From a virus, in the IMG/VR virus record IMGVR_UViG_3300032011_000028, positions 1 to 41,626 of that record: 41,626 bases of DNA; one strand, given 5' to 3'. Under the pieces are notes generated by a model that did no database searches, was not told the DNA's origin, and saw only the letters and a list, made by a program, of their open reading frames with translations. The position numbers and the translations under genes are program-made. Shown here piece after piece: positions 1 through 41,626 of the stretch (position 1 is the stretch's first letter; the number at the start of each line of letters is the position of its first letter).

Positions 1-2
1 AT

Positions 3-1634
3 TTGTTTCAAGGAGAATCTCCTAAGGAAGCTTATACACGTGTAGCTACACAAGTAGCGAGGCGTTTATATAAGCCTGAAATGGCTGAAACATTTTTTGA
101 ATACATATGGAAGGGCTGGCTATGTTTAGCCTCCCCTGTGCTATCTAATACAGGTCTAGATCGAGGTTTGCCAATATCATGCTTTGGCATAGATGTTGCA
201 GATAGCATTTTTGACATAGGCACAAAAAATTTAGAGATGATGCTACTCGCAAAACACGGCGGCGGAGTTGGTATCGGAGTAAATCAAATTAGACCCGCCG
301 GAGCAAATATAACAGGAAATGGAACATCAGACGGAGTCGTACCATTCTGTAAGATCTACGATTCAACAATCCTTGCTACAAATCAAGGATCAGTTAGAAG
401 GGGAGCTGCATCGGTCAATATCAACATTGAACACGACGATTTTGAAGAGTGGCTTGAAATACGAGAACCTAAAGGAGATATCAACAGACAAAGCCTTAAC
501 TTACATCAATGCGCAGTTGTTGGTGATAAGTTTATGCGAAAACTTAAACAAGGAGATGCAGGAGCTAGGGTTAAATGGAGTAAATTACTTAGAAAACGAA
601 AAGCCACTGGCGAGCCGTATATCTTGTTTAAAGGAAACGTTAATAAAAACAATCCAAGCGCATACAAAGACAACGGATTAAAAGTTCATATGACAAACAT
701 ATGTAGTGAAATAACATTACACACAGATGAATCACACAGTTTTGTTTGTTGCTTGTCTAGTTTAAATTTAGCAAAATATGAAGAATGGAAAAATACAAAT
801 ATTATATATGACAGCATCTGGTTTCTTGATGGAGTCCTGGAAGAATTTATACAAAGGGCTAAAGGAAAAGTTGGTTTTGCCAACTCAGTTAGAAGCGCAG
901 AAAAGGGCCGTGCGCTTGGGCTGGGAGTATTGGGATGGCACACCTATCTCCAAGAGAAAGGAATCCCGTTTGAAGGATTACTTGCTCAGTTTGAGACTCG
1001 CAGAATCTTTTCTCAGATTAAAATTGAGTCTGAACAAGCTAGCATGGATCTGGCAAAAATTTACGGAGAGCCTTTATGGTGTGCTGGTACTGGCTTGCGC
1101 AATACTCATCTTCGTGCTATTGCACCTACTGTTAGCAACAGCAAACTTAGTGGAAATGTTTCGCCAGGCATTGAGCCGTGGGCTGCAAATGTTTTCACGG
1201 AGCAATCAGCCAAAGGAACGTTTATAAGAAAAAATCCTACGTTATTAAAACTTTTAAGAAAACATAAAATTAATACGGAAGAAATATGGGATAAGATCTT
1301 GGCTGACGGAGGTTCGGTTCAAGGCATCAAAGAACTCGATGCTATACGCATGCATCATGATGTACCCGCTAAAGACGTATTTAAAACGTTTAAGGAAATA
1401 AATCAATTAGAATTAGTAAACCAAGCCGGCCTCCGCCAGCAATATATAGATCAATCAGTTAGTTTGAATTTAGCATTCCCTAGTGAAGCTACACCAAAAT
1501 GGTTGAACAAAGTTCATATTGATGCGTGGGAAAAAGGAGTGAAGACTTTATATTATACGAGAACAGAGAGTGTTCTTCGTGGAGATATTGCGGCTGCAGC
1601 AATGGATGAAAATTGCGCGGCATGTGATGGTTAG
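3..1634 (+). CDS. nrdA: Class I ribonucleotide reductase alpha subunit, 3' part of gene
   Basis: Reduces ribonucleoside diphosphates to deoxyribonucleotides for phage DNA synthesis. The 543 visible residues hold the catalytic barrel: the first active-site cysteine in PISCFG (C60), the NxCxE triad (N232, C234, E236), the partner cysteine in FVCCLSSLNL, the radical-transfer tyrosine pair in YYTRTES (Y517-Y518), and a C-terminal CAACDG redox pair (C538, C541). The frame is open to the left edge, and the first codon in the frame is TTG, so the true start lies outside the window; NrdA proteins are usually 550-770 residues. No ATP-cone domain is visible, but it would lie in the missing part. It is the only + strand gene, converging on the lysis genes of the - strand operon. 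The beta subunit and thioredoxin or glutaredoxin partners are not in the window. Function is confident; subclass is not. Confidence 0.95.
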   Translation: MFQGESPKEAYTRVATQVARRLYKPEMAETFFEYIWKGWLCLASPVLSNTGLDRGLPISCFGIDVADSIFDIGTKNLEMMLLAKHGGGVGIGVNQIRPAGANITGNGTSDGVVPFCKIYDSTILATNQGSVRRGAASVNINIEHDDFEEWLEIREPKGDINRQSLNLHQCAVVGDKFMRKLKQGDAGARVKWSKLLRKRKATGEPYILFKGNVNKNNPSAYKDNGLKVHMTNICSEITLHTDESHSFVCCLSSLNLAKYEEWKNTNIIYDSIWFLDGVLEEFIQRAKGKVGFANSVRSAEKGRALGLGVLGWHTYLQEKGIPFEGLLAQFETRRIFSQIKIESEQASMDLAKIYGEPLWCAGTGLRNTHLRAIAPTVSNSKLSGNVSPGIEPWAANVFTEQSAKGTFIRKNPTLLKLLRKHKINTEEIWDKILADGGSVQGIKELDAIRMHHDVPAKDVFKTFKEINQLELVNQAGLRQQYIDQSVSLNLAFPSEATPKWLNKVHIDAWEKGVKTLYYTRTESVLRGDIAAAAMDENCAACDG

Positions 1635-1653
1635 TTAGTTTGTTAGTTGATAG

Positions 1654-1690
1654 AAAGGGGATGCTGGCAACGGTGTCCCTTTTTTATTTA
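1654..1690 (+). terminator. Rho-independent terminator after nrdA
   Basis: AAAGGG at 1654-1659 pairs with CCCTTT at 1677-1682. The stem can extend inward with weaker pairs (one bulged G), and it is followed by a run of T and TTTATA. It starts 20 bases after the nrdA stop. A-rich sequence on the other side means it could also act weakly on the opposing - strand operon, whose last small frame ends at 1684. Confidence 0.7.
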
Positions 1691-1761
1691 TACTTTTTGA
1701 ACATAAGCTTATAAAGTAAGCTGTTCCAGGCTGCTTGTAGTTTGTCTATAAATTTTTTCAT
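1684..1761 (-). CDS. Possible 25-residue cationic peptide at end of lysis cassette
   Basis: A short open frame whose ATG overlaps the endolysin stop codon (TAATG), the same coupling used by several genes in this operon. The product is MKKFIDKLQAAWNSLL followed by YKLMFKKYK. It is lysine-rich and could form an amphipathic helix. The stop codon sits in the T-rich tail of the nrdA terminator. No family is recognised. The tight overlap and lysis-gene context are the only support, so it may be chance; if real, a membrane-active accessory lysis role is a guess. Confidence 0.35.
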   Translation of the reverse strand: MKKFIDKLQAAWNSLLYKLMFKKYK

Positions 1762-2120
1762 TAGTATGTCCACATTACGTTAGGTGTTTTTACCGGATCA
1801 ATATCCACATGTATAAATCCTGAGCCCACACCAATTCTATTAAATCCAATACCCAACAGTATTTCTATTAGTTCAAATCTTTCTTTAGAGCTATTGCAAT
1901 CTATATCAATTGCTAAACCCTTTAAATGTGAGGATCCCTCAACCCCACCAACAGCTTCGTTATGTTTTGGCGTTCGGTAACCGCTATTTATATGTATTGG
2001 TTTACCATAAGCTGCTCTTGCGGCGTCAATCATTTTAAGTATATTATCATTCATCATCTGACCACTACCCTGTACATCGGGCGAGTCGAACTCTTCATAA
2101 GTAAAATACTTCATTATCAT
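1761..2120 (-). CDS. Peptidase M15A-type endolysin
   Basis: Zinc peptidase expected to cut peptidoglycan peptide cross-links or stems and lyse the host. At 119 residues it is a single catalytic domain with no cell-wall-binding domain, as is common for M15 phage lysins. Visible motifs are SGYRTPKHN (residues 46-54), SSHLKGLAIDID giving zinc ligands H65 and D72, and a later HVD giving H104 with D106. There is no signal peptide, so release needs a holin. The start overlaps the stop of the upstream small membrane protein (ATGA). A second ATG two codons downstream is an alternative start. Its position next to a small one-segment membrane protein makes a lysis pair. Confidence 0.88.
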   Translation of the reverse strand: MIMKYFTYEEFDSPDVQGSGQMMNDNILKMIDAARAAYGKPIHINSGYRTPKHNEAVGGVEGSSHLKGLAIDIDCNSSKERFELIEILLGIGFNRIGVGSGFIHVDIDPVKTPNVMWTY

Positions 2121-2278
2121 TTCTTTTTTTCTTTTTTAACATCTCTCCACTTTGCTACTGTATATCCTATAGTAACAAGTAAAAGAATTACTTTAAGGCC
2201 GTCTTCTATTTGGGTAAATGTAGTTACACCCACTGTGCCTGCGTTTAAAACGTATAATTTTAGATCCTCGATAGTCAT
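2117..2278 (-). CDS. Small one-segment membrane protein, candidate holin
   Basis: A 53-residue frame starting at 2278 with MTIEDLKLYVLNAG. It has one hydrophobic stretch around residues 29-44 (KVILLLVTIGYTVAKW) and a very basic end (KKEKKK). The start codon overlaps the stop of the giant upstream gene (TAATG), and its stop overlaps the endolysin start (ATGA), so the three are translationally coupled. Small size, one membrane span, charged tail and place directly before the endolysin fit a holin or pinholin-like protein. I recall similar small proteins beside lysins in marine phages, but this is memory, not a search. Holin function is inferred. Confidence 0.7.
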   Translation of the reverse strand: MTIEDLKLYVLNAGTVGVTTFTQIEDGLKVILLLVTIGYTVAKWRDVKKEKKK

Positions 2279-5200
2279 TATTTATTTTTTGATTTTAACC
2301 ATTCAATTTTTTCTTGAATAGATTTGCCTTTTTTCCAAGTATAATATTCAATAAAATATTCGCCTGATAAATTAATTTCTAAATTCATTAAAGTTTCTTT
2401 ATTTACTCTTCTTGTTTCTGCTGCTTTTTCTTTACTTAATACTTTTCTTTCTTCTTTCGCTGTGACTTTAATTAAATCACCTTCTTCATTTTTAGCATTA
2501 ACATCCCAAGTTCTCCACCCTAATCCTAATGCAATTCTTTGGTACGCTGTATTTCTTTCGTCTAATGCTTCAGATACAGCTTGCAGCTCTACCACTAATC
2601 TGTCTAACGGCAAATTAAGAAATGCTGATGTTAAGTTACCTATAACGTTATAAGTAGGGCTAATATTAAATCTACCATCAATTGTTACATCAAATCCTCT
2701 TTCGGCAATAACATCTTTTTCGTATACGTCTTTTGTTTGAATAGCAGAGTATACTTTTCTAACCTTTGATCCAATAGGCGGCGAAACATTTAACAATTCA
2801 ATTAAAGTATTTACATGATCTGCTTTAAAAGATCCTTTAGCCGCTTCAAATTGGTATCTTTGTATTGCATTTTTTAATGTTGAAACAACAGCTCCACCTA
2901 ACCCAGACCCTCTTAATATGGTGTCTATCATGTTATTTAATATTCGCCTAGATTTTTTATCTAAATCATCTTCGTCGGCTTCTTCGTCGTCAAACCCTGG
3001 AATTAAAGCAAATAAAGCGTTGGACAATCCGCTGAAAATAAGATTTTGCACAAATCCATAATACATAATCTTTGAGACGTTTGTTTTAAAATCTCCACGG
3101 CCGTTTATAATATCCTGGCCGGCTTTTTTAATTAAACGAGTGTATTGCATAGGAGTGTTCTGGAAAGCTAATATAAGACGTCCTAAATGGCTTGATTGCT
3201 GTGATGAAATTAGCATAGGATCACCCGATTGCTGTGTTTCATCCGATATTTTAGTAAAGTCTTGAAAAGCTTTTGCTTCAGCTTCAGCTTTAGACATGCC
3301 TTGCTTAACATAAGTTTTAGTTCTGTTAATTAAAAATGTAGCACCTCCACTAGCAATAGCCATACTATCCGCTATTTGTGTAGGAGTAAAACCTATTTTT
3401 AATAAATATGCAGTAATTGCCGAAACTTTATCTTTAGAATTTTTAGCTTGGTTAGCAATTTCTTGTTCTTGAACATCAGATCTTAAACCACCACGTCGTT
3501 GTTTTAATTTGTCAGAGTTAAATATTTTTACCCATGTTTTCCAATACAACGGTTGGTTTGCAAACGCAGCCGCAGCATTCAATGGATTATTATCTGACCA
3601 ATTAACAAAGTTTGTAAACGAAAGCATTTGTAAAAGAGCTGACCTTCTGTTAAAAAACATTATTGTACCTACCGAGTTGTTTACCCAGTTTAACCATTTG
3701 CTTTCCATAGATCCTACACTTCCAGGTCTGTTGCTACCGGATTTCATTCTACGAATACTATCTTTTAAAGCTTTTACATATAAAGTACCGTAGTTAGCTT
3801 CTAACTTAAGCATCATATTTGCATCAAATATATTATCTACATTTTCAATAAACTCTGCAAGATATTCTTTTCTGCTTATTGTTTGGGTCATATTATTTAA
3901 ATCCTTTAATATGCTACCAACATCCCAAAACTCGCCCGGCTCTATCCATTCGTTATTTTTACCTACAAGCAATAAACCTTCTGCAAATTCTTTTAATTTA
4001 TTATCCGCCTCTACAAAACTTAACAATTGAGCTTTGTCCCTTTTTGATAAACCAGGAATTTCATATCCCATTTTATTATAAAGATATATTCTTGCAGCCT
4101 GTTCATTGGTGTACTTTGTACCGCCAATTGTCTTACCAAGCTTTCTTTTCATGCCTGCAGAATTTTTTAACAAAACTTTATATCCGTTTATAATATTTTG
4201 TCTTTCACTTTCAAGGGCAGCTACGCCTCTTGTGTAAGGATCAATTAAAGCTTTTTCAAAAAATGCTTGATCGGCTTCTCCTTGTTTGCCTTTACCAGCT
4301 AATGTATACGACGTTAGCCCTCTAAAGTCTTCAGCTGAATAAGGAACAAAGAATTTGTATTTACCTTTTTTAGCGCCTTCTCTTCTTGCAACTATCTGAG
4401 AATACACTGCTTCAGCGCTTACACCTTTGTTACGCTGAATCATTTCATTCATAGTTTGATTCATTGATTTACTGAATCTTGCACGAGCTTGTTGAACTTT
4501 ACCGTTTACATCAAAGACGTCTAATACATCTTTAACAGCTTTAACATTTTTCATTGCATCATCTACAAAGTAAAAATCGTTAAATCCTTCAGCAACTTTA
4601 TTTATCATCCACCCAGCTTTAGCCGCTGGAGATCCGTTTTCAAGACCTACTATATTTTCTAATGGTATAGTTAAACCTAATTCTTTTAAAAATGTATGTA
4701 TAGCTATAGCGGATTGCTGAGGTCTCGCTGTTAATACAAATATATTTTTGTTGCCAAACTTTTTAATTGCCTTTTTAAGCCTTGGGGCTAATGGCCCAGG
4801 TGTTCCTTCTACAACTTTATTGAATTCGCTAAAATCAAATGATGCGCCTTGCTCAGATAATATTTCATCCTGAGCCGCAAATTCTGCGGGTGTAATTTTC
4901 TTAACAGTACCATCAGGCATAGTAACAATAATATTACTTTTACTGAATGCTAACGTGTCGTCAAAATCATAAACACTAATTCCTTTTGATGGCTTACGAG
5001 AATAACTAAGTCTACGCGCTTTATTAAGAGCTTTATCAGCTATTTGTGCTTCGGTTGATTTAGTGGCTGCTTGATCCGATGTAAGTTTATTAAACGCTAC
5101 AAACTCTTCACCAATAAGATCGCCTTTGTTTTCGCCTTCAATTACTTCAATGGGCACCATATTTTTATACCCATACATTACTTCGTCGTAATATCTATTT

Positions 5201-8200
5201 GTAGCGGGTTGTGTTAGGTAATCCCACTTACCCATATTGTTTTGTCTAAATACGTTTAGATCATTATCCATTTCAATAGGAATAATAGCTACTTTGTATT
5301 TATCAAATAAAACATCTAAATCTATTTTTTGTAATTTAAAAAAGTGAGCGGTTAAATATCTAGCCATTGCATCGGTAGATATCAAATGTTCATATCTGTT
5401 TAAACCATTTTCAAACCCATCAGCAAGATAATATTTTACTGCAGCCGCAGCTTTAAGCATGGAATTCATATTGCTTTTTAATGACATCATTGTCATTATC
5501 CAATCAACAGTTGTTCCGTTCTTTTTTACATAACCTAACCAATCAAGTAATTCTTCTTTAGCTTCAATAGAAGCATCCAATCTTTCGCTAGCTTCATCTA
5601 CGAATACTTCTTTAGTTATGTTTTGCTGGCCACCTTTAAGTTTTTTAGTAGCGGCCTGTTTAGGTGTTGTAAGTTTTTCTTGTATGTTTTCTGCTTTGCC
5701 GTTTGAAGTAACGGTTGTAATTTTAAAACCGCTTCCGGTTTGCACACCACTGAATACAATGTTTTTCCCTGCGTCTTTAAAAGCAGTATTCATCATGTTC
5801 ATTAAATCTTCATTACCTCTTGTAATTTGATTTCTTTTCCCTTTTTCAAAAGCGTCCGCGCCAGCAGTAGCCATATGCCCTTGCTGCCACTTTAAAAATC
5901 TTATAGCAGTATTTTTATTTAAAGTCTGTATATATTTGCTTACAAGCTCTCTGTGTTTATTAACATAATCAGGAGTCCTAAACAATTCTGTTTGAGAGTT
6001 AATATCTAATTTTTTAAGACTAACACCAGATAAAAATAATACTGTTTTGCTTGTCATCATTTCTGATGCTGCAATTTCATCTAACAATACTCTACTAAAA
6101 TTAACATTCTCAGTTCTATCACTTTTTGTTAAAAATCTTTTTATAACATTAACAGACCTTCTTGAAAATTGCTCTATTTCTTTTGGGGTTAATCCTAAGT
6201 CTAAATCTTTCATAACCCCTTGCACGCGCGCGTAGGTTATATTATCACCCTCTTTAAACCTATTCTCTAATGCTTTTAATATCTTGGCTTCATTAGCGGC
6301 TACTGTGTTGGCAATATTTTTAGATAAACTAAATTTAGCGGGCCTTCCGTCTACTTGCTTCACAACTTCACCAACATAGTTCTCCATTAACTGTAAACCT
6401 AGTGCTGCTTGGTTTTTTTCAAAGGCATCTTTTATAGGGCCGCCAAATTCTATTTGATCTCTGAATATTTCTAATCCAATTTCAGATCCTATCTCAGCAG
6501 CTAAAGCTTCTTTCCTGCCTCTTATAGGCGTTCCATCGGGCTTGGTTATAAAATCTGCAAATTCTGCATCATTAACACTTGCTGACTTTCTTCTTCTAAC
6601 TAACTGAGGACCAGACGTTTGGCCTTGTTGATCAGTAGATGTTTTTGCTCGATCTATTTTTTTACCAACCCAACCAGGGTAGTTTATAAAATTAGGAATA
6701 AATATAAAATCACCATTAGAATCTTTTTTTCTTTTTCCGTCTTGGTCTGTTTCATATCTTCCTCCAACAGATTTTTGAATAACGACTGGTATACCGCCAT
6801 CAACTGTACCTTTTTTCTTATTGTCTTTACCCATTAAAAATGTAAGAGTAGAGTTTTCAATAATAGCTTTTTTATTTTTTATAGACCATTTTCTTAAAGC
6901 TCTATCCGCTTTGCCACCCATTTCTTTTTTAAGAATGATATCAGCTTGAGTCTTTAAATCATTTTTAATTTCATTAATTAAATCAGTTTTAGTTTTATTA
7001 ATTGTACCAACTTGATCTAATCTAGATTTTAAAATTCTCGTTGCAGACAAAACAGAATTTGCAACATCTTTAAATGCTTTAGGTGAAATTATTTTACTTT
7101 TAGTAAATGCCCTATATGTTGGCTTATCGACTTTTTTAGTAGGCCCAGATTCATCAGCAATTTCATTTGTAGATTCATCTGTTCTTTTTGTAAAAGTTTT
7201 CTTTTCAATTTTTCTAACTCCACTCAAATATTTTCTTTCAAGATAAGAATTTATCCAAGCGTCTAAATCTTGGTTTTGAGAAGGATTAAAATTATTGATA
7301 TGATTAAGAGTTTCTAAAGTAGCTTCCATCATAGCGTCTTCTTTAGCAGCAGCTAGTGCCTGAGCATCACCTTCAAAAGTTGCCGTATTAAACATTGAAG
7401 ATTTGGAATTCTGTATAGATTCTAACACTGGTATAAATGGTGCTATAATTTTGCCCATAGCTTGTTGGCCTCTAGGTGTTTTTAAAAACGGATCTTTAGA
7501 TGTTTGCCACTGTGGATTGTCTTCTACAATTTTATTTACTAGCGCTTTTCTTTTTGCTGGTGGTAATTTACTTTGGCTTTTTTTAGCCCTTTCATTTTTA
7601 GCAATAGTACTTAGCTCTCCTTCAAATGTTACATTAGTTGGTGACCCTTGGTGAGCAGCTTTATTAAAGTCTTCAATAAACATTGCCGCATATTCTCCTT
7701 GATTTTCTTTTAATTTTAATGAAGGAAATTTGGTACCAATAACTCTATTGTACCATAGCCGCATAGCGTTTGTTGTACTTGGTTTTAATTGTGCACCATC
7801 GGCAATAACATCAGACATTGCATTTAAAGCTTCTGAATAATATTCATCACCTTTAGCTTGATCGGCTTCTTCAAGGTAGCTTTGATTTAATCTGTATTGC
7901 ACTTTAGCAAACATGTCTTTATCGTTTTGTTCCAGCCAATCCAATAGTTCTTTACCCGCATCATTTTCATTAATACCGTTTTGTTCTGCATAAGCATGCA
8001 AAACTTCATGAGCAAATATACCTATTCTTTTATTTTTAATCGATGCATCTTTATCTACAAGTATTACACCATTTAAATAAACTCCCTCGAAGCTACCCTC
8101 ATTTAAAGCCCTAGCCATTTCTATTATTTCAGCAGCTGTAGCTCCAGCGTTTTTGTATGCCTCTAATATAGCTTCATTTTTACCTTCACCTTCAAACGTC

Positions 8201-11034
8201 TGTATATCTATAGGCGTCTTAAGATTCTGTTCTGCAAACTTTCTTGCGTTCTCTTCGCCTTTCTCTATTTTTTCTTTGTATACATTATCCACATAATCTT
8301 GGGCCGCTCTATTTTTAACCTGATCTGGAGTTGGGTTATCAACGCCCTCGGCAACAAACTTAGAAACTGCATCGGCATAGCCATTTTGCTTTTCCACTTC
8401 GGTTTGTTTATTGTACTCAGTCATAATGTCAAGCTGGCTTTCGTTCAGCATAGCAGCATCGTAGAAAGCATACCCCATTGTGTTATCAAAGGCTAAAGTA
8501 TTTACTGTATTGGATTTTTGATTAGCCTCTATAGTACCAGCGTCTGTAAGTATTTGTTGCTTTTGCAACTCTAGTTTATCAAACTCTTTTCTTAATTGAG
8601 CTTCGTAAGTTTTTAATTGATCAGCCCCTATATTTTTATTAGCAATAGCCGCTAGTAACTGATTGTTTAAATACCTCATCTTTTGGTTTATACCACCAAT
8701 TGCATAAAGCTGCTCTGCATTTAGATTAGTGCCGGCCATTTGAATGATTTGATTAATCATCTGTTCGCCTTCAGATTCTAGCTTATCTACTTGATCCTTA
8801 ATTTCTTTAGGCAAGTTTTTATATTGATCTAGGTTTTTTAATTGCCCAACATTAGTTAATTCATTTACGCCGGTTAACCCTCGTAACTGTTCAACTATTT
8901 CGATCATTCTTTTGCGCTGCTCTTTGGTTTCTAGTTCTGAAGCAATACCGCTTCTAACGGCTTTAAGCGCATTAATTGATTTTAAACCACCACCCATTAA
9001 GGCACCTCCTGCGAACGATTCTAATCCACCTTCAAAAAAGTTTTTATCTTCACCGAGTATATATATATCTCCAAAGTTTTGTACTAAAGTAGTAGCAAAT
9101 TCAGAACCACCCTCTCGCCCAATTCCACCACCAATTTGCTTACCAGCATAGCCAGCTATACTACCCCATTTGCTAAAGCCGTCTTTTAACGCCCAAGGTG
9201 GCATACCTTTTATACCTGTTTTTAAACTTTTGAATATAGCTATAGTGCCGACTCTTTCAAAAGCAACCTCTGCTAAACCATGTAATGCTGCATTAGACAA
9301 TGTTCTCCAATTAGAAACATTTAATATTTCTGCATCTTTTTGCATTTCATTTTCAATGCTGGCACGAGTTAGCTCATCTAATGTTATATCGTCTAATAAT
9401 TTTTTATTCTCAACCATCCTAACCGCGGCGTCTTGTTGTCTTACAGCTACGTCCGATGTAGAGCTACCAAATCCTGATAGAAAAAATAATGGTAATGCTG
9501 CTGGTCCCGTTGTAGCCATAGCAAGCGATGGAATTAAATTCATGCTCGTACCCGCAACCCACCTACTTGCATTACTAAGATTCCAATCTATATCGCCAAA
9601 CTCAGGGTTTACTTGGAAAGATTCTGTTTCTATATTTAAATCAGATACTAAATCTACAAGGCCCGTAGCGTCGTTTAATCGTTGGGTGTTAACAGCAGAT
9701 GGCAATGCAAAATACAATGGATCGTTGGCCATTTGCGCAAGTGTAGCTAAACCATATGTTACTGTAGCACCTGTTTGTTTAAACGCAGTCGCAAGTTGTT
9801 CTAATCTGCTGTAGTTTTTTGAAAAATCCTGTATTGCAATTGGCACATACTCCATCCTATCATCTAACCCTTCGTCTATTAATTTGTTTTGTAAAGTCTG
9901 TAATCTACCTTGCTCTATTAATAAATCATTTTGTAATTTAAAAGCAATGTCATATGTTTCAATAGAAGGAGCTAATTCATATTCGTCTAAAGCATATTCA
10001 AATTCCAATGCTTTTTTAGAAAATTGTTTATTTATAGCGTCAAAGTTTTTTAATTGCTCTACATCATATGTAGCCAAAGCAAATATATCCATTCTCTCTT
10101 CGTCAGTGCTATCATTAGCCCACTCACTAGATTTTTCTAATGTATATTGCTTTTTTCTTTCTATATCCCATGCGGTTTTTTCTTCTTCTGTAACATCATT
10201 AAGGACCCCTGTGTTCCAATATTGATTATATTCTTCTAGCTCTGCTTCGTTTCCGTTGAAATCTTCAACAGTAGCTGGTTTAATTTCTTGCCCCACCGCC
10301 AAAGGCATCTTATCCATTGGGTCGTTTTCGTAAATTGTTTCTGTTAATTCACGACGTATTCTTTTAAACTTTTTTATTTTGTCTTCAATAAGGCCTTCAC
10401 TTATTTGAGTTTCAGAATACTCTGGCGCAGTTACATAAGGTATATAATCATTTATGTAAGTGTCTTCGCTCCTTTCAGCGGCCTGATTAACAAAATTTAA
10501 GTCTGCATTTTCAGATATAAATTTGTTTATTTCATCAGCTGCTTTTTGTAATTCTTCGTCACTTCTATTTTCTCCAATTCTAGTGGCATAAAACAAATCG
10601 CTCACGCTGTCTTCAAGGTAATCAGCAATGAAAGAACTACCCTGTGGCGCATTACGAGCTTCTTCTCTTTGTTCCGCACTAGTTAGAGTTAAAGCATCAT
10701 TCATTAAAGACTGTTCAGCCTGTATACCTATTCTAGCTAACTTCTTATTTAAAGCGGGTACTGCTATTTCTTCATTAGTACGTAAGTCTTCTATAGTTAC
10801 AAAGTAATCATCGGGTGATCCCAATAAAGTATTTTCCGAATTGGAATCCCCATCGGACGCTTGATTGTTCCCTGGAGCTACAGACGCATCCGTCTCCGCA
10901 ACCCCGTTTCCCTTTACTTTTAGTCCAGCAAAATCTAAATAAGATTGTAAATCTGTAAACTCAACTAAAGCCATATCTTCTGCAACTTGTGCTTCTGAAA
11001 GCACAGCGCCATTACTAGTTATGTATTCTGGCAT
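2278..11034 (-). CDS. Giant polyvalent virion protein with zincin and HAD domains
   Basis: A 2918-residue protein, the largest gene here, just before the lysis genes. Visible parts: an acidic, charged N-terminus; hydrophobic Gly/Ala-rich stretches near residues 490-535 and 635-680 that could enter membranes; a zinc-peptidase motif HEVLH at 1009-1013 with a candidate third ligand near E1064-E1068; a HAD-type phosphatase-like motif DFDDT at 2023-2027, with LTARP and FVDDAMKN (D2158-D2159) following; and a C-terminal region (about 2618-2918) with FQNTPMQYTRL and a hydrophobic segment that I recall from large marine-phage proteins. It fits the class called large polyvalent proteins, thought to be packaged and ejected with DNA. 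In the absence of a tape measure it probably acts as an internal or ejection protein. No RNA polymerase DxDxD motif was found. The individual enzyme activities are inferred. Confidence 0.8.
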   Translation of the reverse strand: MPEYITSNGAVLSEAQVAEDMALVEFTDLQSYLDFAGLKVKGNGVAETDASVAPGNNQASDGDSNSENTLLGSPDDYFVTIEDLRTNEEIAVPALNKKLARIGIQAEQSLMNDALTLTSAEQREEARNAPQGSSFIADYLEDSVSDLFYATRIGENRSDEELQKAADEINKFISENADLNFVNQAAERSEDTYINDYIPYVTAPEYSETQISEGLIEDKIKKFKRIRRELTETIYENDPMDKMPLAVGQEIKPATVEDFNGNEAELEEYNQYWNTGVLNDVTEEEKTAWDIERKKQYTLEKSSEWANDSTDEERMDIFALATYDVEQLKNFDAINKQFSKKALEFEYALDEYELAPSIETYDIAFKLQNDLLIEQGRLQTLQNKLIDEGLDDRMEYVPIAIQDFSKNYSRLEQLATAFKQTGATVTYGLATLAQMANDPLYFALPSAVNTQRLNDATGLVDLVSDLNIETESFQVNPEFGDIDWNLSNASRWVAGTSMNLIPSLAMATTGPAALPLFFLSGFGSSTSDVAVRQQDAAVRMVENKKLLDDITLDELTRASIENEMQKDAEILNVSNWRTLSNAALHGLAEVAFERVGTIAIFKSLKTGIKGMPPWALKDGFSKWGSIAGYAGKQIGGGIGREGGSEFATTLVQNFGDIYILGEDKNFFEGGLESFAGGALMGGGLKSINALKAVRSGIASELETKEQRKRMIEIVEQLRGLTGVNELTNVGQLKNLDQYKNLPKEIKDQVDKLESEGEQMINQIIQMAGTNLNAEQLYAIGGINQKMRYLNNQLLAAIANKNIGADQLKTYEAQLRKEFDKLELQKQQILTDAGTIEANQKSNTVNTLAFDNTMGYAFYDAAMLNESQLDIMTEYNKQTEVEKQNGYADAVSKFVAEGVDNPTPDQVKNRAAQDYVDNVYKEKIEKGEENARKFAEQNLKTPIDIQTFEGEGKNEAILEAYKNAGATAAEIIEMARALNEGSFEGVYLNGVILVDKDASIKNKRIGIFAHEVLHAYAEQNGINENDAGKELLDWLEQNDKDMFAKVQYRLNQSYLEEADQAKGDEYYSEALNAMSDVIADGAQLKPSTTNAMRLWYNRVIGTKFPSLKLKENQGEYAAMFIEDFNKAAHQGSPTNVTFEGELSTIAKNERAKKSQSKLPPAKRKALVNKIVEDNPQWQTSKDPFLKTPRGQQAMGKIIAPFIPVLESIQNSKSSMFNTATFEGDAQALAAAKEDAMMEATLETLNHINNFNPSQNQDLDAWINSYLERKYLSGVRKIEKKTFTKRTDESTNEIADESGPTKKVDKPTYRAFTKSKIISPKAFKDVANSVLSATRILKSRLDQVGTINKTKTDLINEIKNDLKTQADIILKKEMGGKADRALRKWSIKNKKAIIENSTLTFLMGKDNKKKGTVDGGIPVVIQKSVGGRYETDQDGKRKKDSNGDFIFIPNFINYPGWVGKKIDRAKTSTDQQGQTSGPQLVRRRKSASVNDAEFADFITKPDGTPIRGRKEALAAEIGSEIGLEIFRDQIEFGGPIKDAFEKNQAALGLQLMENYVGEVVKQVDGRPAKFSLSKNIANTVAANEAKILKALENRFKEGDNITYARVQGVMKDLDLGLTPKEIEQFSRRSVNVIKRFLTKSDRTENVNFSRVLLDEIAASEMMTSKTVLFLSGVSLKKLDINSQTELFRTPDYVNKHRELVSKYIQTLNKNTAIRFLKWQQGHMATAGADAFEKGKRNQITRGNEDLMNMMNTAFKDAGKNIVFSGVQTGSGFKITTVTSNGKAENIQEKLTTPKQAATKKLKGGQQNITKEVFVDEASERLDASIEAKEELLDWLGYVKKNGTTVDWIMTMMSLKSNMNSMLKAAAAVKYYLADGFENGLNRYEHLISTDAMARYLTAHFFKLQKIDLDVLFDKYKVAIIPIEMDNDLNVFRQNNMGKWDYLTQPATNRYYDEVMYGYKNMVPIEVIEGENKGDLIGEEFVAFNKLTSDQAATKSTEAQIADKALNKARRLSYSRKPSKGISVYDFDDTLAFSKSNIIVTMPDGTVKKITPAEFAAQDEILSEQGASFDFSEFNKVVEGTPGPLAPRLKKAIKKFGNKNIFVLTARPQQSAIAIHTFLKELGLTIPLENIVGLENGSPAAKAGWMINKVAEGFNDFYFVDDAMKNVKAVKDVLDVFDVNGKVQQARARFSKSMNQTMNEMIQRNKGVSAEAVYSQIVARREGAKKGKYKFFVPYSAEDFRGLTSYTLAGKGKQGEADQAFFEKALIDPYTRGVAALESERQNIINGYKVLLKNSAGMKRKLGKTIGGTKYTNEQAARIYLYNKMGYEIPGLSKRDKAQLLSFVEADNKLKEFAEGLLLVGKNNEWIEPGEFWDVGSILKDLNNMTQTISRKEYLAEFIENVDNIFDANMMLKLEANYGTLYVKALKDSIRRMKSGSNRPGSVGSMESKWLNWVNNSVGTIMFFNRRSALLQMLSFTNFVNWSDNNPLNAAAAFANQPLYWKTWVKIFNSDKLKQRRGGLRSDVQEQEIANQAKNSKDKVSAITAYLLKIGFTPTQIADSMAIASGGATFLINRTKTYVKQGMSKAEAEAKAFQDFTKISDETQQSGDPMLISSQQSSHLGRLILAFQNTPMQYTRLIKKAGQDIINGRGDFKTNVSKIMYYGFVQNLIFSGLSNALFALIPGFDDEEADEDDLDKKSRRILNNMIDTILRGSGLGGAVVSTLKNAIQRYQFEAAKGSFKADHVNTLIELLNVSPPIGSKVRKVYSAIQTKDVYEKDVIAERGFDVTIDGRFNISPTYNVIGNLTSAFLNLPLDRLVVELQAVSEALDERNTAYQRIALGLGWRTWDVNAKNEEGDLIKVTAKEERKVLSKEKAAETRRVNKETLMNLEINLSGEYFIEYYTWKKGKSIQEKIEWLKSKNK

Positions 11035-11045
11035 ATTATTTTATT

Positions 11046-12311
11046 TTATTGTGGTAAAACTATGTTAAACATTTGCTTCGCTAGTTCTGGTGTTAAGGCT
11101 TCTGGCATACCATTAGTAAATAGATAATACTTACCATCTTTTGTTTTTTGTATTCTATATGCTTTTGCTGTAGTAGAGCGCCTTGATACCGGTTGTCTAA
11201 CTATGTAATTGAATTCTCTCGCTCCAAATAAATTTTCGTCATCAACGTATGCTTGAAGAGAAACAGTTTCATCTTGGTTTCTTGCTATTTGGGTACCGCT
11301 TAATTGAAAAGAATCATCACCATCGCCATCGGTTCCTTTTGGATATTTTTTCTTATATGCTGCATTACCATTTTTCCATACGTCTTCTCTCGCTTGAACC
11401 ATTCTGTTAATTAAATCTGTTCTTGCGCCCGCGCTAATTACTTCGCCATTATCACCTAGAACATCATCAAAACCATTTGGGTAAAAACCATTATCAAGCT
11501 TATCTTGTATATCACCTGTAGGTAATTCACCTTCAAAGTCAGCTAAAATAGATTTTAAAGTGTCATCGTTTTGAAAAGCATTTTCTAATTCTAATCTATA
11601 TGCGTTTTGTGTATAAGGATTCCATTGGCCTCCCCTTGCCGCATTATTATATATAGTTTCATTCTTACTTATTATACTGGAGGCTAATTTATAATCTTTT
11701 AAAAATGGCTGAGGAGCGTCGTCATAAGAAAGTATTTGATCATTAATATTGAAACCTAAATTGCCACCTTCTTGTATTATAAAAGGTGCATTTACGCCGC
11801 CGTCATTTCTACCATCGCCATCCGCATCAATAAATCCATACATCTTAGCGGCATCGCTATTCATTACAGGATCATTACCTAAGGATATTGTTCCATCTAA
11901 TTGATCTTTAGCGTATTGAGCTTTGCTTTGTTTATAAGATTTTAATTGTGCGGCTAAATTAGTAAATGAATTATTGACACCTTGCATTATATCTACGTAT
12001 TCCATATATCTTGGATCGGTGGTGTCTTCAAACTTGGCAGCTTCTTTTGCGGCTTGGGCATATTTATTTCTTTCTTGTAACAAAAAATCGCGCATACTTG
12101 CAGTCTCTTGTGAAGAAAATCCAGTAAAGTCCATATCAGTTTTCAAATTAGACATGTAACTATTCACTTGTCTTTGAATTTGATTGTTCTTTTTAACTGT
12201 GCCTGGGTTCATACCCGTAGTTATTCCTGACTCTACGGCTTTAGCAATATCAAAAAATCCTTGAGATTGCCTTAATTGTCCTTCGCCTTGTATTAATGCT
12301 TGATTTGCCAT
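11046..12311 (-). CDS. Predicted internal virion (ejection) protein
   Basis: A 421-residue protein with no recognised domain. The first 140 residues are helical and rich in Gln, Lys and Ala. An Asp/Gly-rich stretch near the middle (DADGDGRNDGG) looks like a calcium-binding loop, and a second such stretch (GTDGDGDD) lies further on. There is no signal peptide or membrane span. It sits between the gp14-like protein and the giant polyvalent protein, 11 bases from the latter, the slot where podoviruses carry internal core proteins. A virion role is therefore inferred from position only. Confidence 0.6.
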   Translation of the reverse strand: MANQALIQGEGQLRQSQGFFDIAKAVESGITTGMNPGTVKKNNQIQRQVNSYMSNLKTDMDFTGFSSQETASMRDFLLQERNKYAQAAKEAAKFEDTTDPRYMEYVDIMQGVNNSFTNLAAQLKSYKQSKAQYAKDQLDGTISLGNDPVMNSDAAKMYGFIDADGDGRNDGGVNAPFIIQEGGNLGFNINDQILSYDDAPQPFLKDYKLASSIISKNETIYNNAARGGQWNPYTQNAYRLELENAFQNDDTLKSILADFEGELPTGDIQDKLDNGFYPNGFDDVLGDNGEVISAGARTDLINRMVQAREDVWKNGNAAYKKKYPKGTDGDGDDSFQLSGTQIARNQDETVSLQAYVDDENLFGAREFNYIVRQPVSRRSTTAKAYRIQKTKDGKYYLFTNGMPEALTPELAKQMFNIVLPQ

Positions 12312-12324
12312 ATTATATTTTTAT

Positions 12325-12957
12325 TTATCCGCCCATTAGTTTATCCATAGAAAAACCTCCAGAGCTTCCTACTCCAGATCCGACCGCAGCGCCCGCCAAA
12401 CCTGTGACTCCACCTATTATAGAAGATGTTGCCGCGTCTCTAGCCGCGTTAGCCGCACCTAATCTTTGTTGAGCCATACCAAACATCGTATCTACCTTGT
12501 CTTTTTCTTGAGCTCTTGATTGATACGCCCCTTGTATTTCTTGTTGTTTTAATTGAGCGGCCATTTGTCTTTCCGCAGCTTGGTTAGATGCCTCTTGTTG
12601 GCCAATACTCACGGCTGCTTGCTGGGCATTAGAGGTTTGTTGATTCGCCATTGACTGCGCCAAGGCTGCTATACCAGAACCACCAGCGCTTTGCTGTAAT
12701 GCGTCCATTGTATTTGCCATACCTTGGTTTTGCTGCGCGGCTATATAATCTGCTTCTTGTGTGTTTACTGTTAAATCTTCATAAACATTTTCCTGATTAG
12801 CATACAAATTAGATGTGTCCGCATTTTGCATGCGTTCCTTCATTTGATTGTATTCTCTCTGAGCTGCTCGTTGTTCTTGTTTTCTTTTTTTGCTACCAAT
12901 GATTCCGCCAGCAATACCGGCCAAGCCTTGAATAGCACCCATTACTGGTACTGCCAT
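12325..12957 (-). CDS. T7 gp14-like internal virion protein
   Basis: A 210-residue protein with the layout of T7 gp14-type internal proteins: a short hydrophobic Gly-rich N-terminus (GAIQGLAGIAGGIIG), a basic KKRKQEQR patch, a long Gln/Ala-rich helical middle (residues about 25-175), and a hydrophobic Gly-rich C-terminus (IIGGVTGLAGAAVGSGVG). Such proteins leave the capsid with the DNA and help form the channel through the outer membrane. It is preceded by a 31-base A/T-rich leader and followed closely by another predicted internal protein. The fold assignment rests on composition and gene position, not on conserved residues. Confidence 0.65.
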   Translation of the reverse strand: MAVPVMGAIQGLAGIAGGIIGSKKRKQEQRAAQREYNQMKERMQNADTSNLYANQENVYEDLTVNTQEADYIAAQQNQGMANTMDALQQSAGGSGIAALAQSMANQQTSNAQQAAVSIGQQEASNQAAERQMAAQLKQQEIQGAYQSRAQEKDKVDTMFGMAQQRLGAANAARDAATSSIIGGVTGLAGAAVGSGVGSSGGFSMDKLMGG

Positions 12958-12988
12958 AATCTATTGTTTTATATATTATTATTACGTA

Positions 12989-13315
12989 TTATTTGCTACT
13001 TTCAACAATTTCACTGCCAACCGAAAACAGTTCCGCATAGTCGGTGGAGTCATTTCTAAATTGTACATTTGCGTAATAGCCTAACACGGATGTTAAATTT
13101 GCTTTGTTGTCTTTACTAAATAGTATAAAGCTTGTTTGTGTGGGCCTTATAGTGCCAGCTCCTATTTCGCATGTTATAGAGTTTATAGTTACATTTGTTA
13201 TTTCACCCATTTCTACAAGAACAGTTCCCCGTGCATCATTAGTGTAATATGCTGTGTCTCCTATTTGTACTGAAACATTTAAGGGCTGTGGAAAAGTTAT
13301 TGTTATTTGTGCCAT
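12989..13315 (-). CDS. Small conserved virion-associated protein, unknown role
   Basis: A 108-residue protein, predicted mostly beta-strand, starting MAQITITFPQPLNVSVQ and containing GDTAYYTND. I remember similar short proteins in tail regions of uncultured marine phages, but with no assigned function. It lies between the adhesin-like proteins and the internal virion proteins, so a small tail or fibre-attachment part is likely. No signal peptide, membrane span or catalytic motif is visible. Confidence 0.6.
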   Translation of the reverse strand: MAQITITFPQPLNVSVQIGDTAYYTNDARGTVLVEMGEITNVTINSITCEIGAGTIRPTQTSFILFSKDNKANLTSVLGYYANVQFRNDSTDYAELFSVGSEIVESSK

Positions 13316-13325
13316 AGTTTATTTA

Positions 13326-16300
13326 TTAACAGTCAGACCAATCTGAAACTACCCCAAGATTATTAATTTGTTGTTCGAACTGATCTGGTATTTCACTGGT
13401 TTCTCCACCCGCGTAATAGCCTTCGCCATAAAATATATTTGCGTTACCTCCTAATGGACTATCATAAACTGTAGTTCCCGCTGGAGCCGGCTCACTGGCT
13501 TCTAGTGTACCAGTTACACTTCCGTTTGGATCAGGCCACCAATATGCCTGAGTATTAGTTATAGTAGATGCGCAAGCTGCCGATGCACTAGAATACGCGG
13601 TATCGCTAATCTCTACATAATATAATGTTGGACTACAAACAGTGTGATTGCCAACAATACCTGTAGCCGATATTGATTGATTGCTTACATTACCTGCAGC
13701 ACACCCGGATCCATTATCATCTACCGCATAAGCGCCAACTGCCCAAGTGGAGTTGTAACCCTGTGCGCTTGTAAATACTTGTGTACCTCCTGTGGCCGGG
13801 CTATTTGCTCTTCTTTCTTGACTTACACCACATATTGTAACATCCGTAGTGGTGTACCAATATCTATCATCATAAGATGTTTCAGAGCAAGGATTATTAG
13901 ATTTTTTAATATCTACATATCCTCTTCCGGTCGCTTGTCTAATAGTTCCGTTGACAGCTACTACAAAATTTTGTGTTGCGCTACCATAGGTCCAAGTAAC
14001 AGTTCCAGTGAGCAATGTTGCCCCTGAGTACGTTGGTCCAGCAAGCCAGTCACCTTGTTCTATATCAACCGAAGCAGTTACACTCGTACTACCTGTCGTG
14101 CCGGGTGTTCCAGAGAATTGGCCTGTACCTGTTACAGTTACTTGAATAGGCGGATTGCCATAAGGGGGATTTGCGTCGGTAACCCCTGATAAGTTAGCAG
14201 TAACGTTAACTATACCTAGTGGGCAATTTTGTGATGTTAAATCCGCTCCGTTTGTACAAAAACCTGGTTCATCTCCAACTGCTTGATTTCCACCATCTGA
14301 CGAATCAATAGTATACCAACCACCTCTTGAGTTTTCCGCGCCCCACACGTATATACCGTCTGCCAAAGGCACTGTACCGTTTGCGTCTTCATAACAAAAA
14401 TCTCCACCATTGGGGTTAGTGTCTTGCCCGTCATGATAAAAAGTTGAAGTACCTGTTGCTAAGTTACTACAAATATTTAAAGTACTAGTTTGAAAATTTG
14501 TACTTGATAAATATGATGTTAAAGACGTTGGTGGCGATGCGGTTGTAACCGATAACTCTTGACCATATCCTGTTCCAACTGAATTTGTAGCATAAGCTCT
14601 ATAGTAATATGTTGTTCCTGAATTGAGCCCTATAAAAATTTGAGTCCATGCACCCGCGTTAGGTACACTCCCAGCTGATTGTTGATAAGGACCACCAGAA
14701 ATTAAACTATATTCTATACCATTGGCTACAGGAGTACCTCCATTAAACGAAAGAGCATTTCCTCCAGTTTGAAAACCACCAATACTTATATTGGTTGCTG
14801 TTGTAGTTGTTAAAGTTGGGATTGAAGGTCCACCACCGCCAGATGGAGTTGTAAAAGCCACATCAGCGCCCGTACCTACACCTGAACTATTTTGTGCATA
14901 TGCTTGAGCTATATATCCTGTTGACGCTGTTAAGCCAGTAATATCAATTAAGAAATCTGCGGTACCGGTAGCTGGGCTAGCTTGGTATGGCTGTATCATT
15001 CCGCCAACTGCATCTTTTAAATAAATACCTCTACTTGAAATGGCTGATCCATTTTCAGCTAACTGAACACCTGATGTTTTAACCTCTGTTGAAGAAATAA
15101 GCTGTACTGGGCCTGTTGAAATGCTTGGTACCGTAGGGGAAGTTGCAACTGTTATAAAATTATCTACATCTAAACTTACCGCAACATCTTGCTGAACCCC
15201 CGTGCTAACTAAACTTTGCACAAAGGTTACTTTATAAGTATCTATAGTCGTTGATACAACTTGCGCACTTAAATTTTGTATATCCCAATAGGTTCCACCA
15301 TTTAAATCACCATTTAGTTCATCTTGTGGTAAAAAATCTTGAACAGTTGGCGCGGGTAATATCGGTGTTATTGTATAGCCGGGCGCTGCAACAACCTCTA
15401 ATCCTATATTTTGAGTATTAGGTGGACTATAATTTTGGCTAGGTACAAGTATTGTTTCATTTGACGATGCACTTATTATGGTTATATTAGGATCTGAACT
15501 TGTTAAAGATACAGTAAGCGTCATCGCTAAGTCTTGTGTCAATAAGAATTGATCATCTAATGGTGCAGTTGGGCCTATTAATGCCGGATTTAAATCTCCA
15601 CCAAAAGTAACTTCATATGTTTGATCCGCTGTAACGGTTGGAAATACTGCGGTAAAAGAAACGCTACCTGAAGCATCAATAACACCAGCCACATCGATAA
15701 CAGTTCCCGTCCCTGCGGTGTTTTCTATTTTTAATGTATAATTTGCACCTGTATTTCCAGTAATTGATATTGCTCTACTCTCACCACCAGCATTAACATT
15801 TGATGTATTCATGGAATAAGCATTAATATATACTTGTGTAGAAGGAACAGCAATAGCGTTGCCGGTAAAGGTTATAAAGTCGCCTGTTACATTATTATTA
15901 GGGAATGTATAACTAACATCAAAACTAGATTCTGTTATATTTAAACCTGTATATACATCTGTTCTTATTATACTATAGCTAGCTTCAACACCTGTATTTA
16001 CAGTGGCAACAGGAATTGTATTAAAGAAATAATCTGTATCAGCAGTTAGGGTTAAACCCGAAATTACTTCTTCTGTTGTACCTAATTCACCATTACCCGA
16101 ATATGAACCAGAGGTTTGTACTACACCGTTAATTGAACTAGTAGCATTTATAAGCGAAGCAACCCATAGTCCATCTACTGTAATTGCAATAAGCTGATCA
16201 AATCCAGCAACACATATAGGAACTTCTAAATTATTGCTAGGCATTGTCTCCGAATTAAATACTAATACCAATTCTATATTTGCCCCAACTTGATTAAACA

Positions 16301-16481
16301 CAGAGGCGTTAGCGTCTATTAATGATGGTATAGGTGATCTTAAACTAAAATCACTTGCATCAATAACATAACCTTGATTAGGCGTGATAGTTATCGTAGC
16401 CCCGGATTGTACTGTAGATATATCTACAAATTCAGGTACCTCGAAATTAATATCGGTTACTGTAAAATTTCCTAATGCCAT
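13326..16481 (-). CDS. Large fibronectin-III-like tail/adhesin protein
   Basis: A 1051-residue, Ser/Thr/Gly-rich, beta-rich protein. The N-terminal 440 residues look like serial Ig-like strands. Two fibronectin-III-like domains lie near residues 450-548 and 550-645; the second has YYYRAYATNSVGTGYG, a signature frequent in Bacteroidetes surface proteins. The C-terminal 400 residues are Cys-rich and contain a module with FYHDGQDTNPNGGDFCY and GGWYTID motifs that seems to recur in degenerate form (Cys-containing segments near the end). It follows the vWA protein by 12 bases. A role in host surface binding is inferred; there is no depolymerase motif and no trimerising S74 tail. Confidence 0.7.
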   Translation of the reverse strand: MALGNFTVTDINFEVPEFVDISTVQSGATITITPNQGYVIDASDFSLRSPIPSLIDANASVFNQVGANIELVLVFNSETMPSNNLEVPICVAGFDQLIAITVDGLWVASLINATSSINGVVQTSGSYSGNGELGTTEEVISGLTLTADTDYFFNTIPVATVNTGVEASYSIIRTDVYTGLNITESSFDVSYTFPNNNVTGDFITFTGNAIAVPSTQVYINAYSMNTSNVNAGGESRAISITGNTGANYTLKIENTAGTGTVIDVAGVIDASGSVSFTAVFPTVTADQTYEVTFGGDLNPALIGPTAPLDDQFLLTQDLAMTLTVSLTSSDPNITIISASSNETILVPSQNYSPPNTQNIGLEVVAAPGYTITPILPAPTVQDFLPQDELNGDLNGGTYWDIQNLSAQVVSTTIDTYKVTFVQSLVSTGVQQDVAVSLDVDNFITVATSPTVPSISTGPVQLISSTEVKTSGVQLAENGSAISSRGIYLKDAVGGMIQPYQASPATGTADFLIDITGLTASTGYIAQAYAQNSSGVGTGADVAFTTPSGGGGPSIPTLTTTTATNISIGGFQTGGNALSFNGGTPVANGIEYSLISGGPYQQSAGSVPNAGAWTQIFIGLNSGTTYYYRAYATNSVGTGYGQELSVTTASPPTSLTSYLSSTNFQTSTLNICSNLATGTSTFYHDGQDTNPNGGDFCYEDANGTVPLADGIYVWGAENSRGGWYTIDSSDGGNQAVGDEPGFCTNGADLTSQNCPLGIVNVTANLSGVTDANPPYGNPPIQVTVTGTGQFSGTPGTTGSTSVTASVDIEQGDWLAGPTYSGATLLTGTVTWTYGSATQNFVVAVNGTIRQATGRGYVDIKKSNNPCSETSYDDRYWYTTTDVTICGVSQERRANSPATGGTQVFTSAQGYNSTWAVGAYAVDDNGSGCAAGNVSNQSISATGIVGNHTVCSPTLYYVEISDTAYSSASAACASTITNTQAYWWPDPNGSVTGTLEASEPAPAGTTVYDSPLGGNANIFYGEGYYAGGETSEIPDQFEQQINNLGVVSDWSDC

Positions 16482-16493
16482 AATTAATTTATT

Positions 16494-18152
16494 TTAAGGT
16501 GTGCCTCCATGACCTCCACATACATAAATACCGCTATTTGCAATTCCGGCTCCAAATACATAATCTATTGCTACGCCTTCACTCTGTGTGGCATCGCCAT
16601 TAAAATACCAACCGCTTGGTAGCTCGGATAGAAGGCTGCCATCGCTTTGCTCTGTTCTATATAATCTATCTCCTATAGTCGGATTACCCTGTGAATTACT
16701 TCCCGTAGTAGCCCCAGGTATACGCTCTAAGTAATATACCGGGAAAGTATCACCATTATTAAAATCGTTTTCACCATCTACACAAGCAGTTTCGTCGCCA
16801 GCGTAAGTTTCCCATAAGTTAGGATTTACTGGTCTTGAAAGATTTGTAGAGAAATTTGAAGGAGCAGGTGTGCCGCCGCCACAACTAGGTCCAGCATATG
16901 TTGGTATTGAATATCCTAAAGCTAATAAGTTGTCTACAACAATTTTAGTATAGTAGCCATCACAAGTGTCACCATCATTCCATGTTTGACTTACTTGTGG
17001 AGTAAAGGCTTGTTGCACTGCATAATAAGTTAAATTAAGTGTTGCGGTTGCCATTTGAGTACCAGCAGCCCCACTTATAGAATCATTATAAAATTCCGCA
17101 AATCCGGATAAGTTACCGACTTGATTATTAATACTAACTGGGAATACTAATCCTCTATAAAAACCGCTATTAGTTGCATTTAATGTTGAAACCTGAGAGC
17201 CTAAACGCTGAATATCTTGTAATCCAGTTTGTGTTACTGGCGAAGATGTAGTTGGATTGTATGAAGATGCCGCTAGTGGAACACCAATATTATCGCATTC
17301 ATCCATGAATACACCTATAACTACACTAGTAGCATTAGGAAAATCACCGCCTGCTACAGTGCTAAATCCAGCTGTACTTGAATTTGATCTGTTGTTTAAT
17401 TGATAATGTGGCCTTTCGCTAGGATCACTTACTAAACTCACGTGACTATTATACCCATTAACACCGTTAGTCGCGTTATCTGTATTGCCTTGCGCTTGTG
17501 TAAGGCCTGTAGCAAAAAAGTCTTGTAGATAATATTGCAAACAAGTATTATCTAACGCGGGATTAGTAACCCCGGATCCTTGAAGATCTCTTTGGAGTCT
17601 TGCTAATGTAGTACCCATAGATCCGCTGCTGTCAAAAAAGAATTTAAAATAAGAATCTACTGTTGGTACAATACCACCTATTGTTATTGATTGTGTATCG
17701 CTTGCCCCAGCAGGATCTGTTACAGTTAAATCAAACGTAACACTACCACCTTGAACAGTTCCTTGAACCGTACAGAATCCTCTAGTAGCATCAGGTTGAA
17801 TAATACTATAATTAGATGGCATATTGGAAGAGCTCCAAACTAACAGGTCAACATCGTGATCTGGATCAGTTGCAAAACCTTGATATTCATAACTATCTCC
17901 AACTCCGAATGGTCCACTTGGAGGTGTTGATGTTATATTAGGTGGGTCGTTAACATCTGAAACACTAACTGTTACCGTAGCAACATTACTATCAAAAAAG
18001 CCATTGTTTACTTTATATGTAAAATTACCCGCTGAACCCGTGTAATTAGGGTTAGGTGTAAATACAACAGTACCGGTAGTTGGGTTTATTGTTCCTAACG
18101 TTCCGTTCGTCGTATTGTCACTTACTAAGCTATATGTTAATGTTAATGGCAT
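16494..18152 (-). CDS. Tail-associated protein with cadherin-like, Ig-like and vWA domains
   Basis: The start MPLTLTYSL is chosen 2 bases after the stop of the upstream gene; a 19-residue extension to 18209 would overlap that gene and looks like out-of-frame sequence. The 552 residues begin with a cadherin-like repeat (about 1-65, ending VSDVNDPP), then a putative Ig/He_PIG-type domain (about 67-155) with ATDPDHDVD, then a von Willebrand A domain starting FFFDSSGSM. The latter contains the metal-site (MIDAS) residues D174, S176 and S178, and a later FMDECD could supply another acidic ligand. The C-terminal part has several cysteines (DTCDGYY, PSCGGG, YVCGG). vWA domains bind protein ligands through a metal ion, so an adhesive role on the tail is likely. 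No signal peptide is present. Confidence 0.72.
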   Translation of the reverse strand: MPLTLTYSLVSDNTTNGTLGTINPTTGTVVFTPNPNYTGSAGNFTYKVNNGFFDSNVATVTVSVSDVNDPPNITSTPPSGPFGVGDSYEYQGFATDPDHDVDLLVWSSSNMPSNYSIIQPDATRGFCTVQGTVQGGSVTFDLTVTDPAGASDTQSITIGGIVPTVDSYFKFFFDSSGSMGTTLARLQRDLQGSGVTNPALDNTCLQYYLQDFFATGLTQAQGNTDNATNGVNGYNSHVSLVSDPSERPHYQLNNRSNSSTAGFSTVAGGDFPNATSVVIGVFMDECDNIGVPLAASSYNPTTSSPVTQTGLQDIQRLGSQVSTLNATNSGFYRGLVFPVSINNQVGNLSGFAEFYNDSISGAAGTQMATATLNLTYYAVQQAFTPQVSQTWNDGDTCDGYYTKIVVDNLLALGYSIPTYAGPSCGGGTPAPSNFSTNLSRPVNPNLWETYAGDETACVDGENDFNNGDTFPVYYLERIPGATTGSNSQGNPTIGDRLYRTEQSDGSLLSELPSGWYFNGDATQSEGVAIDYVFGAGIANSGIYVCGGHGGTP

Positions 18153-18154
18153 AA

Positions 18155-21100
18155 TTATGGATTTGAGTCTAGTGCATCTAATTGTAATACGGCACAGGTT
18201 GTTGTACAATCTTCAGAAACGGTATATACCATATTGTTTGCAACTGGTGCAACTGTTCCTAAATAACATGACGGATTAATAAATATATGTACATTGTACG
18301 AGCTTAAAAGATCCCCTGTAACAATTCCTCTACCTATCCCCTGCACTGAAAAGTCGTGACTATCTACATTGTTGTCTGTATTTGTATTGAAAAAAGTATC
18401 ATCACCTTTTAAGTATTGAAACCACTTTCCTTCTTTTTCTACGTATTCATTTACACCACCTGTTTGTAAATTAGTAGTTAAATATTCTGTATACCATCCG
18501 TCTTTATATACTGTTTGACTTGTGGGTATAAAGCTTATAGCAATCATTTCAGCGGCCGTTTTGTCTTGGTACTGTGCGTTGCTATATAAATATTGTTTTG
18601 ATTTTGATCCTGTGTAATTAAGTGTTTTGTAAGATTTAACTACGTCAGGCATTTCATTAATTAAAAAGTTAATCGATGAATCATATTGTATACCGTAAAA
18701 ATTTAATCTTGGTTGAGATTGTATACCATGCCTCCAGAGCATACCATCTTTCCATGTATAAAATACGTTATTTAAAGATATTAATCCTTCAATGTTTTCA
18801 AAAGATTTACGAGTTTCCCATCCAGTTACTTTTTCTTTAAACGATAACACTGTAGATTGCGGTATATAATCTTCCCAATCCCCCGAACTATTTACTCTTT
18901 TAGATTTAAATTCGTTTTGCCATTCGCTGGCTAAAGGGTCTAAGTATAAATTGTAAGCTTTTTTATTATCATCAAAACCACCAATACATAATGTTGATGA
19001 TGCAAGGTTATCAGCGAAGAAATCAATCATCCCATATTCAGATATAGGCGTTAATCCATTTCCACCACCACCAGGCATGCTTGATAATCTAAGCACAGCC
19101 CCTCGAGCCTTGTCGGTAAAGTATGCTCTAAAGCCATAGTTTGCAAAAGACTCTGGGTTTTTACTTATACCATATTCGCCGGCGTAAGGCCTTGGGGTAC
19201 CCAAAACTTTATTACTTGCTGTTACTGCTGTATTTCCTGCCGCGCTAAACAATATATCTTTATTAGCCGGCACGCTTAATACTTTATCTTCACAAAAAGT
19301 AATTAAATCTGTATCTCTGGCCCATAATTTTTGTATAGATCCAAATCTTGGATTTATGTCTAATGTTATAGATTCAGCCTGTATAAATTGATTTAAATTA
19401 TTTATACCTGATATAGAATTAAACAATCCAGAATATATAAATCCTGTTGTTTTTCTTTCTTCTGCGTATGGCTCATCTAGTGGGGCTGAGGCTATTGGGC
19501 CATTGCCTAAAGTAGATGCATTGTAATCATCTCTAATTCTATCTGACTCTACACCATTACCAAAAGAATAACAATTGTACCAGTTTAAATCGTAAGGCTG
19601 GGGGCTGTTTATATCGCCGTGGTTGCTAATTGGTATTAAGTCTGATGCTTTATAATAGATATCTAAATCCACAGCCTCTGCGGGCTCCGTTTCCCATATA
19701 CCTGGATTAGTACTGCTAAAGCTTTTTTCAATAAAAAACGGTGCAAGTAACTCCATTACGTAACAATCCGACTGATTTGTCCATTGATTATTCCCTATAG
19801 TAGGATTAAATCCGCCTGTACCCGAAACTAATTTATATTCTATTTCATATCGAGTTCTTTTATTTGAAGATTGCGCAAATGAACCAGACTTAGAATCAGC
19901 CTCGTAATTTCTAATTCTTGTTACTTTATTGCTGGCTGTAATTTCATATATACCTTGTTCTTCTGGCTCTGCTTCTGTTCCAATACCTGGATCTTGCCTC
20001 CATCTAAATCTTTGTCCTACCGCTTCTAGTCCATCTACAAAGTCTGCATATCTTTTTAAAGTAGTATGCCCAACGTTAAAATCTTTATCTTTATCTGGCG
20101 GTACACCTGAAAAAGATAAATCCATTCTATATATTACATCTGCCCCTTGCGTTGTTGAAGCCCAGCCTGTTCCATTACCACCCGTAGCGGCTGTAACATT
20201 ATCAATAAATACATTACCATCGCCTCGGTCTTTCCAATAGCTTTTTCCATAAGATCCAGAAGCATAGCCTACTTGTGTTGCGTTTTTAATTGAATAATTA
20301 TCTTCATTAGCGTTAGCCAATATATATTTTTCTAATGCTAAATCTCTATATAATTTTACAAAAAATCTACCTTCATATTCAGGCTTTTGCTCGTATACTT
20401 TTGCGGCTAATTCAAATTGTAGGCCAGAAGTTTGTGTATCTCCTGTGCCGTCAATAGAAGTAAACGCCATGTCATCACCAAATCTTCCTTCAATATTAAT
20501 TTGAATAACATCAGCCCCTAAGCCATTAACAGTTTCAGAAATAGAGGCTACATCATACCAATCGCTTTTGCCTGTATTACCTACAATACGCATTACCTGC
20601 GGATTTAAAGTCTCTGAGGCAGCTTCTTTTAAAGGGCTTCTATTCCATGTACCTTGAGCTGGATTTGTGTCTGAGCCCAGTTTCATTTGCATGTAAGCAT
20701 ACTCCGGCAAAGGAAATTGCCCTTGACCGTCGCCACTACCGTTTTGAAAACAAAAAGTATTATTGGGATCGTTATCTAAAGTACCAAATGTTTTTATTCT
20801 TTCTCTAATAAATATTGGTGCCTCATTAGCTATCGCAACTACTTTATATCTAGCAGGGTCAGAAACAAACTCGTCGTTATCGTGTTGTTTTTTTAATTCT
20901 AAAAATGTATTTTCGTCTATTTTATTTCTTTCGGAAGACGGAAATGAAATCCATATATTTTGATCATCAGCTTCATACCAACGATCCATAGCTATATTAT
21001 AATACGGTTGTGACGCTTCTTTTATGTACCATGTAAAATAATCGAAACCTTCTGGAGGCAAGCTAGTCATTGTAGCGGTAATCCTATTATATTGATTAGC

Positions 21101-22777
21101 TTCTGGCTTTTGTAATATAGTAGCCGCTGATTCTGATGTAAATACCGGAGATTGTCTTCCGTATTTATCAGAGTATACAACACCAACTTGATATGTTCTC
21201 TGCGATTTTATAGATGGGTGCGATACACCTGGTGTAGGTGGTAACGCATATCCCGCTTGATCCGGGTTTAATGTTGTATTAGGTGCAATTACAATATCTA
21301 TTGTTGGCTTAATTGTTTGATTTAAGTCATTTAATAGCGTATAATTTTGAACATAATTACCAAATATTAGCCTGTTAGCACTTATTTCTAAACTTTTAGC
21401 ATATCTTGGAACATTGTCATATGGCCTTAATATTTGATTAGAAGGTAACACAGAGCTAATAATTTCTGATTGTATATCATAAGTATTAGCCGTCCATATT
21501 TCATCATCTCTTTCAAAAGAATCTACCTTATATACATTGGTGTTTGAGGTTTCTTTATATAACAACTCAACTTCTTTTACGTTGTCAGGTATGTCATTTG
21601 TAATAAAATTACTTATAAGACATTGCCTTAATGTATTTTTCATTCCTAAGTTGTACCCTTGGAACGTGTTATATTCAAATTCACCAGGTAAAAAGGCTAC
21701 CTCAGAAAATGGTGAGAATGCAGAAAATTGGTTATCTTCATATTTCCATCGATATGCAAATGAGGGAAATTTAAATTCAAATAAAGGATCGTCTTCTTCT
21801 AAAGTAACATCCCATGGTAATGCTACTGCTGAAACATTTTCTGAAACAGACAATACACTTACCTCTGCAAATGTTTGTGTTAGCCCTTGAGGAACACTAA
21901 CAACTTGCACTCTTGCCTCGAAATTTACTTCGACTTGGTCGTCGTCTTCGGCACTGGTAGTTAGAATTAATACGTCATTTACACTATAGTAAGGATATGG
22001 CGATTGAAGCCAATTTAGTGTAAGTAAAGAGCCTGGGGGTAAAGGAACAAATCCAGTATTGCCTGGGTCAAATCCGATTGGAGCAGACTCGGTAAAGTTA
22101 GCAGATGTAGTGTTATTAACAACCACAGGATTACCGTCAGGATCAGTAGCTCTCGTATTTGCTAGGTCTAGTATCGGAGCTGTAGTAGGATATTTTTTAA
22201 TAACTGTTATATCCTCTTCTTGAAAGTCCCTTGTTATAACGCCGTTAGTATAAGTGGTGTGCGTTAAAAAATTAGTTGAACCATTTTTAAATGTTTCAAT
22301 TGTAATAGATTTAGGTTCAGTTTGATTATCAGTCCACATTAATATGCCTTCCAATATACTTATACCTGTAATTAAATAATCTTTACTAAATTTTAATATA
22401 TTTTGAGTGTCTACTAAAACAGGAGCTATTGTATCTGTTTTTTGATCATACTCAGCAATAGCACTAATACCACTTGACGCAAGAAACCAATATATTTTTT
22501 CGTTGATATCATCTCTTATACTACCTATAGTGCATGGGTAATACATGTTGGGTATAAAGTCATTGCCCCATTCAGTTATAACACCTGTTTGCGGATTAAG
22601 CGTCTTGTTATTATTAACAGCGTTACCTAATACAGTTTGTAAAGATCCGACATTGCTACTTTCAGAAGTTGATATTTCTAAATTTAAAGAATCTCTATAT
22701 TCGCCATTAGGTACTAATCTTTCATCGAGGTCTTTATTCATTTTCCCCGATGTAAAGTTGTGTATTACTTCTGGCAT
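18155..22777 (-). CDS. Large tail protein, probable nozzle/tail-tubular B-like
   Basis: A 1540-residue protein beginning MPEVIHNFTSGKMNKDLD and continuing DERLVPNGEYRDSLN. This N-terminal motif (GGKM/SGKMNKDLDERLVPNGEYRD) is one I recall from many marine phage tail proteins, and it resembles in position and style the GGxSxQP start of T7 gp12 nozzle proteins. The rest is beta-rich with repeated Trp/Tyr/Pro motifs, consistent with a beta-propeller-like barrel. It sits downstream of two connector-like genes and upstream of the adhesins, as expected for the end of a short tail tube. The exact structural role is inferred. Confidence 0.65.
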   Translation of the reverse strand: MPEVIHNFTSGKMNKDLDERLVPNGEYRDSLNLEISTSESSNVGSLQTVLGNAVNNNKTLNPQTGVITEWGNDFIPNMYYPCTIGSIRDDINEKIYWFLASSGISAIAEYDQKTDTIAPVLVDTQNILKFSKDYLITGISILEGILMWTDNQTEPKSITIETFKNGSTNFLTHTTYTNGVITRDFQEEDITVIKKYPTTAPILDLANTRATDPDGNPVVVNNTTSANFTESAPIGFDPGNTGFVPLPPGSLLTLNWLQSPYPYYSVNDVLILTTSAEDDDQVEVNFEARVQVVSVPQGLTQTFAEVSVLSVSENVSAVALPWDVTLEEDDPLFEFKFPSFAYRWKYEDNQFSAFSPFSEVAFLPGEFEYNTFQGYNLGMKNTLRQCLISNFITNDIPDNVKEVELLYKETSNTNVYKVDSFERDDEIWTANTYDIQSEIISSVLPSNQILRPYDNVPRYAKSLEISANRLIFGNYVQNYTLLNDLNQTIKPTIDIVIAPNTTLNPDQAGYALPPTPGVSHPSIKSQRTYQVGVVYSDKYGRQSPVFTSESAATILQKPEANQYNRITATMTSLPPEGFDYFTWYIKEASQPYYNIAMDRWYEADDQNIWISFPSSERNKIDENTFLELKKQHDNDEFVSDPARYKVVAIANEAPIFIRERIKTFGTLDNDPNNTFCFQNGSGDGQGQFPLPEYAYMQMKLGSDTNPAQGTWNRSPLKEAASETLNPQVMRIVGNTGKSDWYDVASISETVNGLGADVIQINIEGRFGDDMAFTSIDGTGDTQTSGLQFELAAKVYEQKPEYEGRFFVKLYRDLALEKYILANANEDNYSIKNATQVGYASGSYGKSYWKDRGDGNVFIDNVTAATGGNGTGWASTTQGADVIYRMDLSFSGVPPDKDKDFNVGHTTLKRYADFVDGLEAVGQRFRWRQDPGIGTEAEPEEQGIYEITASNKVTRIRNYEADSKSGSFAQSSNKRTRYEIEYKLVSGTGGFNPTIGNNQWTNQSDCYVMELLAPFFIEKSFSSTNPGIWETEPAEAVDLDIYYKASDLIPISNHGDINSPQPYDLNWYNCYSFGNGVESDRIRDDYNASTLGNGPIASAPLDEPYAEERKTTGFIYSGLFNSISGINNLNQFIQAESITLDINPRFGSIQKLWARDTDLITFCEDKVLSVPANKDILFSAAGNTAVTASNKVLGTPRPYAGEYGISKNPESFANYGFRAYFTDKARGAVLRLSSMPGGGGNGLTPISEYGMIDFFADNLASSTLCIGGFDDNKKAYNLYLDPLASEWQNEFKSKRVNSSGDWEDYIPQSTVLSFKEKVTGWETRKSFENIEGLISLNNVFYTWKDGMLWRHGIQSQPRLNFYGIQYDSSINFLINEMPDVVKSYKTLNYTGSKSKQYLYSNAQYQDKTAAEMIAISFIPTSQTVYKDGWYTEYLTTNLQTGGVNEYVEKEGKWFQYLKGDDTFFNTNTDNNVDSHDFSVQGIGRGIVTGDLLSSYNVHIFINPSCYLGTVAPVANNMVYTVSEDCTTTCAVLQLDALDSNP

Positions 22778-22782
22778 ATTAT

Positions 22783-23712
22783 TTAACTTTTAATCCATTT
22801 GGATTGGTTTCTCATTACTTGCGCTAACAGATTATTTTTAAGTTCTGATAATCTTATTTTAGCATTGCGTCTTGCGGCTACGGATTCTTTTTTCCATCTT
22901 GCTACCAGGTATTCTTGCGTGTTTGCTCTTGTTGATAATATAGCATGTACAATGTATTTATAAATTGCGTCTATTGCAAATTTATGCACTTGCATATCTT
23001 CCTCTGTACCTAAGCCATCACTAATATATTTTAATACTACAATTCTACCACTTAGATTAGAGCTAAACCTGATCATGCCTTTTATTTTATCAATATAAAA
23101 TACCCCGTTTGCTTGTGCTTGTTGTGGATTTAATCCATATCTCCCACCATAAGCATACATAAAAAGCAAATCTGGATTACCCATATACCAATTTTGTAAT
23201 GCCGTATTAGCATTAAAAGCATTAGGAAAAACGTCGTCTCTTTTAAATCTTTTTAAAGTTTCAGATTCTTGCGCTAAAGGTATTTGTGAATCGCTATCAA
23301 AAGTATATTCGTATTCACTGTCTTGTATATATGGAGTTGGATTACTTGTTAAATCGGTTCTATATATTATTCTTTCAATTCCATATTGATCCGTCCAGGA
23401 AAGTTTTGTATACCCTACATAATCTTGTGGCAAAACCATATATAGCCCAGGTGGTATTTCTATTTCTATAGATTTTTCCTGAGGCAGTATATCAAAGCTA
23501 AATTCCTGTAAAGCTCTTTGCGCATAAAAAGAAACATCTGTTCTTTTAACTTTTGTTATAATTTTTTCTTGGCCTACATATATAGTCATGAAATTATTAA
23601 TAACATCAGCAATACTTGTAAATTGATAATCGCCATAATTCTCGTCGTTGCTGTTCCACAGCCCGTCGGGTCCTAAGTAATATTCCTCTGGTGTTTGATT
23701 TAAAAATGGCAT
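22783..23712 (-). CDS. Head-tail connector/tail-tubular A-like structural protein
   Basis: A 309-residue protein with a conserved-looking strand region YMVLPQDYVGYTKLSWTD, a Tyr-rich central part (WYMGNPDLLFMYAYGGRYG), a helix holding HKFAIDAIYKYIVHAIL, and a basic C-terminal helix (ARWKKESVAARRNAKIRL). I recall related proteins in marine phages labelled structural. Position between the adaptor-like gene and the 1540-residue tail protein, with only 3-5 bases on either side, suits a connector or tail-tube protein. No enzyme motif is present. Confidence 0.6.
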   Translation of the reverse strand: MPFLNQTPEEYYLGPDGLWNSNDENYGDYQFTSIADVINNFMTIYVGQEKIITKVKRTDVSFYAQRALQEFSFDILPQEKSIEIEIPPGLYMVLPQDYVGYTKLSWTDQYGIERIIYRTDLTSNPTPYIQDSEYEYTFDSDSQIPLAQESETLKRFKRDDVFPNAFNANTALQNWYMGNPDLLFMYAYGGRYGLNPQQAQANGVFYIDKIKGMIRFSSNLSGRIVVLKYISDGLGTEEDMQVHKFAIDAIYKYIVHAILSTRANTQEYLVARWKKESVAARRNAKIRLSELKNNLLAQVMRNQSKWIKS

Positions 23713-23715
23713 ATA

Positions 23716-24456
23716 TTAAGCTTTTTCTTGTTGGTTAGTTTCTTGTTCCATGCTATTAGCTATTTGATACATCTGCACGTCTTCAACATTTAAGCCTGCA
23801 AACTCTAAGATTTTAACAACTAACTCTGTTTCTTCCGAATCATGCAGTTCAAAATTAGTCGCTGTTGTTGCATCATAAAGTGCTTCACCATAAACAATTT
23901 GGTAGCCCCAAACTACTTCAGCGGGCTTTTTAATATAATTACACGTTACATCCGATGTTAACTCGGTATTGCCATATACTTTGTAGCCTGAACTATTCTC
24001 TATAAATATAGGTCTTGTGTTTGTTGGACGTGTGTATGCGGATTGATTGATATAAAGAAAATCATTGTATTCAATTCGCTCGGCTTCTACAAATGTTTCA
24101 ATAGTTGTAGTAGCACTTGGGTTTAATGTAAAACCCTCTGTGGTGTTTTTGTAAACTATCGTACCCATTCTGTAAATATCAGCGGGTGGGCTCCAATAGT
24201 TATTTGCATAAGTCATATCATCGTTGACTTCAAATATGCTAATCTTTTCATTAAGTATATTTAGCATGTCAGAAAACTCTGTATCGTTTCCTGGTATACG
24301 GCCAAATTGATTTATATCATAAAAGTACTGTTCGAATATATCCAATTGTGCTTGATTAGCAAACAAGTTAAATTGCTGAGGTGTTACATATCCTCGTTGT
24401 TCTTTATTAAGTATTGCTAATACTCTTTGATATACAGTATCTACGCTTACAGCCAT
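23716..24456 (-). CDS. Head-tail adaptor-like structural protein
   Basis: A 246-residue protein beginning MAVSVDTVYQRVLAILNK, with a helical first third (FNLFANQAQLDIFEQYFYD), a beta-rich middle and a C-terminal helix (EETELVVKILEFAGLNVED) typical of adaptor proteins that dock on the portal. It ends in a Gln/Glu-rich tail. It is preceded by a 63-base gap carrying a strong hairpin and followed after 3 bases by the next connector-like gene. The role is inferred from order and helix layout. Confidence 0.6.
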   Translation of the reverse strand: MAVSVDTVYQRVLAILNKEQRGYVTPQQFNLFANQAQLDIFEQYFYDINQFGRIPGNDTEFSDMLNILNEKISIFEVNDDMTYANNYWSPPADIYRMGTIVYKNTTEGFTLNPSATTTIETFVEAERIEYNDFLYINQSAYTRPTNTRPIFIENSSGYKVYGNTELTSDVTCNYIKKPAEVVWGYQIVYGEALYDATTATNFELHDSEETELVVKILEFAGLNVEDVQMYQIANSMEQETNQQEKA

Positions 24457-24476
24457 AATTTATATTTTGTTATTAT

Positions 24477-24508
24477 AATAATAGGCCACCCTTAGATAGC
24501 CTATTACT
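24477..24508 (-). terminator. Intergenic hairpin, possible attenuator or RNA-processing site
   Basis: Perfect 8-base arms TAATAGGC (24479-24486) and GCCTATTA (24499-24506) with a 12-base loop; two more weak pairs extend it. It lies between the 251-residue gene and the adaptor gene. On the - strand it is followed by TTATTATAATAA rather than a clean T run, so it may slow or partly stop transcription, or protect RNA ends, rather than fully terminate. Confidence 0.45.
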
Positions 24509-24519
24509 ATAAAAGGTGA

Positions 24520-25275
24520 CTATTTAAGTCTTTTTTCTATATTCTTGTAAAGCTCCATACCCTCGTCAGTCTTAAAGTATGCACTTAGTGCAGAATAAGG
24601 ATGTTCATCAAATGGTACTGTCAATACTTTTTTACCACTCTTGCCATAAGTAAATGTTCTTTGGTCTTGTGATAATTTTAATATACCAGCTTCAATTGCT
24701 TTTGCACCAAAGTTTCTCAACTCAGTGTTTTCATCTTGTGCTAGTTGTAAAAATAGCTGAGGATTTTTTCTAGCAAATACTAATAAATCTCTTTTTAATT
24801 CTTCTGAAGATAATCTATTAACTTTCTCTCCAACTTCAACTCTTAATATAGCTTCTGCCTCATCTACTGTAGCTTGCTTAGCAAGATTTAAAGCTTGCAA
24901 TTCAAACTCAATCCAAGCAACTTCATTTACTGCTTGCTCTTTTGGTTTTATTTCTTCAATAATACCCTCTTTCATATACGGGTGATATAAGGATAAAAAC
25001 TTTTGAAGAGTTACATCTTCTTTTTTTACTCTTAATTGCCCGTTTCTAAATATTACTCTACCCATTGTTGCTTTCCCTTTTTGTTCATCTACAAAAACAG
25101 AAGGCTGATTTGTTGCGTATCGTAATTCTCTTTGGTAACCTAAATTTTCATCAAACCATAATAAAGCTTTTCTTTGTGAATGAGCTGTTGGTATGGTAAA
25201 TATTAAAGGTTTTTTATTTTTGGTAAGTTTATAAAGTCTATCTTTAACTTCCCATTGTGTTGCTGTTTTAGCCAT
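24520..25275 (-). CDS. Conserved protein downstream of capsid gene, unknown function
   Basis: A 251-residue soluble protein. The N-terminal half (to about residue 90) is beta-rich with a basic RLYKLTKNKKPL start. The middle (115-200) is strongly helical and charged (EAEAILRVEVGEKVNRLSSEELKRD), and the C-terminus has VPFDEHPYSALSAYF. No catalytic motif or membrane span is visible. It is set apart from its neighbours by a terminator-like hairpin upstream and another hairpin downstream, so it may be made at its own level. Location suggests a minor head protein or head-completion factor; this is a guess. Confidence 0.6.
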   Translation of the reverse strand: MAKTATQWEVKDRLYKLTKNKKPLIFTIPTAHSQRKALLWFDENLGYQRELRYATNQPSVFVDEQKGKATMGRVIFRNGQLRVKKEDVTLQKFLSLYHPYMKEGIIEEIKPKEQAVNEVAWIEFELQALNLAKQATVDEAEAILRVEVGEKVNRLSSEELKRDLLVFARKNPQLFLQLAQDENTELRNFGAKAIEAGILKLSQDQRTFTYGKSGKKVLTVPFDEHPYSALSAYFKTDEGMELYKNIEKRLK

Positions 25276-25300
25276 GATATAATATAATATAATTGTTAAT
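25276..25300 (-). promoter_or_regulatory. A/T leader shared with the scaffold gene
   Basis: Pure A/T-type leader ending ATATC directly before the ATG of the 251-residue gene. On the - strand it reads TTAACAATTATATTATATTA, close to the leader of the scaffold gene (28111-28140), which also has TTAACAATTA and a TTTATC end. There is no Shine-Dalgarno sequence. It could be a promoter element or a translation-enhancing leader; no clear Bacteroidetes -7 TAnnTTTG box was seen. Confidence 0.3.
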
Positions 25301-25332
25301 AAAAAGTAAAGATTGGGTGCCCGAAGACACCC
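25301..25332 (-). terminator. Terminator after major capsid gene, UUCG tetraloop
   Basis: On the - strand GGGTGTC pairs with GGCACCC (one G-U pair) around a TTCG loop closed by C-G, the especially stable cUUCGg tetraloop. It spans 25315-25332 and is followed on the - strand by AATCTTTACTTTTT. It starts 21 bases after the capsid stop codon. Either a rho-independent terminator or a partial one that makes capsid mRNA more abundant than downstream tail mRNA. Confidence 0.75.
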
Positions 25333-25353
25333 GTTCCTTACATTAGTTTACTA

Positions 25354-26850
25354 CTAAGTAGCTTTGAATAATACAAAGTTGTTAGCGGCTTGCGTACACA
25401 TTGTTCTCTCCGATAAGAAGTTAACAGTCATTGTGTCTGCGTCACTTGTATAGTTACCACCAACTGAACCAGTTACCCAAGATTTTAACCTTCTGTCATC
25501 AGCTTCAGAAGCTCTGTAGCGAATGTGTAAGAATGGTCTTGAAATATTCTGTCCTAATTGTTGATCGTAAACTGTAGAAGTTCCTGCTGGTACTAACACA
25601 CCTTTAATATCGTCAATAAGTCCTCTAGTTGTAGAGTCATTTAGATATTTCCAGTCAGTTTTGTAAAAGTCATATGCTCCACGTCTGAAACCAGAGAATC
25701 CTAAGTTAAGCGCCATATCTTCAGAGTTATCAAATACACCATAAGATGTACCTCCTGCTCCGTAAGAATTTTGCTGTGCTAACATAGTATCAATATCAAG
25801 AGATGTCTGTCTGTCTAAGAATAACATGTTCTCTTCAATTGCTCCCTGCTTATCAAGCTCTTGTAGAATAGTATCGAACTGATCGATTCCTGAACCACCA
25901 GCAGCTCCCGCAGGTTCTGCAAATGCTGGGTCATTATATACCAATCCTCTTTCTTCTAGTGTAGCAAATAAACCTTGCATACCTTGTAGGTTTCCACCTT
26001 GGAATCCTGTAAAGCCTGGTACACCTGCTACCACTTGCTCTACATTCTTTGATTCTACCATACTCATTTCTAAGTAATCTTCGAATCTAATTCTAGACTC
26101 GTGCTCAGATTTTAAGTACCATAGATAACCACCTGTACCAATTTCAGTAGTAACTTCAACCCATCCGATTTGAGCAACGTCTGAACCGTTTACTTCATAC
26201 TTATCTCTGATGATAATTGGTTGATTACTAAAACTTGTAAAGGAAGCATCAATAGAATTTCCACCCTCTGGTGATCCTTTTTTGTATTCTGAACCGAAAA
26301 CAAATAAGCTTAACTCCCCACCTGCAGCAGCTCCTTGAAGGGCTACATCTAGTACGTTGTTAGCGTCATCATATACATCAATATTGTATGTTTGCAAACC
26401 ACCTGCAACAGGTCCTGCTAAACTATTAATGTAAATATTATTTGTATCGTTTCCAAGTGCGATAACACAAGTCATACCAGGTCCTAAAAGTGGTACATTC
26501 CCATCAGCTCCCGGAGAAGGTAATGAAATTGTTTGTCCACCCGGGCCTGCGCCTGGTGCATTTGATGTAACTGTATCATATGCAATGTGTAATCTTCCTT
26601 GTTCTGACCAAACTACTTGGTCTGATGCCATAGGCATCTCTGCCCCTACCATTCTTAAGAAACCAGTAATCGTTCTGTTTCCATAACGCTCTACTTCTTT
26701 CTCGTAAACTTCAGGTAAAAATTGTTGAGTCCAAGTCATATCGGCTAGTGATAAATAGTTATCACCAAATAAACCTTGTACGGGTCTTGGAGTCAAATGC
26801 GCTAAGTTGGCCAACGTTGGTGGCGCTTGCGCAAATCCTGGTGCTGCCAT
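25354..26850 (-). CDS. Major capsid protein
   Basis: A 498-residue protein expected to form the icosahedral head shell with an HK97-type fold. It lies directly after the predicted scaffold gene (6 bases) and portal. Recognised segments include NRTITGFLRMVGAEMPM, DRQTSLDIDTMLAQQNS, LNLGFSGFRRGAYDFYKTDW, GVLVPAGTSTVYDQ and FLHIRYRASEADDRRLKSWV; these I recall from capsid proteins of uncultured marine phages and, more distantly, crAss-like phages. Codons look richer in G and C than in neighbouring genes, as in highly expressed genes. There is no N-terminal protease domain. The gene ends with a stable hairpin terminator. Identity rests on motifs, length and position. Confidence 0.85.
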   Translation of the reverse strand: MAAPGFAQAPPTLANLAHLTPRPVQGLFGDNYLSLADMTWTQQFLPEVYEKEVERYGNRTITGFLRMVGAEMPMASDQVVWSEQGRLHIAYDTVTSNAPGAGPGGQTISLPSPGADGNVPLLGPGMTCVIALGNDTNNIYINSLAGPVAGGLQTYNIDVYDDANNVLDVALQGAAAGGELSLFVFGSEYKKGSPEGGNSIDASFTSFSNQPIIIRDKYEVNGSDVAQIGWVEVTTEIGTGGYLWYLKSEHESRIRFEDYLEMSMVESKNVEQVVAGVPGFTGFQGGNLQGMQGLFATLEERGLVYNDPAFAEPAGAAGGSGIDQFDTILQELDKQGAIEENMLFLDRQTSLDIDTMLAQQNSYGAGGTSYGVFDNSEDMALNLGFSGFRRGAYDFYKTDWKYLNDSTTRGLIDDIKGVLVPAGTSTVYDQQLGQNISRPFLHIRYRASEADDRRLKSWVTGSVGGNYTSDADTMTVNFLSERTMCTQAANNFVLFKAT

Positions 26851-26856
26851 AATTTA

Positions 26857-28110
26857 CTATTTTAAATGTTTAAATGTTTTAATTTTAAGTTTACTGCTAT
26901 CATTCCCCGAACCAACTGATCTAACATTCCAACCATTGGCAGTCTTAACATCTGAATGGACACCTCTCGCCCCCATCTTAACGTTTTTGGCTTTTGTTGT
27001 ACTGTCTTTAATTGCATCTGCTTTACCTTGTTCGTAAAAGTGTTTTGCAACTTGATCTGGATTCATAGCTGTAAATAAGCTTTTATGATAACCGGAGGCA
27101 TCTGACATTTCATTATTTTCATTCAAGAACTTCTTGACAAAATTGTTAATGTCGCTCTGGCTATCCTTGACCTTGTTTGCGTCTTTAACATTAAACCTAT
27201 ATTTTTTATCGCCGACGTTATATTCAAAACCTTTGAAATCGTCATTGAAAACTTGGTTTGTTTTATTTAAAAACGCATCAGTCTGCTTTTTAGCTACGGA
27301 TGATTGCTCTTTTTGTTCTTTATTATATCGGTTAAAGAACTCTACCGCTTTTTGTTGTTCCGGTAATAATTTACTACCGCCTTTTATTTCTGCATAATAT
27401 TTAGATTTTAATCCATCTAAATAATTTTTTGCATTAGCAAGTTCTTCTTTTCTTGCTATTTTCTTTTTTCTAATATCTTTTTCATCGTCTTCATCTTCAT
27501 TATAAGAAAACTTATCTTCCATAATAAAGTTAATTTCGTCTCTATCAAGATGAGGTTTCGATGTTTGATAATACTCTGCTAATAGTTGATTTTCATTTAA
27601 TGAATCATAATCAGTATTTAGCTTTACGTAGTCTTCTAAACTACCTCCTGTTTCATTTACAAAGTCTACAACCTTTTGAATGTTTTCAGGCAATTCTATA
27701 CCAGATTCTTTTTGTTCCGCTATTGCTTCAGCTACATCTTCTTTTAATTCTTGTGTAACTTCTTGCGTTATTTCCTCTTTCTTTTCTTCCGTTATTTCTT
27801 CAAGTACAGTTTCTTCTACTGGTTTTTCAGGTACGGATTCTTCAGCTTGAACGGGCTCTGGTTGTTGTGGTATTTCTTTTTCCACTTCTTGTACAGGTTC
27901 GGCTTGTTTATCTGTAACCACGTCTGCTGCTTCTTGCTTTGTATTGGCATCTTGTTCTGGTTTTTTAGTTAAATCAAGTTTTATATTACCAGTTTCCTCG
28001 TTAATAACGGCTGGTCCTGTTTGAGCTGGAGATTCTTTAACTTCAGCTTCTTTTGTTTTTTTGGTGTTTTTTATTTTAAAACTACCTTCTGTTTTTGCTG
28101 CTTTAGCCAT
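26857..28110 (-). CDS. Capsid scaffold protein
   Basis: A 417-residue protein, very rich in Glu, Lys and Gln. Residues about 30-150 are low-complexity acidic (repeats of EPVQ, EEIT, EVTQEL), followed by charged helices (residues 150-330) including a DEDDEKDIRKKKIARKEE patch, and a basic C-terminus ending SKLKIKTFKHLK. Scaffold proteins commonly have acidic helical bodies and a basic C-terminal element that grips the capsid protein. The place between portal and major capsid genes is the standard one. It has no enzyme motif; a self-cleaving protease is not seen. Confidence 0.75.
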   Translation of the reverse strand: MAKAAKTEGSFKIKNTKKTKEAEVKESPAQTGPAVINEETGNIKLDLTKKPEQDANTKQEAADVVTDKQAEPVQEVEKEIPQQPEPVQAEESVPEKPVEETVLEEITEEKKEEITQEVTQELKEDVAEAIAEQKESGIELPENIQKVVDFVNETGGSLEDYVKLNTDYDSLNENQLLAEYYQTSKPHLDRDEINFIMEDKFSYNEDEDDEKDIRKKKIARKEELANAKNYLDGLKSKYYAEIKGGSKLLPEQQKAVEFFNRYNKEQKEQSSVAKKQTDAFLNKTNQVFNDDFKGFEYNVGDKKYRFNVKDANKVKDSQSDINNFVKKFLNENNEMSDASGYHKSLFTAMNPDQVAKHFYEQGKADAIKDSTTKAKNVKMGARGVHSDVKTANGWNVRSVGSGNDSSKLKIKTFKHLK

Positions 28111-28140
28111 GATAAAATATTATATAATTAATTGTTAAAA
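28111..28140 (-). promoter_or_regulatory. A/T-only leader before scaffold gene
   Basis: Thirty bases, almost wholly A and T, between portal stop and scaffold ATG. It reads on the - strand TTTTAACAATTAATTATATA then ATATTTTATC. It resembles the leader at 25276-25300. There is no Shine-Dalgarno sequence. Promoter versus leader function cannot be decided from the sequence. Confidence 0.3.
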
Positions 28141-30573
28141 TTATCTAGGTTCAAATCCACCTAGACCAAAACCGCCACCCATTATGTCATTACCTCCTGA
28201 CTCAAAGTCTTTCGGTGGAGTGTCGTTTTTTCTTTGAGAAATCATTTCTGATTGTTGCGTGCCAATTATTTTAGCTCGCTTGTCTTTACGATCCTCAATT
28301 TCTTTTTCGCGATTAGCATTATTTTGAACTTCCATGCCTTTAAGCTGCATGTTATATTGAAATTCTAATGCCATCAATTGTTTTTTAGCGTCAACTTCCA
28401 CGCCTATTCTTTGATTCTCAAGCTGACTTTTTAATTGCTCTAGTTGAGATTTAGTTTGGAATAGCGCTTGATCTTTTTGTACTTCCGCCTGTGCAGCTAC
28501 TTGTTGAGCCTGAGCATTAGCATTTGCTTGTGCCTGTATATTTGCCTGCTGCTCTTCCTGTAGTCTTTCTTGGCGTTTTTTCTGTCGCACTTTTAATAGC
28601 TGATTTGCTAACTTTATATTTTGTACTTCTCTGATGTCAATTGCATCTGATAAATCAATAAGCCCACCACTTAATGCGGTTTGTATATTGTTTTCTAACA
28701 TTGCTTTTTCCTCATCATCCGGAGTTAATTCTAAATAAATACCGAAATCATGAAGATGTAAATCTTTCATTTCATTTAACGTCGCTACATTAAAGCCACC
28801 TATTTTTTGAATAAAAGCTTCTTTGGCAGGGTGGTATTCTAATATATCTGATATCCTTAATGATAAGCACTCCGCGGTTTCTCTTGTTAGATATAAGCCA
28901 GCATCTAATATATGTCTTGTTGCTGTATTGCTATTTGCGGCCGCTAATTTTTGTACACCTACTAAAGCTCTAGAGTCAGGGGTACTAGCGTCTCTTGCCT
29001 CATTTAAACCGGTAACATCTCTTATCATTTGCAAATAATAATTGTAAGTAGATATTAATGTTTGTAATTTTTGACCACCACTACCAGTTTGCACTTCTTG
29101 AATAGGTACTTTGCCTGGGTTCATATCGCCCTCTTGCGTAAAAGATCTACCTATAATAGAACCTGTTTGGAAAAACATATTTAATGCTTCTTGCGGATTG
29201 TAATTAGTACCATTACCTAAATCAACTTCATTTAAACCGTCAGCATCTAAATACACACCATCTGGTATCATTCTTTGTAATACTTGCTGTAATTTTAAAT
29301 GTGTTAATTGAATCATATCTGCAAACGCAGTACATCTACTTACAATAGATTCTATTCTGCCTTGATACATTCTAGGCGCTGTGATAGCGTAGTTTAATTT
29401 AACTTTAGTTTCATCAGCCTTTGGTCTCATCATATTAGGTGCCATTTCCCATTTAAGTAAAATATTACTACCTAATACCATAACACCTTCATATAATACT
29501 TCAAGAGATCTTTGCATTTTTCCAAATTGCTCTTCAAATATTTCTTTAGGCGGATCAAAAGAATCATCTCTTGCTATAATTTTTGTAGCGCCAGTTGCTG
29601 TCTCTTTAACTTTGTAAACTTCGTTCATGTAAGTTTTAAAATTAAAGTATAATATTTGCACAACATTTTGATCGCGATTATTGTTGTACATATTACTTAT
29701 ATTATTATTCCATACACCCCAATTCTGAGAACCTTGTTGTTGGATCTCTTCCATTTGGTCTTGCGTTAGGTTCGGAAACTGCTTTTTAAGCTCGTTTAAA
29801 GGAACGAATTTAACCTCCCCTACATAATATACATCTTGAAAATATGGATCCTCCGTATACGAATAAACCATATAAGCTGGGTCTACATATTCAACAGTAA
29901 CACCTTCGGTTTCTGTGAAATTATTTTTAACCGCTCCTATTCCTAATGTTGCTAAATCGTAATAATATCTTTTCTTTGTTAAATCATATCTGTTGTCATC
30001 AAGCATAACATTGATAGCTTCTTCTTCAGCTATTTCAATACCTTGCTTATAACTTAATTGCATATGAAGATCTAACTCCTCTTCTGAGGCTGGTAATTTA
30101 TCTGGATTATTTTCAAATAAATTAATCCCAAATTCTTGCGCAGCAAAATTATTCAACTCTTCTGTTTGTAAGTCTCTAATTATTGCCTCCATATACTTTG
30201 TTCTTTTTTCAACACCGTAAGGATCTTGAGAATATGCTGTTAAGTCAAAAGCTCTATCAGCAATACCATTAACTACAATATCTACAAATTTAGATAAAAT
30301 AGGAACTGGTTTCCAGTCTAAATTTAAATAAGATAAATCGCCATTAATAGATAATTCATCTTTGTATTTTTGGATAGGTTGTTCTCCGCGCGCATACAAT
30401 CGTAAATTGTGAAAAGTATTTTGATTACTTTGAAAACGAGTTGTACCGGAATTGCTAGAGAACCATTCGTTTTGAATTGCTCTTCCCACCTGAAGCCCGT
30501 ACTCCATCGACATTTTTTCTGCATCACTTGCGACTTGGGTTGGAAAAAAACTATTTACTACGCCTCTGGCCAT
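28141..30573 (-). CDS. Portal protein
   Basis: An 810-residue protein forming the ring at the head vertex through which DNA enters and exits. It is the first gene after the terminase large subunit (4 bases) and precedes the scaffold. The N-terminal 600 residues are mixed alpha/beta with features usual in portals (a WKPVPILSKFVDIVVNGI segment near residue 90 and a long helix VSRCTAFADMIQLTHLKLQQ near residue 415). The C-terminus (about 640-770) is a long Gln/Ala/Lys-rich helix (AQANANAQAQQVAAQAEVQK), likely a coiled coil or barrel extending into the capsid, and it ends in a Gly-rich tail. The large size matches podovirus and crAss-type portals. Assignment is by context plus overall layout. Confidence 0.85.
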   Translation of the reverse strand: MARGVVNSFFPTQVASDAEKMSMEYGLQVGRAIQNEWFSSNSGTTRFQSNQNTFHNLRLYARGEQPIQKYKDELSINGDLSYLNLDWKPVPILSKFVDIVVNGIADRAFDLTAYSQDPYGVEKRTKYMEAIIRDLQTEELNNFAAQEFGINLFENNPDKLPASEEELDLHMQLSYKQGIEIAEEEAINVMLDDNRYDLTKKRYYYDLATLGIGAVKNNFTETEGVTVEYVDPAYMVYSYTEDPYFQDVYYVGEVKFVPLNELKKQFPNLTQDQMEEIQQQGSQNWGVWNNNISNMYNNNRDQNVVQILYFNFKTYMNEVYKVKETATGATKIIARDDSFDPPKEIFEEQFGKMQRSLEVLYEGVMVLGSNILLKWEMAPNMMRPKADETKVKLNYAITAPRMYQGRIESIVSRCTAFADMIQLTHLKLQQVLQRMIPDGVYLDADGLNEVDLGNGTNYNPQEALNMFFQTGSIIGRSFTQEGDMNPGKVPIQEVQTGSGGQKLQTLISTYNYYLQMIRDVTGLNEARDASTPDSRALVGVQKLAAANSNTATRHILDAGLYLTRETAECLSLRISDILEYHPAKEAFIQKIGGFNVATLNEMKDLHLHDFGIYLELTPDDEEKAMLENNIQTALSGGLIDLSDAIDIREVQNIKLANQLLKVRQKKRQERLQEEQQANIQAQANANAQAQQVAAQAEVQKDQALFQTKSQLEQLKSQLENQRIGVEVDAKKQLMALEFQYNMQLKGMEVQNNANREKEIEDRKDKRAKIIGTQQSEMISQRKNDTPPKDFESGGNDIMGGGFGLGGFEPR

Positions 30574-30577
30574 ATTA

Positions 30578-32788
30578 CTATTTTATTATTTTTGATAATT
30601 CCCCATTTTGTTTATACTTTGCAAAGCTTAAATTAATAGGTGATCTTTGTAATTTATTTGTTGGTCTATACAGATCTTTATGACAAGCCATTACTGCTAA
30701 TCCCGAACTTATAGCCGCATCAAATTTTGTTCTATTATTTATATCAAATTTAGCCCAATCATTTAATGTGTCTGTAAAATACATAGAACCGTAGTTACCA
30801 TTGGATTGCAATCCTACGTGTTTATCTATATACATTTCTATAGCAGCTGCGTGAGCTTGCTTAATATCTTCACTTGAGTTAGGTATTCCACCAACTTCTC
30901 TTTCTGAAACTGATAACTTGTTCCATAATTTGTCAGGCCTATTCATTGAATATCCTCTATAACCGCGCCTTTTTAAATAATATAATAACCTAGGTTTATT
31001 ATTTTCTGCTAATATTGGCATTCCATAAAATACTATAGCCATTAAAACATCTTCAAAAAACATTTCAGCTGTTTGCGGTCTTGCTATATATTCTAAAAAA
31101 AATGTGCTAGGGGGTGCATCCTCCATGCTGAATTTAGTTAACCCATGCAACGCGCCTTTAGAACCTTTGCCGTCTGTTGTACCTGATATATCGTAACTGT
31201 CACAACCAAAAGCACCCACGTGTTCTAATCCCGGCCATCTAACTCCATTCTTTATTATCTGCCTATTTTGTAACTCATAAGAAGGAGTCCAGCTTATTAA
31301 AAACCTTCCATTTGGGTTTGGCGTAAAAATTACTTTTGAATCTTTAATACCATTTTCCCACATAAAACTACCGCGAGTTAATACATTACTATGCCGTAAA
31401 TCTTCGTTGTAATCTATTTGTTCGTATATTTTTACTAAATTAAATATACTATTTTTGGTTTCATCCCTAAACGCATGCTCCTCTGTACGTGGAAACTGTC
31501 TGTAATACTCGTTTAGAGCGTCCTGGTCACCTTTTAAACCTTCAGCTTCGTTATTCCAATGCTCTATGACTCCGACGTCTATAATGTCCCCGTATGGCCC
31601 AACTTTTTCTTCTTCTGGTGTGTTGAATACAGGTATGCCATGAGAATCAATGAATCCTTCGTAGTTCCATTCCATAGGTATGAACAAAGAATATAGTCCG
31701 CTGCGAGTCTGTCCATTGGCGTTTCTTTTTGTGACATCTGAATCATTGTATAATCTTTTAAAATTGTCACCACCTTTGTCTAAAGCGTTTGATGTGCTTC
31801 CCATCATACACTTACCTATTACTCTACTACCTAGTCTTAACGTGGTTTTCGTAACCCTCCAGTTGTTGAGGATGTTGTTCGGCCTTTCCCATTTGCCCGA
31901 TTCGTCATGGACGAGAAGTTTAAGCTTCTCCCCGTCGTATGCGTTGTCACCGGTGTTCTTCCAATCGATCGTGGTGTCGAGACCCGATAAGGTTTCAACG
32001 GCGGTGTTATTGTCAAGTTTACGTCTTGTGAACTTGGACGCTGGAACACGATAGGCGAGCTCGGTTTTGGGGCGGTCCATACCGTCCTGTATTGGTTTGA
32101 AAAAGAAGGGGTAATTAACCGATATCGGTACCACCTTATCGGTAAACATCTTTTTCGCATCAGCCCCAGACTTGGATAGTATACCATATCGTGAATCGGA
32201 ATTAATAGTGGCGAGATTAACGGTTTCTCCAGAGGCCATAAATGAAAAGCCAGACCGTCTATTCTTGAGGTAGCACATCCCATAGGATCTGGAATCTGCC
32301 TTGCAAGCTTCCCAGAAAATGTAGAATAATCTATTTGCTTCGCGAAACTCTGGCTTCCCAACATCAATCTTGGACCACTGCAAGTACATAAAGTGAGTAC
32401 CAGTAATGTAAGTAGCCACACCTTTATTATTGAACCAATGGCCTTTTTCTCTTTTGTTAAACTGTTCATCGATATATGTGCCCCATTTTGATTTAAACTC
32501 TTCGGGATATTCTCTCCAATCAAATATACTTTTAATTAGTTTTAATTCCTTCGGATATTCCGCGGGCGTCCACTTGTCATTTGATTTGTCTAACTTTGCT
32601 GGTGCTTTTGGCAAAGCTATCTTCAGATTCTGTATATTATATATTTCTCCGATTTGGCCCGACTTACTTATAACAACTACATCATGCTCTTTGTTATAAC
32701 CATACTTCCATTTCTTACTCTTATTTAGTCTAGATAAAGTAGTTTGTTTAATTGGTGTTATTACACTATATAAACTTTGTTCGTACAT
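30578..32788 (-). CDS. terL: Terminase large subunit
   Basis: Packaging motor ATPase and nuclease, 736 residues. The ATPase domain shows a deviant Walker A LKNRRSGFSFMAS (K175 to S182, with F where GKS/T would have K) and Walker B LLVHDESGKWE (D295, E296). The RNase H-like nuclease starts with FGCDSYDISGTTDGKG (D530). The GCDxYDIxGTTDGKGSKG form is one I recall from marine and crAss-like phages. The start shares a base with the stop of the small subunit (TAATG). A stretch covering residues about 130-320 is clearly richer in G+C (around 47 percent) than the rest of the gene, suggesting recombination. Confidence 0.93.
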   Translation of the reverse strand: MYEQSLYSVITPIKQTTLSRLNKSKKWKYGYNKEHDVVVISKSGQIGEIYNIQNLKIALPKAPAKLDKSNDKWTPAEYPKELKLIKSIFDWREYPEEFKSKWGTYIDEQFNKREKGHWFNNKGVATYITGTHFMYLQWSKIDVGKPEFREANRLFYIFWEACKADSRSYGMCYLKNRRSGFSFMASGETVNLATINSDSRYGILSKSGADAKKMFTDKVVPISVNYPFFFKPIQDGMDRPKTELAYRVPASKFTRRKLDNNTAVETLSGLDTTIDWKNTGDNAYDGEKLKLLVHDESGKWERPNNILNNWRVTKTTLRLGSRVIGKCMMGSTSNALDKGGDNFKRLYNDSDVTKRNANGQTRSGLYSLFIPMEWNYEGFIDSHGIPVFNTPEEEKVGPYGDIIDVGVIEHWNNEAEGLKGDQDALNEYYRQFPRTEEHAFRDETKNSIFNLVKIYEQIDYNEDLRHSNVLTRGSFMWENGIKDSKVIFTPNPNGRFLISWTPSYELQNRQIIKNGVRWPGLEHVGAFGCDSYDISGTTDGKGSKGALHGLTKFSMEDAPPSTFFLEYIARPQTAEMFFEDVLMAIVFYGMPILAENNKPRLLYYLKRRGYRGYSMNRPDKLWNKLSVSEREVGGIPNSSEDIKQAHAAAIEMYIDKHVGLQSNGNYGSMYFTDTLNDWAKFDINNRTKFDAAISSGLAVMACHKDLYRPTNKLQRSPINLSFAKYKQNGELSKIIK

Positions 32789-33063
32789 TATTTAGATCTT
32801 CTTTCAGCAAACCCACCAAAAGTTGTTTGTTCGACTTCTTCTTTTGGTTTGTTTTCAATTATTCTTTGCTCCTCATCAATTCTGCTTAATATTTCAAAAG
32901 CATCAAATATAGCCAGCTTTTTTGTGGCTGCTGCATTTTTTAATCTGTCAGCTGAGATATCATCGTCCGAATCTACAATAGCTTCTTTTGCTACTTTAAT
33001 TAATTCCTCAACTGCTTTGTGCCCAGCCTGGATTATATTCTTCTTCGTCTCCTTGATATTCAT
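32788..33063 (-). CDS. Probable terminase small subunit
   Basis: A 91-residue helical protein from MNIKETKKNIIQAGHKAVEE; an upstream ATG at 33081 would add six residues. The segment DISADRLKNAAATKKLAIFD is one I recall in short genes directly before terminase in marine phages. The small subunit recognises packaging DNA and oligomerises through helices, and size and place fit. There is no clear helix-turn-helix that can be assigned by eye. Either start overlaps the 3' end of the upstream chaperonin-like gene by 56-74 bases, and its stop overlaps the terL start (TAATG). Confidence 0.65.
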   Translation of the reverse strand: MNIKETKKNIIQAGHKAVEELIKVAKEAIVDSDDDISADRLKNAAATKKLAIFDAFEILSRIDEEQRIIENKPKEEVEQTTFGGFAERRSK

Positions 33064-33601
33064 ATTTAATTGTAATTGCATTCATGGGAACTCGGTATAA
33101 CCTTTGCCCTTCTATTATAAACTCGTATTCTGAATTTGGTTTAAAACCAACAAGCGTTTCTACTTCAATTTGTTCATTGCCGTATTTTACAATGCCGATT
33201 AATGGCCTTTCTTTTTCTATGGAAATTTCGTCCGTTTCTTTTATAGGCATTACAAAAACAAAACCTTCTAGTGCTTTCCACTCATTATTTTGTTTGTAAG
33301 CATATATTTGATCAGGCTGCACTAAATAAATATCCTCTTCAAAATAGTTTTTACTATTCTTTTCTTTACCACGTATATCTCTAAATCTTCTAAATATATT
33401 GTGATGTACAATAACCTCTAACCCTTCTTTAATTTCGTTATACATTCTTGCGCGAGGCAATCCTATAACAATACCAATTCTTTGAGTATATTGATGATTT
33501 TGTAATTCAGTGTTTAATAGTAACTCGTTACCTTCTATCTCTTTTTTTCCTGTTGTCCTACTGCCCTTCGGTTTTACCAGGTAATTGAATACACTCTGCA
33601 T
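33008..33601 (-). CDS. Tandem GroES-like (Cpn10-fold) protein
   Basis: A 197-residue protein that can be read as two Cpn10-like units. Unit one (about 4-103): NYLVKPKG, a loop with ELLLNT like the GroES mobile loop, RIGIVIGLP, IKEGLEVIVHHN and EEDIYLVQPDQIYAY match the strand order of GroES. Unit two (about 110-180): GFVFVMPI, LIGIVKYG, then FIIEGQRLYRVPMNAITI. Phages such as T4 use a GroES replacement (gp31) for capsid folding, so a co-chaperonin role is plausible. It ends YNPGWAQSS and overlaps the terS start. The assignment is by pattern only; unit two is weaker, with no clear mobile loop. Confidence 0.6.
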   Translation of the reverse strand: MQSVFNYLVKPKGSRTTGKKEIEGNELLLNTELQNHQYTQRIGIVIGLPRARMYNEIKEGLEVIVHHNIFRRFRDIRGKEKNSKNYFEEDIYLVQPDQIYAYKQNNEWKALEGFVFVMPIKETDEISIEKERPLIGIVKYGNEQIEVETLVGFKPNSEYEFIIEGQRLYRVPMNAITIKYEYQGDEEEYNPGWAQSS

Positions 33602-33602
33602 T

Positions 33603-33827
33603 TTACCATGAGAGATCGTATTCGACGGATATCGACATGTTTTTGTTAAAGTCCTTCCAGGGCATTAACATATCCTCTTTTGTTATATAGATGGAGTACT
33701 TATCTTCTTCCTCTATTATATTAGCTATAGTATGCCCGCCATACACTTCTTGCCCAACAGCATAATGCATAGCGTCATTCTTATAGTCTTTACCGACACT
33801 AATCTTTCTTATTATCTGCTGCGACAT
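33603..33827 (-). CDS. Small conserved phage protein, unknown function
   Basis: A 74-residue protein starting MSQQIIRKISVGKDYK and ending FNKNMSISVEYDLSW. I recall short proteins with this start and end pattern in uncultured Bacteroidetes phages, always near terminase genes and without a known role. Predicted mostly beta-strand with no membrane segment. Its start overlaps the 3' end of the preceding gene by 29 bases, and it is one base away from the tandem GroES-like gene, so the three are probably co-translated. Confidence 0.6.
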   Translation of the reverse strand: MSQQIIRKISVGKDYKNDAMHYAVGQEVYGGHTIANIIEEEDKYSIYITKEDMLMPWKDFNKNMSISVEYDLSW

Positions 33828-34221
33828 CGGTATATTCTCCAGTTTTTAAATCAATGTTAACAGAACCATATACATCTTCTAACTTTTTTTGTTCAGCTTG
33901 AACAACTTCGGCGGCGGCTTTTATTGCTGTCAACAATTGAGCTTTATGAGCTTCAAGACCACCGATTTGCATTTGAATTTGATTAACTTGATTTACTGCG
34001 GCTTGAATAATTTGTAATTCTTCCGCTTTAATTTTGTTTACTTTTTTTGCCATTTTATTTGATTTAAGTGATTTATAAGGAAAAGCTTTATTTAACTTTT
34101 CTTTTCTAGTTTTACAACCGCAATCTTTTCCGGTTGCTTTCGATATGGTATCAACTACTTTTTTGATACCTGTTGCTTTAGTGATTTTTTCTATTGTATC
34201 ACCAAGTCCTTTTGATTTCAT
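33799..34221 (-). CDS. Two-module small protein (GLGDTI module fused to helical module)
   Basis: 140 residues in two unlike parts. Residues 1-50 (GLGDTIEKITKATGIKKVVD, then KDCGCKTRKEKLNKAFPY) form a basic cysteine-containing module that I recall as a stand-alone or terminal part of proteins in many marine phages. Residues 57-140 form a Gln/Ala-rich coiled-coil ending LEDVYGSVNIDLKTGEYT, which I recall as a separate small gene in related phages. Met57 (ATG at 34051-34053) could be an internal start giving an 84-residue product. Either a true fusion or two overlapping products from one frame. DNA or metal binding by the DCGC motif is possible but unproven. Confidence 0.6.
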   Translation of the reverse strand: MKSKGLGDTIEKITKATGIKKVVDTISKATGKDCGCKTRKEKLNKAFPYKSLKSNKMAKKVNKIKAEELQIIQAAVNQVNQIQMQIGGLEAHKAQLLTAIKAAAEVVQAEQKKLEDVYGSVNIDLKTGEYTDVAADNKKD

Positions 34222-34545
34222 TTAACAATTCCATTTACGTCTAGCCGCTTTACCTCTTTCTCCAGTCCACCCACGAGATCTAGCGCAAAATGATTTACGT
34301 CTTTTTGCAGCCTTGCTATCTGGATCTAATTTGGAAGGAGGGGTTGTAACAGCTGTTTTTAAATTACCTCCTGTTTTTCTATTATAATTCGCTACACCTT
34401 TAGCGGTCATTCCGCCACCTGCATCTTTTCCAGTACCGCCTCCTTTTTTAACTTCGGCGTAATTGCCAGACTTTTTGTTTCTTGCTGGCGCATAAGACTT
34501 AGATTTAGCTTTTTTGAATGGTGAGTTGTGTTGTATATATGCCAT
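34222..34545 (-). CDS. Basic KRRKSFCAR-domain protein (DUF6321-type)
   Basis: A 107-residue, strongly basic protein. Residues 44-107 (GGMTAKGVANYNRKTGGNLK, later KAAKRRKSFCARSRGWTG and ending RRKWNC) match a small domain I recall in tailed phages and in large algal viruses, labelled DUF6321 if memory serves; function unknown, nucleic-acid binding likely from charge. The N-terminus carries one NSPFKKAK motif related to the SPAK motifs of its neighbours. Stop and start codons abut or overlap those of adjoining genes. Confidence 0.7.
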   Translation of the reverse strand: MAYIQHNSPFKKAKSKSYAPARNKKSGNYAEVKKGGGTGKDAGGGMTAKGVANYNRKTGGNLKTAVTTPPSKLDPDSKAAKRRKSFCARSRGWTGERGKAARRKWNC

Positions 34546-35531
34546 TATTTCCCAAAGTATTTAAGTTTCATAGGCGCACCTTTTCTAAAGAATTTTGATT
34601 TTTTCGGGGCTGCAGTTTTCACTTCTTTTAAAGGTATATCTAAATTTTTTTGCTCTTCAACACTTAATTCATTTTGCTTTAAATCTCTACCTTCACCCCT
34701 AACAGTCCCTTGAGTGCCTAAATAATTAGCCCCATACCCGGAAGTTTGGTTTTGCTTGCTTTGATTTTTTACATTAGTTAACTCGTTGTCAGAAATTTCA
34801 TATCTACTTTGTGCTTTTGAAAGTTTATTTAAATCGCTTTGACTTAAATTGTCATTAGCCTTAAAGTTGCCTTCTGCATCAAATGTTCCATACTTGCCCA
34901 TTTGTCTTCTATACTTGCCTACTCTTCGACTCGTATGTATTCCACTTCTTATATTATTACGTCTTTGCAAAGAAGTTTGAGCGGTACCAGAATCGTTAGT
35001 TCTTAAGGTTAATTCACCTTTTTCGAGTTTGTCGTCTTCACCAGTTGTTGTATCTGGTTCTGGATCTTTAATATTTTCATCTGCCCATACGCATCCCTTA
35101 ACGCCTCTTTTACGAGAGCCATCTGCATTATAACATTTTTCTTTAAAGGATTTATCTTGCGCAGCGGTTGAATCGGGTGTATCTTGTACACACTTACCCG
35201 CCGCATTCTTAGTAAAACCTTTGCCACAACCACCTTTTTTAGTAATTAAGTCGCCGGCTGTTGTTCTTTTTTTAACAGTTTTTATAGTGCCATCAGGACC
35301 TAGCTCTTGATTCTGGGAAGTCTCTACGTGCCCAGGCTCATGCGCTTTTAAGGGGCTAATGTTTATAGAAAACCCTTTTTTTTTAGCTGGCGATTTTGTA
35401 GCAGCGTCGCTAGTGGTGTTGTCCCCGTATACGCCGGCTGGCCCAACATTAAGAATAGGCTCTGTAACACCTTTCTTTTGATTGAATAAACCTTTGTTTA
35501 CTCTAGCTGTTATTGGTATATTTTTTCCCAT
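34545..35531 (-). CDS. SPAK-motif protein, Cys-containing, unknown function
   Basis: A 328-residue, Lys/Thr/Asn/Gly-rich, largely disordered-looking protein. SPAK at 47-50 and SPLK at 59-62 link it to the neighbouring small basic proteins. Two pairs of cysteines occur in short Gly/Lys segments (CGKGFTKNAAGKCV and KCYNADGSRKRGVKGCVW). The C-terminus is very basic (APKKSKFFRKGAPMKLKYFGK). No catalytic motif, signal peptide or membrane span. It overlaps the next gene by one base. Perhaps a virion or DNA-associated protein; not recognised. Confidence 0.6.
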   Translation of the reverse strand: MGKNIPITARVNKGLFNQKKGVTEPILNVGPAGVYGDNTTSDAATKSPAKKKGFSINISPLKAHEPGHVETSQNQELGPDGTIKTVKKRTTAGDLITKKGGCGKGFTKNAAGKCVQDTPDSTAAQDKSFKEKCYNADGSRKRGVKGCVWADENIKDPEPDTTTGEDDKLEKGELTLRTNDSGTAQTSLQRRNNIRSGIHTSRRVGKYRRQMGKYGTFDAEGNFKANDNLSQSDLNKLSKAQSRYEISDNELTNVKNQSKQNQTSGYGANYLGTQGTVRGEGRDLKQNELSVEEQKNLDIPLKEVKTAAPKKSKFFRKGAPMKLKYFGK

Positions 35532-35545
35532 GATTAGTTGTTATG

Positions 35546-36043
35546 TTATAATTTAAATTCCGAAATATCCGGTATTTCTAGTTCTGTGTCAAATTTTTTT
35601 CCTGTAAACGAAGCAAATGGATTGTCATCCTCTTTACTTACATCGTTACTTAGGTTCGCGGTTTTCGCTGGTGGCTTTTGATCTCCAAATCCTTTTTTCA
35701 CTTCAGCGGCATAATCAATGCCTCTTTTGCTAGCTAATACATCTTTCTCTCCTTCTATTAAAGCCATGTTCATTTTTGCTGGAGATTTAGACTTGGTTGT
35801 TATTGGATTAGCCATGTCCCCATTATAGCCATCTTGAAAGTAAGCTTCACCTCCATAAAAATTTTTATTTAATTTGGCAGGAGATCGTCTTTTAGCAAAC
35901 ATAGCTTCAGCTTCTTTCAAATGTACTCTACCACCAACCCCTTGTCTAGGGCCTGGCGCAGACTTCTCTTGAAAGCCGCTGGCGTTTCTATTGTCTGATA
36001 TTTTATTAAGCTCCTCAGCTTTTCCTCTAAAATTTATTGCCAT
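35546..36043 (-). CDS. SPAK-motif small protein, unknown function
   Basis: 165 residues, no known family. Contains SPAK at 54-57 and 87-90 and a variant PPAK at 124-127. The two SPAK sites are each followed by a short hydrophobic/Asn segment (LNKNF, MNMAL). The C-terminal 30 residues are acidic (FDTELEIPDISEFKL), unlike the basic rest. It shares one base with the upstream gene (TAATG). Function cannot be assigned; the shared motif with six neighbours suggests a common partner, such as DNA, a protease or a capsid part. Confidence 0.6.
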   Translation of the reverse strand: MAINFRGKAEELNKISDNRNASGFQEKSAPGPRQGVGGRVHLKEAEAMFAKRRSPAKLNKNFYGGEAYFQDGYNGDMANPITTKSKSPAKMNMALIEGEKDVLASKRGIDYAAEVKKGFGDQKPPAKTANLSNDVSKEDDNPFASFTGKKFDTELEIPDISEFKL

Positions 36044-36300
36044 TATTTTTTATATTTAGTTACTCTGCCTTTTGTATCTTTTTCTCTTTTTGCAGCTGCT
36101 TTTTCACTAGGTGATAATTCGCTCCAGGTTGCTGGTGTTTTACTTGAAACTCTTTTAGTTGGCCTAAAAGTATTTTCACCACCCTCATAGCCTTTCTTGC
36201 CGCTGGGTGTTCTCCAATCTTCTTTAAACCATCGTTTAAGTGCTGCACCCTCTTTGGTTTTTCTAACTTGTAGAGGTGAACCTTTCATTTTAAAAGCCAT
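36043..36300 (-). CDS. Basic LKRWFKEDW-motif small protein
   Basis: 85 residues, highly basic, starting MAFKMKGSPLQVRK. The segment LKRWFKEDWRTPSGKKGYEG resembles a motif (LKRWFKEKW) I remember in small basic proteins of tailed phages and large eukaryotic viruses. The second half is a Ser/Pro/Ala/Lys helix (ELSPSEKAAAKREKDTKGRV). It shares single bases with both neighbours (TAATG overlaps). Probable nucleic-acid binding from charge only. Confidence 0.6.
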   Translation of the reverse strand: MAFKMKGSPLQVRKTKEGAALKRWFKEDWRTPSGKKGYEGGENTFRPTKRVSSKTPATWSELSPSEKAAAKREKDTKGRVTKYKK

Positions 36301-36782
36301 TATTTTTTTGAATTACCCCAATTAGCAGCTCCAACTTTTCTACATTTGGCCATTGCTCCACTTCTATATGCAGAATTTTTTGGACCATACCTGGCAACTA
36401 CCTTTTTATAGCATGCATCTTTTTTTAATGGTGAAGAATTTTTATATGCTTCATCTTCCCATTCAAAATCAGGATGCCCTTCATTCATAGTTTCCCTATT
36501 ATAAACTTTAGCTGGAGATTTAGTGTCTTTTTTCCAAGTTACGGTTTGATTATCATACTGCAACCTTCCTTGTGCCATTTGATCTAAATGCACTTTTTCG
36601 TGATCAACCGCTTCTTTAACTTTTTTGTCAGACAGTTTTGAATTAACAAATATAGTACCATCACGATTTGCTTCGCCTTCTATACCTTTCTCTAAATCAT
36701 CTTTTAAAATAATAGGTTTTCCAAATTCGGAGTCTTTATGTATTCCGAACACGTCATGTAACGGACGAAGTTTAAATGCCAT
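36300..36782 (-). CDS. HExxH zincin-like protein with CYxK...CRK basic tail domain
   Basis: 160 residues in two parts. Residues 1-115 look like a minimal zinc metallopeptidase: AVDHEKVHLDQM gives HExxH at 61-65, and FEWEDEAY at 106-113 offers a downstream Glu ligand (E109 or E111), as in gluzincins. Residues 121-160 (DACYKKVVARYGPKNSAYRS, then CRKVGAANWGN) are a basic domain I recall in tailed phages and large algal viruses, probably the family called DUF5872 (number from memory). SPAK (89-92) and SPLK (117-120) sit in the linker. If active, it could process head proteins; this is a guess. Start and stop overlap both neighbours by one base. Confidence 0.65.
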   Translation of the reverse strand: MAFKLRPLHDVFGIHKDSEFGKPIILKDDLEKGIEGEANRDGTIFVNSKLSDKKVKEAVDHEKVHLDQMAQGRLQYDNQTVTWKKDTKSPAKVYNRETMNEGHPDFEWEDEAYKNSSPLKKDACYKKVVARYGPKNSAYRSGAMAKCRKVGAANWGNSKK

Positions 36783-37147
36783 TACTTAGAGTATTTACCG
36801 CCTTCTTTATTACCGTAGCCTCCTTTGTTCGCTGCTTGCGCATTTTCTGCATAATGTTTACGTGCAGATTTGCTTAAGCTTTGATTAGACGCTTCTTTAA
36901 TATCATAAGACATTCCTTTGTTCATTTTTTTAGCTGGAGAATCATAATCTGCTTTAGAAGCTGATTGATCGCCATGAGATGAACCATCTTTGCCTTTATA
37001 ACCTTTATCTGTACCTTTGTAATTTTTGTAATCTGATCTGCTTGCAGATTGATCACCTTTCATCGCACCGTATTTTTTAGCTGGTGAACCTTTATCACCA
37101 CATCCTATTTTGTTAGGGCCGATACCTTTAAATCCTGAATATGCCAT
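36782..37147 (-). CDS. SPAK-motif small protein with internal GDQSAS repeat
   Basis: 121 residues, rich in Gly, Lys, Ser, Tyr and Asp, probably disordered. SPAKK occurs at 21-25 and 70-74. A ten-residue repeat GDQSASRSDY (31-40) / GDQSASKADY (59-68) lies between them, making a near mirror layout. The C-terminus (QAANKGGYGNKEGGKYSK) is Gly/Lys-rich. No family is recognised. It belongs to the tightly packed series of SPAK proteins and overlaps the next gene by one base. Confidence 0.6.
   Translation of the reverse strand: MAYSGFKGIGPNKIGCGDKGSPAKKYGAMKGDQSASRSDYKNYKGTDKGYKGKDGSSHGDQSASKADYDSPAKKMNKGMSYDIKEASNQSLSKSARKHYAENAQAANKGGYGNKEGGKYSK
36944..37057 (-). repeat. Internal coding repeat (GDQSAS-x-x-DY)
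   Basis: Two copies encoding nearly the same ten residues, at 37028-37057 and 36944-36973. They differ at two residues, are separated by 18 residues and are flanked on the outside by SPAKK. This suggests short tandem duplication inside a disordered protein. Confidence 0.6.
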
Positions 37148-37168
37148 TGTTTATTATTTATTTGTTAG

Positions 37169-37705
37169 TTAATCTATTTTTTTTTGTGACCCTAATCCGC
37201 CGCCACGTGATTTGTTTTCTCTTGCTTTTTGCTTTGCTGTAGGTCCTGATCCGGCACCTTTCATTTTTGCATTAGCAACTTTGCCGGCAATTTTAGTAGC
37301 TGCCTCTTTTGATTTGCCTTGTTTTTCAAGCTTGCTTACTAAACCTTTAAAGCTTTTAGCTGGGCTACTTTTCTTTTTGCCTATAGCTTTATCTACAACT
37401 TTCCCAACAACAGCTTTGCCTAATGCTCCTGCCACGGCTCCTAGTATTTTAGCCGGGGATTCAGGTCCAATATTTTTAGGTCCAATTTTTGCTGGTGAAC
37501 CTGCTATGTCATCAATGGGCATATACTTGTTCAAATTTTTTCTTTCTTGAGATGCTGATTCTTTTTTGCCTGGCGCAGCCTCTATTTTAGCTTTTAGATG
37601 ATCAGGCAATTTGTGCTGATCTCCCTTCAATGCTTTTTGCGCAGGACTTGGAAAATTTAAAGTCTTCTTTAAAAGAGGAGACTTGGGGTTCATTTTAAAT
37701 GCCAT
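37169..37705 (-). CDS. SPAK-motif basic protein with KEAATKIAGK tail
   Basis: 178 residues, very basic. It begins MAFKMNPKSPLLKKT and carries SPAK at 70-73, 83-86 and 114-117, the most in the array, plus SPLL and SPAQ near the N-terminus. Residues 86-110 are a hydrophobic Ala/Gly/Val helix (ILGAVAGALGKAVVGKVVDK) that could associate with membranes or pack in a capsid. The C-terminal part GKSKEAATKIAGKVANAKMK resembles a Ser-Lys-Glu-Ala-Ala helix seen in other phage and plasmid small proteins. It is the first gene of the SPAK series, 2 bases after the winged-helix gene. Confidence 0.6.
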   Translation of the reverse strand: MAFKMNPKSPLLKKTLNFPSPAQKALKGDQHKLPDHLKAKIEAAPGKKESASQERKNLNKYMPIDDIAGSPAKIGPKNIGPESPAKILGAVAGALGKAVVGKVVDKAIGKKKSSPAKSFKGLVSKLEKQGKSKEAATKIAGKVANAKMKGAGSGPTAKQKARENKSRGGGLGSQKKID

Positions 37706-37707
37706 AA

Positions 37708-38148
37708 TTATCTATTTTTATCATTAATCATATCGTCAATAGCTTTATTGTAAACTTTGTCCGTATATGTTTTGTTATTGTAGAACTTGCTTCGTTCTGA
37801 TGTAGGCATGTCTTCTTCTGCCAGTAATATTCTATATACTCTATTAATTAAATTTTTACAAATATATGAAGTCGTATAAGTGTTAAATTTATTTGTAGTT
37901 CTATTTCTTGCTGAATAAATATCAATCCATCCGTTTTTTCTTAAACGTTCCCATCGGTTTTTATCCCATGAATATGTGTAAGATCCATTAATAAAATCAT
38001 TTCTTGTAAAAAACTTTTTACAATCTAAATATATTAATAATTCTAAATCAGCGTCTTTTAAGTTGTAAGTTTTACATGCCCACTTACGCACTAACCTATA
38101 ATATTTAAATAAATTTAATTCTCTTAAATCGGATGAAGTTAATCTCAT
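37708..38148 (-). CDS. Winged-helix-like protein, probable transcriptional regulator
   Basis: 146 residues, basic, helical at the start (SSDLRELNLFKYYRLVRKWA), with DADLELLIYLDCKKFFTRND, a WDKNRWERLRKNGWIDIY recognition-helix-like segment, and a C-terminal YNNKTYTDKVYNKAIDDMIN. The layout resembles MarR-like winged-helix proteins: helical start, a helix pair, then a Trp/Arg-rich wing (NRTTNKFNTYTTSY). I recall near relatives in uncultured marine phages. It overlaps groES by four bases (ATGA), so it is made with the chaperonins. It may control late genes; DNA binding is inferred. Confidence 0.6.
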   Translation of the reverse strand: MRLTSSDLRELNLFKYYRLVRKWACKTYNLKDADLELLIYLDCKKFFTRNDFINGSYTYSWDKNRWERLRKNGWIDIYSARNRTTNKFNTYTTSYICKNLINRVYRILLAEEDMPTSERSKFYNNKTYTDKVYNKAIDDMINDKNR

Positions 38149-38402
38149 TCTACAATAACCACATCACCAATTGTAATAACTTGGTAAAGTGTGCCGTTCC
38201 ATTCGATACCATGACCTGCATGCTTGTCATATCTAATTATATCGCCGTTCTGTATATGTTCAACCTTATCCCCTACACTAACCACCTTTGCTTTTAAGTA
38301 CCTAATGTCGTTATTATTTTTTTCTGTAATTTCCAAACCACCTACTTTCTTCGGCGCTTCCTTAATTTTATCTATTATAATAAAGTAATTAATTGCTTTC
38401 AA
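38145..38402 (-). CDS. groES: Co-chaperonin GroES
   Basis: 85-residue Cpn10. NYFIIIDKI forms the first strand, VGGLEITE (20-27) is the mobile loop that docks on GroEL, and KAKVVSVGD, NGDIIRYDKHAGHGIEWNG and LYQVITIGDVVIVE complete the barrel. It is about 12 residues shorter than bacterial GroES, and the roof loop near residues 45-52 is reduced. It follows groEL with a 14-base overlap, the reverse of the usual bacterial order, so a phage-specific arrangement. Together with GroEL it should fold capsid or tail proteins. Confidence 0.85.
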   Translation of the reverse strand: MKAINYFIIIDKIKEAPKKVGGLEITEKNNNDIRYLKAKVVSVGDKVEHIQNGDIIRYDKHAGHGIEWNGTLYQVITIGDVVIVE

Positions 38403-39996
38403 GAGATCTTACGTTTGAGATTATACAATCAGCAGATACTATTGTTGTGGCAACACTTATCGCATTTTTTAATGCAGCTTTTGTTACTGATATAGGGTCT
38501 ACAATTCCAGCATCTACCATATCTTTATAACAACCACATGTAGCATCTATCCCCATTCCTTGCCATTTAGAATCTTCCATTTCATTTTCAGGATCCTCTG
38601 TGACTTCTTTAGGAGTAAACACATTTGATATACCAGCATTTTCTAATATAGCATGGTATGGCTCTTGTATTGCGTTTAAAAGAAGACCGTACCCGTCGTT
38701 TTTTATTTCAATTTCCTGTGCGGCATTGAGTAAAGCAACACCACCTCCAGGAACAATACCCTCTTGTAATGCAGCTTTTGTAGCATGCAGAGCATCTTCT
38801 ACCCTATCTTTCTTTTCTTTTAACTCCACTTTAGAATCGGCCCCTACGTAAATTACCCCAACCTTACCAGTTAACATAGATAAACGCTGCTCTAATTTCT
38901 TTTTTAAATAACCGTTCTTTTCGTCTTTTATTTTCTTTTCAACATCTATTATTCTTAAAGCAACCTCTTCATTTGCTTCTGATACTTGTAATGTTGTAGT
39001 CTTGTGATCAGTAACCGCCTTTGCGACTTGGCCTAAACAATCTGGTTGAATTAAATCTAAATCATCCCCAAGCTCTTCGTTAATTACTTTAGCTCCTGTT
39101 AATATTGCTAAATCCTCTATTGAATCTTCTTTTGTTGTTGCAAATCCAGGGAGGTCAACTATATTTACTTTTATATTACCTTTAGCATTATTAGCGACTA
39201 AGGTAGCCCAGGGTTGAGCTTCTAATGTTGCAACTATTAATAAAGGTTTTTTGTTTTTTATAACAAACTCTAATATATTTTGTATACGTCTTATGTTTGG
39301 AATTGGTGAACTTACTATTAATACGTAAGGATTATCTAATATGCAAGTACCCTTGCTTTTATCTGTTATCAGATAGGTTGATTTCATTCCTGAATCAAAT
39401 TGTACGCCATCAACAAATTCAACATAAGTTTCATTTGTTTCTGACTCTTCCATCAGAACGATCCCATTTTTTCCAACTTTTTCAAAAGCTTCGCCGATTT
39501 TTTCTCCAAGCGTAGAGTCATTGTTACATGAAATGTAAGCCACTTGCCTAAGCATATCATCCTTAACCGGAATACTGGCGTTATCAAGATATACCAAAAT
39601 TTCTTTATGGCATTCAGAAATGCCTTCTTTAATGTCTCTAATCGTTTCTTCACCTGCGTATGAATTTATATTATGTAATAAAGAGTGAGCAAGAACGGTA
39701 GCTGTTGTTGTACCGTCCCCTGCTTCTCTTACCGTGTTTGTGGCTGCTTCTTTTATTAAAGTAGCTCCAATGTTTTCGACCGGGTCTATCAAGACTACGC
39801 TTTCCGCAACGGTTACACCATCTTTTGTTATCACCGGTCGGCCCATTGCGTCTTCATATATAACGCATTTTCCAGAAGCTCCAAGAGTGGATCTCACTGC
39901 GTCCGTTAATTTATTAACGCCAGCCATTATTTTATTTCGCGCTTCATCGCCGAAATTCAGATCTTTAACAATCTGACTTGGTAATTTAAATTCCAT
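38389..39996 (-). CDS. groEL: Chaperonin GroEL
   Basis: 535-residue 60 kDa chaperonin, close to the bacterial length of about 548. Nucleotide-site residues are kept: TKDG D59 (E. coli D52), GDGTTTATVLA at 93-103 (D94 for D87), D401 in RVEDALHATKAA (for D398), GGGVAL, and D500 in AGIVDP (for D495). Apical substrate-binding residues are partly changed: the Y199/S201/Y203/F204 positions read M204/S206/Y208/L209, and L259 is W. The Gly-Gly-Met tail is absent; the protein ends VRSLESN. An N-terminal extension of about six residues (MEFKLPSQ) is present. ATPase function should be intact; altered apical residues suggest a special phage substrate. Confidence 0.93.
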   Translation of the reverse strand: MEFKLPSQIVKDLNFGDEARNKIMAGVNKLTDAVRSTLGASGKCVIYEDAMGRPVITKDGVTVAESVVLIDPVENIGATLIKEAATNTVREAGDGTTTATVLAHSLLHNINSYAGEETIRDIKEGISECHKEILVYLDNASIPVKDDMLRQVAYISCNNDSTLGEKIGEAFEKVGKNGIVLMEESETNETYVEFVDGVQFDSGMKSTYLITDKSKGTCILDNPYVLIVSSPIPNIRRIQNILEFVIKNKKPLLIVATLEAQPWATLVANNAKGNIKVNIVDLPGFATTKEDSIEDLAILTGAKVINEELGDDLDLIQPDCLGQVAKAVTDHKTTTLQVSEANEEVALRIIDVEKKIKDEKNGYLKKKLEQRLSMLTGKVGVIYVGADSKVELKEKKDRVEDALHATKAALQEGIVPGGGVALLNAAQEIEIKNDGYGLLLNAIQEPYHAILENAGISNVFTPKEVTEDPENEMEDSKWQGMGIDATCGCYKDMVDAGIVDPISVTKAALKNAISVATTIVSADCIISNVRSLESN

Positions 39997-40018
39997 TTAA
40001 TTAAATTTTATTTGATTT

Positions 40019-40309
40019 TTATTCGAATGTTTTTACAACTTTCGGTCCAGAAACGTAATCAAGTTTTTTCTGATAATGTGAAATGGATCCATCGATTGCT
40101 GATTCAGCTCCATCTAATGTTTCCCTTCTTGTAACATCTTGCCAGGTTTTTTCATCTTTAGGATGTTTTATTTCTGTTTGGTAATATCCATTTGGTAATT
40201 GGGTAATACGCCAGTTTTTTTTATCTGCTGCGTGTTTCCAGGTTTCTATGGATTTTTCTGTTGGTTGTGGTTGACTAGTCCACGAATTAGTCTGGTAAAA
40301 TAGTGTCAT
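40019..40309 (-). CDS. Small conserved phage protein, unknown function
   Basis: 96 residues: a polar start (SWTSQPQPTEKSIETWKHAA), then DKKNWRITQLPNGYYQTE, a TWQDVTRRETLDGAESAIDG helix and a basic end (YQKKLDYVSGPKVVKTF). I recall this pattern (NWRITQLPNGYYQTE and DVTRRETxxGAExAIDGSI) in marine phages but with no known role. It lies 22 bases before groEL and 42 bases after the tail fibre gene. Soluble, no membrane segment. Confidence 0.6.
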   Translation of the reverse strand: MTLFYQTNSWTSQPQPTEKSIETWKHAADKKNWRITQLPNGYYQTEIKHPKDEKTWQDVTRRETLDGAESAIDGSISHYQKKLDYVSGPKVVKTFE

Positions 40310-40351
40310 TTTGGTTTTGGTTTTAATTATTATTTATGGTTATATAATTAC

Positions 40352-41626
40352 CTAATTTTTAAGTAATTTAATTTCTTCTTGCAATTCTTGTATTGCTTTT
40401 ATTAAAACGGGTACTAATGTACTGTAATCAACTTGTTGTGGTATTATACCTTCTATATCCCCGTCTTCTTCTATTTCAGATTTAATAAGGCCTATTTCGT
40501 CTTTATAACCTGTGGCCCAATCTTCTTTTATATTTTGTAGTTCATGTGCTTTAACACCGTAATCTCTCTCGCCATCAATCCATTTAAAATCGTAAACTTT
40601 CATTTGCGAAATTAAATCTAAGCCATTAAAATCTTTAAAGTCTTCTTTTAATCTATAATCAGACGTGGTATTATATTGTGTTCCAGATCCACCAAATGTT
40701 ATGGTTCCTTTAATAGTGTTATTGTTAGACTCAAACTTTATTGCGGTGTTGCTTGTTCTGTTCCCGCCACTATTAGGAGCTGAAGCTTGCTTTAAAGCTA
40801 AACAAGCATAATCATTACCTTGACCAGTGAAATCTGTCATGTAAAAATTGGCTACCTCTTTAGAATTCGTACCACCTGTTAAATCCGCTTGATAAGAAGA
40901 TTGCATCGTAGCAGACTGGAATATCCTATTGTTAAAAGAAAACGCTACATCATTTGTAAAATTAGTTACATGCGAATAACTCCCGTAAGTATCTATCTTT
41001 ATGCTTCCATGTACTGTGGCTTGGTTTCCATCTTGGTACAAATCTATTTGATCATGGACTTTTAATATATCGTCTACTTCTAGGTTTCCATGTATTTGTG
41101 TATCTCCTGTATAAGTTATATCTAACCTATTTATTGAATCTGTATAAAACTCTACACCTCCACCAGTTCCTACTATTGAGTTAGATGTGCCTGTATTTAA
41201 ATATATATTATCTGCAACCCTTAAACTACCATTTACAGCTAATTTATTATTAGCATCTGGACTTGCCCCAATACCTACATTTGTACCATTATCTCTTATT
41301 ATGCTATTGCCCAGTGTTGTGCCATTAGTAAACCTAGGTACATAATTAGCAGTACCTGAACCACCTATAGAGCCACCTGAGCTACCACTCGACGCAGCTG
41401 TTATTCTACCTTTTGCATCGACGGTTATATTAGCATTAGTATAACTATTTGCTGTTACCCCAGAATCTTTTAATGTTAAGCCAGCAACTGAAGTATTTTG
41501 TGCCCAGCTTGCTGCATTTATATCTCCACCTGCGCCAATAGATATTGGTTGTGCTTCAATGCTCATGCTCAAATTACCTACATATAAATCGGCATTAAAA
41601 GTTGAATTACTCCTGAATCTGCTTGT
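40352..41626 (-). CDS. Tail fibre protein with S74 self-cleaving chaperone domain, 5' end cut
   Basis: Receptor-binding fibre. The frame is open to the right edge; the ATG at 41566 and TTG at 41572 are internal, with in-frame residues (NSTFNADLYVGN) continuing upstream, so the gene is partial. The visible part is Gly/Asn/Ser/Thr-rich with a fibre-like repeat (PRFTNGTTLGNSIIRDNGTN, then VGIGASPDANNKLAVNG). The last 104 residues form a peptidase S74 intramolecular chaperone: TTSDYRLKEDF, with the cut before or at the Ser (codon 40661-40663) and the Lys of the dyad (40646-40648), then YDFKW, GVKAHELQ, and a final coiled coil (LVPVLIKAIQELQEEIKLLK). The chaperone drives trimer assembly, then is released. 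Confidence 0.85.
   Translation of the reverse strand, partial: TSRFRSNSTFNADLYVGNLSMSIEAQPISIGAGGDINAASWAQNTSVAGLTLKDSGVTANSYTNANITVDAKGRITAASSGSSGGSIGGSGTANYVPRFTNGTTLGNSIIRDNGTNVGIGASPDANNKLAVNGSLRVADNIYLNTGTSNSIVGTGGGVEFYTDSINRLDITYTGDTQIHGNLEVDDILKVHDQIDLYQDGNQATVHGSIKIDTYGSYSHVTNFTNDVAFSFNNRIFQSATMQSSYQADLTGGTNSKEVANFYMTDFTGQGNDYACLALKQASAPNSGGNRTSNTAIKFESNNNTIKGTITFGGSGTQYNTTSDYRLKEDFKDFNGLDLISQMKVYDFKWIDGERDYGVKAHELQNIKEDWATGYKDEIGLIKSEIEEDGDIEGIIPQQVDYSTLVPVLIKAIQELQEEIKLLKN

Follow-up and report, generated by a model that had tools for sequence, protein, structure and literature searches.

The internal proteins IPI–IPIII of phage T4 are small and basic, have unrelated bodies behind a short shared N-terminal leader containing the capsid targeting sequence, and form diverse sets in related phages; their propeptides of 10–19 residues serve in targeting and are afterwards cleaved off by gp21 (PMC9026906). 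Their cleavage is glutamate-specific. The crassvirus phi-crAss001 carries gp45 and gp46 (60–91 kDa) as virion cargo. In cyanomyoviruses, the lysine-rich gp114 family (T4-GC0119; DUF6321 proteins, PHROG 727) unites DUF6321 and CYKKV...WGN domains in a single long chain, in which the modules are parted by linkers ending in glutamate and SPxK arrays are absent. Mass spectrometry of S-CREM2 virions identified the homolog ORF160 by 7 unique peptides (PMC10665884, Table 3). Histone H1 has SPKK repeats in basic disordered chains, in which x is basic and threonine is tolerated in place of serine (S/T-P-K/R-K/R).

The window analyzed here, a whole stretch of 41,626 nucleotides, contains seven adjacent open reading frames on the minus strand (34222–37705; Table 1). 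They hold 9 SPAK, 2 SPLK, and 1 SPFK, with one, two, one, two, and three SPAK copies in five of the genes, and single SPLQ, SPLL, and SPAQ forms—exactly the counts of the first-pass annotation, which was also right about the MAFKM or MAFKL start of three genes. As gene 36043–36300 has SPLQ only, a true SPxK is present in six of the seven. The proteins had been described as otherwise unlike each other, and this holds, since the best match in an all-against-all BLAST has E = 0.039. The pI is 9.4–11.2 in all seven, and six have a clear net positive charge. Like the T4 internal proteins, they are small basic proteins with unrelated bodies, a short shared N-terminal leader, and diverse sets in related phages. 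In contrast to T4, however, SPxK is repeated and stands internally as well as N-terminally, no sequence relation between the two sets was found, and the array proteins are not known to undergo the glutamate-specific cleavage of T4. Nor does the phage appear to be T4-like: its relatives suggest a short-tailed, crass-related lineage, and a muzzle domain match (PF25729) indicates a capsid lineage related to that of crassviruses. The gp45 and gp46 proteins of phi-crAss001 gave no homology to the array in family scans.

Table 1. Array genes, their domains, and the borders of the slot in which they lie.
Feature	Coordinates	Strand	Remarks
GroEL (38389-39996) and GroES-like (38145-38402)	38145..39996	-	upstream slot border; from translations, same order in relatives
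146-aa protein, no SPxK	37708..38148	-	conserved marker at upstream slot edge; in loci of 92 relatives
SPxK protein, 178 aa, pI 10.8	37169..37705	-	leader MAFKMNPKSPLL...SPAQ, three SPAK, GKSKEAATKIAGKVANAKMKGAGSGPTAKQKAR module
SPxK protein, 121 aa, pI 10.0	36782..37147	-	two SPAK, MSYDIKEASNQSLSKSARKHYAENAQAA module at C-terminus
SPxK protein, 160 aa	36300..36782	-	putative zincin-like domain, SPAK in loop, SPLK joint, then CYKKV domain
HExxH of zincin-like domain	36588-36602	-	in gene 36300..36782
CYKKV...NWG domain	36312-36425	-	in gene 36300..36782
Basic protein, 85 aa, DUF5872	36043..36300	-	leader MAFKMKGSPLQ; SPLQ only, no SPxK
SPxK protein, 165 aa	35546..36043	-	two SPAK, the second within conserved PITxKSKSPxKMNxxLVxG
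SPxK protein, 328 aa	34545..35531	-	PITARV..EPILNVGPAGVYG head; SPAK and SPLK near N-terminus; C-terminal APMKLKYFGK
SPxK protein, 107 aa, pI 11.2	34222..34545	-	leader MAYIQHNSPFK, then DUF6321
DUF6321 (PF19846)	34258-34431	-	Pfam E=1.5e-14, 54.8 bits vs gathering cut-off 28.5
Terminase large subunit	30578..32788	-	downstream slot border; 62% identity to annotated terL of MW202828

The 12 SPxK motifs in the 1,144 aa of the array compare with a mean of 0.69 and a maximum of 5 in 2,000 shuffles, and the 9 SPAK copies with an expectation of 0.07, whereas the remaining 25 ORFs of the window have one SPxK in 12,542 aa. None of the permuted forms PSxK, KxPS, KPxS, SxPK, TPxK, and SPKx is enriched in the array. 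The nine SPAK copies are written in eight different DNA codings; selection therefore acts on the peptide, and recent DNA duplications are ruled out as the origin of the copies. Because loci fetched via the patterns KSPAKM or MAFKM are a biased sample, our main count was restricted to 19 uncultured phages fetched by the terminase (terL) alone. In their GroEL–terminase slot, 44 SPxK are found compared with 5.9 expected, and outside the slot 11 compared with 9.7. The shuffles, the permuted motifs, and these slot-versus-outside counts rule out chance or composition as the source, and the absence of SPxK from the neighboring slot families (holin-like, acidic coiled, and 73-aa proteins; 0/150) means that the motif is not an effect of regional composition. 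When the collection was scanned, 24 of 54 ORFs with KSPAKM had at least two SPxK, compared with none of 29 for the permuted KSAPKM, and the multi-motif loci mostly share the neighbors terL, GroEL, the 37708 marker, and the HExxH gene. A conserved enzyme-like family with a single KSPAKM (ATWKSPAKMP) was set aside as unrelated, and, in one relative (L085), a 59-aa ORF containing five SPxK was dropped because it lies in another frame than a 399-aa gene. The motif is carried by 31 of 54 members of the HExxH family and 16 of 21 of the DUF6321 family; the others, for example in L014, have the modules without SPxK, and the motif is therefore not essential to each protein. The cultured relatives that we examined are without SPxK arrays.

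The array proteins are mosaics of interchangeable pieces with SPxK at the module boundaries. Homology break-points lie within 8 aa of a motif in 129 of 272 cases, compared with 51.9 at random and at most 80 in 2,000 randomizations (motifs masked). The leader MAFKMxPKSPxL...SPxK, itself ending in SPxK, is fused to many unrelated bodies, and a MA[FY] start is seen in 61/153 versus 21/380 proteins, a difference partly biased by the fetching with MAFKM. Relatives share both the module and the leader of the 178-aa protein, and the C-terminal module of the 121-aa protein recurs in them. In the predicted model of the 107-aa protein the leader is disordered; the predicted structure of its DUF6321 domain was set aside as too poor (mean pLDDT 59). 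In the family of the 165-aa protein (n=22), both motif columns have nearly or fully invariant S, P, and K with a variable x, and in 25 relatives of the 328-aa protein the first motif column shows S, P, and K without exception. The C-terminal APMKLKYFGK of the latter is replaced by SPMKMKYFK in relatives, and the relative L259 has SPFK in place of the SPLQ of the DUF5872 protein, whose domain assignment (PF19197) has E=3.7e-13 and 50.5 bits compared with a Pfam gathering cut-off of 27.5. The early suggestion that a shared purpose lies behind the gain or retention of the motif is thus supported by peptide-level selection, by the same slot in relatives, and by the position at module joints.

A link to virions comes from the cyanophages. 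The CYKKV domain of the window is 68–74% identical to cyanophage virion proteins (E about 1e-14), and its DUF6321 domain matches the gp114 family (E about 3e-5) and occurs also in an S-SCSM1 virion protein; gp029 of S-SCSM1, annotated as a virion protein, adjoins terL. Both domains are present in syn9 gp114, and the CYKKV domain also in its S-CREM2 homolog ORF160, while the DUF5872-like part of gp114 and the CWxGY module that the family shares with our relatives are resemblances seen by eye. In contrast to the fused gp114, the window splits the modules over separate genes for several SPxK proteins, and a partial fusion is seen in the relative L187 (5006-5755). Since two modules occur in cyanophage proteins found or annotated in virions, the array proteins are probably packed in the head, and such packaging is made plausible by the homology of their domains to a protein that mass spectrometry identified in virions. 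In the MCP-related phage phi40:1, the small basic gp069 and gp080, encoded upstream of terL, are structural by MS/MS. The notes for phi38:1 cite "phi18:1 gp69/77/80", which are absent from the phi18:1 record; the MS/MS evidence sits in phi40:1.

Our preferred explanation, to which we give a probability of about 0.42, is that the array encodes virion-internal head proteins and that SPxK serves as a recognition tag for a common head-assembly partner; here, we infer both the packaging and the tag function. The phage would pack the products of the seven genes inside its head, where they may have a role like that of the T4 internal proteins or the crassvirus cargo proteins. These products, most of them strongly basic, are mosaics in which small modules, many of them with cysteines, are combined with at least one putative zincin-like domain, and SPxK is a short linear motif placed where modules join, within leaders, and close to the termini. 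A common partner, which may be the scaffold, the portal, or the inner surface of the capsid, would bind SPxK, by which unrelated modules would enter the head together, and the basic modules may contact the DNA inside. The window encodes a scaffold-like protein at 26857–28110. The motif is also present in the mildly acidic zincin-like family (mean net charge −2.7), which fits the behavior of a tag. Against this explanation stand the relatives whose modules are without SPxK, the cultured relatives without arrays, and the probably non-structural proteins that share the slot.

Packaged DNA-condensing proteins whose SPxK itself contacts DNA, in the manner of histone H1 S/T-P-K-K repeats, appear unlikely to us, and the minor-groove reading of the first-pass annotation is weakened. 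The charge and pI of the array proteins, the very lysine-rich chains of some relatives with KSPAKM in tandem (e.g., L225 and L181), and lysine as the commonest residue just before the motif agree with such contacts, and Ser-Pro with lysine in basic disordered chains is common to H1 and the array. However, x is A, M, L, F, or S, thus hydrophobic or small, and is K or R in only 2 of 311 motifs; threonine is not equally accepted, with 36 TPxK compared with 311 SPxK (8.6:1) although T almost equals S in frequency; the array has no SPKx; and, unlike in H1, the proteins are modular, with motifs near folded-domain joints and in the acidic family mentioned above. A literature search gave no match joining the SPKK motif with phage, and among the papers it listed for SPxK or S-P-X-K, none contained these terms.

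SPxK could also be a processing site. In this scheme, a protease of the head, for which the array's own zincin-like protein is a candidate, would cut the joints and so free leaders and modules during head maturation. The leader–joint–body layout resembles T4 internal proteins, and where gp114 modules are parted by glutamate-ending linkers (VQMEGK/KDACYKKV, VTNEG/AAWTKK), the window and its relatives have SPLK/KDACYKKV and SPTK/KTAAWTRK, a correspondence drawn by eye. In 67 of 73 zincin-like relatives the HE..H of the putative domain is conserved, which is in favor of a protease as well; WE.EA is also conserved, and the predicted fold matches SprT-like phage proteins (E 2e-4), while PDB profile searches gave weak matches only (best E 0.048). 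Yet no prohead protease was recognized among the head genes scanned, and cleavage agrees poorly with the tandem arrays and with the 28 of 153 proteins that have a motif no more than 12 residues from the C-terminus, which leaves processing a quite improbable function. That SPxK is a lineage-specific flexible, soluble linker, handy for domain shuffling and without a dedicated partner, agrees with its position at module boundaries and with the model of the 160-aa protein, in which SPLK (residues 117–120) is the sole stretch with pLDDT below 50, but is hardly to be expected given the near-invariant S, P, and K with variable x in two families, the far lower frequency of other Pro/Lys linkers, and the motifs near chain ends, where a joint is unneeded.

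If the recognition tag is real, sequence could be used to predict which proteins are packed and injected by a large group of uncultured phages of the sea, foreign proteins could be loaded into phage heads with a portable tag, and the array would be a clear case of protein evolution in which a short linear motif is the point of module shuffling. DUF6321, DUF5872, and the CYKKV domain, all widespread among aquatic viruses and lacking an assigned function, would then gain a first role that can be tested; of the two DUFs, our literature search found DUF5872 in one paper and DUF6321 in none. The further step, that SPxK is a new packaging (or packaging-and-processing) signal of the crass-related lineage, through which any adjacent shuffled module would be loaded into the head and delivered to the host independently of T4-type capsid targeting, seems rather doubtful to us.

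The host of these uncultured ocean phages probably belongs to the Bacteroidota. Among the products of their slot, a holin-like protein and, in relatives, a PAP2-like phosphatase are probably non-structural.

The seven adjacent minus-strand ORFs singled out by the first-pass annotation are real, and their Ser-Pro-x-Lys (SPxK) and variant motifs are exactly as it described. The 1,144 residues of the array hold 12 SPxK motifs against a mean of 0.69 after per-protein shuffling (maximum 5 in 2,000 trials), and SPAK alone occurs nine times against 0.07 expected. Same-letter permuted motifs are not enriched in the array, and the window outside it has a single SPxK in 12,542 aa; the enrichment thus exceeds chance by shuffling, by permuted controls and by comparison with the rest of the window. 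Eight different codon sets encode the nine SPAK copies, and BLAST among the seven proteins gave no detectable likeness (best E = 0.039), in line with the earlier remark that the genes are otherwise unlike.

The proposed search across related phages also bore out the motif. Retrieval from IMG/VR by terminase yielded 80 loci, and the 19 that span the slot between GroEL/GroES and the large terminase gene (terL) contain 44 SPxK there against 5.9 expected, as compared with 11 against 9.7 outside the slot. With loci fetched by motif pattern added, which biases the count upward, 59 loci hold 311 against 26.2. In a collection scan with KSPAKM and the permuted KSAPKM, for which fractions but not totals are comparable, at least two SPxK were present in 24/54 and 0/29 non-redundant ORFs, respectively, among the matches listed. 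Multi-motif loci mostly have terL, GroEL, the 146-aa marker protein and the zincin-like gene as common neighbours. In the best-conserved motif columns of two families, S, P and K are invariant or nearly so and x is variable; none of 150 proteins from other slot families (holin-like, acidic coiled-coil, 73-aa) carries SPxK.

The SPxK proteins have a mosaic make-up. After the motifs had been masked to X, 129 of 272 internal local-homology ends lie at most 8 residues from a motif, against 51.9 at random (maximum 80 in 2,000 trials). This is seen best in the DUF6321 family, in which one body follows different leaders (MAFKMKPCSPALMTTERYASPLK, MAYIQHNSPFK or MAYKQEPKSPVLKRCWEGY...CAKSPAK), with further modules placed between two SPxK sites. 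In the other direction, many unrelated bodies share the preceding leader MAFKMxPKSPxL(M)...SPAK. In one 250-aa relative, SPAK marks the junctions that connect a DUF5872-like part, a CWxGY module and DUF6321, a module set that resembles that of cyanophage gp114. PAP2-like phosphatase-type ORFs (PSGH...SRRVARAHY / SDARNVARAHY) lie within the slot of some relatives.

Cyanomyovirus gp114 and its homologues contain both DUF6321 and the CYKKV domain, the latter at 68-74% identity. S-CREM2 ORF160, which carries the CYKKV domain, was found in purified virions (7 unique peptides, 13.1% coverage; PMC10665884), S-SCSM1 gp029, annotated as 'virion protein', adjoins the terminase gene, and the S-P4 homologue is annotated as structural. 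By eye only, the gp114 N-terminal part resembles DUF5872 and its glutamate-ending linkers resemble prohead-protease sites, which they may be; in cyanophage gp114-family proteins, such repeated linkers (e.g. EEVQMEGK, EQVTNEG) set the modules apart. Phage phi40:1 has, upstream of its terminase, a pair of small basic proteins that MS/MS showed to be structural; they have no motif in common with the array. The phi38:1 record (KC821614) cites similarity to 'phi18:1_gp69/77/80', genes that are absent from phi18:1; the MS/MS evidence seems to come from phi40:1.

Packaging inside the phage head would be the best common denominator of the array proteins, because the modules are mostly basic, the neighbourhood is one of head genes, and two modules are homologous to virion proteins. 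The T4 internal proteins, a set of unrelated basic proteins that short leaders direct to the prohead (PMC9026906), serve as a working analogue. For the motif itself we tentatively favour a recognition tag, since its residues are specific (Ser over Thr, x hydrophobic or small, Lys), since leaders and tails carry it as well as joints, and since it is also found on a mildly acidic zincin-like family. Direct DNA contact by the motif, which the basic modules would suit and the acidic family would not, is a less likely reading; cleavage by a head protease, which would have to apply in leaders and tails as well as joints, is somewhat less likely again, and a passive flexible linker is about as probable as cleavage. 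The SPLK of the zincin-like protein (residues 117-120), its only stretch with model confidence <50, connects the zincin-like and CYKKV...WGN domains.

This zincin-like protein is possibly an active peptidase. HE..H is kept in 67/73 family members, with a conserved W-E-x-E-A downstream. The modelled structure is similar to phage proteins of SprT-like type (E 2e-4), with weak PDB matches (IrrE/PprI, selecase). The gene, in which the HExxH part is fused to the cyanophage-type CYKKV domain, is nearly universal in the slot of the lineage. Genome matches are metagenome bins, the majority labelled Bacteroidota, in agreement with the phage relatives as to the likely hosts.

Basic internal head proteins as such are already known. 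We found no description of SPxK in phages in the open-access literature searched. Within the limits of that search, a repeated SPxK joint and leader system in such proteins counts as a novel variant.

The array is flanked by the GroEL/GroES pair with the conserved 146-aa protein and by the stretch towards the large terminase, which is followed by portal, scaffold-like, major capsid (MCP) and muzzle-like tail proteins. The terminase and MCP have relatives in Flavobacterium, Cellulophaga and Maribacter phages and in a spring-water contig; for the terminase only, Tenacibaculum is added to these phage hosts. A muzzle domain match (PF25729, 27.1 bits against a cut-off of 27) links the lineage to crassviruses, and phi13:2, an MCP relative, was placed among marine crassviruses by a crassvirus study. 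Because the cultured relatives compared lack SPxK arrays, the array would be a feature of an uncultured branch. A second GroES-like gene lies directly upstream of the terminase, an arrangement found again in relatives.

Coordinates of features in the window and in related loci
Feature	Location	Remark
SPxK array	34222-37705	minus strand
Array gene	36043-36300	SPLQ variant only
Zincin-like gene	36300-36782	
146-aa protein	37708-38148	
GroEL/GroES	38145-39996	
Second GroES-like protein	33008-33601	PHROG co-chaperonin GroES, E=2.7e-14
Same-strand neighbour	32788-33081	74-base overlap with 33008-33601
terL	30578-32788	
2,918-aa ORF	2278-11034	downstream of tail genes
S-CREM2 ORF160	128342-129235	
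250-aa relative	L187:5006-5755	minus strand
PAP2-like ORFs	L187:5745-6347, L083:1958-2449	
gp114-family modules with linkers	L094:2149-3480
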